From contig NZ_CP015971.1 in the NCBI RefSeq assembly GCF_001659705.1, forward strand, positions 1,612,001-1,676,000: 64,000 nt of DNA, read 5' to 3'. The position numbers and the translations under genes were made by a program. This document shows positions 1-64,000 of the stretch, one piece after another (within the stretch, counting starts at the first letter, position 1; each line of letters begins with the position of its first letter). Origin of the DNA: Arachidicoccus sp. BS20. GTDB lineage: Bacteria > Bacteroidota > Bacteroidia > Chitinophagales > Chitinophagaceae. A model generated the notes under the pieces. The model searched no databases and was not told where the DNA came from. It saw only the letters and a list, made by a program, of their open reading frames with translations.

Positions 1-370
1 GAACTGTTCTGTTTTTTGCAACTGCATCTTTTAACAAAGATTCAATTTCTTTGTATGGCTTTACTTCTGTGATGCCCGCTTTAGCAGCTTTAACGTGCAA
101 AGCTTCCGTTGGTCCTGTCCAAACAATATCATCAATAGTTGCTTCGTTGCCGAAAAGTATTTCTTTGTCTTCATCAATGTCTATAACAAACGCAAGCGAC
201 GGTGCATCAATTCCCGTATAATACAAAAAAGAACTATCCTGTCGAAAGCGGTAAACATTGGCTTCGTAACTCATTCCTACTTCATCATTACCCAGTAAAA
301 GAATGATGCCTTTTTCAACTTTCGACTTTAATGTGGAACGTCTTTGCCTGTATATTTCTGTATTGAACAT
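1..370 (-). CDS. pepP: Xaa-Pro aminopeptidase (N-terminal part, cut by window edge)
   Basis: The start codon is at 370 and the gene runs off the left end, so only about 123 N-terminal residues are visible. They match the aminopeptidase P N-terminal domain: after RRSTLKSKV come the motif LLLGNDEVGMSYEANVYRFR and then RQDSSFLYYTGID, with an acidic IDIDEDKEILF stretch. The family (M24B) removes an N-terminal residue that precedes proline and needs two metal ions; the catalytic pita-bread domain lies outside the window. The gene follows the M1 peptidase by 16 bp on the same strand, so it is probably the last visible gene of the hydroxyproline operon, where an X-Pro/X-Hyp peptidase makes sense. 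No signal peptide is seen, so it is probably cytoplasmic. Confidence 0.85.
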   Translation of the reverse strand, partial: MFNTEIYRQRRSTLKSKVEKGIILLLGNDEVGMSYEANVYRFRQDSSFLYYTGIDAPSLAFVIDIDEDKEILFGNEATIDDIVWTGPTEALHVKAAKAGITEVKPYKEIESLLKDAVAKNRTV

Positions 371-386
371 CTGAATTTATTTTAAA

Positions 387-2132
387 TTATTCCTTGCTTT
401 CCTTAACCGAAATATAATACATATATTCAATATCTTTCGGATTAAACAATGCTGTTTGTTTTTCATTTAACGTAGTGTGTTTCCATGTCGTTGCAGGATA
501 AATTTTAATGCCTGTATCTTTGCTGTTCAATGCCAACGGAAGATTAAAGCCTGTAACACAATTCGTCCATCTGTAATACACTTCTTTTTTATCTGTGCTG
601 AAATAATATTCCAATTCGGGAATCTGCGTGGTTCGAAGATATTGGTCAAACACTTTACTGTAATCAAATCCTGCGTGTTTTGAAATGTAATGTTCTATTT
701 GCGCAGAAGTTACCGTTTGATGATAAAATGTTGATGCTAAACCATGCCATATTTTTCTGAACAAAGAATCATCATTAATGCTATGACGAATAGCATGCAA
801 CATATTGCTGCCTTTGTAATACATATCGCCGCTGCCTTCTTCATTCACGCCGTAGCGTGCAATAATCGGTCGGTCATTGACAATATTTTTTCTGATGCCG
901 AAATTGTAGGCATTGCCTGCATCTTTTCCCCACATATATTCTACGAATAAGGTTTCGGAATAATTGGTAAAACCTTCATGCACCCACATATCCGCCAAAT
1001 CTTTTGTGGTAATGCTGTTGCCGAACCATTCATGCCCGCTTTCATGCACAACAATAAAATCCCATTTCGAACCCCAACCCGTTCCCGACAAATCACGACC
1101 TCTGTAACCAAAGGCATAATGATTGCCGTAAGCCACCGCACTTTGATGTTCCATGCCTGTATGCTGAACATCTACCAGCTTATAACTGTCTTCATAAAAA
1201 GGATAAGGTCCATACCAATATTCCATGCTGTGCAACATATTATGCACTTGTTCGGGCAAATAATTTTTTGCTTTTTGCAGATTATAATCCAGCACCCAGT
1301 AATCCAAATCAAGATGACCTTTCAACCCATTGAAATCTTCGTGAAAATTGACATACTTTCCTATGTACGGAATAATGCAATAATTGCTGATTGGATTTAC
1401 CACCGCCCATTTTGTGGTGGCTGTCCCATCGCTGTTTTCTTTACGGAACTGCAATCTTCCATTGGCAACTGCGACCAAAGTATCGGGCGCAATCATCGTT
1501 AAGGAAGCACCTTTGTCCGGCTCATCGCTTTGATGGTCTTTGCAAGGATACCAAACAGATGCACCCAAACCCTGGCAGCAAACTGTCATCCAAGGGCGAC
1601 CGAGAGAATCTCTGGTAAATGTCCAACCGCCGTCCCAAGGCGGCAACTTTGCTGTTTGAGGATAACCATGAAAAAACACATCAACCTTGTTGATGCTTCC
1701 GGCTTTTTGATGCGGCGTTTTTACATGCCACGCATTGCCTTCTTTTGTAAAAGACAATTTTTCTTTTTCATTATAAACGATGCTGTCGATAAGCAACGGT
1801 TCTTGCAAATCTATCTGCATGGCAGGTTGCTTTTCACTCATAACTTTATACGTAATAAGGTTATCTCCTGCCGTATATTTTTTATCAAAGTCGGGCTTTA
1901 TGGTAATATCGTATCGCTGCACGTCCCACCATGCACGCTCAGGCGTAATGCTGCCGCGCAAAGTATCGGCGTGCGTAAAAACACGATGCTCATACGCTTC
2001 GCGTTGCTCTTGTAACATACGCGCTCTTCTTGCACGGACGCTGTCGGCATTCGGTTGAGTTGCCTGAGCAAATACAATCATTGGCAAACTTGCTGTTACA
2101 ACTGCTCCGATGAAAAAATGTAATAATTTCAT
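387..2132 (-). CDS. Secreted M1-family zinc metallopeptidase
   Basis: A 581-residue gluzincin aminopeptidase. The start at 2132 was chosen because it begins a clear signal peptide (MKLLHFFIGAVVTASLPMIV, then FAQ) and avoids overlap with the upstream gene; the longer open frame begins inside that gene. The zinc site is visible as HESGHEWFG (His about residue 363), with the third ligand in the following WVHEGFTNYSE segment. The substrate-binding exopeptidase motif appears as GMEHQ (about 326-330) rather than the usual GAMEN, with His replacing Asn. The protein is likely periplasmic or surface exposed. It sits 19 bp after the FAD oxidase gene and 16 bp before the Xaa-Pro aminopeptidase, which suggests a role in trimming peptides for the hydroxyproline pathway; that role is inferred. 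Confidence 0.88.
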   Translation of the reverse strand: MKLLHFFIGAVVTASLPMIVFAQATQPNADSVRARRARMLQEQREAYEHRVFTHADTLRGSITPERAWWDVQRYDITIKPDFDKKYTAGDNLITYKVMSEKQPAMQIDLQEPLLIDSIVYNEKEKLSFTKEGNAWHVKTPHQKAGSINKVDVFFHGYPQTAKLPPWDGGWTFTRDSLGRPWMTVCCQGLGASVWYPCKDHQSDEPDKGASLTMIAPDTLVAVANGRLQFRKENSDGTATTKWAVVNPISNYCIIPYIGKYVNFHEDFNGLKGHLDLDYWVLDYNLQKAKNYLPEQVHNMLHSMEYWYGPYPFYEDSYKLVDVQHTGMEHQSAVAYGNHYAFGYRGRDLSGTGWGSKWDFIVVHESGHEWFGNSITTKDLADMWVHEGFTNYSETLFVEYMWGKDAGNAYNFGIRKNIVNDRPIIARYGVNEEGSGDMYYKGSNMLHAIRHSINDDSLFRKIWHGLASTFYHQTVTSAQIEHYISKHAGFDYSKVFDQYLRTTQIPELEYYFSTDKKEVYYRWTNCVTGFNLPLALNSKDTGIKIYPATTWKHTTLNEKQTALFNPKDIEYMYYISVKESKE

Positions 2133-2151
2133 ATCAATTTTATTTTCAGAT

Positions 2152-3417
2152 TTATCTTTTCGCAAAGCGTTCCACATCAAACGCTGCAATATCAACACTC
2201 GTCTTTTTCCCTTCCAATAACTCCCAAACCAATAAGCCAGTAGCCGCGCCAAGACTGATGCCCAATTGCGCATGACCTGTTGCAACTACTAAATTTTCGT
2301 AAGAAGAAGTTTTACCGATATACGGCATTCCGTCGCCGGAAACGGGACGAAAACCAAACCATATTTTTTCTTTTACTTCATCGAATGACAAATTAATTTG
2401 AGGGAAGAAATCATGCACGGCTTTGATGATTCCTGTTACGCGGTTATATCTCGGCGGCGTGTCTGTTGAAGTGATTTCCATTGTTCCGCCAAAACGGATT
2501 TTATCGCTTTCCAACGGCGTAAATGCACAGCGCCCTTCCACCAAAATTCCGGGATGCAGTATTTTTAATTCTTGTTTATCAATTGGCAACGTAAACGAAT
2601 AACCTCGTCCGCCGACTAAAGGAATCGTTAATCCGAGCTTTGATGAAATATTGCCGCTCCACGCGCCTGCCGCCAATACAAAAGCATCCGCTGCATAAGC
2701 ATCATTATCGGTTAATACCGCGCGTATTCGCTTTTTATCTGTAACTATATCCGTTACTTCTGCATTGGATATTAATTGAACATTGCTCATTTGTCGCAGC
2801 GATGCAATCAAATTGTTCATCAGCTTGCCCGGACTTAGATGACTGTCGCATTTATAATTAATGGCGCCGATTGCATTGATGGGCGTATTCGGTTCTAATT
2901 GTTTCAATTCCTCCGCATCAATCAACTCCACATCAAGACCAAGTTTTTGCCCGAAAGCCACCACGTGCGCGCATTCTTCCTTGCTTTTTTCAGTCTGAAA
3001 AATTTCGAGCATTCCTTTGTGTTCATAAGCAAAATCAAATTCTTTTTGCCAAATGTTTTCATATTCATGCAAACTCAGCAAGCCAATATCGCGCAACGGA
3101 ACGCCATGCTTTTCTACATTTTTTTCCTTAGCGCTTTTGATAAATGACAAGCCCCAGTTCATCAGAGATTTATTTAATCTCGGTTGAATATAAAACGGGC
3201 TTGTGGAATTGAACATCCATTTGACACCTTGCTTTACAATACCCGGCGTTGCTAATTGTATGTAATGACTTGGACAAACAAAGCCCGCATTTCCGTAAGA
3301 ACAATTATCGGTAAAGTCATTCTTATCCAACACAGTTACATCCCAACCTGCTTTTGCCAGATAACGCGCAGAAGATAATCCGGATATACCGCCGCCTATG
3401 ATAACTACTTTAGACAT
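2152..3417 (-). CDS. FAD-dependent D-amino-acid oxidase, likely D-hydroxyproline dehydrogenase
   Basis: A 421-residue DadA-like flavoprotein. The N-terminus has the Rossmann motif KVVIIGGGISGLSSARYLAK, followed by the acidic strand VTVLDKND that binds the ribose, and the C-terminus has the second FAD contact region with GHAQLGISLGAATG. General DadA enzymes oxidise D-amino acids to 2-oxo acids. In hydroxyproline operons this family oxidises cis-4-hydroxy-D-proline to pyrroline-4-hydroxy-2-carboxylate, the step between the epimerase and deaminase encoded in the same cluster. No separate electron-transfer subunits of the LhpBEF type are nearby, so a single-subunit enzyme feeding the respiratory chain or oxygen is inferred. 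The substrate is assigned by context only. Confidence 0.85.
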   Translation of the reverse strand: MSKVVIIGGGISGLSSARYLAKAGWDVTVLDKNDFTDNCSYGNAGFVCPSHYIQLATPGIVKQGVKWMFNSTSPFYIQPRLNKSLMNWGLSFIKSAKEKNVEKHGVPLRDIGLLSLHEYENIWQKEFDFAYEHKGMLEIFQTEKSKEECAHVVAFGQKLGLDVELIDAEELKQLEPNTPINAIGAINYKCDSHLSPGKLMNNLIASLRQMSNVQLISNAEVTDIVTDKKRIRAVLTDNDAYAADAFVLAAGAWSGNISSKLGLTIPLVGGRGYSFTLPIDKQELKILHPGILVEGRCAFTPLESDKIRFGGTMEITSTDTPPRYNRVTGIIKAVHDFFPQINLSFDEVKEKIWFGFRPVSGDGMPYIGKTSSYENLVVATGHAQLGISLGAATGLLVWELLEGKKTSVDIAAFDVERFAKR

Positions 3418-3449
3418 TTTGAAATCAATAAAAATTTGTAACCCGTTTC

Positions 3450-3675
3450 AACCACATAGAAACATAGAAAATTGATTATAGAAATAAGAATTTGAATATT
3501 CAGTATTCAACCTTAATAAGTGTATCATAGTATTTTTATTCGTATATTTTGTATTTGCAGCTTCGCTGCGATTCTTTTTGTCGAATAGAACTGCGTTTCA
3601 TCTTCGATGAAAATCTATGTTTTGCTAATGTCTTCGTTCTGCTCATCTATATAAAAACTATGTTACTATATGGTT
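3450..3675. repeat. MITE-like dispersed repeat, copy 1
   Basis: The 284-bp gap between the arabinofuranosidase and oxidase genes holds a non-coding element bounded by imperfect terminal inverted repeats: it starts AACCACATAGAAACATAG and ends CTATGTTACTATATGGTT. Inside is a hairpin, TTTCATC-TTC-GATGAAA at about 3598-3613, followed by AATCTATG. A second copy with the same ends and hairpin lies at 21968-22135. Nothing in it looks coding. It may weaken co-transcription of the flanking genes. Confidence 0.65.
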
Positions 3676-3701
3676 CGTTATTATTATTTTTTTTGAGTAA
3701 T

Positions 3702-6062
3702 TTAATGAATGATTCTTGCACCGAAAACCCTTCCTGCCGTTGAATTATATTTTGCATCAATCGTAATGCTGATGCTTGTTTTTCCTGTTATAAGATTTTG
3801 TGGAATTGAATAAGTTTTATCGTAAAACGCATCCGCTTTCTCATCCTTTAAATTTTCTGTTGCGAGCAAAACGCCATTGACCAATATGTCGAAATGATGA
3901 TTTTTATCTGCACCGATATAAGTAATTACCAAACTGTCGGCAGCATTTCCATCCACTTTCATATCAAAAGAAAATTTCCCGCCGGCACGCACTTCTCTTC
4001 CATGTTTGCCGAATGCTTCGCTCACATAACTGTTTCCAGAAACGGTTAAATGATGGTCGCGTTCGGGCTGCATTTCCCCGATGCGAAAAACATCGACAGA
4101 ATGCGCTTCCAGATACTTTTCTTTTTCGAGTTGCGCTTTATAAGCAGCTTGTTTATTTGTCCAATCTTTATTTGTAAAATAATCCCAATAAACATTGTAA
4201 TAATTTTTATAGGAAGCATAAAAAGGTTGCAGATTCACATCGAAAGGCTTGCTTGCACCGGCAGTTTTAAAGAGTAAATTTTTTGTATCAACAGGCTTAA
4301 TCCAGTCTGCAGGCTGTTTATCATCCGTCAGCAAAACAGGAATTCCCATGACAGGGTCAGGCATTGTATCGCCGAGGTTTCCCGACAATAAAACAGGTCC
4401 GTAAAATATGGCAATGCGGTTCGGATTATCGGGCATTGCTTCGGTATATAATGTTCTTTGCAAATGGTACGTGATTTTATCGCCCGGCTTCCAGGTTCTG
4501 TCAATTTCCACAAAACCGTCTTTATCCAAAACCGTTGGAACTGATTTTCCGTTTATATCAATGGCGTAATCGTTTGACCATTTCGGCTTGCGCAGTTTGA
4601 GTATAAAATGTTGTTTCTTTTTGGCATTGATGGAAATTGAAATATCATTTCCTGAAAGAATGGACGAAGCAACTGTAACCTGTGTTTGCCGCTCGCGCCA
4701 AGTGAGCGTTGCAGGAATAAACATATTTACATACAAACTATTGCCGTCGCTTCCCTCATAAAAAATGCTTTCACCGTACTTGCTGTGATTTTCCATGCCT
4801 GTGCCTACGCAGCAGGTAAATGTATTAAACTCATCGCTGAATTGCTTTTCTCCGCCCGACCTTAACGGAACGAAATAACAGAACATTCCCGTTTCTGGAT
4901 TTTCCGTAGCAAGAATGTGGTTGATTAAAGTTCTTTCGTAAAAATCGCCCAATTCTGAAGTTGGATGCAAAGCAAATAATTGCCTCGTGAGTTTCAGCAT
5001 ATTGTAAGACGGACAAGTTTCTGTGTTGTCGTCGCTAAGACGGTCGGACAATTTATCTTCATCGCCGAAATATTCGTAATTGCCTTCGCCGCCGTTGGCA
5101 TAAATATGATGCTCTACAATCGTTCGCCACATGAAACCCGCAATAGCGCTGTCTTTTGGGGTGCCGCTCCAAATGTATTGTGTTGCAGCGCCGATACCTT
5201 TTGGGATATTGGTATTTGCGTGTTTGTTTTGCAAAGCATCGATATGATTTGATAATGGCTGCATTACAAAATCATCGTAAAACTTATTGGAAATGTCTAA
5301 ATATTTTTTGTTGCCTGTGATGGCATAAACATAAGCCAATACATCGTTCATGCCGCCGTATTCGCAACGCAGCATTTTTTGTAATTGTTCTTCATTGAGA
5401 TTTTTCAAAATATTTCCTGTCCAGTCTGCCATGCCTGTTACAACTTTCAACGCTTGCCGATTGCCGCAATACAAGTAAGCATCCACCAATCCTGCCATTA
5501 CTTTATGCACCGTGTACCAGGGCGACCAACCGCCGTTCAAATCAAAACCGCCCGTGTGAATATCGCCAATGGAAACTTTATAGAAAATGCTGTCTTCATT
5601 TGGAATTGCGCCCACATAACCGGTTTTTCTTGCAGCCTGACACTTTGCTAATTCTCCGACAATATATTCAACGCGATTCTTAAAAACTGTATCGCCTGTT
5701 GAAGCATACATCATGCTTGTTGCGGAAAGATAATGCCCAAGCGTATGTCCCGAAAGGCCTTCGCTTTCCCAGCCGCCGTATTCTTTTCCTTTGGTTGGCA
5801 AATGCGCATTTTTATAAAATCTGCTTAATAAACGGTTTGGGTCTAACTCCAACAAATACGCCGAATCTTTTTCCTGCGCGTTAAAGAACGGTGTTCCCGG
5901 CAAAAGACGGACGTCCGATAAATTAAAGCCGTACACATCAATCGGAACAACAGGCTTTACTTTGAATCTGTTTTCATTTTTTACAGGAATGTACGATTGC
6001 GCACATACTTGTAAAGAACAAAACGCCGCAAATAGAAATATTATTGAAAGATTTTTTTTCAT
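3702..6062 (-). CDS. Secreted GH127/GH146-type beta-L-arabinofuranosidase
   Basis: A 786-residue DUF1680-family glycosidase. The start at 6062 gives the signal peptide MKKNLSIIFLFAAFCSLQVC; the open frame extends 15 codons further without a reason to use them. The (alpha/alpha)6 domain begins with the LSGHTLGHYLSA region. The unusual cysteine nucleophile site of this family is present: E348 and C350 in NTETC, and C417-C418 in TFTCCVGTGMEN, which in characterised members bind zinc, with one cysteine as nucleophile. The likely acid/base is the Glu of GDE (about 335). Beta-sandwich and DUF6805-like domains follow to the C-terminus. Characterised members remove beta-L-arabinofuranose, including from hydroxyproline-linked oligosaccharides. 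It lies 90 bp downstream of the permease in a hydroxyproline-degradation cluster. Confidence 0.88.
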   Translation of the reverse strand: MKKNLSIIFLFAAFCSLQVCAQSYIPVKNENRFKVKPVVPIDVYGFNLSDVRLLPGTPFFNAQEKDSAYLLELDPNRLLSRFYKNAHLPTKGKEYGGWESEGLSGHTLGHYLSATSMMYASTGDTVFKNRVEYIVGELAKCQAARKTGYVGAIPNEDSIFYKVSIGDIHTGGFDLNGGWSPWYTVHKVMAGLVDAYLYCGNRQALKVVTGMADWTGNILKNLNEEQLQKMLRCEYGGMNDVLAYVYAITGNKKYLDISNKFYDDFVMQPLSNHIDALQNKHANTNIPKGIGAATQYIWSGTPKDSAIAGFMWRTIVEHHIYANGGEGNYEYFGDEDKLSDRLSDDNTETCPSYNMLKLTRQLFALHPTSELGDFYERTLINHILATENPETGMFCYFVPLRSGGEKQFSDEFNTFTCCVGTGMENHSKYGESIFYEGSDGNSLYVNMFIPATLTWRERQTQVTVASSILSGNDISISINAKKKQHFILKLRKPKWSNDYAIDINGKSVPTVLDKDGFVEIDRTWKPGDKITYHLQRTLYTEAMPDNPNRIAIFYGPVLLSGNLGDTMPDPVMGIPVLLTDDKQPADWIKPVDTKNLLFKTAGASKPFDVNLQPFYASYKNYYNVYWDYFTNKDWTNKQAAYKAQLEKEKYLEAHSVDVFRIGEMQPERDHHLTVSGNSYVSEAFGKHGREVRAGGKFSFDMKVDGNAADSLVITYIGADKNHHFDILVNGVLLATENLKDEKADAFYDKTYSIPQNLITGKTSISITIDAKYNSTAGRVFGARIIH

Positions 6063-6152
6063 CTGTTTACCTTTATTATTTTTTAATTGCCAGATGGAAT
6101 GAGCCAAGATAATCTTTGCTCTCAGGCATATGTCTTATGGCTCATTTCATAA

Positions 6153-7577
6153 TTAATTTGAATTTTCTGCATTCGCTAAAGACCGTTTTCCTTTTTTCTC
6201 TGCGAGGTAATACACAGGCAAACCGAGCAACACGATAATCAATCCAAACCATGTATATCTCGGTTTTGTAAACAACAATGCAATACAAATAACCGATGCA
6301 ACTACAATATAAATTGCAGGCAATACAGGATAACCAAATGCTTTGTATGGTCTTGGCAAATCCGGTTTATTTTTTCTTAAACGAAAAACACCAATAATGG
6401 TTAAGACATAAAAAATAAGCACTACAAAAATTACATAATCCAGCAAATCGCCATAGTGCCCGCTCAGGCATAAAACACAAGCCCAAATACATTGAATCCA
6501 CAAGCCGAAAGACGGAACACCCGCACGATTCAAATGACCTGCCCGTTGAAAAAACAAGCCGTCTTTTGCCATAGAATAATATACTCGTGCACCCGTCAAA
6601 ACCAATCCGTTCACACAACCGAAAGTCGAAATCATGATTAGCGCAGCCATGATGATTGTGCCGCTGTTTCCCCAAATTTTATCCATCGCAGCAACAGCTA
6701 TTCTATCGTTCGGTGCAAAAGCAATATCATGCAAAGGCAACACAGCGAGATAAACAAGGTTGACAGCAACATACAAAACCGTTACAATCAAAGTTCCTAA
6801 CAGCAAACTCAAGCCGATATTGCGTTCCGGCTTTTTTACTTCGCCTGCAATAAAAGCAATACTATGCCACGCATCGGAACTGAAAAGACTGCCGACCATT
6901 GCCGCAGCAAACGCGCCAATAAATGCCATGCTTGTATAACTTGAAAAGCCGTTACTGCTTAACTTTTGAAAATTAAAAGCATCGTGCCAATTGCTTATCC
7001 AGACAGTTTTATTTGCGCCCAGCCATATTCCTAAGACAATCAATCCTATCAAAGAAAGCAACTTTGCCAAAGTAAATATCGTCTGTATTGTTTTTCCGTA
7101 TTTAATACCCAAACTGTTGATTGCAGTCAATAGAATAACTATGACTATTGCTAATAATTGTCCTGCGGAAACATTGAAATTGCCGAAATGCAGCACCATA
7201 TTTTCCTCTTTAAAAACAGGAAGCAAATACGCCGTAAACTTGGAAAATGCCACAGCCACAGCAGCAATCGTTCCTGTTTGAATAACCATAAAAAAACTCC
7301 AGCCGTATAAGAAACCGATGCGCCTGTTGTACGCTTCGCGCAAGTACATATATTGTCCGCCTGCGGTTGGAAACATGCCGCTCAATTCGCCGTAACTCAA
7401 AGCACCGATAATGGTAATAATGCCCGTAACAATCCACAACAAAATGAGCCAGCCCGACGAACCGACATTCCGAATCATATCGGCGCTCACGATAAAAATA
7501 CCTGAACCAATCATGGCTCCGGCAACGACCATAACAGCGTCTAATAAAGACACGGAACGTTTAAAAGATGCAGACAT
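6153..7577 (-). CDS. APC-family amino-acid permease, probable hydroxyproline importer
   Basis: A 474-residue integral membrane protein with about twelve hydrophobic segments. The start at 7577 places MSASFKRSVSLLDAVMVV directly before the first helix; upstream in-frame codons lack that pattern. The first helix carries the APC signature GAMIGSGIFIVSADMIRNVG, and the ELSGMFPTAGGQYMYLREAY segment is typical of the amino acid/polyamine/organocation superfamily. These carriers usually work by proton symport or exchange. The gene is 22 bp downstream of the epimerase and 90 bp upstream of the arabinofuranosidase, so hydroxyproline or a small prolyl compound is the likely cargo; the substrate is inferred from neighbours only. 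Confidence 0.85.
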   Translation of the reverse strand: MSASFKRSVSLLDAVMVVAGAMIGSGIFIVSADMIRNVGSSGWLILLWIVTGIITIIGALSYGELSGMFPTAGGQYMYLREAYNRRIGFLYGWSFFMVIQTGTIAAVAVAFSKFTAYLLPVFKEENMVLHFGNFNVSAGQLLAIVIVILLTAINSLGIKYGKTIQTIFTLAKLLSLIGLIVLGIWLGANKTVWISNWHDAFNFQKLSSNGFSSYTSMAFIGAFAAAMVGSLFSSDAWHSIAFIAGEVKKPERNIGLSLLLGTLIVTVLYVAVNLVYLAVLPLHDIAFAPNDRIAVAAMDKIWGNSGTIIMAALIMISTFGCVNGLVLTGARVYYSMAKDGLFFQRAGHLNRAGVPSFGLWIQCIWACVLCLSGHYGDLLDYVIFVVLIFYVLTIIGVFRLRKNKPDLPRPYKAFGYPVLPAIYIVVASVICIALLFTKPRYTWFGLIIVLLGLPVYYLAEKKGKRSLANAENSN

Positions 7578-7599
7578 TTTATATATTGAATTTGAAAAA

Positions 7600-8601
7600 T
7601 TACAGCACCGAAAATCCCAAAGCAAACGGGTCGTCTTCCGTATCAATCGTTATCGTATTGTAACCGTAAATGCGCGCCCAGCCTTCAACGCCGGGACGCA
7701 CGGCAGGCTTGCCGCCAACCGTTGTTTCTTCTTCGATTGTACCGATAAACTTTGAACCGATAATGCTTTCGTGAATAAATTGTTCGCCTTTTTTCAATAA
7801 ACCTTTTGCATACCATTGTGCAATTCTCGCCGAAGTTCCCGTGCCGCAAGGGCTGCGGTCAATTGCTTTTTCGCCATAGAAAACTGCATTTCGCGCAGTA
7901 GAAGTTTTGTCCAAAACGGCGCCCGTCCACATAATGTGATGCACGCCGTTAATCGTACTATCTTCTGGATGAGCAAACTCGTATTTTTCGTTAATTAATT
8001 TACGCAATTCTCTTGCCCAGGAAATTAATTTCTCTACAGGATAATATTCCAATCCTTTGAAGTTTTTTTGTACATCAATGATGGCATAAAAATTTCCGCC
8101 GTAAGAAACATCAAACACTAATTCGCCGAGTTCAGGACAATTAACCGTCAATTCCGTTTTGTCCAAATAAGCGGGAACGTTTACCAGCTTTACGCTTTTT
8201 ACTTTTCCGTTTTCTTCTTTATAAGTTATCTCAACCAAACCTGCAGGGGCTTCCATTTTTACAATGCCTTTTTGCTTTGGCACAATCAATCCTTCTTCAA
8301 TACCAATTGTAATTGTACCGATAGTTCCATGCCCGCACATGGGAAGACAACCACTCGTTTCAATGAACAAAACGCCTACGTCATTTGCTTTATCGGCGGG
8401 TGGATACAAAATGCTCCCGCTCATCATATCGTGTCCGCGTGGTTCAAACATCAAACCCTGACGAATCCAATCGTAATGTTGCAAAAAATGCTGGCGTTTT
8501 TCGCTCATATCTTTTCCTTCCAACACAGGTCCGCCGCCTGCAACAAGCCTTACAGGATTTCCGCAGGTATGCGCATCTATACAAAAAAAAGTTTTCTTCA
8601 T
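7600..8601 (-). CDS. 4-hydroxyproline 2-epimerase (proline racemase family)
   Basis: A 333-residue enzyme of the proline racemase superfamily that interconverts trans-4-hydroxy-L-proline and cis-4-hydroxy-D-proline by a two-base, cofactor-free mechanism. Both catalytic cysteines are visible: C89 in PMCGHGTIG and C252 in DRSPCGTGTSARIAQW. Having both separates it from trans-3-hydroxyproline dehydratases, which have Thr at the second site. The N-terminus FFCIDAHTCGNPVRLV is typical. It is followed after 22 bp by the permease and preceded after 9 bp by the semialdehyde dehydrogenase, so it is the first catabolic step of this operon. Proline racemase activity cannot be excluded from sequence, but the neighbours favour hydroxyproline. 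Confidence 0.92.
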   Translation of the reverse strand: MKKTFFCIDAHTCGNPVRLVAGGGPVLEGKDMSEKRQHFLQHYDWIRQGLMFEPRGHDMMSGSILYPPADKANDVGVLFIETSGCLPMCGHGTIGTITIGIEEGLIVPKQKGIVKMEAPAGLVEITYKEENGKVKSVKLVNVPAYLDKTELTVNCPELGELVFDVSYGGNFYAIIDVQKNFKGLEYYPVEKLISWARELRKLINEKYEFAHPEDSTINGVHHIMWTGAVLDKTSTARNAVFYGEKAIDRSPCGTGTSARIAQWYAKGLLKKGEQFIHESIIGSKFIGTIEEETTVGGKPAVRPGVEGWARIYGYNTITIDTEDDPFALGFSVL

Positions 8602-8610
8602 TCTTAGCTC

Positions 8611-10074
8611 TTATTTTTTCCATTCATTATCCACCAAACGCCAAATGTTTAAAGGATTTTCATCTTTCAGTTCGTCGGGCAAAAACTGTTGCGGAAAATT
8701 TTGATAAGCAACAGGCCGCACCCAACGCTTAATGGCAGTTGTTCCTACGGAAGTATAACGCGCATCCGACGTTGAAGGAAAGCCGCCGCCGTGAACCATG
8801 CTGCTGCAAACTTCTACGCCTGTCGGCACTTCGTTTACGATAATTCTGCCCGCAACGGATTGCTGCAATTGCAAAATATCTTTATGCTGCGCCATATCAT
8901 TTTCCGTTGCCATTAAAGTGGTTGTCAATTGTCCTTCGACAGATTTTAAAACGGCTTTCAATTCATCTTTATTCTGACAAATAACCAACAAAGAATAAGG
9001 CCCGAAAATTTCTTCTTTCAATATTTCATTTTCAAGAAAAATAGTTGCTCCAACCTTTGCAATTAAAGGCGTTGCAGCATCTTCTTTGCCGTCATTTGCT
9101 TGGGCAATTACTTCAACAACAGGTTGAATTTTTTGAATAGCATTGATATAATTTTCATAAATACCGTGATGCAGCATCGCCTGAGGAATTGAAGTTGGAA
9201 TAATATTTTTTAGTTCCTCAATAAATTCATTCAAACCGTTTCCTTCAATCGCAATCAACAAACCCGGATTGGTACAAAACTGTCCGGCGCCGAGCGTAAC
9301 AGAAGTCGCCAATTTCTTCGCAGTTTCCTGCGGAAATTTTTCCAGATATTCGGGATATAAAACAACAGGATTAACGCTGCTCATTTCCGCAAAAACAGGA
9401 ATAGGCTTTGGTCTTTCTTTGGCATAATTAATTAACGCATTTCCGCCCGAAAAAGAACCCGTAAATCCTATGCCGGTTGTAATTGGATGCTGCACCAACG
9501 CTTTTGCCAACGCAAAAGAACCTTCCACGTGCTGTACAGTAAATTCGGGCATTTGCGAAATTTCAACTGCTTTTTTTATCGCTTCAAAAATTGCCTCAGA
9601 GGTTTTGATATGCGCGGGATGCGCTTTAATCACAACTGTAGCACCCGCAGCCAAAGCGCTTGCCGTATCGCCGCCTGCAGTTGAAAATGCAAATGGAAAA
9701 TTGCTTGCGCCGAACACAATTACAGGTCCGACAGATTGCAACATTTTGCGAATATCGGGCTTTGGCAAAGGCTTGCGTTCCGCATTGCCTGTATCGATAG
9801 ATGCTTCTACCCAACTGCCTTCTTCCAACAGCTGAGCGAACATATTTAACTGATTTATAGTTCTTGTTAATTCGCCTTGCAATCTTGCTTCGGGCAGATG
9901 ACTTTCCTGCATTGCAAGTGGAACAAGTTCTGCTCTGCGCTGTTCTATCTGTGCACCTATTTCTTTTAAAAAACCGGCTCTTTTTCTTTTGTCTGTTTGA
10001 CTGTATATTTCAAATGCGGATAATGCTTTTTTCATTATTTCATCTGCCGATAATATTTCCTTTTCTTCATCCAT
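8611..10074 (-). CDS. 2-oxoglutarate semialdehyde (2,5-dioxovalerate) dehydrogenase
   Basis: A 487-residue NAD(P)-dependent aldehyde dehydrogenase. The active-site thiol is C267 in GAGQFCTNPG and the general base E230 in VFAEMSSVNP; a cofactor-binding Lys is at about 150 in VVIKAHPAH. The FAEMSSVNP and GQFCTNPGL wording is characteristic of the 2-oxoglutarate semialdehyde branch, which turns the deaminase product into 2-oxoglutarate for the TCA cycle. It is 12 bp downstream of the deaminase gene and 9 bp upstream of the epimerase gene. This is the final step of hydroxyproline catabolism; the same activity also serves pentose and glucarate routes, but no such genes are nearby. Confidence 0.9.
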   Translation of the reverse strand: MDEEKEILSADEIMKKALSAFEIYSQTDKRKRAGFLKEIGAQIEQRRAELVPLAMQESHLPEARLQGELTRTINQLNMFAQLLEEGSWVEASIDTGNAERKPLPKPDIRKMLQSVGPVIVFGASNFPFAFSTAGGDTASALAAGATVVIKAHPAHIKTSEAIFEAIKKAVEISQMPEFTVQHVEGSFALAKALVQHPITTGIGFTGSFSGGNALINYAKERPKPIPVFAEMSSVNPVVLYPEYLEKFPQETAKKLATSVTLGAGQFCTNPGLLIAIEGNGLNEFIEELKNIIPTSIPQAMLHHGIYENYINAIQKIQPVVEVIAQANDGKEDAATPLIAKVGATIFLENEILKEEIFGPYSLLVICQNKDELKAVLKSVEGQLTTTLMATENDMAQHKDILQLQQSVAGRIIVNEVPTGVEVCSSMVHGGGFPSTSDARYTSVGTTAIKRWVRPVAYQNFPQQFLPDELKDENPLNIWRLVDNEWKK

Positions 10075-10086
10075 AATTAATAAATT

Positions 10087-10986
10087 TTAATCAAAGAAGG
10101 GACGGTTTTTCAACGCATCTTCAATAACTTTTACGGCATCTTCACGCTTCTTTCCCGAAAGCGGAAGCCGCGGCAAACGCACATATTCGCTGCCAATTCC
10201 TGTGTAAACTTCCGTCAATTTAATATACTGAACCAACTGCGGATTAATATCAAACTCCAGCAACGGCATAAACCAACGATACACTTCCAGGGCTTCTTTG
10301 TATTTTTCTTCTTTGATAAATTTATAGATGGCAACAGTTTCTTTCGGAAACGCGCAAACCAAGCCTGCAACCAAGCCGTCCGCACCGGCAGCAAGCTCTT
10401 CAAATGTAAGCGTATCCACACCGCATAATATTTTAAAACGGTCTCCGAATTTATTTTTCATGCGCGTAACATTGGTTACGTCTCTGGTAGATTCTTTTAC
10501 TGCCTGAATATTGGGAACATCGGCAAGCTGCTCAAACATTTCCAATGTAATTTCGGTTTTATAATCAACCGGATTATTATACAGAATTATCGGCAGAGAA
10601 GTAGCAGATGCTACATCTTTAAAATATTTTACGGTTTCTTCATCAGTACTTTTGTAGCGCATGGGCGGCAATAGCATCAATCCGTCTGCACCCCATTTTT
10701 CTGCCGATTGTGCCAAAGCAATGGCTTCCTTTGTAGCGCCTTCGGCAATATTAACGATTACAGGTAATTTGTCGTTCATGTACGACACTGCAAATTTTAC
10801 CAACGTTTCTTTTTCCGCAATCGAAAGCGTACTGGCTTCGCCAAGCGAACCACCAATGATAATGCCGCTCACGCCTGCATCTGTTTGGGCATTCAGATTT
10901 TTTTCAAATAATTTTAAATCGAGTTCATCATCCTTGGTAAACTTAGTAGTAAGGGCGGGAATAACCCCGTTCCAATTTAATGACAT
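10087..10986 (-). CDS. DHDPS-family lyase, likely pyrroline-4-hydroxy-2-carboxylate deaminase
   Basis: A 299-residue TIM-barrel aldolase/lyase. The Schiff-base lysine is K164 in IQAVKESTRD and the conserved tyrosine is Y136 in IILYNNPVDYKT. Unlike the true dapA gene of this window (31375-32256), it lacks the PARTG motif that binds the dicarboxylate in dihydrodipicolinate synthase, supporting a different substrate. In hydroxyproline operons this family deaminates pyrroline-4-hydroxy-2-carboxylate to 2-oxoglutarate semialdehyde. It is the first gene of the minus-strand operon, transcribed away from the AraC regulator, with 12 bp to the next gene. Confidence 0.87.
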   Translation of the reverse strand: MSLNWNGVIPALTTKFTKDDELDLKLFEKNLNAQTDAGVSGIIIGGSLGEASTLSIAEKETLVKFAVSYMNDKLPVIVNIAEGATKEAIALAQSAEKWGADGLMLLPPMRYKSTDEETVKYFKDVASATSLPIILYNNPVDYKTEITLEMFEQLADVPNIQAVKESTRDVTNVTRMKNKFGDRFKILCGVDTLTFEELAAGADGLVAGLVCAFPKETVAIYKFIKEEKYKEALEVYRWFMPLLEFDINPQLVQYIKLTEVYTGIGSEYVRLPRLPLSGKKREDAVKVIEDALKNRPFFD

Positions 10987-11348
10987 ATACTTTTTTATTT
11001 ATTGTAAACAAATTTTCGTAAAAGTAGCAAGGGAATCTTCCCGGATATTTGCGTTTTTTATCTGTTGATGCCCATAAATTAACCAAGTAGTTTTTTTATA
11101 AAAAACTACTCAATTGACGATAAATTAAAATATGAATAAAATATATTTTTTATCTCAATTTTAAATTTATCCACCTCATTACGGCGCATATTTTTAAATT
11201 TCACATATTAAACATCGGACACTTCCAGTATTTTAACCAAGTTTGTTCGGAAATTAGCATTTTGCTGATAAATTATGAATAATAAGAAAAAGTTAATTAA
11301 TTTGGCTATGAAAATAATATTTATTGAACAAACGCGCCGGTATTTATT
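10987..11348. promoter_or_regulatory. Divergent control region between hydroxyproline operon and AraC regulator
   Basis: This 362-bp AT-rich gap separates divergent genes. On the minus strand a weak -7-like TACTTTTAC lies at about 11017-11025. Just upstream of it is the palindrome GGGAA-TC-TTCCC at 11031-11042, where a repressor or activator could touch RNA polymerase. A second, perfect 11-bp inverted repeat AGTAGTTTTTT / AAAAAACTACT with a 3-bp centre is at 11086-11110. The half nearest the regulator is very AT-rich and shows no clear coding potential. Operator function is inferred from symmetry and position. Confidence 0.5.
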
Positions 11349-12278
11349 ATGAAAGTTCTCCAATTCACAATCCCTGTTCAGCAGGATAAAACTATTGTTG
11401 CAAGAGAAGATATATTGCCTTATTTCTATCCGTACCTTCATAAGCATAAAGAAATGCAGATTACCTGGGTACAACAGGGCGATGGAACGTTGGTCGCCAA
11501 CAACAATATGCATCTTTTTCAAAACAATGATGTATTCGTTATAGGCGCAGACCTGCCACACGTATTCAAAAGCACGTCTTCTTATTTTATCAAAGAGAGT
11601 AATAAGCATATCCGTTCTCTTGATATATTTTTCGACCCGGATGTTATTTGCGATTCGTTGCTGAATATACCGGAACTCCGAAATCTCCGCACTTTTTTGA
11701 AAAATGCGCAAAACGGCTTTAGGGTTCCAAAAGAGATGGCGCATAAAGTGTCTGCCAAGATGCTTCATATAAAGGAGTTGGACAATGGTCTTGTGCGCAC
11801 GCTGCAATTTATAGAACTACTGCAAATACTGGCATCTGTTGATTCGCCGGAAAAATTATCGGCAGATATTTCATCTTCATTTAATAATGAAAACGACGGT
11901 ATCCGCATCAGTCATATCTATAATTATATTATGCGCAATTATGAAAGAGACATTACGCTTGAAGAAGTGGCACGGCAGGCATATATGACACCGCAAGCTT
12001 TTTGCCGCTATTTCAAGAAACACACGAGACATACTTTTGTCTCTTTCCTGAACGAAATACGTATTAATGAAGCACGCAAGCAATTGTCAACAGGAAATTA
12101 CGAAAGCATTTCGGGAGTTGCATATAATTGTGGATTTAACAGTATCTCCAATTTTAATCGCGTTTTTAAATCGATAACACAACAAGCACCTACCGATTAT
12201 GTGGAAACTTTGAAAAATGGTGTTGAACAAGAAAACTTTGAATACGGTGGCTCACTTACCAATTATGCCCTTTATTAA
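11349..12278 (+). CDS. AraC-family transcriptional regulator
   Basis: A 309-residue regulator. Residues 1-100 resemble an AraC-type cupin sensor domain (HKHKEMQITWVQQGDGTLV followed by HLFQNNDVFVIGADLPHVF). Residues about 190-285 hold the two helix-turn-helix units: ITLEEVARQAYMTPQAFCRY, and ISGVAYNCGFNSISNFNRVF followed by the typical TQQAPTDYV. It is transcribed divergently from the hydroxyproline operon across a 362-bp gap with two inverted repeats, so it very likely controls that operon in response to hydroxyproline or an arabinose-containing inducer; the ligand is unknown. Confidence 0.9.
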   Translation: MKVLQFTIPVQQDKTIVAREDILPYFYPYLHKHKEMQITWVQQGDGTLVANNNMHLFQNNDVFVIGADLPHVFKSTSSYFIKESNKHIRSLDIFFDPDVICDSLLNIPELRNLRTFLKNAQNGFRVPKEMAHKVSAKMLHIKELDNGLVRTLQFIELLQILASVDSPEKLSADISSSFNNENDGIRISHIYNYIMRNYERDITLEEVARQAYMTPQAFCRYFKKHTRHTFVSFLNEIRINEARKQLSTGNYESISGVAYNCGFNSISNFNRVFKSITQQAPTDYVETLKNGVEQENFEYGGSLTNYALY

Positions 12279-12334
12279 AGACACGTGTAAAAAGAACCTG
12301 CCGCAAATCATCGTTAATGATAAATTAATCCCGA

Positions 12335-13156
12335 TTAATCTTCATAGACGGAAGACAATGTCATAACCGGAACCGGCGGATGAAGAATAAACGAATTGCT
12401 TTCGCTCTTGTGAAACCATCCGTGTTTTTTGGGATGAATAATCAATAAATCGGGATGATTATTTGTTACATATTCTTCTATCCCGCTTTCAACCTTATCG
12501 TTATTGATAAAATGAAATTCGGGTTGAAAACATCCAAGCTGCTGCTCAGCAGTAACTGAGCCTGCAAGACTGTCTGCCCCCGATTTTTTCTCATTACTTA
12601 TGTAAACAACGTCCAATTTCGGGGAGAAACTTTTCAACCAACTTCTTAAATGTTCCCATGAAATATCGCCAGGATTTTCGAGATCAATTGCCAAGGCAAC
12701 TTTTCTGAAACCATTGAATGTTACAGGATTCACAGGAATAATCACAACAGGAAACGGATTATACTTTGCGATAGCAATAGCATGACTTCCAAAAACAAAA
12801 CGCTCCAACGAACCGGTCATATGCGCAGCAATAAAAACAGCAAAAGGCTTTACTTTTTCACACAATAATTCAAGCTCGGAATTAACGATACCTACTTTAA
12901 AGCAAGTATCAACAGGAATTTTCCCTGACGTATTTTTCGTTATTTCAAGCTCTAATGCAGACAATAATTCCTTGCTTGTATCTATTTCCATATCATATAC
13001 TTCTTGCGATAGCGGATATTCCGACCAAACCGGCTCAACAGTAATATTATGGAAAATAATCAACTTTGCTTTCAGTTGCAATGCCACATTTGCAGCATAT
13101 TCGACAGCTTTATTTGCCTCATTGGAAAAATCAGTCGAAGCGATTATCGTTTTCAT
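12335..13156 (-). CDS. Universal stress protein with two UspA domains
   Basis: A 273-residue protein with tandem UspA folds. The first domain begins KTIIASTDFSNEANKAVEYA and ends with the nucleotide-loop pattern HMTGSLERFVFGSHA followed by NPFPVVIIPV. The second domain (from about residue 150) is more divergent: FRKVALAIDLENPGD is recognisable but its glycine-rich loop is degenerate. Tandem Usp proteins bind ATP or AMP and act in stress survival; the specific role here is unknown. It stands alone, convergent with the AraC gene, with 56 bp between stop codons. Confidence 0.85.
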   Translation of the reverse strand: MKTIIASTDFSNEANKAVEYAANVALQLKAKLIIFHNITVEPVWSEYPLSQEVYDMEIDTSKELLSALELEITKNTSGKIPVDTCFKVGIVNSELELLCEKVKPFAVFIAAHMTGSLERFVFGSHAIAIAKYNPFPVVIIPVNPVTFNGFRKVALAIDLENPGDISWEHLRSWLKSFSPKLDVVYISNEKKSGADSLAGSVTAEQQLGCFQPEFHFINNDKVESGIEEYVTNNHPDLLIIHPKKHGWFHKSESNSFILHPPVPVMTLSSVYED

Positions 13157-13394
13157 TTTTGGTAAATTTGTTTATGCAAAAATATCTTTGACAGCACCAA
13201 AAATCAATGACAAGAAAACATAAAAAAGATGATTAAAATCAAGAATACGAAAGATTAGCCACAGTAACGAGTTTCTACATTGCTCAATATTTGTCGGATG
13301 CTTTACTTTCTTTAACGAAGTTTCGAGATAAATAAAAATATTTTTCTTCGTTTATTGTTGCCCCAAGATTTGTTTGGTAAATTTCTTTAAAAAC

Positions 13395-13479
13395 AAAAAG
13401 CAGCTATGAGGTCAATTCATAACTGCTTGGTTTTCAGCTCTCCCTGTTGGACTTGAGCCAACGACCCTCTGATTAACAG
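13395..13479. repeat. attL: displaced tRNA-Asn 3' half plus terminator
   Basis: Positions 13438-13479 repeat the tRNA-Asn sequence from its 3' end into the anticodon loop, with one change (13457). The copy breaks off after GATTAACAG, where the intact gene continues TCAGATGC. The adjoining hairpin AGCAGCTATGA / TCATAACTGCT, followed outward by T-rich DNA on the minus strand, is also repeated, so this is the original 3' end displaced by integration. The crossover site is probably in the anticodon-loop region. Confidence 0.85.
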
Positions 13480-13600
13480 AAAGATTTATATAATTATCAA
13501 TTATTAGCAACAAATAATAAATTTCTAATTATATAATTGATAATCAATAAATTAAAAATTAGTTAGTGATAATTGTTATCAATTAATAATAAGATTTGAT

Positions 13601-13627
13601 AAAAAATGTGTGCTAAAATGTGTATCA
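13601..13627. repeat. 27-bp direct repeat near left element end
   Basis: An exact 27-bp repeat with the core ATGTGTGCTAAAATGTGTAT that recurs in the same orientation at 17464-17490, close to the other end of the element. Each copy contains two ATGTGT units 12 bp apart. The position just inside both attachment sites suits integrase arm-type or excisionase binding sites. This copy also overlaps the integrase promoter region, so it could allow autoregulation. Confidence 0.7.
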
Positions 13628-13646
13628 CATTTTATAAGTTTGCATT

Positions 13647-14588
13647 ATGAAAAACGAAAGAATTGATTGCAAGGTTATCCTTGATAAACGCAGGGAAAGT
13701 AAAAATCACACTTATCCTTTAAGGATGAGATTGACCTTCAAACGAAAAAGAAAATATTACAGCATAACGACTAAATTAACAGAGGAAGATTGGAATATAC
13801 TCAACTCCGAATCTGTCAAAGGCCAGTTACGAAAAATAAGGAATGATATTGCCAAAGTTGAGGAAACGGCGAAAGATGTGATAAAATCTATACCCGCCTT
13901 TTCGTTTAAAGAATTTGAAGAAAGGTTCTTTAATAAAAGAACAAAAGAAGAATATCTTTCTTTTTACTTCTCCGAATACATTCAGACTCTCCGAAAAAAT
14001 GAACAAGTTAAGACAGCGATATCTTATGAAACCGCAATTAACTCATTGACAAAATTTAAAAAAAATATAAAGCCTACGGAAATAGATGTAAAATTTTTAT
14101 CTGAATACGAAAAATGGATGCTCAAGAATAAGAAAAGCAATTCGACTATCGGAATTTATTTACGAAATTTAAGAAGCATTATGAATATCTTAAAAGAAAA
14201 AAAATTGATTTCCGAAAATGAATATCCTTTCGGAAGAAAAAAATACCAAATACCGCAAGGAAGAAATGTAAAAAAGGCTATTCCACTGCCTTATATTAAA
14301 CAGATATTTGACTACAAAATTTCAGATGACAATTTATTTAAAGAGCGTTCTAAAGATTTTTGGTTATTCAGCTATCTTGCAAACGGAATGAATTTTACCG
14401 ACATTGCTAATTTGGTTTGGGGCGATTTTTCAGATGATTCATTTGTTTTTATACGTTCCAAAACCAAGCGAACAACTAAACATAACCCACACCCTATTAC
14501 TGTAATGAGGAATGAATATATAAACGCAATAATAAAAAAATGGGGGAATGTTGAAAAAGCAAAATATCCCGATGAATTGGTTTTTAAT
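13647..14588 (+). pseudogene. Tyrosine integrase, N-terminal part (split by IS)
   Basis: This segment encodes the first 314 residues of a Bacteroidota-type tyrosine recombinase: an arm-binding N-terminus (YPLRMRLTFKRKRKYYSITT), a SAM-like core-binding domain (about 95-200), and the start of the catalytic domain (WLFSYLANGMNFTDIANLVW, then KTKRTTKHNPHPI). It stops being integrase at the IS boundary and the frame then runs to an accidental stop at 14711. Joining it to 16006-16311 after removing the IS and one target duplication restores one uninterrupted frame of 415 residues (VFN then IISKEDDAD). In the first catalytic-Arg region the sequence reads NGMN, so the usual Arg is not obvious there. 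The element is likely no longer able to excise unaided. Confidence 0.9.
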
Positions 14589-14673
14589 CATTATTGTCCG
14601 ACTAAAATCGGGTATAAATCTGCTGTAACTCTCTATAGTAAAGGACTACAGCATAAAAAGTTATTGTTTCAAA

Positions 14674-14700
14674 ATTGGGGGAGTACCCCCGATTTTTTTT
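14674..14700 (+). terminator. Hairpin terminator inside left IS end
   Basis: An 8-bp stem ATTGGGGG / CCCCCGAT (one G-T pair) with the loop AGTA, followed on the plus strand by eight T residues. It lies between the left inverted repeat and the transposase stop codon. It would end transcripts entering from the integrase side and, more weakly, those of the transposase. Confidence 0.75.
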
Positions 14701-15906
14701 CTATGGTGTAAAAGCAAAAGAAGCGTTGTGTGTTTTTCTCCATGCCTTATACGTGTCTTTGATAAACTCTAACAACGATACATAGCTCATCAGGTGCAAT
14801 CTTATAACGGTGATCATGTTGGCAAAAGATTTCCTGGTTGCAGCTTTCTTCCTAATGACCACCATCAGCAGTTGTGCTATTAGTACGCAATATACCTGCA
14901 TTTTAATAGCATTCACACTATTGCCCCAAAAGTAACGCAACGGAAAGTTCTGCTTGATTTGCTTGAACAACAATTCTATCATCCACCTGTTTTTGTATAT
15001 CGTGGCTATCTGCGAAGCCGGTAAAGTAAAATTGTTGGTAATGAACACATATGCCTTGCCATCCTGGGTCTGGAACGTGATGCGCCTTAGCTTGAGCCGT
15101 TGTTCCTGTCCATTGCCGGTTTTTACCCCGATGGTGATGTATTGTTCTTTCAACACGCCTTTTGCATTTTTTTTCTTTGTTCTGTCCACCAATACTTTGG
15201 TTACGTGAAAAACAGCATTGTCCTTCATCCTGGTAACAAACCATATTTTCTGTTCCGTCCATTTCAAAAACTGACGATACACATTGTAGGCTTTATCGAA
15301 CACCAGCCAACTGTTGGCAGGTAAATCCAACTCGTACAGAAACTTACGGTCATGCTCCCGGGCGGCGGTCATACGCACAAACTCAGCCACTCCGCTAAAG
15401 GCATCCATCATTGTGTGTACTTTGATGCCGCCTTTCTTGCGGCTCCCGTCTTTAGTGTTGCGCCCTACGCCACGAAGCAATTCGCTGAACAACTGAATAG
15501 TGCTGCTGTCAATTATTTTCAGATTACGGATGCTCAAGCCCCTTAACCGGCTGTCCGAGATAAAACTGTGGTATTGCTGTAACAATTCGGTATAAATCGT
15601 TTCGAACACCAGAAAACTTCTTTTGCTGTTGGCATCCGACAGCGTGCTGCGCGCAGGCGCTTTATCAAAACCCAGGTGAACCAACTTGCCTTCACAGGCT
15701 AACATCCCCTCGCACAGCTCCCGCAAACCGTTGCAATAGCTGAATACACCATACAGCAGGCTTATCAAATGTATACGTACCGGTAATTTCTTGTAGTACC
15801 GGTTGGACTGGTGTTTTCTGACTGCTTTGTTTATCAAAGAACTGCTTATTAAATTTAATATCTGCGATAATATCGGCTGTCCGGTAAATTTTATAATTTC
15901 ACTCAT
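14701..15906 (-). CDS. IS4-family DDE transposase
   Basis: A 401-residue transposase with a DUF4372 N-terminal domain (KFTGQPILSQILNLI and VRIHLISLLYGVFSYCNGLREL-like region) and a DDE core. The catalytic residues are D133 in KIIDSSTIQL, D204 in WLVFDKAYNVY and E311 in YKNRWMIELLFKQIK. The last motif has the Y-(2)-R-(3)-E-(6)-K spacing that defines the IS4 family. The length is normal and the frame is open from 15906 to the TAG at 14701, so the enzyme is probably active. Confidence 0.95.
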   Translation of the reverse strand: MSEIIKFTGQPILSQILNLISSSLINKAVRKHQSNRYYKKLPVRIHLISLLYGVFSYCNGLRELCEGMLACEGKLVHLGFDKAPARSTLSDANSKRSFLVFETIYTELLQQYHSFISDSRLRGLSIRNLKIIDSSTIQLFSELLRGVGRNTKDGSRKKGGIKVHTMMDAFSGVAEFVRMTAAREHDRKFLYELDLPANSWLVFDKAYNVYRQFLKWTEQKIWFVTRMKDNAVFHVTKVLVDRTKKKNAKGVLKEQYITIGVKTGNGQEQRLKLRRITFQTQDGKAYVFITNNFTLPASQIATIYKNRWMIELLFKQIKQNFPLRYFWGNSVNAIKMQVYCVLIAQLLMVVIRKKAATRKSFANMITVIRLHLMSYVSLLEFIKDTYKAWRKTHNASFAFTP

Positions 15907-15948
15907 TAGTTATTGTTTAAGCTTGGTAACTCAAACTTAACTAATCGG

Positions 15949-15973
15949 GCGGTTCTTCGGAACCGCTTTTTTA
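15949..15973 (+). terminator. UUCG-tetraloop hairpin at right IS end
   Basis: A 7-bp GC-rich stem GCGGTTC / GAACCGC closed by the very stable C(TTCG)G tetraloop and followed by seven T residues on the plus strand. On the minus strand it stands between the right inverted repeat and the transposase start, so it can shield the transposase from outside promoters, as in other IS elements that limit their own expression. Confidence 0.75.
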
Positions 15974-16005
15974 TCTATTTTAGTCGGACAATAGTGGTTT
16001 TTAAT

Positions 16006-16311
16006 ATAATTTCAAAAGAGGATGATGCGGACACGCAGATTTCTAAAATCAATCAATTTATTAAAGTTACCAATAAATGGATGAACGCTATCGCAAAGGA
16101 ATTAGGAATCGACTTTAATGTTACCACTTATGTTGCTCGTCATTCATTTGCAACTATTTTAGTTACCGAAGGGAACGCGCCTCTCGAATTTGTCGGGCAA
16201 AGCTTTGGTCATGCGAATATATCTACTACACAAAATTATTTTTCAGGCTTCGATAAAAAGAAGCAAGTAGAATTTAATAAAGCATTACTTGATTTTTCAT
16301 CTCTTTCGTAA
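16006..16311 (+). pseudogene. Tyrosine integrase, C-terminal part (split by IS)
   Basis: This is the last 101 residues of the split integrase, in frame with the segment ending at 14588. It holds the second half of the catalytic site: Arg in TYVARHSFATILV (Thr replaces the usual His three residues before it), His in FGHANISTTQ, and the tyrosine nucleophile in QNYFSGF. A protein could in principle start from a chance ATG inside the IS end at 15913, but it would lack the DNA-binding domains. Both halves look otherwise undamaged, so inactivation seems recent. Confidence 0.9.
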
Positions 16312-16342
16312 TAATTTTTAATAAACAACAAAAACTTTAATT

Positions 16343-16567
16343 ATGTCTATTATCCTCAAAGAACGACTAATGGCAGACGATAACTACTTAGTTGCCGAAT
16401 TTTTACATCAAGCATTGGGAGAGCTTTTAACTGCTTCACTCTTGCAGACTTCTCAAAAATTCAGAAACAAAAATCAGCAAACATTGACTTTTGCGACCAG
16501 TGTTTACGAAGAGTATTTAAGAAGAGTGGGCGACGCTTCCGACCAATTCAAACCCAAGCTGAATTAA
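16343..16567 (+). CDS. Small hypothetical protein of the integrative element
   Basis: A 74-residue, mostly helical protein beginning MSIILKERLMADDNYLVAEF, 31 bp after the integrase. I do not recognise a family. The size, position next to the integrase and charge pattern would suit an excisionase or a small accessory DNA-binding factor, but no helix-turn-helix is obvious. The coding region has ordinary codon use for this window. Confidence 0.5.
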   Translation: MSIILKERLMADDNYLVAEFLHQALGELLTASLLQTSQKFRNKNQQTLTFATSVYEEYLRRVGDASDQFKPKLN

Positions 16568-16710
16568 ATGTTCTCCTATTGTAATTATCGCATTACAAGT
16601 CATGCTTGTAAACAACTGTATGGAATCTTCGTCATTGATTATCAGCCACATAGCAATTTTAACGGAAAAACCTTGCTTTTGTGGCAAATTGTGTCATATA
16701 TTTGCACTGC

Positions 16711-16805
16711 ATTACTCAAAGAGTAAAGGCACTGGCAAGTGGCTCGTCCATTCAATCGCAATGCCTAAAGTTGCGTTCCTCACTTACGAAGTGGGGCTTT
16801 TTTTT
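16711..16805 (+). ncRNA. Candidate small RNA in the integrative element
   Basis: A perfect -7 element TATATTTG lies at 16697-16704, with a TTTG at 16678-16681 that is closer than usual for a -33 box. About 75 bp downstream of the predicted start is a Rho-independent terminator at 16778-16805 (CCTCACTT / AAGTGGGG, then a run of T). The roughly 95-nt stretch between has no convincing frame and can fold AGGCA with TGCCT around an inner loop. The family is unknown. Confidence 0.35.
16778..16805 (+). terminator. Rho-independent terminator
   Basis: An 8-bp stem CCTCACTT / AAGTGGGG with one mismatch and the loop ACG, followed by C and about eight T residues. It ends the candidate small RNA or readthrough from the integrase side, just before the convergent 16880-17407 gene. 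Confidence 0.7.
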
Positions 16806-16879
16806 GCCCTATCTTCTCCTATATTCGTTCAAGTACCTGCGGAATTGAGTTATATTAAAATCATCAACACAATAAGAAG

Positions 16880-17407
16880 TTACCAATAACAAATCAGGGG
16901 CAAACTCTCGTAAAATAACAATGAAGCTAAGCTATTATTTCGGATAAAAGAAATCCATCGTTCTGACTTTTCATAACTATAATCGTTATGTAAAAATTGG
17001 TCGCACCTAATCAATAGTAACTTATAAGCATCATCAGAGTTTACACTTTCTAAAACTGCTTTGAAAAACAAGAAAGAATATACATTCAATTCATCCAACA
17101 GTTGATTGCTTAAATATTCAAATTGCTCATAGTCATAAGTTATACTGCGAAACGAATGTAGCTCTTGGATTGTGATGTGAAAAATATCACTTATAAATTT
17201 AGACATTTCAATATTGCCAAAGTCAAATGTCAAAAGAAGCTTATTTTTAATGTATTCTTGAATGAATTCAATATCAAAAATATCTCTTTCTTTTTTTACT
17301 TCTTTCTTATAGGTAGATTTGGGTTTGCTTTCTGAGATTCTTTCAAGTGCTTTTTTGTATTTTCCAATTAGTTTTTGAGAAAGGTCTGCAAGGTTTTTAT
17401 CCATCAT
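16880..17407 (-). CDS. Hypothetical cargo protein of the integrative element
   Basis: A 175-residue protein, lysine-rich and basic in its first 45 residues (KYKKALERISESKPKSTYKK), then largely alpha-helical with many aromatic residues. There is no signal peptide or clear membrane span, and I recognise no family. It is the only sizeable cargo gene of the element, transcribed toward the integrase from the attR side. Cargo genes in that position in tiny elements often serve defence or element control, but nothing in this sequence proves either. The C-terminus ends SLPLICYW without sign of truncation. Confidence 0.55.
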   Translation of the reverse strand: MMDKNLADLSQKLIGKYKKALERISESKPKSTYKKEVKKERDIFDIEFIQEYIKNKLLLTFDFGNIEMSKFISDIFHITIQELHSFRSITYDYEQFEYLSNQLLDELNVYSFLFFKAVLESVNSDDAYKLLLIRCDQFLHNDYSYEKSERWISFIRNNSLASLLFYESLPLICYW

Positions 17408-17463
17408 CGTTTAAAATTTGCAACGTGAAAATTTAAAGCTAAAATAAAAAAACTTACAGAATC

Positions 17464-17490
17464 AAAAAATGTGTGCTAAAATGTGTATCA
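17464..17490. repeat. 27-bp direct repeat near right element end
   Basis: The second exact copy of the repeat at 13601-13627, in the same orientation, 49 bp inside the tRNA-Asn 3' end. The pairing of one copy near each attachment site is what suggests a recombination role. Confidence 0.7.
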
Positions 17491-17538
17491 AATAAAAAAG
17501 CAGCTATGAACTTAAATTCATAACTGCTTGATTTTCAG

Positions 17539-17612
17539 CTCTCCCTGTTGGACTTGAACCAACGACCCTCTGATTAACAGTCAGATGCTCTAACCAACTG
17601 AGCTAAGGAAGA
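17539..17612 (-). tRNA. tRNA-Asn (GTT), integration site
   Basis: A complete 74-nt cloverleaf: acceptor TCTTCCT / AGGGAGA with discriminator G, D-stem GCTC / GAGC, anticodon stem TCTGA / TCAGA with loop CTGTTAA (anticodon GTT), and T-stem GTTGG / CCAAC. CCA is not encoded. A hairpin terminator follows at 17494-17530. The 3' half is repeated at 13438-13479, so this end is attR of the integrated element; the tRNA is rebuilt with the element's own 3' half. Confidence 0.96.
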
Positions 17613-17913
17613 ATCTTATTTTAAACCTTCGTTCTGAGACCTTTCGTTCCCGAACGGGGTGCAAATTTAAAATAAATCCTTTCAAAATTCCAATTATTTT
17701 CCTTTATTTTTTTCTGCATTATAAAAAATCAATTCATGCAAATTCAAACCCAAATAGTTCCTGATTAATTTTTCCACTTAAAACGAACTTGAAATGAAAT
17801 TTCCGCAAGAAGAAGTAACTTATTCTATTCCGATTGATATTGTTAAAGTAAAAACTATTTCTATAAATCATTGCTCAGAAACAATTCTTCAGTTTCTTTA
17901 TTTTTTACTCCCC

Positions 17914-18021
17914 TTAAAGCAAGACATTGGCACTTTTACATATTGCTGTTGCTTCAGCATACACTTGTTCAGCAATTTTGTGCTCTTTTGATTTTACAGC
18001 GCATAAATGCAATTTTCTCAT
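17914..18021 (-). CDS. Possible small ORF in otherwise empty gap
   Basis: The gap 17613-18105 holds no clear gene. The best candidate is this 35-codon frame starting MRKLHLCAVKSKEH, preceded by AAGGAG at a good distance, which is rare in this AT-rich genome. It ends EATAICKSANVLL. No family is recognised. It could be a small protein or a remnant. The plus-strand frame at 17794-17991 looks like chance. Confidence 0.2.
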   Translation of the reverse strand: MRKLHLCAVKSKEHKIAEQVYAEATAICKSANVLL

Positions 18022-18105
18022 TGTCTGCACTCCTTATGATTTTTGGTAGAGATTGTTCATAAAAACACATATCAAGAAACGGGAGATTCTAACAACAATA
18101 TTTTC

Positions 18106-18309
18106 CTATTTTTTCATAGCTTTCTTTTTTGTACCACTCGTTTTTTTGGGGACTTTCAATCCTTCTTCTCTTGCTTCGGATAAACCGATTGCAATAGCTT
18201 GTTTAGGATTTGTTACTTTCCGACCGGAGGAACTTTTCAACTTTCCTTCTTTCATTTCATGTAAGACTTCCGCTACCTTTTCCTGTGCTTTTTTTGAATA
18301 CTTTGCCAT
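18106..18309 (-). CDS. DUF6496 small basic protein
   Basis: A 67-residue lysine-rich protein starting MAKYSKKAQEKVAEVLHEMK, with the family core GRKVTNPKQAIAIGLSEARE and a basic tail KKTSGTKKKAMKK. The start at 18309 matches the usual start of the family; the longer frame adds 18 unrelated residues. The composition suggests a nucleic-acid-binding or histone-like role, but the function is not established. Confidence 0.8.
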   Translation of the reverse strand: MAKYSKKAQEKVAEVLHEMKEGKLKSSSGRKVTNPKQAIAIGLSEAREEGLKVPKKTSGTKKKAMKK

Positions 18310-18352
18310 AACATAAGATTTGTTTATTAAAGCAACAATTATATTGCCAAAT

Positions 18353-18391
18353 AAAAAGCGCAATCATCATTTATAGACGATTGCGCTTTTT
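18353..18391 (-). terminator. Terminator of glyA
   Basis: A 13-bp stem AAAAAGCGCAATC / GATTGCGCTTTTT with a 13-nt loop, 18 bp after the glyA stop codon. The A and T flanks make it usable on both strands. Confidence 0.85.
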
Positions 18392-18408
18392 AATTTAATA
18401 AATAATTG

Positions 18409-19689
18409 TTATCCCAGCTCGGGATACAAAGGAAATTGCTCCATAAATTCGTTTACCGATTTTTTCACGGAAAGAATTACGCTTTCGTCATCTGCATTGG
18501 TAATGATTTTATCCACTGCATCGGCGATGAACTGCATATCGTTTTCCTTCATGCCGCGCGTGGTAATTGCCGCTACGCCGAAACGCACGCCCGACGTGAT
18601 GAACGCCGATTTATCGTCAAACGGAACCATGTTTTTGTTCGCCGTAATTTCCGCTTTTACCAAAGCCTGTTCCGCTTTTTTACCGCTGATATTTTTGTTG
18701 CGCAAATCAATCAGCATTAAATGATTGTCCGTACCGTTGCTGATTAAGTTATAATCTTTATCCACAAATGCTTTTGCCAAGGCCTGCGAATTTTTCAAAA
18801 TCTGTTTTGCATAATCGGTGTATTCGTCCGACAAAATTTCGCCGAAAGCAATTGCTTTCGCGGCTATCACGTGCTCCAACGGTCCGCCCTGAATGCCCGG
18901 AAATACAGCCAAATCGAGCAATGCGCTCATCATTCTTACATTGCCTTTATTGTCTGTAATGCCGAAAGGATTTTCAAAGTCTTTGCGCATCATAATGATG
19001 CCGCCGCGCGGTCCGCGCAACGTTTTATGTGTAGTAGAGGTTACAAAATGACAATGGTCGAAAGGGTCGTTCAGCAAACCTTTTGCAATCAATCCCGCAG
19101 GATGCGCAATGTCCGCCATTACCAACGCGCCCACTTCATCGGCAACTTTGCGAATGCGTTCATAATCCCAATCACGGCTGTATGCACTCGCGCCGCAAAT
19201 GATTAATTGTGGTTTCAGTTCGCGCGCTTTTTGTTCGAGCATTTCATAATCCACCAAACCCGTTTCTTTTACCACGCCGTAATGATGTGCTTCGTACAAT
19301 TTCCCGCTGTAATTTACGGGCGAGCCGTGCGTCAAATGCCCGCCCATGCTCAAGTCTAATCCGAGAATTTTATCGCCGGGCTTCAATACCGCCAAATGCA
19401 CGGCAGCATTGGCTTGCGCGCCGCTATGGGGTTGCACATTCGCGTATTCAATATTAAAAATTTGCTTTAATCTATTGATGGCTAATTGTTCTGTTTGGTC
19501 AACAATTTCGCAGCCTGCATAATATCTTCTGCCGGGATAACCTTCGGCATATTTATTTGTAAGTACAGAGCCCATTGCCTGTATCACTTGCAGACTTGTA
19601 AAGTTTTCGGAAGCAATCAATTCGATACCGCTTCTTTGACGATGTAATTCCTGATTAATAAGATTGAAAATTTGCGTGTCGCGTTGCAT
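18409..19689 (-). CDS. glyA: Serine hydroxymethyltransferase
   Basis: A 426-residue PLP enzyme converting serine and tetrahydrofolate to glycine and 5,10-methylene-tetrahydrofolate. The start at 19689 ([20 protein letters not shown]) fits the family; an upstream in-frame extension of 15 codons looks non-conserved. The PLP lysine is K222 in [14 protein letters not shown], the substrate loop is [14 protein letters not shown] (about 47-60), and ADIAHPAGL contains the aspartate that pairs with the PLP ring. Length is normal. It stands alone with its own promoter and terminator and supplies one-carbon units to the folate pathway. Confidence 0.97.
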
Positions 19690-19721
19690 TTGTATAAAAA
19701 ATTTTGATTGGAAATTGCGCG

Positions 19722-19729
19722 CAAAGTTA
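19722..19729 (-). promoter_or_regulatory. Predicted -7 element of glyA
   Basis: TAACTTTG on the minus strand, a perfect match to the Bacteroidota TAnnTTTG element, 32 bp before the glyA start codon. No good TTTG -33 box is seen at the usual distance. Confidence 0.45.
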
Positions 19730-19738
19730 GTCAATTTA

Positions 19739-19885
19739 TTACACGGATTAGAACGAATTACACGAATTGTTTTGCTACTTACGACCTGCTGTCAATCTTC
19801 TGTTTTTACACAATACAAAATCTATAATATAATTCGAGTAATTGACTTCGTCAAATTTCATTTCGCTTTAATTCGTGTCATTACC
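19739..19885. repeat. Intergenic inverted repeat between glyA and the nucleotidyltransferase
   Basis: The 347-bp gap between these divergent genes contains ACACGGATT and ACACGAATT units at 19741-19768 facing AATTCGTGT at 19870-19878. The arms are about 100 bp apart. The sequence resembles other intergenic inverted repeats in this window in style but not in exact bases. Nothing coding is seen in the gap. Confidence 0.4.
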
Positions 19886-20036
19886 TAAAACTACCATCCG
19901 TTTATTTTAAACTTTTTACATTTGACTTTTTCACTTTTGAACAAACGATGAAATGAGCCGAGAAGGAGTTTTATAACAATTAAGATGCGTTGCTTCGGCG
20001 AATTCCATCCGGCAATAAAACAATAGAAACGAACTG

Positions 20037-21029
20037 ATGAAAGCAATCATTCCCGTTGCGGGTACAGGCGCAAAACTGCGTCCGCACACATATACACAAC
20101 CAAAAGCTTTAATGCCTCTTGCAGGGAAAACTGTTCTCGACTTTATCATTGACCGATTGGCGGGTATCGGTATTGATGAATTTATTTTTATCATCGGTTA
20201 TCTCGGAGAAAAAATTCAGGAACACGTTTCGCAGGTTTATCCCGAACTCAAATGCCATTATTTATATCAATCGGAACGACAAGGAACAGGACCGGCAATT
20301 GCGTTGGCGAAAGAGATTGTGGGCGATTCAGAAGTGTTCATTATGATGGGCGATACAATATGCGATTTTGATGCACACGAAGTCGTAAACAGCCCGTGTT
20401 CGATGGTGGCGATTCAAAAAGTGGATGACCCGCGCGGCTTTGGTGTAGCGGAAATCAATGAAAATTATTTCGTTACCAATCTCGTTGAAAAACCGAAAAT
20501 CCCGATGAGTAATAATGCGCTTGTTGGTTTGTACAAAATAAGAGAAACGGTTTTATTATTCGATTGTCTGACGCATATTATTGATGAAAAAATTACTACC
20601 GAAGAACAATTTCAGCTAACCGATGCGTTGCAATGTATGGTCAAGAAAGGCGCGCAAATCAAGGCTTTCAAAGTAAAGCACTGGTACGATTGCGGACGAA
20701 AAGAAACGCTTTTGGAAACCAACGCGCTGCTGCTGAAAAAAATGGGTAACAATATTCATCCGACCGCCGTGGTTGAAAATTCAATCATCATTCCGCCTGT
20801 AAGCATTGGCGCGGAAAGCAAGTTAGTCAATTCCATTGTAGGACCACATTCATCCATTGGAGCAAACACAAAAATCGAGCAATCTGTAATGCGCGATTGT
20901 ATCATTGGTTCGTTCTCAAATTTGTTTGAAGTAGTGTTGGACAATTCTTTAATCGGCAACGATGCGAGTGTAAAAGGCTTGAGCCGAACATTAAATATCG
21001 GCGATAATACCGAAATTGATTTTGGATAA
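20037..21029 (+). CDS. Sugar-phosphate nucleotidyltransferase with left-handed beta-helix tail
   Basis: A 330-residue NDP-sugar synthase of the glucose-1-phosphate thymidylyltransferase/GlmU-like group. The nucleotide-binding signature is AIIPVAGTGAKLRPHTYTQP then KALMPLAGK, and the metal Asp is in FIMMGDTICDFD. The EKP element (NLVEKPKIPMSNNALVGLYK) and the catalytic WYDCGRKETLLETN follow. From about residue 240 hexapeptide-like repeats form a beta-helix. The first glycine-rich loop reads AGTGAKLR instead of GGxGTRLR. The product is an activated sugar for polysaccharide or lipid glycosylation; the exact sugar cannot be told. No polysaccharide genes flank it. Confidence 0.85.
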   Translation: MKAIIPVAGTGAKLRPHTYTQPKALMPLAGKTVLDFIIDRLAGIGIDEFIFIIGYLGEKIQEHVSQVYPELKCHYLYQSERQGTGPAIALAKEIVGDSEVFIMMGDTICDFDAHEVVNSPCSMVAIQKVDDPRGFGVAEINENYFVTNLVEKPKIPMSNNALVGLYKIRETVLLFDCLTHIIDEKITTEEQFQLTDALQCMVKKGAQIKAFKVKHWYDCGRKETLLETNALLLKKMGNNIHPTAVVENSIIIPPVSIGAESKLVNSIVGPHSSIGANTKIEQSVMRDCIIGSFSNLFEVVLDNSLIGNDASVKGLSRTLNIGDNTEIDFG

Positions 21030-21082
21030 TTTTTTCAACAAAAACGATTGTTTTCCGTTTAACATTTTCTCGTTGCATTAGC

Positions 21083-21090
21083 TACCTTTG
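21083..21090 (+). promoter_or_regulatory. Predicted -7 element of cysE, near-leaderless
   Basis: TACCTTTG perfectly matches TAnnTTTG and ends only 7 bp before the ATG at 21098. The predicted transcript start would fall within a few bases of the start codon, so the mRNA may be leaderless or nearly so. Confidence 0.5.
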
Positions 21091-21097
21091 CAGTCTT

Positions 21098-21910
21098 ATG
21101 GCTGAAAATTTTTACCGGAATATTTTAGAAAAGCAGCAGCGCGCAGGCGCTATTCCGCCAAACGAATATATCGCTTCGTGGGCATTGGAATTGTTACGTC
21201 TTCTATATCCTGAACAATCCAGGAAACATTACAAATCCGTTGTGGAAATCGAAGCGGCATTTGCGCAACTTGAAAAAACATTGCTTGAAATTCTGAATAA
21301 CACACACGCCTGCAAAGACTGTGATAAAACGCTCTCGGCGAAAAGTTTTTTTACAACTGTTCCATCTTTATACGATTTGCTCAACAAAGATGCAGCCGCA
21401 ATTTTTGCCGGCGACCCTGCAGCAAAAAGTTTGTTTGAAGTCGTTCGTACATACCCCGGGTTTTTAGCCATATCGTTTTATCGCATCGCGCACGAATTGC
21501 AAAGGCTCGAAATTCCCTTGCTGCCGCGCATTCTCACGGAATATGCGCATTCACACACAGGCATTGATATTCATCCTGGCGCAGTCATAGGCGAGCATTT
21601 TTGCATCGACCACGGAACAGGCGTTGTGATTGGCGAAACAAGTATTATCGGCAATCACGTGAAGTTATATCAAGGCGTAACTTTAGGCGCACTAAGCGTT
21701 TCCAAAGAAATGGTTGGCACAAAACGCCATCCGACGGTGGAAGATTATGTTGTAATTTATTCAAATGCTACAATACTCGGCGGCGAAACCATAATTGGTC
21801 ATCATAGCATCATCGGCGGAAATGTTTGGCTTACCAAAAGCGTTCCCGCAAACTCAACCGTTTATCACAAACCATTGATAGAAGTAGTTGAAAATAAAAT
21901 TACGCAATAA
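21098..21910 (+). CDS. cysE: Serine O-acetyltransferase
   Basis: A 270-residue acetyltransferase making O-acetylserine, the precursor of cysteine. The N-terminal helical domain (about 1-145) is followed by the catalytic beta-helix: GIDIHPGAVIGEHFCIDHGT contains the catalytic His/Asp region, then GVVIGETSIIGNHVKLYQGV and GTKRHPTVEDYVVIYSNATI. The C-terminus ends NKITQ without the terminal Ile typical of cysteine-synthase complex partners, so complex formation is uncertain. It lies upstream of cysM on the same strand, separated by 271 bp that hold a MITE-like repeat. Confidence 0.93.
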   Translation: MAENFYRNILEKQQRAGAIPPNEYIASWALELLRLLYPEQSRKHYKSVVEIEAAFAQLEKTLLEILNNTHACKDCDKTLSAKSFFTTVPSLYDLLNKDAAAIFAGDPAAKSLFEVVRTYPGFLAISFYRIAHELQRLEIPLLPRILTEYAHSHTGIDIHPGAVIGEHFCIDHGTGVVIGETSIIGNHVKLYQGVTLGALSVSKEMVGTKRHPTVEDYVVIYSNATILGGETIIGHHSIIGGNVWLTKSVPANSTVYHKPLIEVVENKITQ

Positions 21911-21967
21911 AAGCCTGTTTAAAATTAAAAACCATTTTAATATTGAATGAAAAGAGTAATCATCTTT

Positions 21968-22135
21968 AATCACATAGCAACATAGGAATTTAGCCGAAGA
22001 ATAAGAAATGAAAATTTGGTTATAATTTAAACGCGCAGAAAAGCATAGTATTTTCATCTTCGATGAAAATCTATTGTGCAACTTTATATTTCGCTACGGT
22101 CATCTTTTACATATAGACTATGTACCTATGTGGTT
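21968..22135. repeat. MITE-like dispersed repeat, copy 2
   Basis: A 168-bp element with the same end sequences as copy 1 (3450-3675): it starts AATCACATAGCAACATAG and ends CTATGTACCTATGTGGTT, which are inverted repeats of each other. It shares the hairpin ATTTTCATC-TTC-GATGAAAAT and the following CTAT. It is about 58 bp shorter than copy 1, through differences in the middle. No open frame is present. Confidence 0.65.
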
Positions 22136-22181
22136 ATAATTATTAAAATTTTTAAACAGACTTTAAAATAATTTACGCACC

Positions 22182-23054
22182 ATGTCCACCATTACGCAAT
22201 TCATCGGCAATACGCCTTTGGTAGAATTGACAAAGCTGAATCCAAATCCTCAGGTAAAAATATTTGCAAAGCTCGAAGGCAACAATCCGGGCGGAAGCGT
22301 GAAAGACCGCGCGGCTTACAACATGATTCAAAGCGCCTTGGAACGCGGCGATATAAAACCGGGCATGAAGTTGATTGAAGCTACAAGCGGCAACACGGGC
22401 ATTGCACTGGCAATGATGGCGCGGCTTTTCGATTTGGAAATCGAACTTGTAATGCCTGCAAATTCTACGCGCGAACGCACGCTCACAATGGAAGCGTACG
22501 GCGCAAAAGTTACATTGCTCGAAAGCATTGAAGCGTGCAGAGATTATGTCGAAGAAAAAGGCAAACAAAGCGGTTATTTTTTACTGAACCAATTTGCCAA
22601 CCCCGACAATTACATGGCGCATTACAAAACCACCGGACCGGAAATCTGGCGCGACACCAATGGCGAAATCACACACTTTGTAAGCGCTATGGGAACAACG
22701 GGAACTATTATGGGAACATCTATGTTTTTAAAAGAACAGAATCAAGCAGTACAAATCGTGGGTTGCCAACCAACGGAAGGCTCGTCCATTCCGGGCATTC
22801 GCCGTTGGCCGGCAGAATATCTTCCTAAAATTTTCGACCCCGCAAAAGTTGATATAGTGGAAGATGTATCGCAGCAGGAAGCAACAGAAATCACACGCGA
22901 ATTGGCAAAAACCGAAGCGTTATTTGTAGGCATGAGTACAGGCGGCGCGGCAGCAGTTGCAATACGTTTGGCTAAAAAACTTTCTTCAGGAACCATTGTG
23001 TTTATTGCCTGCGACAGAGGCGACAGATATTTGAGCAGTGAATTGTTTGGATAA
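22182..23054 (+). CDS. cysM: Cysteine synthase, CysM type
   Basis: A 290-residue PLP enzyme making cysteine from O-acetylserine and sulfide (or thiosulfate). The PLP lysine is in GGSVKDRAAYNMI (about residue 42), the substrate/phosphate loops are EATSGNTGIALAM and SAMGTTGTIMG, and the C-terminal region has SSIPGIRRWP. The short length and the GSVKDRA spelling fit CysM better than CysK. It follows cysE, so the two probably form a cysteine pathway unit even though a repeat separates them. Confidence 0.92.
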   Translation: MSTITQFIGNTPLVELTKLNPNPQVKIFAKLEGNNPGGSVKDRAAYNMIQSALERGDIKPGMKLIEATSGNTGIALAMMARLFDLEIELVMPANSTRERTLTMEAYGAKVTLLESIEACRDYVEEKGKQSGYFLLNQFANPDNYMAHYKTTGPEIWRDTNGEITHFVSAMGTTGTIMGTSMFLKEQNQAVQIVGCQPTEGSSIPGIRRWPAEYLPKIFDPAKVDIVEDVSQQEATEITRELAKTEALFVGMSTGGAAAVAIRLAKKLSSGTIVFIACDRGDRYLSSELFG

Positions 23055-23061
23055 TATATTC

Positions 23062-23667
23062 CTATTTCTCAGTTTCTCCGTTCGCTCTGTGAGAAATACA
23101 ATTCAACCAATTCTTCATCAACTGCAAACCATGTTCCGTCATATAAGATTCGGGATGAAACTGTACGCCGAAAGTATTGTATTCACTGTGCTTCAGCGAC
23201 ATTGGCACGCCGTCTTTTGTTCGTGAAGTGATAAGTAAATCATCTACAATTTTATCTTTATTCATCGCCCAGGAATGATACAAACCAACTTTAAAAGGAA
23301 AAGAAATATGGTTGAATAAAGCGCAATCATTTTCTTTAAAAACTTCTACTTGCCTGCCGTGTTGAACATTTTGCAAATTGTACAACTCACCGCCGAAACA
23401 TTCTACAATCATCTGCATTCCAAGGCAAACGCCAAGAATTGATTTTGTTTGATAAAACTTTTTTATCAATTCCAAACTCGAAGGATAATCTTTCGGCAAT
23501 GCTGGTCCGGGCGATAAAATGATGCCGTCAAATAAATTTATTTCATCGAAAAAAATATCGTCAAATGCACGCACAGCAATGGTTTCAGCATTTGCTTCTT
23601 CCAACAACTGAACAAGATTGTAAGTAAAAGAATCGTTATGGTCGATTATCAATATTTTTGCGCACAT
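23062..23667 (-). CDS. pabA: Aminodeoxychorismate/anthranilate synthase glutaminase subunit
   Basis: A 201-residue class I glutamine amidotransferase. The nucleophile is the Cys of GVCLGMQMIVECFGG (about residue 80), and the His and Glu of the triad are in FGVQFHPESYMTEHG. The N-terminus ILIIDHNDSFTYNLVQLLEE is typical of PabA/TrpG. It provides ammonia to the chorismate-binding subunit. It is divergent from pabB with only 8 bp between their start codons, which favours p-aminobenzoate over tryptophan synthesis; no trp genes are near. Confidence 0.9.
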   Translation of the reverse strand: MCAKILIIDHNDSFTYNLVQLLEEANAETIAVRAFDDIFFDEINLFDGIILSPGPALPKDYPSSLELIKKFYQTKSILGVCLGMQMIVECFGGELYNLQNVQHGRQVEVFKENDCALFNHISFPFKVGLYHSWAMNKDKIVDDLLITSRTKDGVPMSLKHSEYNTFGVQFHPESYMTEHGLQLMKNWLNCISHRANGETEK

Positions 23668-23675
23668 TCTTTTCT

Positions 23676-24662
23676 ATGATGAATTTGAAGGCAAAGAAAA
23701 CATATTTCAACAAGATGAATGAATTATGCGAAAGCAAAATTCCGTTCTTCTTTATCTGTGATTTTTTGTGTGAACATATCGAAGTAATTCCTTTGGGAAA
23801 ATTATCCGGAGAAAATATATTTTACTCAAATCCTTTGTTCATCAATGTTTCAGAAGATAAAAAAGTTTTTGACAAAAAATTAGAATGGAAAAAATTCCCG
23901 ATTTCAAAAGAAATTTATGCCGAGCAATTCCATAAAATCAAAACCGAAATTCAAAACGGAAACACATATTTGTTGAACCTGACCTGCGCTACAAAAGTTG
24001 AAACGAATTATTCCTTGGAAGAATTATTTCATGCAGGAAATGCCAAATATAAATTGCTGTACAAAAATCAATTCGTGCATTTTTCGCCTGAACCTTTTGT
24101 GAAAATCGTGGATGATAAAATTTACACATATCCCATGAAAGGCACGATTGACGCGAATTTACAAGATGCCGGTAAAGTAATTTTAGAAAATGAAAAAGAA
24201 TTGAACGAGCAATTTACAATTGTAGATTTGCTGAGAAATGATTTAAGCATCGTTGCGAAAAATGTTCACGTCGATGATTTTCGTTACATCGAAAAAATAC
24301 AAACCAATCAGAAAAATTTATTGTCCGTAAGTTCAAAAATCAGCGGAGAATTAAGAGATAATTTTAAAAATAAAATCGGGGATATTTTTGCTTCGTTGTT
24401 GCCCGCAGGTTCTATTTGCGGCGCGCCGAAAGCGAAAACCGTTGAAATAATTTTAGACACAGAAACTCACCAAAGAGCTTTGTACACGGGCGTTTGGGGA
24501 ATTTTTGATGGAAAAGATTTAGATAGTTGTGTTATTATTCGCTATCTTGAAAAAACTGAAAACGGCTTTGTTTTTAAAAGCGGCGGCGGTATTACTTCGC
24601 AAAGCGATTTAGAAACCGAATACAAAGAAATGATGGATAAAGTGTATGTGCCGATTTATTGA
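23676..24662 (+). CDS. pabB: Aminodeoxychorismate synthase component I
   Basis: A 328-residue chorismate-binding enzyme that forms 4-amino-4-deoxychorismate. The start at 23676 (MMNLKAKKTYFNKMNELC) avoids overlap with the divergent pabA; an in-frame start at 23658 is less likely. Family motifs include NGNTYLLNLTCATKVE, the FSPEPFVK and YPMKGTIDA segments, LLPAGSICGAPKAKTVEII, and the C-terminal GGGITSQSDLETEYKE. The N-terminal domain is shorter than in E. coli PabB, as in many Bacteroidota. It overlaps the downstream lyase gene by 17 bp, so the two are translationally coupled. Confidence 0.92.
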   Translation: MMNLKAKKTYFNKMNELCESKIPFFFICDFLCEHIEVIPLGKLSGENIFYSNPLFINVSEDKKVFDKKLEWKKFPISKEIYAEQFHKIKTEIQNGNTYLLNLTCATKVETNYSLEELFHAGNAKYKLLYKNQFVHFSPEPFVKIVDDKIYTYPMKGTIDANLQDAGKVILENEKELNEQFTIVDLLRNDLSIVAKNVHVDDFRYIEKIQTNQKNLLSVSSKISGELRDNFKNKIGDIFASLLPAGSICGAPKAKTVEIILDTETHQRALYTGVWGIFDGKDLDSCVIIRYLEKTENGFVFKSGGGITSQSDLETEYKEMMDKVYVPIY

Positions 24663-25254
24663 AACCATATTATTTGAGAACAACGAAATGCCTTTGATTC
24701 ATTGGCATGAACAACGTTTTGTAAAAACGCAGGAAGCTAATTTCAGTAAAATAATTTATCCGTCTTTGGAAAAAATTATTCTTCAATCAAACATTCCACA
24801 AGAAAATAACATTCGCTACAAGTGCCGTGTAGTCTATGATTCAGCGAATGTACAAGTTGAATTTTCGCCTTATCAAAAAAAGCAAATCAATAAATTAATC
24901 GTGAAAGTTGACGATGAAATTGATTACAGTTTTAAATATGAAAACAGGGAAAAACTAAATGCTTTAACCAAAGATTTAAAACCTGATGAAGAAGTATTGA
25001 TTGTAAAAAATAATTTGCTTACCGATACTTCTTTTACCAATATTGCTTTGTTTGACGGAACAAATTGGTTCACGCCTGCAAAGCCTTTGCTGCAAGGCGT
25101 TCAAAGAAATGAGTTGCTTTCGCAAAAAATTATCCACGAAGCGGACATTGACATTTTCCAATTAAAAAATTATTCAAAAATCAAATTGTTCAATGCGTTG
25201 AATGATTGGGAACACGTATGGGAATTGAATTGTAACGATATTTATTTTTCCTGA
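24646..25254 (+). CDS. pabC: Aminotransferase class IV, probable aminodeoxychorismate lyase
   Basis: A 202-residue PLP fold-type IV protein, which would cleave 4-amino-4-deoxychorismate to p-aminobenzoate and pyruvate. Visible motifs are LIHWHEQRFVKTQEA at the N-terminus, the lysine-containing NRKL-like ENREKLNALTKD region, and LLTDTSFTNIALFDG followed by TPAKPLLQGVQRNELL, which contact PLP and substrate. It is shorter than E. coli PabC (about 270). The overlap with pabB and their shared pathway support the call. Its stop overlaps the convergent ABC permease gene by 13 bp. Confidence 0.85.
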   Translation: MCRFIETILFENNEMPLIHWHEQRFVKTQEANFSKIIYPSLEKIILQSNIPQENNIRYKCRVVYDSANVQVEFSPYQKKQINKLIVKVDDEIDYSFKYENREKLNALTKDLKPDEEVLIVKNNLLTDTSFTNIALFDGTNWFTPAKPLLQGVQRNELLSQKIIHEADIDIFQLKNYSKIKLFNALNDWEHVWELNCNDIYFS

Positions 25255-26360
25255 TTTTTGTCTTCCGCATTCGGTTCATATTTGTAAAACTGCGTTTGAA
25301 AAAGCGAAAAACATATTATCAAAATAGCAATTGCCGCAAACAAAAATATCTTGAAAGCAGCAAGCAACAGCATCAACACTACTATTGCGCCTGCATAAGC
25401 AAAATAGCGTTCTTTCGTCATTCCTTTTTCATATAAAACAGCAGTAAACAACAATAATTCTCCCACATAAATTATTGCCATTATGGATGTATTTGTCGGT
25501 GGTTGCTGACCGATTCCGAAATAAAACATCGATAAAATTTCGGGTACAGCAATGATGCAATAGCAAAGCAAATAACTCAAAAATATTTTCCAAACAGGCA
25601 ACGGCAAATTTCTTCTGATAAAAAATTTACTTTCAAAAAATTCCACGTAATCCAAGGTCAGCGCTGAATGCGCAGCAATGCTGAATTGAAAAAACAATAA
25701 AAAATCACTGAACTGATAATCGTTTCTGTTCCACACGCACATCACGGAAAGAAGCAGCAACGAAAAGAATTTCACGGTTATTAAACGCATTTGTCCGTTG
25801 TTGATGCTGTACCAAAGTGGCAACAGTAACATCGATTTTTTTACAGTTGGCAACTTATCAAGAAAAGATAATTTTTGTTTTTGGGTAAAACTATTTTGAA
25901 TGGTTTTGTAACAAACGAAAATATTGATTGCGTGAACGATAAGCAGGAATAACAAAACAATCATCGCCGATAAAATATATTTCAATTTTATCCCCATTGC
26001 AATAATAAAACAGGAATAAATTGTAAAGGGAATTGCCAACAAAACATACGCAAAAGCAAACCCTGCAATTTGTTGAAACATTGAATACGACTGCATTTCA
26101 GCAAGAAATATATACTCACTGCTTTTAATTCTTCTTGTAATGAAATACAAACATTTCAGATGATACAATAGAAAAACCACGATCGTTACGAGCAATTCCG
26201 TTTTGCTTCTGACAATGCTTTCGATTAATTCTCGATGAAACAAAATCGGTTTTTGCTCCATGCCGAACAGCATATAAAACACGAACAAAAAAAATCCGAG
26301 ATTTCTTCTGTAATATTCAATTACAAATGCTTTCTTCAATATGTTCAGCAAGGCTTGCAT
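25242..26360 (-). CDS. ABC transporter membrane protein
   Basis: A 372-residue integral membrane protein with about nine to ten hydrophobic helices and few charged loops. Its start overlaps the stop of the ABC ATPase gene by one base, so the two form a translationally coupled pair and presumably one transporter. I recognise no substrate-specific motif. A lone ATPase plus a multi-helix permease without a binding protein points to an exporter (ABC-2-like). The C-terminus ends in a hydrophilic tail (EPNAEDKNQEK). Confidence 0.75.
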   Translation of the reverse strand: MQALLNILKKAFVIEYYRRNLGFFLFVFYMLFGMEQKPILFHRELIESIVRSKTELLVTIVVFLLYHLKCLYFITRRIKSSEYIFLAEMQSYSMFQQIAGFAFAYVLLAIPFTIYSCFIIAMGIKLKYILSAMIVLLFLLIVHAINIFVCYKTIQNSFTQKQKLSFLDKLPTVKKSMLLLPLWYSINNGQMRLITVKFFSLLLLSVMCVWNRNDYQFSDFLLFFQFSIAAHSALTLDYVEFFESKFFIRRNLPLPVWKIFLSYLLCYCIIAVPEILSMFYFGIGQQPPTNTSIMAIIYVGELLLFTAVLYEKGMTKERYFAYAGAIVVLMLLLAAFKIFLFAAIAILIICFSLFQTQFYKYEPNAEDKNQEK

Positions 26361-26989
26361 TATTCAAAAACGAGTTGCTTGTTTGTAATCGAAAGTGGTT
26401 TCAATTGCAAATGCTGCGCATCAAATTCCGCATCCTGATGAGAAGTGATAATAAAGCCAATTTCTTTTTGTGCATACTGTTGGACTGTCGATAAAATGAT
26501 GTTTACCGAAGCAACATCCAACGTAATCAAAGGTTCGTCAAGTAAAATCCATTCAGGCTGTCCGATAAATGCAAGTATTAATGCGAGCTTCTTTTTCATA
26601 CCGCTGGAATAGGCGCTTACTTTTTTATCGAGCGCATCGCGGAGCAATATTTTTTCGCTCATTTCAAGCGCAGCGTCTTTCGTTCCATCTTTTGCTTCAA
26701 CATAAAAATTTATTAAATCTGTTCCGGTCAAAAAATCGGGAAACAACACTTCGGCGGGCACATAATTAATTATTTTTCTATGCTGCATTTTCTGTTTTTT
26801 GATGTCGCAGTTTTCAATAAAAATCTCTCCGTCAAAATTATTCAGACCCGCCAAAGAATTGAGCAGCGTTGATTTTCCGCTTCCGTTTACTCCTTTCAGC
26901 CAATAAATATTTTTCTCTAATTTTAATTTGGGAATGTCAAGAACAACAGTATCGCCGAACTTCTTTTTATAATCGTTAAATTCAATCAT
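26360..26989 (-). CDS. ABC transporter ATP-binding protein
   Basis: A 209-residue nucleotide-binding domain. Walker A is GVNGSGKSTLLNSLAG, the signature is YSSGMKKKLALILAF, Walker B is WILLDEPLITLD, and the switch His is in IITSHQDAEF. The Q-loop is degenerate and the domain is short, typical of ABC-2 exporters. It precedes and overlaps the membrane-protein gene. The cargo is unknown. Confidence 0.88.
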   Translation of the reverse strand: MIEFNDYKKKFGDTVVLDIPKLKLEKNIYWLKGVNGSGKSTLLNSLAGLNNFDGEIFIENCDIKKQKMQHRKIINYVPAEVLFPDFLTGTDLINFYVEAKDGTKDAALEMSEKILLRDALDKKVSAYSSGMKKKLALILAFIGQPEWILLDEPLITLDVASVNIILSTVQQYAQKEIGFIITSHQDAEFDAQHLQLKPLSITNKQLVFE

Positions 26990-27072
26990 GCCATCAAAAT
27001 CATTTGTTGTTAAACTTACGCATTTCGTTTATTTCCGAAGTAAAATATTTCCCTTTTCTGTGAAAAAACCTA

Positions 27073-27080
27073 TATTTTTG
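27073..27080 (+). promoter_or_regulatory. Predicted -7 element of pdhB
   Basis: TATTTTTG matches TAnnTTTG and ends 35 bp before the pdhB start codon; no strong -33 TTTG is visible at the expected distance. Confidence 0.45.
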
Positions 27081-27115
27081 CGCGGTCAAAAATCATAACT
27101 AAATATTTCAATTTT

Positions 27116-28102
27116 ATGCGACAAATAGCTTTTCGTGAAGCATTGCGCGAAGCAATGAGCGAGGAAATGAGGAGAGACGAGCGTGTGTTTTTAATGGGCG
27201 AAGAAGTTGCCGAATATAACGGTGCATATAAAGTAAGTCAGGGAATGCTGGCGGAGTTTGGTCCGAAACGTGTGATTGACACGCCGATTTCTGAACTTGG
27301 TTTTTCCGGCGTTGCCGTAGGTGCGGCGCAAAACGGTTTGTTGCCGATTGTTGAGTTTATGACTTGGAACTTCGCGGTGTTGGCATTAGACCAGATTTTG
27401 AATACAGCTTCCAAAATGTTGGCAATGAGCGGCGGACAAATTGGTTGCCCGATTGTGTTTCGCGGACCGAACGGAAGCGCGGGACAATTGGGCGCGCAAC
27501 ACTCCACAGCATTTGAAGCTTTGTATGCCAATATTCCGGGCTTGAAAGTGGTTTCGGTTTCTAACGGATATGATGCAAAAGGTTTGTTGAAACAAGCCAT
27601 TCGTTACGAGCAAGACCCGATAATGTTCATGGAAAGCGAAGTGATGTACGGCGATAAATGCGAAGTTCCCGAAGAAGAATATTATATTGAATTAGGCAAA
27701 GCCGATATTAAAAAAGCAGGCAAAGACGTAACCATTGTTTCTTTCAACAAAATGATGAAAGTGGCTTTGGGTGCGGCTGCGGAACTGGAAAAAGAAGGCA
27801 TCAGCGCGGAAGTGATTGATTTGCGTACAATTCGTCCATTGGATTGGCAAACGATTTTGAAGAGCGTACAAAAGACAAATCGTTTGGTAATTGTGGAAGA
27901 ACAATGGCCTTTCGCATCTGTAAGTTCCGAAATTTCTTACCGTATTCAGAAAGAAGGTTTTGATTATTTAGATGCTCCTATTCGTCGCATTACGAGCGCC
28001 GATGCGCCGATGCACTACGCGCCAACTTTAATAGAAGCTTACTTGCCGAATGTTGAAAGAACAGTAAAGCTGGTAAAAGAAGTGATGTATTTGAAGAAAT
28101 AA
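27116..28102 (+). CDS. pdhB: Pyruvate dehydrogenase E1 component, beta subunit
   Basis: A 328-residue E1-beta (transketolase-like) protein. The N-terminus RQIAFREALREAMSEEMRRD, then VFLMGEEVAEYNGAYKVSQG and RVIDTPISELGFSGVAVGAA, contains the Glu that activates the thiamine diphosphate cofactor. The C-terminal transketolase domain includes RTIRPLDWQTILKSV and VEEQWPFASVSSEISY. With an alpha subunit encoded elsewhere it oxidatively decarboxylates pyruvate for acetyl-CoA. The gene is alone on its strand with its own promoter and terminator. Confidence 0.94.
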   Translation: MRQIAFREALREAMSEEMRRDERVFLMGEEVAEYNGAYKVSQGMLAEFGPKRVIDTPISELGFSGVAVGAAQNGLLPIVEFMTWNFAVLALDQILNTASKMLAMSGGQIGCPIVFRGPNGSAGQLGAQHSTAFEALYANIPGLKVVSVSNGYDAKGLLKQAIRYEQDPIMFMESEVMYGDKCEVPEEEYYIELGKADIKKAGKDVTIVSFNKMMKVALGAAAELEKEGISAEVIDLRTIRPLDWQTILKSVQKTNRLVIVEEQWPFASVSSEISYRIQKEGFDYLDAPIRRITSADAPMHYAPTLIEAYLPNVERTVKLVKEVMYLKK

Positions 28103-28119
28103 ATAAATTGATGATTAAT

Positions 28120-28156
28120 AAAAAAGCCTGTTCAAAAAAAATGAACAAGCTTTTTT
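28120..28156. terminator. Bidirectional terminator between pdhB and RDD gene
   Basis: AAAAAGCCTGTTCA pairs with TGAACAAGCTTTTT (one bulge) around an A-rich loop; flanking A and T runs serve both convergent genes. Confidence 0.8.
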
Positions 28157-28174
28157 ATTTAACTATAAAATTAA

Positions 28175-28555
28175 CTACGCTTCCACAATGTATGTTCCGC
28201 TGAGATAATCGTGCAAAGTTCTTCCATTGAGAAATGGAATAAAAAAACAATCGATTAAAATCAACCTTGCAAGGCTTCTTATCAAAATTTGTAAAATGTT
28301 CGGTTTTTCTTTTTTCTTACTGACGACTTTGCTGATGGTAAGCCATTTTCCCGGCGTGCGTTTGAAAATACTTTCAAATAAAAAATAATACATTACTAAC
28401 GTAATAAAGAAAAAACTGTATGGCGCTAAAGGCGTGTAATGCCAATAAATGACATGAAAATTATACCATTGGGAAAATATAATACTGATGATAAAAATAA
28501 GAATTGTATCAATCAGAAAATTGAGAACACGCGTGCCGGTTCCTACTGTTTGCAT
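28175..28555 (-). CDS. RDD-family membrane protein
   Basis: A 126-residue protein with three predicted membrane segments. The RDD signature is present as GTRVLNFLIDTILI near the N-terminus and TPGKWLTISKVV in the middle, with IRSLARLIL before the last helix. RDD proteins are membrane proteins of mostly unknown role, some implicated in ion transport. It lies 9 bp downstream of proS on the same strand, so it is likely co-transcribed. Confidence 0.85.
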   Translation of the reverse strand: MQTVGTGTRVLNFLIDTILIFIISIIFSQWYNFHVIYWHYTPLAPYSFFFITLVMYYFLFESIFKRTPGKWLTISKVVSKKKEKPNILQILIRSLARLILIDCFFIPFLNGRTLHDYLSGTYIVEA

Positions 28556-28564
28556 AATAAATTT

Positions 28565-30043
28565 TTAATAAGCTCTTGCAAATATAACCCTTTGTGTGCT
28601 TGGTTTTCCGGTCAAAATACATTTGCCTTCTTCCTGTAGATTATTCAAAGGAATACAACGAATAGTCGCTTTTGTAAGTTCTTTAATTTTATCTTCTGTT
28701 TCGGAAGTTCCATCCCAATGTGCGGAAACGAAACCTGTTTTTTCGTCCAATGTTTTTACAAATTCATCCCACGAATCAACTTTCGTAATATGCGCGTCGC
28801 GAAAATCTTTTGCGCGGTTGAAAATGCTTTGCTGAATTTCTGCTAATAAATGTTCAACATAATCTGCAATGCCATCCAAAGATTGTGTTGATTTTTCGCG
28901 TGTGTCGCGGCGTGCAACTTCTACTACATTATTTTCCATATCGCGCACACCTATTGCCAAACGTACCGGAACGCCTTTCTTTTCGTGCTCTGCAAACTTC
29001 CAGCCCGGACGTGCATTGTCATTATCATCATACTTCACGCGAATGTTTTTTGCTTTCAACGCAGTAGTTATCTCTGTAACTTTCGCATCGATTAAAGCCT
29101 TTTGTTCATCGCCTTTAAAAATAGGCACAATTACAACCTGCAACGGTGCAATTTTCGGCGGCAATACCAAACCTTCATCGTCGCTGTGCGCCATTACCAG
29201 CGCGCCAATCAATCGCGTAGAAACGCCCCAGCTTGTAGCCCAAACATAATCCAATTTATTTTCCTTGTCGCTGAATTTTACGTCGAATGCTTTTGCAAAA
29301 TTTTGTCCCAGAAAATGAGATGTTCCAGCCTGCAACGCTTTACCGTCCTGCATCATGGCTTCGATGCAATAAGTATCTTCCGCGCCTGCGAAGCGTTCGT
29401 TCGGCGTTTTCACACCTTTGATTACGGGGACAGCCATAAAGTTTTCAACAAAATCGGCATACACTTCGAGCATCTGCTTTGCTTCATCGACCGCTTCATT
29501 TTTTGTTGCGTGCGCCGTATGTCCTTCCTGCCAGAGAAACTCCGCCGTGCGCAAAAACAGGCGCGTACGCATTTCCCAGCGCACCACATTTGCCCATTGA
29601 TTTACCAAAATCGGCAAGTCGCGGTAAGATTGAATCCACGTTTTATAAGTATTCCAGATAATCGCTTCCGAAGTAGGACGAACAACCAATTCTTCTTCCA
29701 GCTTTGCTTCAGGGTCAACGATTAATTTTCCTTTATTGTCAGGGTCTGTTTTTAAACGGTAATGCGTTACAACGGCACATTCTTTGGCAAAGCCTTCCGC
29801 ATTCTTTTCTTCCGCTTCAAACAAACTTTTCGGCACGAACAACGGAAAATACGCATTTACGTGCCCTGTATCTTTAAACATTTTGTCGAGCGCATCGCGC
29901 ATATTTTCCCAAAGAGAAAATCCATAAGGTTTGATAACCATGCAGCCGCGAACCGCACTGTAATCGGCAAGGTCGGCTTTGATAACGATGTCGTTGTACC
30001 ATTGAGAATAATCCTGTGCACGGGAAGTAATTTCTTTACTCAT
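28565..30043 (-). CDS. proS: Prolyl-tRNA synthetase, archaeal/eukaryotic-like type
   Basis: A 492-residue class II synthetase charging tRNA-Pro. The N-terminus is [20 protein letters not shown] followed by [14 protein letters not shown]. Motif 2 lies in [20 protein letters not shown] and motif 3 in [20 protein letters not shown]. The anticodon-binding domain starts near [12 protein letters not shown]. The absence of the bacterial editing insertion and the length place it in the short ProS type 3 class common in Bacteroidota. TATATTTG and TACTTTTG -7-like elements lie upstream on the minus strand (30162-30169 and 30178-30185). Confidence 0.96.
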
Positions 30044-30312
30044 ATAAAAATTGTCGTGAAAATTCCACTATGTTAAACAATACGATATTCAGGTTTAAAC
30101 CGAATCTCCGGATTAACGATAGATTAACAGAGCGGGATTAAATATTTTTTATTTAAAAAGTCAAATATAAAGCGTGGCAAAAGTACTAACTTCGTTAATT
30201 ATTTCACGCGCGGCAAAATAAAGTTTTAAAATTGTAAGAAACGAGTAATTTTATAGTTTAAAAATGTAGCAGTTGAACATGATTATCCGTTATACAAAAA
30301 GAAATTGAATTT

Positions 30313-30320
30313 TAAATTTG
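30313..30320 (+). promoter_or_regulatory. Predicted -7 element of the lipoprotein gene
   Basis: TAAATTTG matches TAnnTTTG and ends 17 bp before the ATG at 30338, implying a short leader of about ten bases. Confidence 0.45.
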
Positions 30321-30337
30321 CTTAAATACAACATACG

Positions 30338-31291
30338 ATGAAACATAAAATTTTAGGTATTGGTGTTCTTTCCCTATTAATGGGAAGTTGTACTGTGGTT
30401 TATCAGGGAGTTCCGGGACAAGACGGAGTTGCAATAAATACTCCACAGCAATCTCAGCAATACGGTTACGGGCAACAGCAATACAGCGATAATGAATCTA
30501 ATGACGGCTATTCTGATGACTGGGATGCCGATACTTCTGCAAGCGCTGAACCAAAAATAGATTTTAACAGCGGCGCTTATGATGACGGTTATGTGTATGA
30601 CCCTGCTTACTTTAACAGCAACTTTTATGCAGGCAATCCGTTTTGGGGTTTGGGTATATACGCCGGCTGGGGCTGGGATCCTTGGTTTGGCGGCGGCTTC
30701 TATCCCTGGGGTTGGGGCATTGGCGTAGGTTATGGCTGGGGCGGCTATTATGGTTGGGGAAGCATTTATTCCGGCTGGGGAGGCTACTATGGTTGGGGTT
30801 ATCCGTATTATGGCTGGGGCGGCTACTATGGCGGCGGTCATCATTGGGGATATGCACCTTATGTAGTAAACAGACACGTTAATTTCCAAAGAAGAGGCGG
30901 AACTACCGCAACAGGAGCTTCATTAGCAAGGTCCGGACGCAGCTATGCTGTCAACAACCGTGATTTTAACATCAGCAATACACGCGGACAACGTGCATAC
31001 AATCCTACATCTCGCAGCAATAGTTTCGGGCTTGCTAACAGAAATTACAGCTATGGAAACTCAAGGGTTCGCAGCTATACTGCACCTAACAGAAGCTATT
31101 CTACACAGTCTTCCTCCAATAATTATTATTCCACTCCGTCGAGGAGCTACTCTGTGCCATCGCGTACTTATTCAGCTCCTTCACGCAGTTACAGCGCTCC
31201 GTCAAGAAGCTATTCTGCACCGTCTCGCAGCTACTCTGCGCCAAGCAGAAGTTACGGTGGTGGCGGTCGCAGCAGCGGCGGAAGAAGATAA
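30338..31291 (+). CDS. Gly/Trp/Tyr-rich lipoprotein with SYSAPSR repeats
   Basis: A 317-residue secreted lipoprotein. The signal peptide ends in the lipobox LLMGSC (Cys about residue 18). Residues about 25-75 are Gln, Asp and Ser rich; residues about 95-175 consist almost only of Gly, Tyr and Trp in GWGGYYGWG-type units; the C-terminus has at least five tandem copies of SYSAPSR-like heptamers and ends GGGGRSSGGRR. The pattern resembles low-complexity surface or adhesive proteins. No catalytic domain is visible and no function is known. Confidence 0.8.
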   Translation: MKHKILGIGVLSLLMGSCTVVYQGVPGQDGVAINTPQQSQQYGYGQQQYSDNESNDGYSDDWDADTSASAEPKIDFNSGAYDDGYVYDPAYFNSNFYAGNPFWGLGIYAGWGWDPWFGGGFYPWGWGIGVGYGWGGYYGWGSIYSGWGGYYGWGYPYYGWGGYYGGGHHWGYAPYVVNRHVNFQRRGGTTATGASLARSGRSYAVNNRDFNISNTRGQRAYNPTSRSNSFGLANRNYSYGNSRVRSYTAPNRSYSTQSSSNNYYSTPSRSYSVPSRTYSAPSRSYSAPSRSYSAPSRSYSAPSRSYGGGGRSSGGRR

Positions 31292-31320
31292 ATCTTTTAC
31301 AGTTGAATGTTTATTGATTA

Positions 31321-31351
31321 AAAAAGCACCGTGATTTTTCCGGTGCTTTTT
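31321..31351. terminator. Terminator after the lipoprotein gene
   Basis: AAAAAGCACCG pairs perfectly with CGGTGCTTTTT around a 9-nt loop; it can serve the convergent dapA gene as well. Confidence 0.88.
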
Positions 31352-31374
31352 GTTGTTATAATATTTTCTGAACT

Positions 31375-32256
31375 TTATTTCTTTAAATAATTTTTTATTT
31401 TTTGATGATTGCTTTCGCTGAGGGCAACAAGCGGCAAGCGTAATACATTTTCCAATAATCCTTTTTCGTGCATAAATGCTTTTACACCGGCAGGATTATT
31501 TTCGTTAAACATCAGTTCACAGGCTTCAACTAAATCTTTGTATGCAGCATTGGCTTCTGCAAATTTATTTTCCAAAGCAAGATTAACAACAGTTGATATT
31601 TCTTTCGGGTAAGCATTGCCCATTACGCTAATCACGCCTTGCATACCAATGGCAATTTGTGGGATAATTAAATTATCATCGCCGCTTGTTACCAAAAAAT
31701 CTTCGGGAACATTATTGATGATTTTTACAAACTGTGCAAAATCGCCGCTTGCTTCTTTAATACCGGCAATATTTTTTACTTCTTTTGCCAGGCGTACAAC
31801 CGTCGAAGCATCTATGCTTTTTCCTGTTCTTGCCGGAACATTATAAACCAATATCGGTTTAGGAGAGACTGATGCTATCGCTTTGTAATGCTGATACAAG
31901 CCTTCCTGCGAAGGTTTGCTGTAATACGGCGATGCACTTAAAACAGCAACAGCTTCATCCAAAGGATAAGATTGTAAATGTTCAATTACATTTTGTGTAT
32001 TGTTGCCGCCGATGCCTACAACAACCGGCACGCGCTCATTTATTTTTTCATAAGTAAAAAGGATAATTTCTTTTTGTTCTTCAACAGAAATAGTGGGTGT
32101 TTCGCCGGTTGTGCCAAGTGTTACGATATAATTGATGCCATTGTCAATCTGATAATTAATGACATTTTCCAACGCTTCGTAATCAATAGAAAAATCTTTT
32201 TTAAATGGAGTTACAATGGCAACACCTGTGCCCTTCAATATATTTTTAAGAGACAT
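31375..32256 (-). CDS. dapA: 4-hydroxy-tetrahydrodipicolinate synthase
   Basis: A 293-residue TIM-barrel lyase that condenses pyruvate and aspartate semialdehyde, the first committed step to diaminopimelate and lysine. The Schiff-base lysine is K167 in IAGIKEASGD, the catalytic tyrosine Y138 in LVYNVPARTG, and the Arg in PARTG binds the dicarboxylate. TLGTTGETPTI is the N-terminal signature. This complete set of residues contrasts with the paralogue at 10087-10986. It lies 26 bp downstream of accA. Confidence 0.95.
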   Translation of the reverse strand: MSLKNILKGTGVAIVTPFKKDFSIDYEALENVINYQIDNGINYIVTLGTTGETPTISVEEQKEIILFTYEKINERVPVVVGIGGNNTQNVIEHLQSYPLDEAVAVLSASPYYSKPSQEGLYQHYKAIASVSPKPILVYNVPARTGKSIDASTVVRLAKEVKNIAGIKEASGDFAQFVKIINNVPEDFLVTSGDDNLIIPQIAIGMQGVISVMGNAYPKEISTVVNLALENKFAEANAAYKDLVEACELMFNENNPAGVKAFMHEKGLLENVLRLPLVALSESNHQKIKNYLKK

Positions 32257-32282
32257 TTTGTTGTGTGATTAATTTTTGTGTG

Positions 32283-33260
32283 TTAAGATACTTCGTTCCA
32301 AAAACCCATTTTCTCGAACTTCCCGATTCGTTGATTGATTCTTTTTTCGGGAGATAATTTTTTCAACTCTGCCAGAGATTTTTTCAAAGTTGATTTAAGA
32401 ATAGAAGCCGCTTCATTATAATCCCAATGCGCGCCGCCCAAAGGCTCGGGAATAACGCCATCGACTAAACCAAATTCACTCATATTATCGGAAGTAAGTT
32501 TCAACTGCTCAGCTGCGGTTTCTTTATAATCCCAGCTGCGCCAAAGAATAGAGCTGCAATTTTCGGGGGAAATAACTGTGTACCAGGAATTTTCCAGCAT
32601 GAAAACTCTGTCGCCTACGCCAATGCCTAATGCACCGCCGCTCGCGCCTTCGCCAATGATAACGCATATTACAGGCACTTTCAAGCGAAACATTTCATAG
32701 ATGTTACGCGCGATAGCTTCGCTTTGTCCGCGTTCTTCGGCTTCCATTCCCGGAAATGCGCCCGGAGTGTCTATTAAGGTAACAACCGGCTTGTCAAATT
32801 TTTCTGCAAGTTTCATCAACCGCAGCGCTTTTCGGTAACCTTCGGGATTTGCCATACCGAAATTGCGCATTTGCCGTTGTTTTGTATTTGTTCCTTTTTG
32901 CTGACCAATGAACATGACTGTTTCTCCATCCAATTCTGCAAATCCGCCAATCATTGCTTTGTCATCAGCTACATTTCTGTCCCCAAATAACTCAACAAAG
33001 TTGCTGGTCATTTTTTCGATATACTTTAAAGTGTAAGGTCTGTCGGGGTGGCGACTCAGTTGCACTCGTTGCCAAGGCGTAAGGTTGGTGGTAATATCTT
33101 TTCTTATATCAAGAATATGTGTCTCCAATTGCTGAATATTGTCTGAATAATCAACTTTAGGATTTTTCTCTGCCAGTTTTTTCGCCTGGTCAATTTGTTC
33201 GTATAATTCCTTAATTGGTTTTTCAAAATCAAGGAATTGACGATTAGGATATTCGGGCAT
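32283..33260 (-). CDS. accA: Acetyl-CoA carboxylase carboxyltransferase subunit alpha
   Basis: A 325-residue subunit of the carboxyltransferase that moves CO2 from biotin to acetyl-CoA, starting fatty-acid synthesis. Recognisable stretches are [17 protein letters not shown] at the N-terminus, [17 protein letters not shown], and the CoA/oxyanion region [20 protein letters not shown] followed by [20 protein letters not shown]. Length is normal. A TACTTTTA element 22-29 bp upstream of the start may be its -7 box. Confidence 0.96.
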
Positions 33261-33394
33261 GAACCAATTATATTTAATGAAATAGGGTGTAAAAGTAACA
33301 GTTGCATTTTTTTTGAAAAAATATTTGTTTGATAAATTTATTTCCCCTTATTTTGCAACCTCAAAACACAGCTGCAATGCAGTTTTGAAGGATT

Positions 33395-33468
33395 GGATCG
33401 GTAGTTCAGTTGGTTAGAATGCCGCCCTGTCACGGCGGAGGTCGCGAGTTCGAGTCTCGTCCGGTCCG
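33395..33468 (+). tRNA. tRNA-Asp (GTC)
   Basis: A complete 74-nt cloverleaf: acceptor GGATCGG / CCGGTCC (one G-T pair) with discriminator G, D-arm GTTC / GAAT region, anticodon stem CCGCC / GGCGG with loop CTGTCAC (anticodon GTC), and T-stem GCGAG / CTCGT. CCA is not encoded. A TTTG (33328-33331) and TTATTTTG (33348-33355) pair upstream may be its promoter. Confidence 0.96.
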
Positions 33469-33492
33469 CTAAAAAGAAAATTAAAGCGGCAT

Positions 33493-33529
33493 AACCCGCG
33501 CCAAATTCAAGAATGGCGCGGGTTTTTAT
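33493..33529 (+). terminator. Terminator after tRNA-Asp
   Basis: AACCCGCGCCA pairs with TGGCGCGGGTT around a 10-nt loop and is followed by a T-rich run. Confidence 0.88.
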
Positions 33530-33643
33530 TTTTTGTAATCCAAAAAATTACCTCATTTAAAATCATCTTCCCGGTAGAGAATCGGGAGAACTTTCTCTAT
33601 TTCTTCCTGACTTTAAAAGTAGCGTAGACAATAGCTATTTTTA

Positions 33644-34102
33644 TCAGAACCATGTACGTTCATTAATGATTATCTTGGGAAGAGAAACTATGGCATTAAT
33701 AGTTGTATCAGGTAAGGGATCTGTTTTGCCGGAATTATCTGTTTCAAAAATTGTATTTTTTACAACAGCATTTTCCTGTAAGTCTGTAATCATTGCAACA
33801 ATTTTTCCTTCTACATACCCTCCATTGAAAACGGTAGCTTTATTATTACAATAAATATTGCGACACACTTTTCCATATACAAGAACATCGGTACAAATTA
33901 CATCTCCTTTTACCAAAGCGTTCCCGGAAATAATAACAGTAGCTTTTGAAGTTATGTTTCCTTCAACAACGCCTTCAATATTAGAAGGAACAAGCGCTTC
34001 TATATCTCCATAAATTGTTGAACCTTCGGGAAGAATAAACGCAGCGAAATTATTTGATTTCGTATCAGTATTTTTCTTCTTATTTATCCAAAGCCACTGC
34101 AT
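33644..34102 (-). CDS. Bactofilin (polymer-forming cytoskeletal protein)
   Basis: A 152-residue protein with a right-handed beta-helix core of the bactofilin (DUF583) type: ILPEGSTIYGDIEALVPSNI, then EGVVEGNITSKATVIISGNA and VKGDVICTDVLVYGKV, showing the repeating Gly and small-residue pattern. The tails are short and disordered. Bactofilins form nucleotide-free filaments that position cell-wall or division factors. It follows the actin-like gene by 19 bp on the same strand, so the pair likely works together. Confidence 0.88.
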   Translation of the reverse strand: MQWLWINKKKNTDTKSNNFAAFILPEGSTIYGDIEALVPSNIEGVVEGNITSKATVIISGNALVKGDVICTDVLVYGKVCRNIYCNNKATVFNGGYVEGKIVAMITDLQENAVVKNTIFETDNSGKTDPLPDTTINAIVSLPKIIINERTWF

Positions 34103-34121
34103 AAGCGTTTACGGTAAATAT

Positions 34122-35207
34122 TTATTGAATAGGTAATGTGCCTGCCTCCACACTTGTCGATTGAAGCGGCTGTGCTACATTTGATTGAAACGTAGAAATG
34201 ACCGTGGTTGCATTGCCAATGTCAAGACCTACGCTTCTCTTATAGTTTCTGTCGGATATTCTCAGAGAGTTATACAAATAGCCGATGCTTGCCAGTTTTT
34301 CCGGTTCCGGTGCAATTTCAACAGGAATAGAATCGTTAAACTCTTCTTTAAAAGCATCTACCAGCTCAGGATAAAAAGCGCCTCCACCCATCAGGTAAAT
34401 TTTTTCACAAGTTTCAAAATCCTGATTGGAAAAGAATTTTCTCAATAATGGAGTAATTATTTGCTTATAGTATTGTTTCAGAATGTTTTTACGCACATCC
34501 TTTAAATCCACTTTTTTCCTATCTACAAAAATAGATGCCTTCATCATAGCATCATCCAACTGATGCACGTTTTGCATATTCAGATAATGCGTTTTGTTCA
34601 GTTCCCTGTTAAGATTATCAATAGCATATTGAATGCCATGCGAGCTAAAGCAAGTGCGGTGTATCAAGCCGTCTTCGCTTGCCATCCCACCTTCTATAGT
34701 TCCGAAACCAAGACTGATTGCCATAAAATTAACAGGCGCTTTTTCGTTGAGTAACTTTTTCAATCCGATGATGCAACCGACTATTTCGGGAATCACGTCG
34801 TAGGTGTCAAGGTCAAACATCGACCTTTTAATTACGCCCAATGTATTAAAAGTTTTGGTATCGTATTCCACCATAAAATGTCGCTTTTTCAAAAATTGCT
34901 CTGCCGCATTTTTATAAACATTATAAGTCGAGAAAGGAAAGCCAACCGTAAGCGCCATCGGCTGTTCAATTTTATCGGTAAGATTAATCAAAGCCGAACG
35001 GAACAATACATCAAAATCTTCCTCCGCAGGAGAAGCATTGGTAATTTTGTATGGACTAATGCCACCCTTTTTGGCAAGATTACCTACAATATACCACGCT
35101 TCATCTTTTTTTATTTTGAGACCGTTGAGCAGGTCTTTAGCTGAACTTTCCGTATTGCCGAAAGTATTTTCAAAAACGCTTGGAAACGAAATAGACAGGA
35201 TGTCCAT
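34122..35207 (-). CDS. Actin/ParM-like ATPase with C-terminal phosphate-1 motif
   Basis: A 361-residue protein. The order of ATPase motifs is unusual: ISLGFGTIEG (164-173, phosphate-2-like, with Ser at the usual Asp position), LMGGGA (272-277, adenosine motif), then VGLDIGNATT (326-335), which looks like the phosphate-1 loop that normally opens actin-fold proteins. The N-terminus begins MDILSISFPSVFENTF, resembling what usually follows phosphate 1, and EAWYIVGNLAKKGG matches the ParM/Alp region after that. An in-frame stop lies 9 bp before the ATG, so no N-terminal extension is hidden. It may be a circularly permuted actin-like filament protein paired with the bactofilin. ATPase activity is untested. 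Confidence 0.75.
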   Translation of the reverse strand: MDILSISFPSVFENTFGNTESSAKDLLNGLKIKKDEAWYIVGNLAKKGGISPYKITNASPAEEDFDVLFRSALINLTDKIEQPMALTVGFPFSTYNVYKNAAEQFLKKRHFMVEYDTKTFNTLGVIKRSMFDLDTYDVIPEIVGCIIGLKKLLNEKAPVNFMAISLGFGTIEGGMASEDGLIHRTCFSSHGIQYAIDNLNRELNKTHYLNMQNVHQLDDAMMKASIFVDRKKVDLKDVRKNILKQYYKQIITPLLRKFFSNQDFETCEKIYLMGGGAFYPELVDAFKEEFNDSIPVEIAPEPEKLASIGYLYNSLRISDRNYKRSVGLDIGNATTVISTFQSNVAQPLQSTSVEAGTLPIQ

Positions 35208-35576
35208 TGTAAGTTAGTTTAATGTAGGTTAAATGTAAGAAAATACTATGAAAAAATATTAAATACAATAATTAACTTATTGTTAAATAACAAGCATCTG
35301 ATACAAAGAGTGTTGATGAAAACATCTTCTTAATATTTACGCCTGTAGGTTGCCGGCGATGGTGTGAATAAGTCCCTTGTTTCATTAAAACATATACCCG
35401 AATTTATGGAGCAGTTTTCACTATATCCCGACTTGAGTAATAAAAAATATTGAATTTATAAAAGCCGTTCAAATTTTGAGCGGCATTTATCCCAATCATA
35501 ACAAAACCTTTTTCAATTTTTCTTTTCCCCTTTTATGTTTTGGAACTACATTTGAATAAACAACAAAAATAGACAG
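35208..35576. other. Non-coding gap with hairpin and zwf promoter
   Basis: A 369-bp gap between divergent genes with no open frame of note. It contains the hairpin GCCGTTCAAA / TTTTGAGCGGC at 35464-35484 and a perfect -7 element TACATTTG at 35547-35554, which ends 22 bp before the zwf ATG. The rest is AT-rich without recognised features. Confidence 0.5.
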
Positions 35577-37091
35577 ATGAATAAAACTCAACTGAAAACA
35601 GCAAATATTGTAATTTTTGGCGGCAATGGCGATTTAGCCTGGCGCAAGCTCTTTCCCGCATTGTACAACCTTTATATCTACGGATTTCTACCGAAAAGTT
35701 TTGCCATTTACGGCGTGGATTATTTGCCCAACGACGATGCAAATTATAAAAAGCATTTGCTCGACGGTATCAACAATTTTTCACGTAGTGGCAAGGCAGA
35801 TGCAAAACAATGGGAAGCATTTTCAAAAAACATTACTTACCTGCAAGGCGATTTTACAAAGGATGAAATTTTTATCACACTTGGAAAAGTTTTTGAAGAA
35901 AATGATAAGCAATGCAAATCGCGCGGCGAAAGAATTTTTTATTATTCAGTATCTCCGAAATTTATTGAAATCATTTCGGAATCGTTGAGCAAATTTAAAC
36001 TTACTGCTGATAAAAATCTTGACAGAATCATTATTGAAAAACCTTTTGGAACCGATTTAAAAACGGCGCAGCATCTCAACAAATTTTTACAAAAACATTT
36101 TGCCGAAAAACAAATTTTCCGCATCGACCATTACCTTGGAAAAGAAACCGTTCAAAACATTATGGCGTTTCGTTTTGCCAATAATGTGTTCGACCCTTTG
36201 TGGAATAATAAATACATTGATTACGTACAAATAACAGTTGCCGAAGAAGTAAGCGTAGGCTCACGCGGCGGATATTACGATGGCGCCGGTGCGCTGCGCG
36301 ATATGATTCAAAATCATCTGCTGCAATTGCTTTGTGTGGTCGCCATGGAATGCCCGATTAACTATGAAGCGGAAAATGTGCGCAACATGAAAGTGGATAT
36401 TCTGAATGCCATCCGAAAGATAAAAACAAATGATGTTTTCAATAATTTTGTTCGGGCGCAATACATCGCCGGCGAGTGGAACGGTGTGCCGCAAGCAGGT
36501 TATAAACAGGAGAAAGATGTGGCAAAAAGTTCAACTACCGAAACTTTTGTGGCAGGGAAATTCTTTATTGATAACTCTCGATGGAAAGGTGTGCCGTTTT
36601 ATCTAAGAACAGGTAAATGTATGGAGCAGCAGGCATCCGTAGTTGTGATTCAGTTTAAGGATGCGCCGCACAAAATTTTTAAAGACGACAAATCGCCCAA
36701 CCGCTTAATTTTCAGCATTCAGCCGCAGCAGGAAATAAGTTTGCTGTTTGAAAGTAAAATACCCGGAATGCACATGAAACTAAAACCCGTGGAAATGGAT
36801 TTTACTTATCGGGAATCATACACCGAAGCCGTTCCGGAAGCATACGAATCTTTGCTGCTCGATGTGCTGGAAGGCGATGCAACTTTGTTTATGCGCGCCG
36901 ACCAAATTGAAGCTGCGTGGAAAATAGTAATGCCTATTTTAGATGCCTGGAAGAAATTCCCTTCCAGAGATTTGAAAAAATACAAACCCGGAACCTTGGG
37001 TCCCAAAGCAGCAAACGATTTAATAACCAATGACAAATTTGAATGGGTATTACTTCCCGAACAATTGATGACAAAAAATATGGACAAATAA
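35577..37091 (+). CDS. zwf: Glucose-6-phosphate 1-dehydrogenase
   Basis: A 504-residue enzyme oxidising glucose 6-phosphate to 6-phosphogluconolactone with NADP+, the entry to the oxidative pentose phosphate pathway. The coenzyme fingerprint is IVIFGGNGDLAWRKLFPALY (Gly-Asn in place of Ala-Ser) and the substrate site is RIDHYLGKETVQNIMAFRF. The C-terminal part includes YRESYTEAVPEAYESLLLDV. Length is normal. No pgl or gnd gene adjoins it. Confidence 0.96.
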   Translation: MNKTQLKTANIVIFGGNGDLAWRKLFPALYNLYIYGFLPKSFAIYGVDYLPNDDANYKKHLLDGINNFSRSGKADAKQWEAFSKNITYLQGDFTKDEIFITLGKVFEENDKQCKSRGERIFYYSVSPKFIEIISESLSKFKLTADKNLDRIIIEKPFGTDLKTAQHLNKFLQKHFAEKQIFRIDHYLGKETVQNIMAFRFANNVFDPLWNNKYIDYVQITVAEEVSVGSRGGYYDGAGALRDMIQNHLLQLLCVVAMECPINYEAENVRNMKVDILNAIRKIKTNDVFNNFVRAQYIAGEWNGVPQAGYKQEKDVAKSSTTETFVAGKFFIDNSRWKGVPFYLRTGKCMEQQASVVVIQFKDAPHKIFKDDKSPNRLIFSIQPQQEISLLFESKIPGMHMKLKPVEMDFTYRESYTEAVPEAYESLLLDVLEGDATLFMRADQIEAAWKIVMPILDAWKKFPSRDLKKYKPGTLGPKAANDLITNDKFEWVLLPEQLMTKNMDK

Positions 37092-37099
37092 GAAAGGAT

Positions 37100-37140
37100 G
37101 CCATAGATACACAGATGTTTTTTATCTGTATATCTATGGC
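37100..37140. terminator. Long hairpin between convergent zwf and LigB genes
   Basis: A 17-bp stem GCCATAGATACACAGAT / ATCTGTATATCTATGGC with one mismatch and a T-rich loop of about 7 nt. It is longer than a usual terminator and lacks a clear T tail, so it may be a repeat element that also stops transcription. Confidence 0.6.
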
Positions 37141-37146
37141 TATAAC

Positions 37147-37980
37147 TCAGGCAAATAATACTGAAGTCATATTCAGCGAGCCACCGACCAACGCATCATT
37201 AAAGAAAACAGTATCTTCGTTATCATTTTGTAAAGCCAAAGAATAAATCAAAGGATAATAATGGTCGGGCGTGGGAACAGCTAACAGCGCAGCCTTTGAG
37301 AGATTTTGATAATCAACCAGTGCATCATGTTCACGATGTAAAATCTTGCTTTTAAACAATTCATTCAGTTCCAGAGCCCAGTCGTAGCCATAATTTTCTT
37401 CGCCAAGCTTTTGCCAATCAACCAATCTAAGATTATGAATAATATTGCCGCTGCCAATAATCATCACGCCTTTTTTGCGTAATGAGTGCAACTCCTTTGC
37501 CAACGCATAATGATAAGCCGCCGGCTTGTGATAATCGATACTCAATTGCAAAACCGGAATATTTGCTTCAGGAAAAATATGGCGAACAACCGACCAGGCT
37601 CCGTGGTCTAAACCCCAGTCGTGGTTCAAACCCACATCCGTTTTCGTGATAATAGTTTTTATTTCATCCGCCAACACAGGCGAGCCTTTTGCAGGATATT
37701 CTACTTCGTACAACGCACGCGGGAAACCGCCAAAATCGTGAATTGTGGCAGGTTTTTCCATTGCGGTTACATATGTTCCATGCGTAAGCCAATGTGCGGA
37801 AATAACCAAAACTGCTTTAGGCGGTTCAACATTTTTACCGACCAGCTCCCAATTATCGCTGAATGTATTTTGCTCGATTCCGTTCATCGGACTGCCGTGC
37901 CCAATGAACAGCAATGGCGCATATTCACTTTGCTGCTTTAATGTATCGGTAAAAGATTTGAGTGTCTGAAGATTGGACAT
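37147..37980 (-). CDS. LigB-type extradiol dioxygenase, DOPA 4,5-dioxygenase-like
   Basis: A 277-residue class III extradiol ring-cleavage dioxygenase of the YgiD group. The start at 37980 (MSNLQTLKSF) removes a hydrophobic 24-codon extension that has no family support. Metal ligands are likely in FIGHGSPMN, LVISAHWLTHGTYV and GLDHGAWSVVRHIFP, with another His in GSGNIIHNLR. In E. coli the homologue cleaves DOPA; the physiological substrate here is unknown. It is convergent with zwf. Confidence 0.88.
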   Translation of the reverse strand: MSNLQTLKSFTDTLKQQSEYAPLLFIGHGSPMNGIEQNTFSDNWELVGKNVEPPKAVLVISAHWLTHGTYVTAMEKPATIHDFGGFPRALYEVEYPAKGSPVLADEIKTIITKTDVGLNHDWGLDHGAWSVVRHIFPEANIPVLQLSIDYHKPAAYHYALAKELHSLRKKGVMIIGSGNIIHNLRLVDWQKLGEENYGYDWALELNELFKSKILHREHDALVDYQNLSKAALLAVPTPDHYYPLIYSLALQNDNEDTVFFNDALVGGSLNMTSVLFA

Positions 37981-38151
37981 TATAAAGAAATATGAGAGCA
38001 AAGTTAGGATGAGAAAGCTGCAAATTATGCAAATGCAAAGCAAGATTAGCATTAGTTTATTTCACTCCTTTCAACAACTGTTAATAAAAAATTTACACAG
38101 AAATTTTCAGATAGGTTTAAATTTACTCATAACTTCACAAAACTTCACTTT

Positions 38152-38625
38152 ATGATTTGGAAAAAATTCAACGGCGATAACATCCAACTTCCTATCAAAG
38201 ATGTCGTGCGCCAAACCATCGAAAAAGAATCAGCAAAAGGCGTTAAACTAAAAGTCTGCATTGGCACAGACAGCCAGGTAAAAGGTGCAGAAACCGAGTT
38301 TGCAACGGTCATCGTTTTTCTGCGCGAACACTGCGGCGGTTTTATGTACATCCACAATGACAAAACACGGCAAAAGCTTCACATCAAAGAAAGAATGCTG
38401 CTCGAAGTGTCTAAAAGTATTGAGGTCGCCTACGAATTGTGCGACCTTTTTATTTCGTACAATGTAGAGATGGAAGTTCATGCGGACATCAATACCAATC
38501 CGCAATTCAAAAGTAACGACGCTTTGAAAGAAGCAATGGGCTACATTTTGGGAATGGGCTTTGCGTTCAAAGCCAAGCCGGAAGCATTCGCCAGCAGCAG
38601 TTGTGCAGATAAGATTGTGAATTAA
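38152..38625 (+). CDS. YkuK/DUF458 RNase H-like protein
   Basis: A 157-residue protein of the DUF458 family with a predicted RNase H fold. The first acidic residue is in KVCIGTDSQVKGAETEF, the typical strand-Asp-Ser arrangement, and a second acidic cluster is in EMEVHADINTNPQFKSND. The C-terminus PEAFASSSCADKIVN is well conserved in the family. Function is not established; a nuclease role is inferred from the fold. Its stop overlaps the convergent anmK stop by 4 bp. Confidence 0.8.
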   Translation: MIWKKFNGDNIQLPIKDVVRQTIEKESAKGVKLKVCIGTDSQVKGAETEFATVIVFLREHCGGFMYIHNDKTRQKLHIKERMLLEVSKSIEVAYELCDLFISYNVEMEVHADINTNPQFKSNDALKEAMGYILGMGFAFKAKPEAFASSSCADKIVN

Positions 38626-39713
38626 TATTCCTGCCCCATCCACACCGCGCCGCCGATACTTGCTCTCGATGCGCCTGTCGCACCGGGAAGTACAGTGTTC
38701 TCTTCACGCCAGCGCAAAACACCGAGAAAAGCCATAATCAATGCTTCTTTAAATTCTACAATTTCTCTTTCAGGAATAATGACTTCTATATTATAAACAG
38801 ATAACGAATTTCTTAGTCTATCAATTAAAAAACTATTTAATGCGCCGCCGCCCGTAACCAATAATTGCTTCGCTTCGCCTTGCGTTTTATGAATAATTGC
38901 ATAAGTAATTTGCATTACAATATGTTCGGCATAAGTACGCAAAATATCTTCAATGCTCAGCTCAATATTTTCAATCAACGGTAATATATTTTCTCTAAAA
39001 TACTGATTAGACAAGGATTTTGGAGCAGTTTGATGATAATAATCCAAAGCATTTAATCGCGTTAATAAAGCTGTGTTTACATTTCCCTTGCTCGCCAATT
39101 CACCGTCTTTATCAAACGCCAATCCTTTCTGCTGCGCAAAATAATTCAACACCTGATTGGCAACACACACATCAAAAGTTGAGAAACTATCATTTTCGTT
39201 TTTCAACGAAATATTTGCAATGCCGCCGATATTGAGAAAATAAGAATAATCTTTAAACAAATATTTTTCGCCAATAGGAACAATAGGCGCGCCTTGTCCG
39301 CCAAGCGCTACATCAAGCGAGCGTAAATCGCTGATAACATTGATGCCCGTAAGTGCCGCAATCTGTGCGCCATTACCGATTTGCGTAGTAATATATTTTT
39401 CAGGAGAATGGAAAATAGTATGTCCGTGTGAAACAATTAATTGAACTCTATGCTCTAAATTATTTCTCTCTATAAAATTATTAACCGCTTCGCCGATGAA
39501 CCGACCAAAATCATTATCCAATTGTACAAAATCGAAAGCAGAAAGTTGCGCGGCAGTTGAAAGCCGTTGCTTCCAAACATCAGTAAAATCAATAGTTTCA
39601 GCGTTGTATATTGTAAACAACCATTGTCCTCTTGATTCTTCAAATTCAACAAATGCAATATCCAAACCGTCCAAAGACGAGCCGCTCATCAAACCGATTG
39701 CTCTGTATATCAT
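38622..39713 (-). CDS. anmK: Anhydro-N-acetylmuramic acid kinase
   Basis: A 363-residue sugar kinase that phosphorylates and opens 1,6-anhydro-MurNAc for cell-wall recycling. The start at 39713 (MIYRAIGLMSGSSLDGLDIA) matches the family and drops 13 unsupported codons. The ATP and substrate motifs are GLMSGSSLDG, VSHGHTIFHSP, GGQGAPIVPIGEKYLF, FLNIGGIANIS and LLVTGGGALN. It is followed, in gene order upstream on this strand, by two LD-carboxypeptidase genes, making a peptidoglycan-recycling neighbourhood. Confidence 0.94.
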   Translation of the reverse strand: MIYRAIGLMSGSSLDGLDIAFVEFEESRGQWLFTIYNAETIDFTDVWKQRLSTAAQLSAFDFVQLDNDFGRFIGEAVNNFIERNNLEHRVQLIVSHGHTIFHSPEKYITTQIGNGAQIAALTGINVISDLRSLDVALGGQGAPIVPIGEKYLFKDYSYFLNIGGIANISLKNENDSFSTFDVCVANQVLNYFAQQKGLAFDKDGELASKGNVNTALLTRLNALDYYHQTAPKSLSNQYFRENILPLIENIELSIEDILRTYAEHIVMQITYAIIHKTQGEAKQLLVTGGGALNSFLIDRLRNSLSVYNIEVIIPEREIVEFKEALIMAFLGVLRWREENTVLPGATGASRASIGGAVWMGQEY

Positions 39714-39744
39714 GATAAAATTATTTGAGTGGGCAAAGATAAAG

Positions 39745-39811
39745 TTTCTCACAAAGCCACAACAAACATAAGACTTTGCTACATTGCTTCTTTGCGCCTT
39801 TGCGTGAGATT
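39745..39811. repeat. Intergenic inverted repeat, CACAAAG family, copy 1
   Basis: The gap between anmK and the first LD-carboxypeptidase is an inverted repeat starting TTTCTCACAAAGCCACAACA and ending CTTTGCGCCTTTGCGTGAGA. Related sequences flank other genes at 50324-50398 and 59978-60053. It may act as a terminator or mRNA-stabilising structure. Confidence 0.6.
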
Positions 39812-40712
39812 AAATTTCTTTCAGCGAAATACTTTTTTTAGTAACGCTTAATGAATATTCAACGCCGCATTTTAAAGCGAAATTTTGTTGCGTATGCCCA
39901 ACGGGAAAATTGAATGCAACAGGAAAGTCATATTCAACAATCACATCTTTTATCACTTCATAAATTGTTTGACCGAATGGATTTGTCGTGTCTTGCATAT
40001 CGCTGAAAGTGCCGACCAGCAAGCCTTTCACACGATTGAACCAACCTGCGCGTTTTAATTGTTGCAGCATTCTGTCGGCTGTATAAATATATTCGCCTAC
40101 ATCTTCGATAAACAAAATTTTATCTTTTACATCAGGTTCGGAAGACGTGCCGATGGAGTTAATCAGCATGGATAAATTGCCGCCGACCAACTCTCCTTCC
40201 ACTTTGCCCAAATGATTAAATTCGTGCGTCGCAACTTTGTAATTTGTTTTCTTTCCAAGCAAAACATTCTTCAGCGATTGAATATACATATTATCAACGC
40301 CGTCGTTGAAAGCCCCTGCCATTGGCGCGTGTAGCGAAGCGAGTTTCATTTTTTTGTTGAGATGACAATGCAGCAAAGTAATATCGCTGTAACCGACAAT
40401 CCATTTGGGATTTTTTTTCAGCGGGCGAAAATCAATCTTGTCAATAATTCTGCTAAGTCCGTAACCGCCGCGACCGCAGAGAATGGCGCTTACATCTTCG
40501 TCATTAATCATTGATTGAATGTCTGCAATCCGTTCTTCATCTGTTCCTGAAAAATAATTAAACTGATGTCCGAGTGTTTTTCCAATCTTCACGCGAAAGC
40601 CCCATTGTTGCAGCGTTTCAATACAAACCAATGCTTTAGTTTTATCCATAAATCCTGATGGACATACAATGCCGACAGTGTCATTTTTTTTTAAATAAGG
40701 CGGAATAATCAT
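39810..40712 (-). CDS. ldcA: LD-carboxypeptidase (peptidase S66), copy 1
   Basis: A 300-residue serine peptidase that removes the terminal D-Ala from muropeptide tetrapeptides in the cytoplasm. The nucleophile is in KWIVGYSDITLLHCHL, the Glu of the Ser-Glu-His triad probably in ILFIEDVGEYIYT, and the His in FPVGHTQQNFALKCG. The N-terminus IIPPYLKKNDTVGIVCPSG has no signal peptide, consistent with a cytoplasmic recycling role alongside anmK. A paralogue lies 225 bp upstream on this strand. Confidence 0.9.
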   Translation of the reverse strand: MIIPPYLKKNDTVGIVCPSGFMDKTKALVCIETLQQWGFRVKIGKTLGHQFNYFSGTDEERIADIQSMINDEDVSAILCGRGGYGLSRIIDKIDFRPLKKNPKWIVGYSDITLLHCHLNKKMKLASLHAPMAGAFNDGVDNMYIQSLKNVLLGKKTNYKVATHEFNHLGKVEGELVGGNLSMLINSIGTSSEPDVKDKILFIEDVGEYIYTADRMLQQLKRAGWFNRVKGLLVGTFSDMQDTTNPFGQTIYEVIKDVIVEYDFPVAFNFPVGHTQQNFALKCGVEYSLSVTKKSISLKEI

Positions 40713-40727
40713 TGAGTGAAGGTATTT

Positions 40728-40892
40728 TTAGTGTTTGAATAAAACACCGAAAATAATAGTCCCATAAAGACCTAAAATCAAAATTGCTAAAGTAACAATC
40801 AATCCAATCATCCATTTGAATTGGTCAGCAATTTTGTCTTTTAATTCATCTTTCATGGTCAGCAAATCTTCTTTTGTGACTAAATAATTCAT
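40728..40892 (-). CDS. Small membrane protein
   Basis: A 54-residue protein: a charged helix (TKEDLLTMKDELKDKIADQF) followed by one transmembrane segment (WMIGLIVTLAILILGLYGTI). The start at 40892 is the ATG nearest the conserved-looking part. It resembles membrane-anchored small coiled-coil proteins often left as hypothetical. It lies between the two LD-carboxypeptidase genes with 15 and 45 bp gaps, so it is probably in their operon. Confidence 0.6.
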   Translation of the reverse strand: MNYLVTKEDLLTMKDELKDKIADQFKWMIGLIVTLAILILGLYGTIIFGVLFKH

Positions 40893-40937
40893 GTATGCAC
40901 TTTTTGTAAAGTTAATTATTCTCAACAAAAAAATAAG

Positions 40938-41969
40938 TCAAATTTCTTCCAAAATTGTCCCTTCACTTATTACGCTCAAACGATGATGCACATTGCATTT
41001 CAGCGCAAAGTTGGCAATCTGATGCCCGACAGGAAAATTGAAGCAAACAGGAAAATCATATTCTTTCACTTTTTCCAAAACCAAATCATATAACGAAAGA
41101 TTTAGTTCATCATCAGGATTCGGTTGTTTCTTAATGCTTATGCCTCCAATTATTAAACCTTTGATATGATTAAATTTCCCTGCGCGTTTCAAATTCCACA
41201 ACATTCTGTCGATGTTATACAAATACTCATCCACTTCTTCTATAAACAAAATTTTATCTTTCGTATTGATTTCAGATTTTGTTCCCGAAAGATTTTCTAT
41301 TGTTCTTAAATTGCCACCAACAATTCTTCCTTCGGCAATTCCTTGCTTATTAAATTCGCTGAAAGCCGTGTCATACTTCATTTTCACGCGATTACTCAAT
41401 GCATCGCTGATTGAATTGATCGCTTGTTGTTGTATCAAAGGCAACGCATCAAAATTCAAAGGAAAGCTGTTACACATTTTTGAATGTAATGTTGCTACAC
41501 GAAAATTTGTTGCAATATGTGTATGAAAAACAGTCGCATCACTAAAGCCTATAATCCATTTAGGATGACTGCGGAAATTTGAAAAATCAATCTTGTCAAT
41601 AACACGCACGGCGCCGTAGCCGCCGCGCGCGCACATAATGGCTTTGATGTTTTCATCGTCCAACATTGCCTGAAAATCTGCGGCGCGTTCTTCATCACTG
41701 CCGCCGAAAGTTCCCGAACGCAAACCAATTGTTTTACCAAACTGCGCTTTAAAACCCCAACGTTCAATCTGCGTTTTGGCTTCAATTATTTCGTCAGTTT
41801 TAAAATATCCCGACGGACTTGTTACACCAATTGTATCGCCTTTTTTAAGATAAGGTGGAATAATGATATTGCTGTGTTCGTCCTCATCAACTTTGCCTGT
41901 TTTTATATTTGGCAAAAACGAAAAAGTCGCTAAGGCAGCCGCATTATGAAGAAATTTTTTTCGTTGCAT
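40938..41969 (-). CDS. LD-carboxypeptidase (peptidase S66), copy 2
   Basis: A 343-residue paralogue of the preceding S66 peptidase with an extra N-terminus MQRKKFLHNAAALATFSFLP that looks like a weak export signal. The nucleophile is in KWIIGFSDATVFHTHI, the acidic residue in ILFIEEVDEYLYN, and the His in FPVGHQIANFALKCN. IIPPYLKKGDTIGVTSPSGY is nearly the same as in copy 1. Different predicted locations suggest one copy works outside the cytoplasm; this is inferred. Confidence 0.88.
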   Translation of the reverse strand: MQRKKFLHNAAALATFSFLPNIKTGKVDEDEHSNIIIPPYLKKGDTIGVTSPSGYFKTDEIIEAKTQIERWGFKAQFGKTIGLRSGTFGGSDEERAADFQAMLDDENIKAIMCARGGYGAVRVIDKIDFSNFRSHPKWIIGFSDATVFHTHIATNFRVATLHSKMCNSFPLNFDALPLIQQQAINSISDALSNRVKMKYDTAFSEFNKQGIAEGRIVGGNLRTIENLSGTKSEINTKDKILFIEEVDEYLYNIDRMLWNLKRAGKFNHIKGLIIGGISIKKQPNPDDELNLSLYDLVLEKVKEYDFPVCFNFPVGHQIANFALKCNVHHRLSVISEGTILEEI

Positions 41970-42031
41970 AGTTTTTATAACACGAATTAATGAATCATTA
42001 TTCTTTGTTGTCCTTGTTTCTTTGTGAGAAA

Positions 42032-42526
42032 TTATTTCTTACCCAATTCAATTATCTTACAATCTCTAATTTCTTTGCCATCAATAGAAAATTTAACCAA
42101 TGTTTTTACCTGATGCCACCCTTGCAATCCGCACGCGCCGGGATTAATGTGCAGGCATTCCAATTCTTTGTCGTAAATGATTTTCAAAATATGCGAATGC
42201 CCGCTGATAAAGAGTTGCGGCTTTTCTTTCTTGATTAAATCCTTCACGCCGGGCGCATATTTTTTTGGATAACCGCCAATATGTTTCATCAACACTTTTA
42301 CTTCTTCGCAATAAAAAATATTTTCCAATGGAAACTCGCTTCTTATTTCTTGTCCGTCAATATTGCCATACACGCCGCGCAATGGTTTGAACGCTTTTAA
42401 TTTCTGCACCACTTCTTCTGTACCAAAATCACCTGCGTGCCACACTTCATCACAATCTTTGAAATGTGTGAAAACATTTTCGGGCAAATGTCCGTGTGTA
42501 TCTGAAAGCAAACCGATTGTTTTCAT
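42032..42526 (-). CDS. YfcE/MJ0936-type metallophosphoesterase
   Basis: A 164-residue calcineurin-like phosphoesterase. Metal ligands are in GLLSDTHGHLPENVF (Asp, His), WHAGDFGTEEVV (Asp), GVYGNIDGQEIR (Asn, Asp in place of the usual His), and ISGHSHILKIIYDKEL with NPGACGLQGWHQ. Such enzymes hydrolyse phosphodiesters in vitro; the physiological substrate is unknown. The mgsA stop codon lies 2 bp upstream on the same strand. Confidence 0.88.
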   Translation of the reverse strand: MKTIGLLSDTHGHLPENVFTHFKDCDEVWHAGDFGTEEVVQKLKAFKPLRGVYGNIDGQEIRSEFPLENIFYCEEVKVLMKHIGGYPKKYAPGVKDLIKKEKPQLFISGHSHILKIIYDKELECLHINPGACGLQGWHQVKTLVKFSIDGKEIRDCKIIELGKK

Positions 42527-42528
42527 TT

Positions 42529-42987
42529 TTATTCGATTTTTCTGTTCAAATACTTTGAATAATCTGTAAGCAAACTGTTATAAGTCGTTTGCATAAACGG
42601 CGAAGTAATCATAAAATCTGCGGCGGCGGGGCAACAAGCCATTGGTATATTCCACACAACACCTAAGCGCAGCAAGGCTTTCACATCGCTGTCGTGCGGT
42701 TGCGCTTCCATTGGATCGTAGAAAAAAATCACAAGGTCAATGCTGCCTGTCGCAATCATTGCACCGAGTTGTTGGTCGCCGCCAAGCGGTCCGCTCAACA
42801 CACGAATTACTTCAATGTCGAGCTGTTCTCCAATCAGTTTACCTGTTGTTCCTGTTGAAACAAGCCGGTGCTGTTTCAATGTTTCTTTATTATCATTTAC
42901 CCAATTTATCAGTTCTTCTTTTTTATGGTCGTGCGCCACCAATGCGATGGTTTTTGTTTTGCCGATTTCCTTAAACTGCTGTGCCAT
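42529..42987 (-). CDS. mgsA: Methylglyoxal synthase
   Basis: A 152-residue enzyme converting dihydroxyacetone phosphate to methylglyoxal and phosphate, a bypass of lower glycolysis under phosphate stress. The family motifs are ALVAHDHKKEELINWV, the phosphate-binding STGTTGK, and SGPLGGDQQLGAMIATG with the catalytic Asp. It ends with IPMACCPAAADFMITSP. It forms a tight pair with the phosphoesterase gene. Confidence 0.95.
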   Translation of the reverse strand: MAQQFKEIGKTKTIALVAHDHKKEELINWVNDNKETLKQHRLVSTGTTGKLIGEQLDIEVIRVLSGPLGGDQQLGAMIATGSIDLVIFFYDPMEAQPHDSDVKALLRLGVVWNIPMACCPAAADFMITSPFMQTTYNSLLTDYSKYLNRKIE

Positions 42988-42999
42988 CTTTTACGATTT

Positions 43000-44175
43000 T
43001 TATTTTTTGGAATAATCCATTTCCGGATGCCGTTCAAAAGGATGCTTGTTGTCAAATATATAACGGTAAGTAATTAATTGCCTGTTTTGTATTCCGCCCA
43101 AACCCTTATATATATTGAGCATTCGCGGATTCCAATCGCCCGTCCAGCCCATTTCGTAACGTTCATATAACCGATGACTTTGTATAAAATCCGAGCCTTC
43201 ACAAATCATAAATGCATCAATACCCAGCGCCTGAAACTTAGGAACCACGCCGAATGCAATGCCTGTAAAACGCTTGCAAGTGCCTTTCTTTTTCATATAC
43301 AACAAACGCAGTTTTTCAATCAAACCAAACTTGCCATTAAAGTGTTTGAAGTATTGATTAAGGTCGGGAATATTAATCCACATTGCAATCGGCTCGTCTT
43401 TGAAGTAAGCAAACCAAATGATTCGTTCATCAATAATCGGTTTCATTTTTTGAAACAAATTCAACACTTCATCTTTCGCAATTTCTTTCCCCTCGTTGTG
43501 CTGCGACCATGCGGCATTATAAACTGTTGCAAAATCTTCAGCATGCTTCTCGAGATTATTTTTATCAATGTGTTTCGCAATGTAACCTTGTTTGCTTTTA
43601 AATTTATCGGCGCGCTCACGGTATTTTTCCGGCAAAGCATCATCAATATTCATGGCGTAATAATATTGATTGTAAAAATTTTGAAAACCGTAATTCTCAA
43701 ATAATTTTTGGTAATACGGCGGATTGAAAGCCATACCGTAAATCGGCTCTTCGTGAAAGCCATCGACAAGCAAACCCCAGTATTTATCGCGGTCTCCGAA
43801 GTTTATTGGTCCATCCATCGCATCCACGCCTTGCTGTTGCAACCAATTTTTTGCCGTATCAAACAAAAAATTTGCAGCATCCTGATTATCGGTGCATTCA
43901 AAAAATCCGACACTACCGACAGGAAAATTTGTTCCAAAATTTTTATATTTCTCGTTTATAAATGAAGCAATTCGTCCAATAACTAAATCATTATCTTTCA
44001 ATATCCAGCGAATGATTTTTCCGTGTTGAAAATTTTTGTTTTTGTGGGGATTAAAAACTTCTTCGACATCATTATCCAACGGTCTTATATAATTCGGAAA
44101 CGCGCTGTTGATGCGGGCTGCGACTTCCAAAAAATCTTGTACGTCTTTGCGCGTTTGTACTTCAATTATTTTCAT
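43000..44175 (-). CDS. GNAT-fold protein of unknown substrate
   Basis: A 391-residue cytoplasmic protein resembling large, duplicated GNAT acyltransferase-like proteins of Bacteroidota. Recognisable parts are VGSVGFFECTDNQDAANFLF, DAMDGPINFGDRDKYWGLLV, and in the C-terminal half KRFTGIAFGVVPKFQALGID, which looks like an acetyl-CoA pyrophosphate loop region. I cannot name a substrate. It is 12 bp upstream of mgsA in reading direction and likely co-transcribed. Confidence 0.7.
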   Translation of the reverse strand: MKIIEVQTRKDVQDFLEVAARINSAFPNYIRPLDNDVEEVFNPHKNKNFQHGKIIRWILKDNDLVIGRIASFINEKYKNFGTNFPVGSVGFFECTDNQDAANFLFDTAKNWLQQQGVDAMDGPINFGDRDKYWGLLVDGFHEEPIYGMAFNPPYYQKLFENYGFQNFYNQYYYAMNIDDALPEKYRERADKFKSKQGYIAKHIDKNNLEKHAEDFATVYNAAWSQHNEGKEIAKDEVLNLFQKMKPIIDERIIWFAYFKDEPIAMWINIPDLNQYFKHFNGKFGLIEKLRLLYMKKKGTCKRFTGIAFGVVPKFQALGIDAFMICEGSDFIQSHRLYERYEMGWTGDWNPRMLNIYKGLGGIQNRQLITYRYIFDNKHPFERHPEMDYSKK

Positions 44176-44290
44176 TACACTGATGCTTTACACGAAAATA
44201 AGACAGAAAGTGAAGTTATTTAAACTTATTCCGGAAAAGTTGCACAGGGGAGAATGAGATTGCTGTCTGCCAGACAAAGACAAGCAAGAA

Positions 44291-44836
44291 TTATTTCGCA
44301 AGATTGTATTGCTGAATAAAATAGCGGATATTTTTTGCACTGAACTTGCTCTGCCTGAAAGCGTTTAAAATTGTGGGATTATCTATAAACAACCGGTCAA
44401 GATTGCCGCGTGCAATTGTCTCTGAAGACATGATGCCATTGACATTCATCAAAGTTCCGCTGCCTTTTTGCGCCAGCCAAATGACACGGTTTATCGGTTG
44501 TTGTCCGGGACGGGCATTACTCAACATTAGGTATTGATACAAACAAATTTTCCCGTTTTCCAAACATTCCATCCATTGTGGATTTACGTTGGGAGAAAGT
44601 TGTATGCTGCGAAACAATGTATGCTTGTAGCTGTACGCTGCATATTGCGTGGGGTCTAAAGGAACTTTTTCGCCGTTGATGATGAATGAAGGTTCATCAA
44701 ACAATTTCTTTTTGAATTTTCCGTACAAAGTATCGCCGGTATTGCTGACGAGAAAATCTCCTCTGTCTTCATCTTGTGCAAATAAAATTTGTGAAGAAAA
44801 TAAAGTGAGGAATATGATGATAACGTACTTTTTCAT
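44291..44836 (-). CDS. Secreted hypothetical protein
   Basis: A 181-residue protein with a signal peptide MKKYVIIIFLTLFSSQILFA; the start at 44836 was chosen for it. The mature part includes FLVSNTGDTLYGKFKKKLFD and PTQYAAYSYKHTLFRSI and contains one Cys. It looks like a Bacteroidota-specific periplasmic protein; no function is recognised. It follows the GH10-like gene on the same strand after a 68-bp gap holding a hairpin. Confidence 0.65.
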   Translation of the reverse strand: MKKYVIIIFLTLFSSQILFAQDEDRGDFLVSNTGDTLYGKFKKKLFDEPSFIINGEKVPLDPTQYAAYSYKHTLFRSIQLSPNVNPQWMECLENGKICLYQYLMLSNARPGQQPINRVIWLAQKGSGTLMNVNGIMSSETIARGNLDRLFIDNPTILNAFRQSKFSAKNIRYFIQQYNLAK

Positions 44837-44866
44837 TAGAATAAATTTTGTGTGAAACAATTTTGT

Positions 44867-44903
44867 CACAGATGCACAGATTTTGCAAAATCTTATACCT
44901 GTG
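44867..44903. terminator. Interrupted hairpin after the GH10-like gene
   Basis: CACAG and CTGTG ends enclose AGATTTTGC / GCAAAATCT, giving an interrupted stem next to the stop codon at 44905. In style it is like the hairpin at 37100-37140. Confidence 0.5.
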
Positions 44904-44904
44904 G

Positions 44905-46461
44905 CTAATATCCTACAAACCCACGCCAATTACCATTTTTCAGCTTTTGAAAACGAATAATATTGCTCAATCCGCTTTCGTTATTTTCTTTGTCCACGCT
45001 TGTAACGGCTGCATAAAAAACAGTTGCACCGGATGGGATATATTGCGGCAATACAGAAAAATAAAACCACGAAATTCCATTGCTTCCGCCGATAATCTGA
45101 ATTGGTTGTTGTCCAAGCGTTGCCGCATCCTGCGATACATATAAAACATATTTGTTTACAATTTCGCTTTGCGAAACTTCATCCAACATCCCATGAATTT
45201 GTAAATTTTCATTGGGCGAAATCCAGAGTTCAGGTGCATTTGGCTCATTGTTGTCCACCCATTTCATCGGTGGAACAAGCGCCGGATATTTGTAATAATT
45301 ATCTTCCAGACTGTCCACGAAACCGCCGGGGTCGGACAAAAAAGATTTATTGCTAAAGTAAATGCTGCCCTTTACCTGCGGATATTGACGTAACAATTTT
45401 ATTTCATTGGGTAATTCACTTGAACGTAAAAACGCAGAAACATCTCTTTCATCTGCATGATAGACCGCCTGCCCGATGTACAGGTCTTTTCCGTAAGTAT
45501 GATGCGCCCACCAGTCGAGCAAAACTCTGTAGTCCTGTCCCTGTTTACCGATTGCCCAGTACAATTGCGGCGCAACGTAATCAATCCAGCCTTTTCTCAG
45601 CCACAACAAAATATCGGCATACAATTGATGATAATTCGTCAAGCCGGTTGTATTGCTTCCATCAGCATCCTGCGATTTATTTTGAAAAATACCAAACGGA
45701 CTTACTCCAAATTTTACCATCGGTTTTAATCTTAAAATCGCATCGTGTACACGCTTGATTGCCGAATCGCAATTTGCCCTGCGCCAATCATCAAGACTCA
45801 ATCCCCGTCCATATTTTTTATAAGCGGCATCGTCGTTGAAATGCTGGCTTGTAGGATAAGGATAAAAATAATCGTCAAAATGAATGCCGTCCACATCGTA
45901 TCGATTTACAATATCCGAAACTACACCAACGAGATAGTCGATACTTTGCGGGAGTCCGGGATTGAATATTTTTTGTTTACCATAATTCACAAACCATTCG
46001 GGATGCAGCTTTGTAACATGGTTGGGCGCAACGGAAGATTTTGTAACGTCAAATACCATTCTGTACGGATTAATCCACGCGTGAAATTCCATACCGCGCT
46101 TGTGCGTTTCGTCAATCATAAATTTCAACGGGTCATAAAACGGCGAAGGTGCTTGCCCTTGTTTGCCCGTAAGAAACTCACTCCAGGGATCATAGCGCGA
46201 AGGATAAAAAGCATCGCCTGCGGGCCGCACCTGAACAAATACGGCATTCATGCCCATTTGCTTGTCTTTATCCAAAAGATTTACAAACTCTTGCTTTTGC
46301 TGTGCAATACTCAGTCCCGGTTTACTTGGGTAATCAATATTTAAAACCGTTGCAATCCACACGCCGCGCATTTCATATTTCAGGGAAATGGTTTGCGCAC
46401 GCGCATTGCACAAAAAAAAGACTAAATAAAAAAGATAAAACAGGCGTTTTTTCAAAACCAT
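44905..46461 (-). CDS. Secreted GH10-like (DUF187) glycosyl hydrolase
   Basis: A 518-residue protein with signal peptide (RLFYLFYLVFFLCNARAQ) and a YngK/DUF187 TIM-barrel domain: EMRGVWIATVLNIDYPSKPG, FVQVRPAGDAFYPSRYDPWS, GMEFHAWINPYRMVFD and DGIHFDDYFYPYPT, which carry likely catalytic acids. The last roughly 130 residues form a fibronectin/beta-sandwich-like region. Related proteins are thought to act on peptidoglycan or other glycans; the substrate is not known. The MarR gene stop is 2 bp upstream. Confidence 0.85.
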   Translation of the reverse strand: MVLKKRLFYLFYLVFFLCNARAQTISLKYEMRGVWIATVLNIDYPSKPGLSIAQQKQEFVNLLDKDKQMGMNAVFVQVRPAGDAFYPSRYDPWSEFLTGKQGQAPSPFYDPLKFMIDETHKRGMEFHAWINPYRMVFDVTKSSVAPNHVTKLHPEWFVNYGKQKIFNPGLPQSIDYLVGVVSDIVNRYDVDGIHFDDYFYPYPTSQHFNDDAAYKKYGRGLSLDDWRRANCDSAIKRVHDAILRLKPMVKFGVSPFGIFQNKSQDADGSNTTGLTNYHQLYADILLWLRKGWIDYVAPQLYWAIGKQGQDYRVLLDWWAHHTYGKDLYIGQAVYHADERDVSAFLRSSELPNEIKLLRQYPQVKGSIYFSNKSFLSDPGGFVDSLEDNYYKYPALVPPMKWVDNNEPNAPELWISPNENLQIHGMLDEVSQSEIVNKYVLYVSQDAATLGQQPIQIIGGSNGISWFYFSVLPQYIPSGATVFYAAVTSVDKENNESGLSNIIRFQKLKNGNWRGFVGY

Positions 46462-46463
46462 TT

Positions 46464-46925
46464 TTATTGTTCAATTTGTTTACAATTTTCCTTTCGCATT
46501 TTCATCAGCAGTTCGCTCAAAACATCCGCCTCTTCTTCGTTTAATTCTTTCATAGGACTGTCGAGTTCCGCAATAGCTTCCAGAATTTTTTCGGTAAGGG
46601 CATTCCCTTTTTCCGTTAAAGTAATTTCTACCAAGCGCCTGTCTTCGACAGATTTCTTTTTCTGGACCAAGCCCTTCAGCTCAAGCCTGTCTATCAAACG
46701 GCTTGCATCGGACAATTTTTCAAACATTCTATCCCGGATTTGCAACACGTTCAGAGGCTTGTCGCTTCTGTGAATGATGCGCAGAATATTGTGCTGCTGC
46801 GGCGTCAAATCAAATTGCTCCATAAACCCACGAATATATTCGTTTATCCAAATAGCAGAATACAAAATATTTACTCTCGCACGATGATATTTACTTCTGT
46901 AATCATCTGGTATTAAACTTTTCAT
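46464..46925 (-). CDS. MarR-family transcriptional regulator
   Basis: A 153-residue winged-helix regulator. The recognition region is LNVLQIRDRMFEKLSDASRL followed by IDRLELKGLVQKKKSVEDRR, with the wing Asp-Arg-Arg conserved. The N- and C-terminal helices would form the dimer interface. It lies directly upstream (2 bp) of the GH10-like gene and 19 bp downstream of a radical SAM gene, so all three are likely one operon. The ligand is unknown. Confidence 0.88.
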   Translation of the reverse strand: MKSLIPDDYRSKYHRARVNILYSAIWINEYIRGFMEQFDLTPQQHNILRIIHRSDKPLNVLQIRDRMFEKLSDASRLIDRLELKGLVQKKKSVEDRRLVEITLTEKGNALTEKILEAIAELDSPMKELNEEEADVLSELLMKMRKENCKQIEQ

Positions 46926-46944
46926 TATAGCTAATTGTGGTTGA

Positions 46945-47973
46945 TTAATCTTCCCATACGGTAAGTCCTTCCGAACAGTTGGCGCAAATATCGATATTTT
47001 GCCGGCTTGTCATTAGTTCTTTACGAAATTGCTTGTAATTGTCATTGTTCCAAATATCGCGGAACGACTGCATTTTTAAATTTCCCAAGCGGTGCATCGC
47101 GTCTTTATCGAAACAGCAGGGCACAACAAGTCCGTCCCACGTAATCACATTGGCGTGCCAAAGTTTCCAGCAATGATTTTTCATGCCGCTTTTCACTTGC
47201 ATTTTTCCATCCTTACCCACTTTATACCGGCTGTATTTATCAATTGTGGGAATAAGCTGATGCGGGTCGTTTTCATAATCGTATACCTGCGCAGTTTTAA
47301 AACGCACTTCGTCCACGCCTATTTCTTTTGCCAAGCGTTTTACGTCTTCAATCTGATGTTCGTTCGGCTTTACTACAAGAAACTGAAAAAATACAAAAGG
47401 CGTTTTACTGTTCAGTTCTTTTTTCCATTTCACAATGTTGCGCGCACCTGCCAATACTTTTTCCAATTTTCCACCTACGCGATATTGTTCATAAACATCT
47501 TGCGTAGTTCCGTCAATGGAAATAATCAGTCTGTCCAAACCGCTTTCGATAGTTTCTTTGGCTTTTGCATCGGTAAGATAATGCGCATTAGTCGAAGTTG
47601 CAGTATAAATTCCTTTGTCGTGTGCATACTTTACCATTTTCAAAAAATCGGGATTGAGAAACGGTTCGCCCTGAAAATAAAAAATGAGATAAAGAATGTC
47701 TTTACAAATATCGTCAATCGTATTGGTAAAAAAATTGTCTTTCAACATTCCGCGCCCGCGCGTAAAAGAACGTAACCCGCTGGGACATTCCGGGCAGCGC
47801 AGGTTGCACGATGTTGTAGGCTCGAAAGAAATAGAAATAGGCAAGCCCCATTGTATGGGCTTTTTAAACAATTTGCTCAACTGATAGCTTGCCACCACTT
47901 TTGCCGCATTCCAAAAACGGCGGGGCGTGAGCTTGCTTACAAGGTTAAGAGTATCGTTCCAATTAAAATACAT
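46945..47973 (-). CDS. Radical SAM/SPASM domain protein
   Basis: A 342-residue radical SAM enzyme. The cluster-binding CxxxCxxC motif is in EPTTSCNLRCPECPSGLRSF. A C-terminal SPASM-type region with extra cysteines is visible (GLVVPCCFDKDAMHRLGNL and NIDICANCSEG), which would bind a second iron-sulfur cluster. Such enzymes modify peptides or act in cofactor synthesis; no precursor peptide gene is evident nearby, so the substrate is unknown. Confidence 0.88.
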   Translation of the reverse strand: MYFNWNDTLNLVSKLTPRRFWNAAKVVASYQLSKLFKKPIQWGLPISISFEPTTSCNLRCPECPSGLRSFTRGRGMLKDNFFTNTIDDICKDILYLIFYFQGEPFLNPDFLKMVKYAHDKGIYTATSTNAHYLTDAKAKETIESGLDRLIISIDGTTQDVYEQYRVGGKLEKVLAGARNIVKWKKELNSKTPFVFFQFLVVKPNEHQIEDVKRLAKEIGVDEVRFKTAQVYDYENDPHQLIPTIDKYSRYKVGKDGKMQVKSGMKNHCWKLWHANVITWDGLVVPCCFDKDAMHRLGNLKMQSFRDIWNNDNYKQFRKELMTSRQNIDICANCSEGLTVWED

Positions 47974-48345
47974 ATTACAAAAGTAAACAGAGAATACGAA
48001 CCATGCGAAATTTCTGTCATAAACATTTTACATAAAATTTATTCAGAAATAACGTTTTGTTTTTAGAACTGTTGTAATTTTACGCCGCAATTAAAAAGCG
48101 CATTAACAATTTTTATTCACACTTCATTTTTAAGAAGTTGAAAAACTATCAATTACAAAACGATTTATTGGCTACGCATCACGAGTTGATGTGCGCTAAT
48201 TTTTTTGTTGTTAACGCTCCCCGCTCCTGCTTTCCACAACCACGACGACCGAGAAACTAATCATGTTCAATTTCGGGCAATACAAATTATGCTTTATGTG
48301 TATTAAGCGCATGAAGTAATTTATCGTCTTATCATAATACAACAA
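47974..48345. other. Non-coding gap upstream of the arginine cluster
   Basis: This 372-bp gap separates divergent genes and probably holds the arginine-cluster promoter. A TTTG at 48056-48059 and TAATTTTA at 48075-48082 form a possible, slightly short-spaced promoter; the transcript leader would then be about 255 nt. No arginine-box palindrome was recognised and no gene is seen. Confidence 0.35.
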
Positions 48346-49050
48346 GTGGAAAATACAAATAATATTATCGTTCGTGTGGCAAATGAAAATGACACACATT
48401 ATGCGCAACAAATCGTAGATGAAATGGCATCGTCCGCAAAGGCACGCGGCACGGGCATTGCAAAGCGCACACCCGAATATGTTGCCAACAAAATGAACGA
48501 AGGCAAAGCCGTAATTGCCGTTACGACCGATGGTGCGTGGGTTGGCTTTTGTTATATTGAGGAATGGAGCCACGGCGAATTTGTCGCCAACAGCGGATTG
48601 ATTGTATCGCCGGAGTTTCGCAAAAGCGGCGTGGCAAAGCGCATTAAAGAAACTATCTTTGCGCTGTCGCGGAAAAAATATCCCGATGCAAAAATTTTCG
48701 GCTTGACAACAGGTTTGGCTGTGATGAAAATCAATTCCGACTTGGGTTATGAGCCGGTAACTTACGGCGAACTGACGCAGGACGAATCTTTTTGGGCAGG
48801 TTGCAAAAGCTGTGTGAACTACGACATCCTGATGAGCAAAGGCAGAAAGAATTGTATGTGTACCGCAATGCTCTTTGACCCGAAAGACCATTACAAGCCA
48901 GAAGAAACGCGGGAACATTTTAAAGAAAAATCGAAGATATACGAGCGTCTGTTGCGCTTTAAACAATTATTCTTAAAGAAAGAAACTGCCGAAGCAGGCG
49001 GCGGAGATATAAAACCGAAGCATCATTTCTTTGAAAGGTTTCATTTTTAG
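48346..49050 (+). CDS. GNAT acetyltransferase, candidate N-acetylglutamate synthase
   Basis: A 234-residue GNAT-family protein that begins with GTG (no nearby in-frame ATG). The acetyl-CoA region is NSGLIVSPEFRKSGVAKRIK, and the C-terminal tail is basic (KPKHHFFERFHF). A cysteine-rich patch WAGCKSCVNYDILMSKGRKN then CMCTAM is unusual and might bind a metal. As the first gene of the arginine cluster it is the best candidate for the acylation that starts acetyl- (or succinyl-) ornithine synthesis; the activity is inferred. Confidence 0.75.
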   Translation: MENTNNIIVRVANENDTHYAQQIVDEMASSAKARGTGIAKRTPEYVANKMNEGKAVIAVTTDGAWVGFCYIEEWSHGEFVANSGLIVSPEFRKSGVAKRIKETIFALSRKKYPDAKIFGLTTGLAVMKINSDLGYEPVTYGELTQDESFWAGCKSCVNYDILMSKGRKNCMCTAMLFDPKDHYKPEETREHFKEKSKIYERLLRFKQLFLKKETAEAGGGDIKPKHHFFERFHF

Positions 49051-49126
49051 AATCGGAAGACCAAGTCAGAAAGTTACGCATCTCAATTTATAATTCATAA
49101 TTTTTAATTTATAATTGGATAAAATC

Positions 49127-50320
49127 ATGTCAAAATCAGTTGTATTAGGCTTTTCGGGCGGATTGGATACTACGTTTTGTGTAAAATATTTAAGTGAAGA
49201 CAAAGGTTACGACGTTCACAGCATCATTGTAAATACAGGCGGTTTCAATGATGATGAACTGAAAAAGATTGAAGAACACGCTTACAAGCTCGGCGTGAAA
49301 ACGCACACCACGATTAACGCGATAAAAAATTATTACGACAGAATCGTGAAGTACCTCATCTTCGGAAATGTGCTGAAGAACAACACGTATCCTTTAAGCG
49401 TAAGTGCCGAACGTTTGGTGCAAGCCTTGCACATGGCGGAACACGCAAAGCAACTGAATGCTGATGCAGTTGCACACGGCAGCACAGGTGCTGGCAACGA
49501 CCAGGTGCGTTTCGATATGATTTTAAACACCGTTGTTCCGGGCATTGAAATCATCACGCCGATTCGCGATTTGAAGCTGAGCCGCGAAGAAGAAATCGAA
49601 TACCTGAAAAAGAAAGGAGTGGAAATGAATTTTGAAAAAGCGGCTTATTCCATCAATAAAGGCTTGTGGGGAACAAGCGTTGGCGGTCGCGAAACGCTGA
49701 CCAGCAAAGGCTTTCTGCCCGAAGAAGCATTTCCTACACAGGTTACAAAAACAGGAACGGAAGAAGTAAAATTGCATTTTGAAAAAGGCGAACTCACTTC
49801 CGTGAACGATAAAACATTTGAGCATCCGTCCGAAGCCATTCAGTATTTGCAAAGCATTGTTGCGCCTTACGGAATCGGTCGTGATATTCATGTAGGCGAT
49901 ACCATTATCGGCATCAAAGGTCGTGTGGGTTTTGAAGCGGCTGCGCCTGTTGTCATCATCAAAGCGCATCACACTTTGGAAAAACATGTATTGAGTAAAT
50001 GGCAATTACCGACCAAAGATAATCTCGCTATTTTCTACGGCAACTATTTACACGAAGGACAAATCCTCGACCCGGTAATGCGCGATATTGAAGCGTTTTT
50101 TACAAGCTCGCAGCAGCACGTAACGGGCGATGTGTTTGTGCAGTTGTTCCCTTATCGTTTCCTGGTGTTGGGTATCGAATCGAAGTACGATTTGATGAGC
50201 GCGAAGTTTGGCAAATACGGCGAAATGAACAATGGTTGGACAGGCGAAGACGTGCGCGGTTTCAGCAAGATTTTTGGTAATCAGGTGGCGATTTATGAGA
50301 GCATAAAGAATGGGCAATAA
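49127..50320 (+). CDS. argG: Argininosuccinate synthase
   Basis: A 397-residue ATP-dependent ligase joining citrulline and aspartate. The start at 49127 (MSKSVVLGFSGGLDTTFCVK) gives the expected N-terminal ATP-pyrophosphatase motif SGGLDT; upstream codons use a TTG with no support. Other family stretches are AHGSTGAGNDQVRFD and AYSINKGLWGTSVGGRETL. Unlike argC, argF', argB and argE it carries no palindromic repeat. It is the second gene of the arginine cluster. Confidence 0.95.
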   Translation: MSKSVVLGFSGGLDTTFCVKYLSEDKGYDVHSIIVNTGGFNDDELKKIEEHAYKLGVKTHTTINAIKNYYDRIVKYLIFGNVLKNNTYPLSVSAERLVQALHMAEHAKQLNADAVAHGSTGAGNDQVRFDMILNTVVPGIEIITPIRDLKLSREEEIEYLKKKGVEMNFEKAAYSINKGLWGTSVGGRETLTSKGFLPEEAFPTQVTKTGTEEVKLHFEKGELTSVNDKTFEHPSEAIQYLQSIVAPYGIGRDIHVGDTIIGIKGRVGFEAAAPVVIIKAHHTLEKHVLSKWQLPTKDNLAIFYGNYLHEGQILDPVMRDIEAFFTSSQQHVTGDVFVQLFPYRFLVLGIESKYDLMSAKFGKYGEMNNGWTGEDVRGFSKIFGNQVAIYESIKNGQ

Positions 50321-50323
50321 TTT

Positions 50324-50398
50324 TTTCACACAAAGGCACAACGATAAACAAAGCACACAACGCTATTTCGTTGGTAAACTTTGTTTCGTTGTGTGAAA
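50324..50398. repeat. Intergenic inverted repeat, CACAAAG family, copy 2
   Basis: The whole argG-argC gap is a long inverted repeat: TTTCACACAAAGGCACAACG at one end and CTTTGTTTCGTTGTGTGAAA at the other, with more pairing inside. It resembles the repeats at 39745-39811 and 59978-60053. It could fold into a strong RNA structure inside the arginine transcript. Confidence 0.65.
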
Positions 50399-50407
50399 TT
50401 TTTAATT

Positions 50408-51421
50408 ATGATAAAAGTTGGAATCATAGGCGGAGCGGGCTATACAGGCGGCGAGCTGATAAGATTACTCATCAATCATCCGCAGGCGGAGATTGTTTTT
50501 GTAAACAGTAAAAGCAACGCAGGCAATCTTATTTCATTCGTTCATCAGGATTTAATTGGCGAAACGGATTTGAAATTTTCAAACTCCCTCTCCTTTGGAG
50601 AGGGTCGGGGTGAGGCTGATATTGACGTTTTGTTTTTATGTTTGGGACACGGCGATTCAAGAAAATTTTTGGAGGAAAATAATATTCCCGATGGCATAAA
50701 AGTGATTGACCTTGCAAATGATTTTAGGTTAAATCAGAAATCAGAAATCAGAAATCGCAAATTCATTTACGGCTTACCCGAAATCAATAAAACGGAAATT
50801 CAATCGGCGCAAAGCATTGCGAATCCGGGCTGTTTCGCTACTTCTATTCAGTTGGGTTTGTTGCCTTTGGCAAAAGCAAATTTGCTGAATGAAATTTATA
50901 CAACGGGCATCACAGGCTCAACAGGTGCAGGACAAAAACTTGCTGCGACTTCGCATTTTAGTTGGCGCGCGAATAATATTCAGGCTTACAAAACCCTGAC
51001 GCATCAACATCTCGGCGAGATTCAACAATCGTTGCATCAGTTGCAAAACAGTTTTCCGTTGGCAGAGGAAAACAGCGAAGCATTGAGTTTTGTTCCTTGG
51101 CGCGGCGATTTTACACGCGGCATTTTCATCAGTTCAACTGTTACTTGCAAATTGACTTTAGCAGAACTCAATGATTTGTATAAAGACTTTTACAAAGACA
51201 CAGCATTTACCTTTGTAAGTGATGAACCGATTTTTTTAAAACAAGTTGTGAATACCAATAAAGCCGTTATTTATTTGGAAAAAGTCGGAACTAAATTGGT
51301 TGTTCATTCAGCATTGGACAATTTGCTGAAAGGCGCATCAGGACAGGCTGTTCAGAATATGAATTTGATGTTCGGCTTGGAAGAAACAACAGGATTAAAA
51401 TTGAAAGCAACAGGGTTTTAA
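50408..51421 (+). CDS. argC: N-acetyl-gamma-glutamyl-phosphate reductase, with repeat insertion
   Basis: A 337-residue NADPH-dependent reductase. The start at 50408 gives IKVGIIGGAGYTGGELIRLL, the coenzyme fingerprint. The catalytic Cys is in SIANPGCFATSIQLGLLPLA, and GSTGAGQKLAATSHFSWRAN follows. Residues 59-70 (NSLSFGEGRGEA) are encoded by a GC-rich palindromic repeat at 50584-50615 that interrupts the usual sequence before DIDVLFLCLGHG; the frame stays open. The succinyl versus acetyl form of the substrate cannot be told from sequence. Confidence 0.92.
   Translation: MIKVGIIGGAGYTGGELIRLLINHPQAEIVFVNSKSNAGNLISFVHQDLIGETDLKFSNSLSFGEGRGEADIDVLFLCLGHGDSRKFLEENNIPDGIKVIDLANDFRLNQKSEIRNRKFIYGLPEINKTEIQSAQSIANPGCFATSIQLGLLPLAKANLLNEIYTTGITGSTGAGQKLAATSHFSWRANNIQAYKTLTHQHLGEIQQSLHQLQNSFPLAEENSEALSFVPWRGDFTRGIFISSTVTCKLTLAELNDLYKDFYKDTAFTFVSDEPIFLKQVVNTNKAVIYLEKVGTKLVVHSALDNLLKGASGQAVQNMNLMFGLEETTGLKLKATGF
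50584..50615. repeat. In-frame palindromic repeat in argC
   Basis: The sequence starts CTCCCTCTCCTTTGGAGAGG and continues with a G-rich arm to GTGAGG. Its symmetric CCTCTCC-TTT-GGAGAGG core is unlike the surrounding AT-rich codons. It adds about 11 residues without breaking the frame. Four related copies lie in argF', argB (two) and argE. Confidence 0.85.
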
Positions 51422-51828
51422 GTTGTAAGTAATAAGTATTAAGTATGCAGAATTATAAAGATTTAAAAGTTTGGGAGAAAGCTCATTTATTTACTTTAAA
51501 AGTATATGAGCAAACGAAGTCTTTTCCCAAAGAAGAACTTTATAGTTTGACAAATCAACTTAGAAGAGCCGCCTCATCAATTCCCGCAAACATTGCAGAA
51601 GGTTGTGGCAAGAATACAAATAATGAACTTGCACATTTTTTAAATATATCGTTAGGTTTATCAAATGAGGCAGAATATTTTTTAATACTTAGCAAAGATT
51701 TACACTATTTATCAGAAGAAAAATTTAATCAATTATATAATCTCGTTAACGAAGTAAAAGGAATGCTCATCGCTTTAATAAACAAAGTGCGGGCATAACT
51801 TAAAACTTATTACTTAAAACTTAAAACT
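51416..51828. mobile_element. Four-helix-bundle gene cassette with inverted-repeat ends
   Basis: A 413-bp unit between argC and argD. Its left end TTTTAAGTTGTAAGTAATAA (51416 on) and right end (51798-51828, ACTTAAAACTTATTACTTAA and on) are imperfect inverted repeats of about 29-31 bp. The left end includes the argC stop codon and the right end reaches the argD start. The single gene inside is of a kind otherwise found as 23S rRNA intervening sequences. It looks like a mobile cassette inserted into the arginine cluster. Confidence 0.6.
51445..51798 (+). CDS. Four-helix-bundle protein (23S rRNA IVS type)
   Basis: A 117-residue protein of the TIGR02436/S23 family, starting MQNYKDLKVWEKAHLFTLKV and containing LTNQLRRAASSIPANIAEGC, the family signature. 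Known structures are four-helix pentamers with a basic surface. Members occur inside 23S rRNA intervening sequences and, in Bacteroidota, scattered between ordinary genes. Here it sits in the arginine cluster flanked by inverted repeats. Its cellular role is unknown. Confidence 0.93.
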   Translation: MQNYKDLKVWEKAHLFTLKVYEQTKSFPKEELYSLTNQLRRAASSIPANIAEGCGKNTNNELAHFLNISLGLSNEAEYFLILSKDLHYLSEEKFNQLYNLVNEVKGMLIALINKVRA

Positions 51829-52989
51829 ATGTCTCTCTTCAACGTTTATCCGCTCAACGATGTAACCATTACAAAAGCGCTCGGCTCTTATGTTTGGGAC
51901 GAAAACGGCGTGCAGTATCTTGACTTGTATGGCGGACACGCCGTGATTTCTATCGGGCACACGCATCCGCATTGGGTAAAGCGCATTGAAGACCAATTGC
52001 ATAAAATTTCGTTCTATTCCAACTCGGTGCATATTCCTTTGCAGCAAGAGCTTGCTGATAAATTGGTGAAAGTTAGCAGCAAGAATGATTACCAATTATT
52101 CCTTGTGAACAGCGGCGCGGAAGCAAATGAAAATGCGTTGAAACTCGCATCGTTCCACACAGGAAAAAAGAAAGTGATTGCGTTTAACAAGGCATTTCAC
52201 GGACGTACTTCGCTTGCCGTTGCAGCAACGGACAACAAGAATATTGTTGCGCCCGTGAACGAAACGGACAACATTGTTTTTTTGCCGTTCAATGATGAAG
52301 CGGCATTAGAAAATTATTTCAAGGAAAACGGGAAAGAAGTTGCGGCTGTTATTATCGAAGCCATTCAAGGTGTAGGCGGCATAAGGATTGCAGACGATTC
52401 GTTCCTGCAAAAAATCCGTTCGTTGTGCGATGAATATGGCGCGGTTTTTATTGCCGATGAAGTGCAATGCGGTTATGGAAGAAGCGGTAAATTTTTCGCA
52501 ACGGACTACGCCAATGTTGATGCAGATATTTATACAATGGCGAAAGGAATGGGCAATGGTTTCCCGATTGGCGGCATTTTGATTGCGCCGAAGTTTGAAG
52601 CGAAATACGGGATGTTGGGAACTACCTTCGGCGGTAATCATTTGGCTTGCGCGGCTGCGTTGGCTGTGTTGGAAGTGATAGAACAGGAAAATTTGATTGA
52701 ACAATCCAAGCAGCGCGGCACTTATTTACTGAACAGATTGAAAAGTATTGACGGCATTGAAAACGTGCGTGGTCGCGGTTTGATGCTTGGCTTTGACGTG
52801 CCTGATGCGATTAAAGATTTGCGCAAAAACCTGTTGTGGAACCATCACGTATTTACAGGCGAAGCAAAGCCGAATGTGATTCGTTTGTTGCCGTCTTTGG
52901 CAATTACAAGAAAGCAGGTTGATGAGTTTTTGGATGTGTTGAAAGAAGAAGTGGAAAATTTGAGTGTAAAAGAAAATGCTGTTGTTTAA
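51829..52989 (+). CDS. argD: Acetylornithine (or succinylornithine) aminotransferase
   Basis: A 386-residue class III PLP aminotransferase. The N-terminus is VTITKALGSYVWDENGVQYL followed by DLYGGHAVISIGHTHP. The PLP region has VNSGAEANENALKLA, the Asp of IADEVQCGYGRSGKF, and the Schiff-base lysine in TMAKGMGNGFPIGG. TFGGNHLACAAALAVLE is also typical. It converts N-acyl-glutamate semialdehyde to N-acyl-ornithine. It directly follows the mobile cassette and has no palindrome insertion. Confidence 0.93.
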   Translation: MSLFNVYPLNDVTITKALGSYVWDENGVQYLDLYGGHAVISIGHTHPHWVKRIEDQLHKISFYSNSVHIPLQQELADKLVKVSSKNDYQLFLVNSGAEANENALKLASFHTGKKKVIAFNKAFHGRTSLAVAATDNKNIVAPVNETDNIVFLPFNDEAALENYFKENGKEVAAVIIEAIQGVGGIRIADDSFLQKIRSLCDEYGAVFIADEVQCGYGRSGKFFATDYANVDADIYTMAKGMGNGFPIGGILIAPKFEAKYGMLGTTFGGNHLACAAALAVLEVIEQENLIEQSKQRGTYLLNRLKSIDGIENVRGRGLMLGFDVPDAIKDLRKNLLWNHHVFTGEAKPNVIRLLPSLAITRKQVDEFLDVLKEEVENLSVKENAVV

Positions 52990-53118
52990 TTACAATGTTG
53001 TTTCCAACAACTTGTATGTAAAAACAGATTTCGTGTAAAGCATGGATTGGAATTCTATGATTATACACTTTAAAGAAGTTTAAAGGAATATTTATAGATT
53101 TAAATAAAACTTCCAAAT

Positions 53119-54429
53119 ATGAAAAACTCATTATTCAATCTTCTCAACCTTCACAGAGGCGAGCAGGACAAGCGTCAAACGCTTACAAATGTTGTCAGCA
53201 ATATTTCGTTCAAAGGTTCTAATCTCTGGATTTTGGCTTGCGCCATTATTGTTGCGTCCATCGGTTTGAACATTAATTCTACGGCGGTTATCATCGGCGC
53301 TATGTTGATTTCGCCTTTGATGGGTCCCATTGTGGGCGCGGGTTTTGCGCTCGGCATTTACGATTTTGATTTGCTTAAAAAATCTTTGTCCAACCTGTTG
53401 ATTGCAACCGTTTCGAGTCTGATTGTTTCTTCCTTATATTTTTTATTAAGCCCTTTCAAGGAAGCGCAGTCCGAACTGTTGGCAAGAACTTCGCCCAACA
53501 TTTACGACGTGCTTATTGCTTTCTTCGGCGGATTGGTTGGCGTTATCGCCATTACGCGCGTCGAGAAAGGAAATCCTATTCCGGGCGTTGCCATTGCTAC
53601 GGCGTTGATGCCGCCTTTGTGTACGGCGGGTTACGGCTTGGCTACGGGCAATATCAAATATTTTTTCGGGGCGCTTTTTTTGTACAGCATCAACTGCGTT
53701 TTTATTTGCATTTCTACTTTCGTAATTGTAAAATACCTGAAATATCCCGCTGCGACACAAGTCGATAAAAAGTACCAAAAGCGCGTGCAGTATGGCATTA
53801 CAGCGTTGCTTGTGCTGATGATTGTGCCGAGTGTTTACTTCGCGTTTTCATTGTATCAGCAACAAAAATTTATTCAGAATACCAATGATTTTATTACAAA
53901 AGAATTTGTAAACAACGGCGATATTCTGGTGTTTAAGCAAACCGATTATTCGTCCAATCCTAAAAAAATCACGTTGGCTTTCTGGCAAAAAAATTATTCG
54001 CCTGCCGAAGTCAAAACGCTGAGTCAAAAGCTGGAAAGCTACGGCTTGTCGAACACACAGCTTTTTATCAAGCAAAATGACTCGACAAATATTCAATCGC
54101 TGCGCAATGATATTTTAAATGAAGTAGGCAAAAATAAAATCATCCTCGACGATAAAGACAAACAAATCGCCAAGCTCGAAAGCATTATTGCAAAAAATAA
54201 TTTTGACAACAAGCAACTGCTTTCCGAAGCGAAAATTTTGTTTCCGGGCATCAATGCGTTAGCGGTTTCCAATCAAAATATTGCGGTTGCCGACAGCACA
54301 CAAAATATAACGATGGTATATTATAATGCAACTTCGCTGCTAAAGAATGACGATAAAATAAAATTCAAAGATTGGGCAAAGAAAAGACTGAATATAGATA
54401 CTTTGGTCTTATCTTCAACCGATAAATAA
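53119..54429 (+). CDS. DUF389 membrane protein inserted in the arginine cluster
   Basis: A 436-residue protein. Residues about 30-215 form a DUF389 membrane domain: STAVIIGAMLISPLMGPIVG, NIYDVLIAFFGGLVGVIAIT and NPIPGVAIATALMPPLCTAG are hallmarks. A further membrane helix (about 235) is followed by a long soluble C-terminal domain with a coiled-coil stretch (KDKQIAKLESIIAKN). Function of the family is unknown. It breaks the arginine gene order between argD and the Bro-N gene, with a 129-bp gap upstream. Confidence 0.85.
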   Translation: MKNSLFNLLNLHRGEQDKRQTLTNVVSNISFKGSNLWILACAIIVASIGLNINSTAVIIGAMLISPLMGPIVGAGFALGIYDFDLLKKSLSNLLIATVSSLIVSSLYFLLSPFKEAQSELLARTSPNIYDVLIAFFGGLVGVIAITRVEKGNPIPGVAIATALMPPLCTAGYGLATGNIKYFFGALFLYSINCVFICISTFVIVKYLKYPAATQVDKKYQKRVQYGITALLVLMIVPSVYFAFSLYQQQKFIQNTNDFITKEFVNNGDILVFKQTDYSSNPKKITLAFWQKNYSPAEVKTLSQKLESYGLSNTQLFIKQNDSTNIQSLRNDILNEVGKNKIILDDKDKQIAKLESIIAKNNFDNKQLLSEAKILFPGINALAVSNQNIAVADSTQNITMVYYNATSLLKNDDKIKFKDWAKKRLNIDTLVLSSTDK

Positions 54430-54440
54430 TCTTTTGCAAT

Positions 54441-55283
54441 GTGAAAAAAGAAACGTCCATACAGCTCTTCGAGCAAAAGCAAGTTCGTTCCGTTTGGAGC
54501 GATGATGATGAAAAATGGTATTTTTCCATTGTTGATGTAATTGCTGTTCTTACCGACCAAGCGACGCAGCAAGGCGCGCGCAATTATTGGAAAGTGCTGA
54601 AACACCGATTAGCAAAGGAAGGAAATCAGTCGGTTACAGATTGTAACCAACTGAAATTGCAATCGGCAGACGGCAAATATTACAATACAGATGTTGCAGA
54701 CACAGAACAATTATTTCGTCTTATTCAATCTGTTCCGTCGAAGAAAGCAGAGCCTTTCAAATTGTGGCTGGCGAAAGTTGGTCGCGAAAGAATTGATGAA
54801 ATCGAAGACCCCGAAATCGGCATCGACCGTTTGATGGAAACTTATCTTAAAAAAGGTTACAGCAAAGAATGGATAAATCAGCGTTTGAAAAGCATCGAAG
54901 TTCGTAAAGAACTGACGGATGAATGGGACGAACGCGGCGTGAAGAAAGGACAGGAATATGCAATCCTGACCGATGAAATTACAAAAGCGTGGTCGGGTTT
55001 TTCGGTGAAAGATTATAAGAAATACAAAGGCTTGAAGAAAGAAAACCTGCGCGACAATATGACTAATCTTGAGTTAGTCTTGAATATGCTCGCAGAAGCG
55101 ACAACTACGGAAATCAGCAAAGAAAAGAAGCCGAAAAATTTTCGGGAAAATAAAATTATTGCGCAGCAAGGCGGAACCATCGCAGGTAATACACGCAAGC
55201 AAATCGAAGAGAAAACAGGCAAAAAAATCGTTACAAATATTTCAGCGAAAAAATTATTGGAAGAGAAAAAGAAATTAAAATGA
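54441..55283 (+). CDS. Bro-N (phage antirepressor-type) protein coupled to argF'
   Basis: A 280-residue protein with a GTG start; the overlapping ATG two bases upstream is out of frame. The N-terminal Bro-N domain is clear: SIQLFEQKQVRSVWSDDDEK, then WYFSIVDVIAVLTDQATQQG and YWKVLKHRLAKEG. Next comes LFRLIQSVPSKKAEPFKLWL, also typical of antirepressors. The C-terminal half is lysine-rich and helical. Its end overlaps the argF' start by 4 bp, so the two are translationally coupled. Such proteins bind DNA in phages and viruses; a regulatory role in arginine synthesis is possible but unproven. Confidence 0.85.
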   Translation: MKKETSIQLFEQKQVRSVWSDDDEKWYFSIVDVIAVLTDQATQQGARNYWKVLKHRLAKEGNQSVTDCNQLKLQSADGKYYNTDVADTEQLFRLIQSVPSKKAEPFKLWLAKVGRERIDEIEDPEIGIDRLMETYLKKGYSKEWINQRLKSIEVRKELTDEWDERGVKKGQEYAILTDEITKAWSGFSVKDYKKYKGLKKENLRDNMTNLELVLNMLAEATTTEISKEKKPKNFRENKIIAQQGGTIAGNTRKQIEEKTGKKIVTNISAKKLLEEKKKLK

Positions 55284-56257
55284 GTCTTATAAAAAATAAA
55301 AAATTCACTTCGGTAGAAGACGTTGCGGATATAAACGCATTGGTGCAAAAAGCATTGCAATACAAAGCCAATCCCTTTGCTGACGTGGCTTTGGGCGTGA
55401 ATAAAAGAATCGGTCTGTTGTTTTTAAATCCGAGTTTGCGCACGCGGTTAAGCACGCAGATAGCCGCGAAAAATCTCGGAATGGAAGCCATTGTTTTCAA
55501 CGTGGACAAAGAAGGTTGGAAACTCGAATTTGAAGAAGGCGCGATTATGAGCGGCAACACTTCCGAACACGTGAAAGATGCCGCGCCTATTCTCGGAAGT
55601 TATTTTGATATTCTCTGCATTCGCACGTTTCCCTCGCTCGTCAATCGGGAAGATGATTACAGCGAATTGTACATTAGCGAGTTCATCAAATATTGCGGTC
55701 GTCCCGTGATTAGTTTGGAAAGTTCTACGTTGCATCCTTTGCAAAGCTTGACCGATGTAATTACGATTACCGAGCAATTACAAAACACCCCTTTAGGGGT
55801 TGGGGGCAAACCAAAAATTGTTCTCACTTGGGCGCCGCACGTGAAAGCCTTGCCACAATGCGTTTCCAACAGTTTTTCGCAATGGATAAATGCGTGGGAC
55901 GGCAAAGGCGAATTTGTGATTGCGCATCCTGAACATTATGAATTGGCAGAACAATTTACCAAAGGTGCTACCATCACGCACAACCAGGATGAAGCATTGA
56001 AAGACGCGGATTTTGTGTATGTGAAAAATTGGAGTACCTATAATGATTACGGAAAAATCTATGAAAACGACCCGTCATGGATGTTGACGTTAGATAAACT
56101 AAAACAAACCAACAATGCCAAAGTAATGCACTGTTTACCTGTTCGCCGCAATGTGGAATTAAGCGATGAAGTATTGGACAGCGCGCACAGCATTGTAACG
56201 CAGGAAGCGGGAAACAGAGTGTGGGCTGCGCAAGCGGTGATTAGTGAGTTTTTGTAA
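55280..56257 (+). CDS. argF': N-acetyl/N-succinyl-ornithine carbamoyltransferase, with repeat insertion
   Basis: A 325-residue carbamoyltransferase of the Bacteroidota/Xanthomonas branch that uses acylated ornithine. The carbamoyl-phosphate motif reads NPSLRTRLS instead of the ornithine-type STRTR, and the C-terminal motif is MHCLPVRRNVELSDEVLDS, both marks of this branch. LESSTLHPLQSLTDVITI is also present. Residues 169-176 (NTPLGVGG) are encoded by the palindromic repeat at 55786-55807. Whether acetyl or succinyl is used needs biochemical proof. Confidence 0.93.
   Translation: MSLIKNKKFTSVEDVADINALVQKALQYKANPFADVALGVNKRIGLLFLNPSLRTRLSTQIAAKNLGMEAIVFNVDKEGWKLEFEEGAIMSGNTSEHVKDAAPILGSYFDILCIRTFPSLVNREDDYSELYISEFIKYCGRPVISLESSTLHPLQSLTDVITITEQLQNTPLGVGGKPKIVLTWAPHVKALPQCVSNSFSQWINAWDGKGEFVIAHPEHYELAEQFTKGATITHNQDEALKDADFVYVKNWSTYNDYGKIYENDPSWMLTLDKLKQTNNAKVMHCLPVRRNVELSDEVLDSAHSIVTQEAGNRVWAAQAVISEFL
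55786..55807. repeat. In-frame palindromic repeat in argF'
   Basis: CACCCCTTTAGGGGTTGGGG followed by GC: a CCCCTTTAGGGG palindrome plus a G-rich arm, encoding TPLGVGG within an otherwise AT-rich gene. Related copies are in argC, argB and argE. Confidence 0.85.
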
Positions 56258-56283
56258 ATGCAAATAAATTAATTGTGAGAGAA

Positions 56284-56714
56284 ATGGATAATTCAATTAA
56301 ACTGATAGGCAACAAAACTCTTTGTTTGTTTGATGATAAAGGAAATATTCTTTTAACTCACAAGCCACGTTGGACAGAATTTAAAGAGTTTAAACGTATT
56401 GAATACAACTGCATCATCGTGAAAGAAAGTGCAGAAAAATTTTTGGATAAATCAGGCTTCGCAAATATTTATTGTTTAGATGAGAAGTTTCATATTGTTT
56501 GGACGATTAAAGCCCCTTTTAAAAATGATAGTTTTCCTAATCTAAATCCTATTATTTGGAATAAACAGACAATAAGACTGCAAAAGACAATGGCTATTTG
56601 ACACTTGAAATCATTGACAATTCAAAAACTTTTTTATGTTCAAGTTGGAATGGATTTACTGTTACTGTCGATTATTATACAGGCGAAATAATCACAAAAG
56701 AATTTACAAAATAA
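56284..56714 (+). pseudogene. Frameshifted hypothetical gene between argF' and argB
   Basis: The first frame encodes MDNSIKLIGNKTLCLFDDKG and continues to a stop at 56601. From about 56565 another frame takes over with coding-like sequence DNGYLTLEIIDNSKTFLCSS and then VDYYTGEIITKEFTK up to the TAA at 56712-56714. Together they look like one protein of about 140 residues broken by a single-base change. The family is not recognised. Either a real decay event or a sequencing error is possible. Confidence 0.7.
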
Positions 56715-56737
56715 AAAACTGAAGAATATTGTTTTGT

Positions 56738-57571
56738 ATGGATAAATTATTTGTAGTTAAAATCGGCGGCAACGTAATAGACAATGAAGAAAATCTCTCA
56801 TCATTCTTAAAACAATTTGCGGATTTGTTTGGTGCTGATGCGCACCCCTTTAGGGGACGGGGGCTTTTGGTTCACGGCGGTGGAAAAATCGCTACAAAAA
56901 TCGGAGACCGGTTGGGCATCAAATCTAATTATATCAATGGTCGCAGAATTACCGATGACGGTACAATTGATTTAGTCACGATGGTGTATGGCGGTTTGGT
57001 CAATAAAAAAATTGTTGCGAAACTGCAAGCAAACAATTGCAACGCAATCGGTTTAACAGGCGCAGATGCAAATATTATTCCTGCAACAAAACGTCCTATT
57101 GCAAATTCCCCTTCAGGGGACAGGGGTGTTGATTTCGGTTGGGTGGGCGACATTAACGCAAGCGAATTAAAAATTAATAATTTAGAATTAATAATTAAAA
57201 ACGGCATCACGCCTGTGTTTGCGCCGCTTACGCACGACGGACAAGGACACATTTTAAACACGAATGCCGATACCATTGCATCTTTCTTAGCTATTGCATT
57301 ATCGCAATATTACGATACACGATTGATTTATTGTTTTGAAAAGAAAGGCGTGCTGGAAAATGTGGATGATGAAAATTCAGTTATCCGGAATATTAATAAA
57401 GAAAAATATCAGCAACTGTTGCAAGAGCAAAAATTATTTGAAGGTATCATTCCGAAAATAGACAATGCTTTTGCTGCAATCGATGCAGGCGTGAAAGAAG
57501 TGCTGATAGGCGATGCGAATGATTTATTGAAAAATACAACGGATGAAACGGAGGGAACGCTTATCAATTGA
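56738..57571 (+). CDS. argB: N-acetylglutamate kinase, with two repeat insertions
   Basis: A 277-residue amino-acid kinase. The start at 56738 (MDKLFVVKIGGNVIDNEENL) gives the nucleotide-binding lysine and KIGGNV loop. LVHGGGKIATKIGDRLGIKS and NGRRITDDGTIDLVTMVYGG are family segments, and HILNTNADTIASFLAIAL follows. Two palindromic repeats lie inside the frame: 56843-56865 (encoding HPFRGRGL, just before LVHGGGK) and 57106-57128 (encoding NSPSGDRGV). It phosphorylates N-acyl-glutamate. Two inserts in one kinase, one close to the ATP loop, is notable. Confidence 0.92.
   Translation: MDKLFVVKIGGNVIDNEENLSSFLKQFADLFGADAHPFRGRGLLVHGGGKIATKIGDRLGIKSNYINGRRITDDGTIDLVTMVYGGLVNKKIVAKLQANNCNAIGLTGADANIIPATKRPIANSPSGDRGVDFGWVGDINASELKINNLELIIKNGITPVFAPLTHDGQGHILNTNADTIASFLAIALSQYYDTRLIYCFEKKGVLENVDDENSVIRNINKEKYQQLLQEQKLFEGIIPKIDNAFAAIDAGVKEVLIGDANDLLKNTTDETEGTLIN
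56843..56865. repeat. In-frame palindromic repeat in argB, first copy
   Basis: CACCCCTTTAGGGGACGGGG followed by GCT encodes PFRGRG directly before the conserved LVHGGGK loop. It shares the CCCCTTTAGGGG core with the argF' copy. Confidence 0.85.
57106..57128. repeat. In-frame palindromic repeat in argB, second copy
   Basis: TTCCCCTTCAGGGGACAGGG followed by GTG encodes SPSGDRGV. The core differs from the first argB copy by a few bases (CCCC-TTCA-GGGG), so the two are related but not identical. Confidence 0.8.
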
Positions 57572-57601
57572 AAAACGAATAATTGACAATTAAAAATTAT
57601 T

Positions 57602-58723
57602 ATGTCCGACTCACGACTCACGACTCACGATTCACTTTACACCGATGCAATTAATCTCTTAAAACAATTAGTTGCAACGCCGTCTTTTTCCAAAGAAGAA
57701 GACGGAACAGCTACGATAATTGAACAATTTTTTCAAAGCAAAAATATTCCTTCTCAAAGATTTCTGAATAATGTTTGGGCAATCAATAAATATTTTGATT
57801 CGCTGAAACCAACGCTGTTATTGAATTCACATCACGACACGGTAAAGCCGAATGCGAAGTATACCAAAAATCCTTTTGAACCGATTGAAGAAGACGGCAA
57901 GCTTTATGGCTTGGGAAGCAATGATGCAGGCGGTTGTTTAGTTTCGTTGATTGCTGCGTTTGTATATTTTTTTGATAAAGAAAATTTGCCCTTTAATATC
58001 GTAATTGCTGCAACGGCGGAAGAAGAAATTACAGGAAAAAACGGCATTGAAGCGTTGTTGAAAAACGAAACCTTTCTTTCTTCAACAGGTTTTGCAAACT
58101 CCCCCTTCGGGGGATGGGGGGCAATCGTAGGCGAACCCACACAAATGGAACTTGCCGTTGCCGAAAAAGGTTTAATGGTCATCGATGCAACGGCGCAAGG
58201 CGTTGCAGGACACGCGGCACGCAACGAGGGCGACAATGCTTTGTACAAAGCTGTAAAAGATATTCACTGGTTTGAGACATTCAAGTACCCGAAAGTTTCG
58301 GAATGGCTGGGCGAAGTGAAGCAAACCGTTACCGTTATTGAAACAGAAAATAAGGCACACAATGTTGTTCCTGCAACTTGCAAATTTGTAGTGGATATAC
58401 GCATTCCCGATTGTTATACGCACGAAGAAATTATCCATATTATTAAAGAAAATATTCAGAGTGATTTTAAAGAACGGAGTGTGCGCCTGCGTTCTACGCG
58501 AATTGAAGTAGAACATCCATTGGTAAAATCGGGTATTGCGTTGGGTAAAAAACCTTACGGTTCGCCTACTTGTTCAGACAAAGCATTGATTCCTTTTCCG
58601 GCTTTAAAATGTGGTCCGGGCTTTAGCGGAAGAAGCCATACTGCCGACGAATTTATTTTCTTGGATGAAATAAAAGATGGCATCGAAACATATATCAAAA
58701 TGATTGAGAGCATTGTTATTTAA
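57602..58723 (+). CDS. argE: Acetylornithine deacetylase (M20 family), with repeat insertion
   Basis: A 373-residue zinc-dependent deacylase. Metal ligands are seen in LLLNSHHDTVKPN (His), GLGSNDAGGCLVSL (Asp), and IAATAEEEITGKNG (Glu-Glu). It frees ornithine from acyl-ornithine, or citrulline from acyl-citrulline after the carbamoyl transfer. The first 11 residues come from a tandem heptamer repeat (57607-57634) and do not look conserved. A palindromic repeat at 58098-58122 encodes NSPFGGWGA in frame. DapE-like activity cannot be ruled out, but the neighbours favour argE. Confidence 0.9.
   Translation: MSDSRLTTHDSLYTDAINLLKQLVATPSFSKEEDGTATIIEQFFQSKNIPSQRFLNNVWAINKYFDSLKPTLLLNSHHDTVKPNAKYTKNPFEPIEEDGKLYGLGSNDAGGCLVSLIAAFVYFFDKENLPFNIVIAATAEEEITGKNGIEALLKNETFLSSTGFANSPFGGWGAIVGEPTQMELAVAEKGLMVIDATAQGVAGHAARNEGDNALYKAVKDIHWFETFKYPKVSEWLGEVKQTVTVIETENKAHNVVPATCKFVVDIRIPDCYTHEEIIHIIKENIQSDFKERSVRLRSTRIEVEHPLVKSGIALGKKPYGSPTCSDKALIPFPALKCGPGFSGRSHTADEFIFLDEIKDGIETYIKMIESIVI
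57607..57634. repeat. Tandem heptamer repeat forming the argE N-terminus
   Basis: Three copies of CGACTCA followed by CGATTCA, starting 5 bp after the argE ATG. They encode SDSRLTTHDSL. There is no downstream in-frame ATG before the conserved domain, so this repeat appears to have become part of the protein. Confidence 0.8.
58098..58122. repeat. In-frame palindromic repeat in argE
   Basis: ACTCCCCCTTCGGGGGATGG followed by GGGGC encodes SPFGGWGA. The core CCCCC-TTC-GGGGG is a perfect palindrome and stays in frame. Confidence 0.85.
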
Positions 58724-58739
58724 AAAAGATTATAAAAAT

Positions 58740-59375
58740 ATGTCATCATTGTTTCCTAAAGAATTTAAGACAGCTATAAGCAACCTATCCTCAGCAGAAA
58801 AAGATAAATTGATTTTCCGATTGCTGAAAAAAGATTTAGTATTAGCAAACCGGCTTTCGTTTGAACTCGTAAATACCGATACAGTAGAAGAACAAAGGGA
58901 GAAAGTAAAAAAACGTCTTGCCGGTCGCATAGACATAGTTACACAAAATTTTTATTCGCCGGGTTATCTTAATTGGGACGTGCGTGAAATGAGCGGAACT
59001 ATAAACGAACACGTAAGCATTACAAAAGATAAATACGGAGAGATTTCTTTAAACCTGTTTTTACTGAACAAGTTGCTCGCTCAAAACAATACCAACATAT
59101 CCTCTTCTACATACGACAAGGCAGTTAAATTTTGCACAGCCGTAATTGCCAGAACATTTAAAATTTTATTACTCATCAAAAAAATGCACGAAGATTATTT
59201 TATTGAATTTAAAACCGATTTGGAAACTTTAGGAAAACTCATCGGCAATAATCCTTTTTTGCTGCGCACAGCCATACACAACGGTTTGGATACAAACTGG
59301 CTTTTGTCGGGCAACATTCCTGACAATATTGAACAAATACACAAACAACTAAGGCAGAATGGCTTTCTTAGATAA
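58740..59375 (+). CDS. Hypothetical cytoplasmic protein
   Basis: A 211-residue protein of mainly helical, soluble character, starting MSSLFPKEFKTAISNLSSAE. The start at 58740 is preferred over one 36 bp upstream that would overlap argE. A central patch RIDIVTQNFYSPGYLNWDVR and the TIARTF-like AVIARTFKILLLIKKM stretch might be conserved, but I recognise no family. It lies 16 bp after argE and overlaps the rdgB frame by 17 bp, so it is probably in the same transcript. Confidence 0.65.
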   Translation: MSSLFPKEFKTAISNLSSAEKDKLIFRLLKKDLVLANRLSFELVNTDTVEEQREKVKKRLAGRIDIVTQNFYSPGYLNWDVREMSGTINEHVSITKDKYGEISLNLFLLNKLLAQNNTNISSSTYDKAVKFCTAVIARTFKILLLIKKMHEDYFIEFKTDLETLGKLIGNNPFLLRTAIHNGLDTNWLLSGNIPDNIEQIHKQLRQNGFLR

Positions 59376-60000
59376 ACTATTTTTAAAAAATAAGAACAAA
59401 AAAACAGTGCAGCTCATTTTCGCTACTAATAATCAAAACAAAGTAAAAGAAATTGCAAGCATATTGCCTTCAACTATTGAAGTAAAATCTTTGAAAGATG
59501 CAGGCATCAACATTGACATTCCCGAACCACATGAAACATTGAAAGAAAACGCTTCTGAAAAATCAAGAACGATTTTTAAGCTCACGCATCAAAACTGTTT
59601 TAGCGAAGATACAGGTTTGGAAGTTGATGTGCTTAACGGCGCGCCCGGTGTGAAGAGCGCACGCTATGCAGGTGAACCTGCCAATGATGAAAAAAATATT
59701 GAAAAATTATTAAACGAATTAAGCCCGAAACCCAATAGCAGCGCGCGTTTCAGAACAGTTGTCTCTTTGATTTGGAATGAAGAAGAATATTTTTTTGAAG
59801 GCGTTTGCGAAGGAAAAATTATTGATGAAAAACTTGGCGAAAACGGTTTTGGTTATGACCCTGTTTTTGTTCCGAACGGAAGCGATAAGACTTTTGCACA
59901 AATGAATTTGGAAGAAAAAAATCAGTTCAGTCATCGAAAAAAAGCTGTAAGCAAATTGACTGAATTTTTGAATTCTGTTTCACGCAACGAAACAAAGTAA
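59359..60000 (+). CDS. rdgB: Non-canonical purine NTP pyrophosphatase (RdgB/HAM1)
   Basis: An enzyme of up to 213 residues that hydrolyses dITP, XTP and similar mutagenic nucleotides. The motifs are QLIFATNNQNKVKEIASILP at the start, SEDTGLEVDVLNGAPGVKSA with the catalytic Asp, and GFGYDPVFVPNGSDKTFAQM near the end. The frame opens with an ATG at 59359, but the family usually begins right at QLIFATNN, so the GTG at 59407 (about 197 residues) may be the true start. The 3' end overlaps a CACAAAG-type repeat. Confidence 0.9.
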   Translation: MAFLDKLFLKNKNKKTVQLIFATNNQNKVKEIASILPSTIEVKSLKDAGINIDIPEPHETLKENASEKSRTIFKLTHQNCFSEDTGLEVDVLNGAPGVKSARYAGEPANDEKNIEKLLNELSPKPNSSARFRTVVSLIWNEEEYFFEGVCEGKIIDEKLGENGFGYDPVFVPNGSDKTFAQMNLEEKNQFSHRKKAVSKLTEFLNSVSRNETK

Positions 60001-60053
60001 ACAAAGAGCGCAATGTTGTCTCGTTGTTTTCTTAGCGCACTTTGCATGAAATT
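59978..60053. repeat. Inverted repeat, CACAAAG family, copy 3
   Basis: Begins TTTCACGCAACGAAACAAAG inside the last rdgB codons and ends CGCACTTTGCATGAAAT, with inner pairing. It is related to 39745-39811 and 50324-50398. It separates rdgB from the convergent recF and may serve as a terminator. Confidence 0.55.
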
Positions 60054-60063
60054 AAAATATCTT

Positions 60064-61146
60064 CTACAACTCAATCATCTGCCAATCTTGTTTCAATTCG
60101 CTGAAAGCCATGTCAAGTCTTTGTTTGTGCGTATCGGTTATAAAAATTTGCGCATCGGTATCGTTACAAACTTTGTTCAATAAATTCAACATTCTGTCTT
60201 CGTCCAGTTTCTCAAACACATCGTCCAATAACAAAACAGGCGAATGTTTTTTGACGTTTTTTATCGAAAAATATTCAGCCAATTTTAAAGCAAACAATAA
60301 ACTTTTCCTTTGTCCCTGCGAAGCCAGTTGCTTGAAAGGTTCGTTGTCCATCAACAAAGTCAAATCGTCTTTATGAATGCCGGCGGTCGTTCTTTGTAAA
60401 TACAAATCGCGCTGCCGGTTATCTTTTAATAATTGTAACAAGGACTTGTCCAATAACTGCGATTGGTAATTCATAACAACATTTTCATCCTTATCTGCAA
60501 TCGCTTCATATTGTTGTAACGCAATCGGAATAAGGGTTTCCAGAAATTCTTTTCTACAAGAAAAAATTTTTTGTCCTGCATTTGCAAGCTGCTCATCCAA
60601 CACATCGAGCAAATCAAAATTATTCGATTGCTGCTCGTGCAAGTTTTTCAAACAACTATTTCGTTGCAATAAAAGTTTATTGTAATCAATCAGTTCCTGC
60701 AAATAATCAGGGAATAACTGCGACAAAATCGTATCCAAAAACTTGCGTCTTTCCTCACTTCCGCCTGTGATTAAAGTGGAATCATCCGGTGCAATGAACA
60801 CGCAAGGAAAGCGACCAATGTGCGATGAAAATTTTTTTACAACATCATCATCCACATAAAATTCTTTTTTTCCGGTTTCGCGTAAAATGCAAGTGAGATA
60901 CTGTTCTTTGTTGCTATCGTCAACTATTCCGTCAATCCGAAAGCCTTGCAAACCGTGCATTGCGTTTTTTGCATCTGGCTTGGAAAAATAACTTTTGGTA
61001 AAGCACAGGTAATAAATTGCATCAAGCAAATTGGTTTTGCCGCTTCCGTTTGCGCCGCAAATACCCACAATCTTCTTATTGAAATTAAAAGATTGCGACA
61101 TATAATTCCTGAATTGTACCAAAGAAATTTTTGTAAAAAACGGCAT
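60064..61146 (-). CDS. recF: DNA replication and repair protein RecF
   Basis: A 360-residue SMC-like ATPase that helps load RecA at gapped DNA. Walker A is GICGANGSGKTNLLDAIYYL, the signature motif is LASQGQRKSLLFALKLAEYF, and Walker B is VLLLDDVFEKLDEDRML. FRNYMSQSFNFNKKIVG opens the protein as usual. Length is normal. A TTACTTTG motif sits only 3 bp upstream of the start codon, so its promoter may yield a near-leaderless message or lie farther upstream. Confidence 0.95.
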   Translation of the reverse strand: MPFFTKISLVQFRNYMSQSFNFNKKIVGICGANGSGKTNLLDAIYYLCFTKSYFSKPDAKNAMHGLQGFRIDGIVDDSNKEQYLTCILRETGKKEFYVDDDVVKKFSSHIGRFPCVFIAPDDSTLITGGSEERRKFLDTILSQLFPDYLQELIDYNKLLLQRNSCLKNLHEQQSNNFDLLDVLDEQLANAGQKIFSCRKEFLETLIPIALQQYEAIADKDENVVMNYQSQLLDKSLLQLLKDNRQRDLYLQRTTAGIHKDDLTLLMDNEPFKQLASQGQRKSLLFALKLAEYFSIKNVKKHSPVLLLDDVFEKLDEDRMLNLLNKVCNDTDAQIFITDTHKQRLDMAFSELKQDWQMIEL

Positions 61147-61228
61147 GGCGCAAAGTAATTAATAATTCATAATTATAAATTAATAATTAATGAAACATTG
61201 ATGATACGCGCCTTTCAGAGAATTACAA

Positions 61229-61264
61229 AAAATAAAAACGACACTCTTACGAATGCCGTTTCAT
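61229..61264 (-). terminator. Terminator of pyk
   Basis: On the minus strand AAACGGCA pairs with TGTCGTTT (one mismatch), followed by T-rich sequence, about 20 bp after the pyk stop codon. Confidence 0.7.
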
Positions 61265-61284
61265 GAAATATTATTCAAGAAAAA

Positions 61285-62784
61285 CTATTTTCCTACTCTT
61301 GTAATCTTCAGAATATTTGTTGGCAAATGGTCTTGTACCGGCGTGCTCGCAGTATTTACTACCACGTCACCATCTTTAATAAATTGCCGTTCGTGCAAAA
61401 TATTTATTTCATCGTTAATGATATTATCCAAGCTGATTTCTTCTTCATAGAAAAATGCGCGTACACCCCACGATAAACTTAGTTGATTAACTAATTGCTT
61501 CTCTTTTGTAAAAATATACAATGGCACTTTCGGTCTGTAACTGCTGATTCTGAATGCCGTATAGCCTGATTGCGTCATACCGATTAACGCCGCGGCATTT
61601 ACTTCCTGTGCAATTTTGCAAGCGTTGTAACAAAGTGCATCGCTCAACACTGTGGGCGAATGCGCCAACACTTTCAGTTCGCTCCCTCTATCGTAACGAT
61701 AGTCGGTTTTCTCCACTTCCATGATTATTTTACGCATCGTTTCAACTACCAAAGTCGGATGTTTTCCTGTTGCAGTTTCGCCGCTCAACATCACGGCATC
61801 TGCACCTTCCAGCACAGCGTTGGCAACGTCTGTAATCTCGCTGCGGTTAGGTTTAATGCGGTCAATCATGCTTTCCATCATTTGCGTAGCAACAATCACT
61901 GGTTTAGAACGATGCAGACATTTGCGGATAATTTCTTTTTGTGCCAAAGGAATCTTCTCGACAGGAAGCTCTACGCCTAAATCGCCTCGGGCAACCATCA
62001 CACCATCGGATTCGTTCACAATGTTTTTTAAATCTTCCATTGCAGACGGCATCTCAATCTTGGACATGATTTTTATTTTACTACCCTTTTCATCCACAAG
62101 TTTTCTCAGGTTAATCATATCTTCGGCTTTGCGCACGAAAGATAAGGCAACCCAATCGAGGTCCTGTTCTAATATGAATTCCAAATCAATCAAATCTTTT
62201 TCCGTCATAGCCGGCAACGAAATATTCGTATCGGGAAGATTCACGCCTTTATTGGGCAGCAAATCGCCGCCGTAAGTTACGCGCACTTTTACATTACCGG
62301 ATGTCTTATCAACTTCCGTAACCACCACTTCAAGCTTTCCGTCGTCAATCAAAATCTTTTCGCCTACGGCAACATCATTATGAAGATTGGGATAGGAAAC
62401 GTAAATTTTTTCTTTTGTACCAATTACTTTTTCGGTAGATGTAAACGTAAGTATATCGCCCGGTTCAATGTGCAACTTGTCGTTTTCCAGTTTTCCAACC
62501 CGCAATTTAGGTCCCTGCAAATCGCCAAGAATAGCTATATTAAAAGGTTCTTCTTTATTAATTCTACGGATATTATCGATGATTTCCGCTTTATTTTCGT
62601 GCGTTCCGTGAGAAAAGTTCAGGCGAAAAACGTTTACGCCGACTTTTGCTAAATCCAGTAGCTGTTCATATTTCTCACAAGCGGGTCCAACTGTTGCCAC
62701 AATTTTAGTTCTGTGAAAATTGTGCTGAATACCTGTATCTGCATCCATTTCTTTATGCAAATATTTTTCTACGCTTTCAGACAT
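61285..62784 (-). CDS. pyk: Pyruvate kinase
   Basis: A 499-residue glycolytic enzyme making pyruvate and ATP from phosphoenolpyruvate and ADP. The start at 62784 (MSESVEKYLHKEM) is the first ATG; an earlier frame start would be a TTG. Family motifs are TKIVATVGPACEKYEQLLDL, FRLNFSHGTHENKAEII, the active-site ILGDLQGPKLRVG, IKIMSKIEMPSAMEDL with the catalytic lysine, GVMVARGDLGVELPVEKIPL, and DAVMLSGETATGKHP. It lies 93 bp downstream of pfkA on the same strand, with a terminator between. Confidence 0.96.
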   Translation of the reverse strand: MSESVEKYLHKEMDADTGIQHNFHRTKIVATVGPACEKYEQLLDLAKVGVNVFRLNFSHGTHENKAEIIDNIRRINKEEPFNIAILGDLQGPKLRVGKLENDKLHIEPGDILTFTSTEKVIGTKEKIYVSYPNLHNDVAVGEKILIDDGKLEVVVTEVDKTSGNVKVRVTYGGDLLPNKGVNLPDTNISLPAMTEKDLIDLEFILEQDLDWVALSFVRKAEDMINLRKLVDEKGSKIKIMSKIEMPSAMEDLKNIVNESDGVMVARGDLGVELPVEKIPLAQKEIIRKCLHRSKPVIVATQMMESMIDRIKPNRSEITDVANAVLEGADAVMLSGETATGKHPTLVVETMRKIIMEVEKTDYRYDRGSELKVLAHSPTVLSDALCYNACKIAQEVNAAALIGMTQSGYTAFRISSYRPKVPLYIFTKEKQLVNQLSLSWGVRAFFYEEEISLDNIINDEINILHERQFIKDGDVVVNTASTPVQDHLPTNILKITRVGK

Positions 62785-62824
62785 TTTATCTTTCGTTTTT
62801 GTATAAGAGTTCAATATTATAAAT

Positions 62825-62864
62825 TAAAAAAGAAAGAATACAAATTATTCAACTGTATTCTTTC
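62825..62864 (-). terminator. Terminator of pfkA
   Basis: A perfect 10-bp stem GAAAGAATAC / GTATTCTTTC (62832-62841 with 62855-62864) followed on the minus strand by six T residues, 13 bp after the pfkA stop codon. Confidence 0.85.
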
Positions 62865-62877
62865 CCCATCGCTATTT

Positions 62878-63861
62878 TTAGCTTGCCAGTATTTTTACCA
62901 TCCGCAGCCAGCCCTCATCGACTGTATGCTTTTCGCGAATGGCAATTTCCAAAGGCGTATATACTATTTGATTATTAATAATGCCGACCATTACGCCGGA
63001 AGTATCGTTCAGCAAGGCTTCTACAGCATGATAACCCATGCGGCTTGCTATTAACCTGTCCTGGCAACTGGGCGAGCCGCCGCGCTGTATGTGTCCCAAA
63101 ATAGAAACTTTCGTATCGAAATTAGGCAGCCGTTCGCGGATAATTTTAGCCACTTCATTTGCACCGCCAAATGCATCGCCTTCGGCAACCACAATGATAT
63201 TGACCAGTTTTTTTCTTTTTTCTTTTTCAGAAAGCGCATCCACCACATCTTCAATATTGGTTGAAGCTTCGGGTATCAGAATATTTTCCGCACCTGCGGC
63301 AATGCCACTGTGCAATGCAATGTAACCCGCATGGCGTCCCATCACTTCTACAATAAACAGTCTGTCATGTGCATCGGCGGTATCACGTATTTTATCAATC
63401 GCGTCCAAAGCCGTGTTGCAAGCGGTATCAAAACCAATCGTATAATCCGTTCCGTATAAATCTTTATCAATAGTTCCCGGCAACCCGATAACAGGCAAGC
63501 CAAATTCCTGTTGCAGCTTCATGCCTCCCGTAAAACTACCGTCGCCGCCAATGACAATTAATCCGTCAATACCATGTTTTTGCAAATTGGCATACGCTTT
63601 TTGACGTCCTTCGGCTGTGTAAAATTCTTTACAACGAGCCGACTTCAATACCGTTCCCCCACGCTGAATAATATTGGCAACCGATTGCGAATCCATTTGA
63701 AAAATATCATCGTCCACCATGCCGCTGTAACCACGCCTGATGCCGAAAATGTCCAATCCAAAATAATTTGCCGTTCTTACAACTGCTCTTAATGCAGCAT
63801 TCATTCCGGGCGAATCGCCACCCGAAGTAAGAACTGCTAACTTGTTTATTTTATTGGGCAT
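62878..63861 (-). CDS. pfkA: 6-phosphofructokinase
   Basis: A 327-residue ATP-dependent kinase phosphorylating fructose 6-phosphate. The nucleotide motif is LAVLTSGGDSPGMNAALRAV, IGGDGSFTGGMKL binds ATP-Mg, and GLPGTIDKDLYGTDYTIGFD contains the catalytic Asp. EVMGRHAGYIALHSGIAAGA and GHIQRGGSPSCQDRLIASRM complete the substrate site. GGDGS with Gly after Asp marks the ATP-using form rather than the pyrophosphate-using one. It pairs with the downstream pyk gene. The remaining bases, 63862-64000, show no gene. Confidence 0.96.
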   Translation of the reverse strand: MPNKINKLAVLTSGGDSPGMNAALRAVVRTANYFGLDIFGIRRGYSGMVDDDIFQMDSQSVANIIQRGGTVLKSARCKEFYTAEGRQKAYANLQKHGIDGLIVIGGDGSFTGGMKLQQEFGLPVIGLPGTIDKDLYGTDYTIGFDTACNTALDAIDKIRDTADAHDRLFIVEVMGRHAGYIALHSGIAAGAENILIPEASTNIEDVVDALSEKEKRKKLVNIIVVAEGDAFGGANEVAKIIRERLPNFDTKVSILGHIQRGGSPSCQDRLIASRMGYHAVEALLNDTSGVMVGIINNQIVYTPLEIAIREKHTVDEGWLRMVKILAS

Positions 63862-64000
63862 ACTGAATTTTTAAATCTTGGTAAACACGCATACAATATG
63901 CTTTTTACCGCGTTGCGAATGTACAAAATTGAAAATAAAAATGCAGAAAGCTGTATTGGATATTTTTTCTAACAAAATATAAAGAAATTGTAACCTTCAC

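Follow-up and report, generated by a model that had tools for sequence, protein, structure and literature searches.

A predicted beta-L-arabinofuranosidase gene recurrently linked to hydroxyproline catabolism in Arachidicoccus and related bacteria

In Arachidicoccus (Chitinophagaceae), a gene for a GH146-like glycosidase (here, the GH) stands in one row with genes for hydroxyproline (Hyp) catabolism, and a comparison of related genomes supports the conclusion that the two belong together and are not joined by an accident of one genome. In the walls of plants and green algae, hydroxyproline-rich glycoproteins (HRGPs) make up a large store of protein. The recurrence of the pairing in many related bacteria suggests one system for feeding on such wall glycoproteins, and we give a probability of roughly 70% to the reading that this locus supplies the catabolic core of a system by which HRGPs of plants (or green algae) are eaten.

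The gene row opens the window, by which we mean the whole 64,000-nucleotide stretch that was analyzed (Table 1). All nine genes were found at the positions given in a preliminary description, as judged from the list of open reading frames (ORFs) and from Pfam and NCBIfam profile matches, and the same evidence bore out its account of eight same-strand genes divergent from an AraC regulator. From the lyase to the aminopeptidase, the intergenic gaps are 12, 9, 22, 90, 284, 19, and 16 bp, calculated by hand from ORF coordinates with inner ATG starts for the permease, the GH, and the M1 peptidase. The description of these gaps as mostly short therefore holds elsewhere in the row but not at the GH, which is flanked by the gaps of 90 and 284 bp, both containing dispersed repeats. 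No SusC/SusD pair is among the window genes described.

Table 1. Features of the locus (positions in the window)
Feature	Position	Strand	Evidence or remark
Gene row: eight minus-strand genes and divergent plus-strand AraC regulator	1..12278		Arachidicoccus (Chitinophagaceae)
Xaa-Pro aminopeptidase (M24B), N-terminal part	1..370	-	PF05195 AMP_N
M1-family peptidase, signal peptide by eye	387..2132	-	PF01433 4e-14
FAD-dependent D-amino-acid (D-hydroxyproline) oxidase or dehydrogenase	2152..3417	-	PF01266 6e-66
Dispersed composite repeat between GH and oxidase	3418..3701	.	Own-genome matches
GH146-like beta-L-arabinofuranosidase (predicted)	3702..6062	-	PF07944 1e-117; 5opj 2.6e-134
Dispersed leader element	6058..6150	-	Ends with the GH start codon plus AA
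APC-family amino-acid permease	6153..7577	-	PF13520 3e-60
4-Hydroxyproline 2-epimerase	7600..8601	-	NF010578 above cut-off; C89, C252
Aldehyde dehydrogenase, predicted 2-oxoglutarate semialdehyde dehydrogenase	8611..10074	-	PF00171 2e-33
DHDPS-family lyase, predicted pyrroline-4-hydroxy-2-carboxylate deaminase	10087..10986	-	PF00701 2e-61; Lys164
Divergent intergenic region, catabolic genes versus regulator	10987..11348	.	Sequence
AraC-family regulator	11349..12278	+	PF12833 2e-18

The GH clade was present in 53 of 244 family genomes; 48 of the 53 carry the epimerase, and 5 are without it at the cut-off used. The preliminary description had proposed the co-occurrence of such enzymes with epimerase clusters as a check on its idea of a single system, and we ran this comparison. 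GH and epimerase lie within 20 kb of each other in 30 of the 53 genomes, spanning 22 genera by hand count, and are without such closeness in 23, compared to 0 of 49 listed places of paralogous GH genes, a contrast that sets genomes against places, ignores kinship, and includes some genomes with short contigs. The paralogues were drawn from at most four GH candidates scored per genome among the matches listed at E 1e-100, so not every paralogue was seen. Linkage also extends beyond the family, with named loci in Mucilaginibacter, Pedobacter, Arcicella, and Flectobacillus; an epimerase is present in 27 of the best 80 of 586 named loci, and two or more Hyp genes in 28. On the GH tree, the linkage state switches at least nine times, implying that it is not one frozen block; this count rests on 63 labelled rows of 81, and loci with short flanks were excluded if fewer than two Hyp genes were visible, a choice that inflates the share of Hyp labels. 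Gene order around the linked genes differs between loci. The epimerase itself was found in 119 of the 244 genomes. As 71 of these carry no GH from the clade, Hyp use extends beyond the GH pairing, and in one Arachidicoccus genome (G187) the Hyp operon stands without such a GH.

We then surveyed the content of 41 loci, namely our own and those of 40 of the other 52 GH-clade genomes. The 28 epimerase loci are the linked ones by choice, so that rates among them describe the linked set only, and one of them (G025) has the clade GH only as a fragment. All four Hyp genes occur in 16 of the 28, the oxidase in 24, the AraC regulator in 14, and the APC permease in 9. A second, GH127-type enzyme is present in 18 and a GH51 in 6. 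Ten of the 18 are at least 62% identical to a HypBA1-like reference that is itself one of the 18, and the remaining eight are at 41 to 44%. Any of four peptidase families was seen in 14 of the 28 loci (M1 in 4, Xaa-Pro aminopeptidase in 5). The earlier placement of peptidases in the locus thus stands for this genome, but they are loosely linked in relatives. The same description had regarded relatives' loci lacking the GH or peptidases as evidence against one system: the GH is kept within 20 kb at the frequency given above, and peptidases in half of the epimerase loci.

The GH has a PF07944 catalytic domain, a DUF4986 match under cut-off, a DUF6805 domain, and, by eye, a signal peptide. Its best solved relative, 5opj (E 2.6e-134), and 8k7x (8.8e-70) stand against 3wkw (5.1e-6); we take 5opj to be BtGH146 (BT0349) and 3wkw to be HypBA1. 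Given these values, we rejected a HypBA1-type GH127, and the secreted GH127/146 enzyme of the preliminary description, whose cysteine nucleophile site we recovered, is narrowed to GH146-like. Residues 43 to 769 align with 5opj across the catalytic and C-terminal domains, including the Cys-Cys and Glu-x-Cys motifs, and E348, C350, C417, and C418 are invariant in 12 of 12 GH-clade members. This zinc site, with its nucleophile, repeats the pattern of E723, C725, C804, and C805 reported for Bll3HypBA1 in a passage of PMC10850190. We predict that the enzyme strips beta-L-arabinofuranose from plant wall proteins, in which hydroxyproline bears this sugar.

The epimerase scored 571.3 bits against NF010578 (4-hydroxyproline epimerase; cut-off, 376), and both cysteines claimed for it were read at residues 89 and 252. 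The oxidase has D-amino acid dehydrogenase as its top NCBIfam match, under cut-off, and the closest solved relatives of the aldehyde dehydrogenase are 1eyy (1.1e-116) and 3v4c (6.5e-109). A role of the lyase as DapA was rejected, since it scored 192.7 against a dapA cut-off of 206.15 and the window holds a second DHDPS-type ORF; by eye, the lyase reads GGSLGE where that DapA-like ORF (31375-32256) has GTTGE. Because the oxidase, lyase, and dehydrogenase have no curated NCBIfam model above cut-off, the precise reaction of each is assigned from its family and gene context. Profile matches confirm four Hyp enzyme types in one row (epimerase, D-Hyp oxidase, DHDPS-family deaminase, and KGSA dehydrogenase), the latter three at family level, and the locus is predicted to convert trans-4-hydroxyproline into 2-oxoglutarate.

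The window start cuts the Xaa-Pro aminopeptidase gene, which in full encodes 461 amino acids (own genome, G000:C1:1610985-1612370); the full-length protein has Xaa-Pro aminopeptidase as its top NCBIfam match, under cut-off, and no signal peptide was found by eye. For the M1 peptidase, we used the inner ATG before MKLLHFFIGAVVTASLP, the ORF itself beginning at 2285. Its HExxH motif reads HESGH by eye, and it has one paralogue (G000:C1:727879-729324; 68% DNA identity). The permease start is likewise an inner ATG, in an ORF that begins at 7646.

The repeats around the GH are widespread in this genome. Pieces of the composite repeat recur at 37 other places at E ≤ 0.001 (40 of 88 candidates scored), and the leader element is one of at least 69 own-genome matches, such counts being lower bounds from 150 first-look candidates scored per genome. 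A leader element of its own makes cotranscription of the GH with the Hyp genes uncertain in this genome; no match to the element was found upstream of the GH in G116, G235, or G018. Rfam at gathering thresholds returned two tRNAs and nothing else for the whole window, so that 6058-6150 matches no Rfam family at this level. For the leader element, RNAalifold predicted five pairs, of which one showed a single two-sided change; the covariation term was 0.02. The 3'-end analysis used 56 copies with a 3' end, a subset of those matched; its control consisted of ATGAA words from either strand of 60 own-genome loci, elements included. Titles and abstract starts in open-licence PMC yielded no paper explaining start-codon repeats.

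Arabinose use differs within the genus. In three of six Arachidicoccus genomes (G018, G187, and G244), araBDA genes adjoin the regulator and point away from the Hyp operon, and a genome of another genus (G229) has arabinose genes in the same stretch as that operon. AraA (PF02610) is present in four of the six, with no match in our genome (96% complete) or in G235, so that by this profile the L-arabinose isomerase route of Bifidobacterium-type HRGP sugar systems is absent here. A search of our genome for the ILVD_EDD family returned a single gene, next to a leuB-like ORF, and on this ground we rejected an oxidative arabinose route. A tblastn search for ara-gene remnants, covering the window and G000:C1:1562001-1616000, gave no E value below 0.051, and the sequence past the regulator (window 12201-17700) showed no DNA similarity at E 1e-5 to six stretches from other Arachidicoccus genomes. 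The claim that the locus serves to use both sugar and amino acid therefore fits relatives, but sugar use is unsupported for this strain, and the data suggest that the species has lost or lacks the arabinose half and keeps the amino-acid half.

Outside the window, the same genome encodes two SusD proteins, each beside a long ORF taken as SusC (G000:C1:1590508-1602792), a GH30 protein, a beta-galactosidase (GalA), and a DUF5695 protein. We modeled the last from 6 sequences (pLDDT 50) and from 11 (pLDDT 63). Searched with the second model only, its best fold match was the polysaccharide lyase 5no8 (BACCELL_00875; Z 22.6, next different protein 15.6), presumably a PL27 enzyme acting on arabinogalactan protein (AGP). 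By sequence it matched none of the solved structures, and its profile found nothing among PDB sequences up to E 10. The GH30 protein matches 3clw, an uncharacterized exported protein, best and xylanases weakly. The lyase-fold protein, GH30, and beta-galactosidase point to AGPs as much as to extensin, and extensin, the target originally named, is too narrow. No paper explaining DUF5695 was found among titles and abstract starts in open-licence PMC.

In the system that we propose, the GH, a probably secreted cysteine glycosidase, would take beta-L-arabinofuranose off the glycoprotein, the likeliest target being the residue attached to hydroxyproline or those at the ends of arabinogalactan, and peptidases would shorten the bared peptide. 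The permease may then import hydroxyproline, or peptide may enter and be cut inside by the Xaa-Pro aminopeptidase, after which the epimerase, D-oxidase, deaminase, and dehydrogenase, controlled by the divergent AraC regulator, would yield 2-oxoglutarate. Some relatives, including three within the genus, have adjoining L-arabinose catabolic genes that would use the sugar. More tentatively, and at slightly less than even odds, beta-arabinofuranose and hydroxyproline may be catabolized as two sides of one bond from one divergent AraC-regulated locus, with arabinose genes (and GH51 where seen) one way and the Hyp operon with GH146 the other, so that the HRGP glycosylation site is itself the nutrient. 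Our species and G235 would have kept the amino-acid side, and, as both are without the arabinose isomerase, the glycosidase would unmask peptide rather than harvest sugar.

Other readings have to be weighed against this feeding system. The oxidative L-arabinose and hydroxyproline pathways both pass through 2-oxoglutarate semialdehyde, and the GH would supply arabinose, which could assign the lyase and aldehyde dehydrogenase to the former pathway and not (only) to hydroxyproline. We consider this very improbable, given that the search for ILVD_EDD dehydratases found a single one, the epimerase and D-oxidase in the same row, and the 16 of 28 loci with all four Hyp genes. Alternatively, the operon could be a general scavenger of hydroxyproline (from collagen, gelatin, or the free amino acid), in which the GH is a chance resident that acts on side chains of pectin or arabinan. 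Such scavenging would suit the 71 of 119 epimerase-bearing family genomes without the GH clade, the repeats on both sides of the GH, and the RG-I locus from which the GH146 enzyme BT0349 comes, according to a passage of PMC10850190; it is improbable in view of the close linkage in 22 genera against none of the listed paralogous places, its persistence through differing gene orders, and the GH127-type and GH51 enzymes in epimerase loci.

The target could also be AGP and not extensin, with GH146 trimming beta-Araf ends, the outside locus (DUF5695, GH30, GalA, and SusD) stripping galactan, and the Hyp operon eating the core. The lyase-like fold and nearby GH30 and GalA favor this, as does the presence of DUF5695 in the stretches of G116 and G235, but the fold comes from a model of pLDDT 63, the GH30 protein has the uncharacterized 3clw as its best match, and DUF5695 is limited to 5 of the 28 epimerase loci. 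On the other side, the bifidobacterial GH146 enzyme Bll3HypBA1 is active on rice AGP (in a passage of PMC10850190). We regard the AGP reading as rather doubtful in this specific form; being a narrower form of the HRGP reading, it does not compete with it for probability.

The nearest known systems are the HypBA1/HypBA2/HypAA cluster of Bifidobacterium longum and XeHypBA1/BA2/AA of Xanthomonas (GH127 or GH146, GH121, and GH43), which likewise address Hyp-linked HRGP arabinose with a beta-L-arabinofuranosidase, as passages of PMC10850190 and PMC6085000 describe; the GH146 enzymes XeHypBA1 and Bll4HypBA1 cut Araf-beta1-Hyp (PMC10850190). Those clusters take the sugar, whereas the amino-acid pathway in the same locus is the feature of our window: the passages on them do not mention hydroxyproline catabolism, and "catabol" occurs 0 times in a word search of PMC6085000. 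A proposal for extensin degradation by GH127 in Latescibacteria (WS3) also predicts HRGP degradation from a beta-L-arabinofuranosidase but, in the passages concerned (PMC4454575), foresees sugar release without linked Hyp catabolism. BT0349 comes from an RG-I locus, whereas our GH clade often sits with Hyp genes. Compared to trans-4-hydroxy-L-proline degradation operons, the locus shares all four enzyme types, permease, and regulator, but joins them to GH146 and peptidases and, in some relatives, to arabinose genes; a word search of eLife 03275, a study of genome neighbourhoods, gave no occurrence of "arabinofuranosid," "glycos," "aminopeptidase," or "Bacteroidetes." Among titles and abstract starts in open-licence PMC, we found no paper that connects hydroxyproline catabolism with an arabinofuranosidase, and the literature found on bacteria eating HRGPs concerns their sugars. 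The recurrent locus of glycosidase and hydroxyproline catabolism offers a means of recognizing organisms that possibly use the glycoprotein in full.

The preliminary description listed nine genes at the left end of the window, and the genes that we found match that list. The window covers G000:C1:1612001-1676000, where G000 is a genome that consists of one contig of 3.49 Mb and is 96% complete. Leftward from a divergent AraC regulator, the order is a DHDPS-family lyase, an aldehyde dehydrogenase, a 4-hydroxyproline epimerase, an APC permease, a GH146-like putative beta-L-arabinofuranosidase (here, the GH), a D-amino-acid oxidase, an M1 peptidase and a Xaa-Pro aminopeptidase. The route from hydroxyproline to 2-oxoglutarate uses four of these enzyme types. 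Among the four, only the epimerase passed a curated equivalog cut-off; the oxidase, lyase and dehydrogenase were assigned by family, residues and context.

Features of the window and of the surrounding genome (window positions unless a contig is named)
Feature	Position	Strand	Remark
Nine-gene hydroxyproline locus	1-12278
Composite dispersed repeat	3418-3701		between GH and oxidase; pieces match at least 37 other genome places
GH	3702-6062	-
Leader element, about 95 bp	6058-6150		final part is the GH start codon
AraC regulator	11349-12278	+
Integrase-like ORF	13647-16311		named by eye
Transposase-like ORF	14701-15906	-	inside integrase-like ORF; named by eye
tRNA	17539-17612		near integrase-like ORF
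Leader element, second copy	just upstream of 20037
Lipoprotein-like ORF	30338-31291		glycine/tryptophan/tyrosine-rich; SRSYSAP repeats at end
ORF row resembling arginine biosynthesis genes by eye	49115-58723		argininosuccinate synthase, ArgC, ArgD, transcarbamylase, ArgB, deacetylase
Second M1 peptidase gene	G000:C1:727879-729324		distant from locus; 68% DNA identity
DUF5695 (PF18951) protein	L009:3388-6144 (stretch left of window) = G000:C1:1603388-1606144		family of unknown function

The same 244 Chitinophagaceae genomes were searched for both the epimerase (E 1e-40), present in 119, and the GH (E 1e-100), present in 77. Places matching the GH were divided into close relatives (at least 46% identity; 53 genomes) and paralogues (36 to 43% identity; 49 places). 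The epimerase occurs in 48 of the 53 genomes with a close relative, and the two genes lie within 20 kb of each other in 30 of the 53 (33 and 41 kb apart in two more), whereas an epimerase within 20 kb was seen at 0 of the 49 paralogues. By hand count, the 30 linked genomes span 22 genera. The co-occurrence of GH and epimerase, first noticed in this one window, thus held up across the family, and the association of the GH with hydroxyproline catabolism is real and recurrent. Among the best 80 of 586 named Bacteroidota loci, 27 have an epimerase within the flank, including loci of Flavihumibacter, Lacibacter, Chitinophaga, Mucilaginibacter, Pedobacter, Arcicella and Flectobacillus, and 10 have arabinose genes. 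On a GH tree with 63 labelled rows, linkage switches state at least nine times, and no row combines hydroxyproline and arabinose genes.

The gene set is modular rather than a fixed operon. Of the 41 loci retrieved, 28 contain an epimerase ORF, and these 28 carry the oxidase (24), lyase (21), dehydrogenase (20), AraC regulator (14) and permease (9) to differing extents. Any of four peptidase families occurs in 14 of them, GH51 in 6, and a second enzyme of GH127 type in 18, the reference for the latter being a 655-aa protein from another family genome (G160) that is closest to solved GH127 enzymes.

The solved structures nearest to the GH are 5opj, presumably BtGH146, then 8k7x and 8k7y, which we take to be bifidobacterial GH146; 3wkw, presumably HypBA1, is remote. 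Glu348, Cys350, Cys417 and Cys418 are invariant among the 12 clade members compared. These residues agree with the GH146 zinc-cysteine site given in PMC10850190, which also describes activity of the GH146 enzymes XeHypBA1 and Bll4HypBA1 on Araf-beta1-Hyp, rice arabinogalactan protein (AGP) as a substrate of Bll3HypBA1, and BT0349 in an RG-I locus. Given this range, family membership permits a Hyp-linked substrate for the GH but does not fix it.

The GH start codon is supplied by a dispersed leader element. With 150 candidates scored per genome, matches number at least 69 in this genome and, in other Arachidicoccus genomes, at least 73 in G235, at least 15 in G116, one in G018 and none in G187 or G244. 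Most full copies have ATGAA at both ends, and tandem copies have ATGAA in common. In 42 of 56 copies examined, the terminal start codon opens an ORF of at least 60 codons, compared to 176 of 779 ATGAA words in 60 loci of this genome. Genes that follow the element often encode secreted-looking proteins. Since the region ahead of the GH gave no match in G116, G235 or G018, the element was probably inserted at the GH start codon, with ATGAA repeated. It looks like a mobile 5' leader that inserts at start codons. Translation signals of its own may come with the element, in which case expression of this GH could be separate from that of the operon.

The preliminary description had proposed a single system using both sugar and amino acid; the amino-acid genes are present, but use of the sugar is not supported for this strain, where AraA was not found. 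In three other Arachidicoccus genomes (G018, G187 and G244), AraB, AraD and AraA lie beyond the AraC regulator and are all directed away from the hydroxyproline operon, so that a single divergent region separates an arabinose half from a hydroxyproline half. The G018 stretch stops within AraA; in G187 and G244 the row continues with a transporter, a NUDIX AraR and a GH51-like gene. G187 is without a GH of this clade, and the G244 match is split into several frame pieces. A genome of another genus, G229, holds the hydroxyproline genes, GH, araA, araB and araD within one 20-kb stretch. AraA of G116 is located elsewhere in its genome, and none was found in G235 or in the 96% complete genome studied here. 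An arabonate dehydratase of the ILVD_EDD kind seems absent too, because the sole ILVD_EDD gene adjoins a leuB-like ORF. A search around the locus turned up no remnants of ara genes. Beyond the regulator lie a universal-stress gene and then the integrase-like ORF, whose interruption by a transposase-like ORF makes loss of the ara genes through rearrangement possible.

To the left of the window are DUF885 and DUF5695 proteins, two SusD proteins, each adjoining a long ORF taken as SusC, a GH30, a beta-galactosidase (GalA) scoring above its cut-off and, on the opposite strand, an S9/DPPIV-type peptidase. The DUF5695 protein, also near hydroxyproline loci in several relatives, had no sequence match among solved structures. 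A model built from 11 sequences (pLDDT 63) had as its best fold match the polysaccharide lyase BACCELL_00875 (Foldseek E 1.3e-19; VIA Z 22.6 over 446 aligned residues, against Z 15.6 for the best-scoring other protein), at an rmsd of 16.8, large enough to make domain placement unreliable. A polysaccharide-lyase-like role is therefore a lead, drawn from a predicted structure. We take the family of BACCELL_00875 to be PL27. PL27 takes rhamnose off AGPs.

Arabinose removal from hydroxyproline-rich glycoproteins (HRGPs) is described in PMC6085000 and PMC10850190, and extensin use via GH127 is predicted in PMC4454575. None of the glycosidase words searched for occurs in eLife 03275, and no title or abstract opening among the papers listed, mainly non-subscription ones, connects hydroxyproline catabolism with an arabinofuranosidase. 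The locus is best read as one for HRGP utilisation, with extensin and AGP as the candidate substrates.
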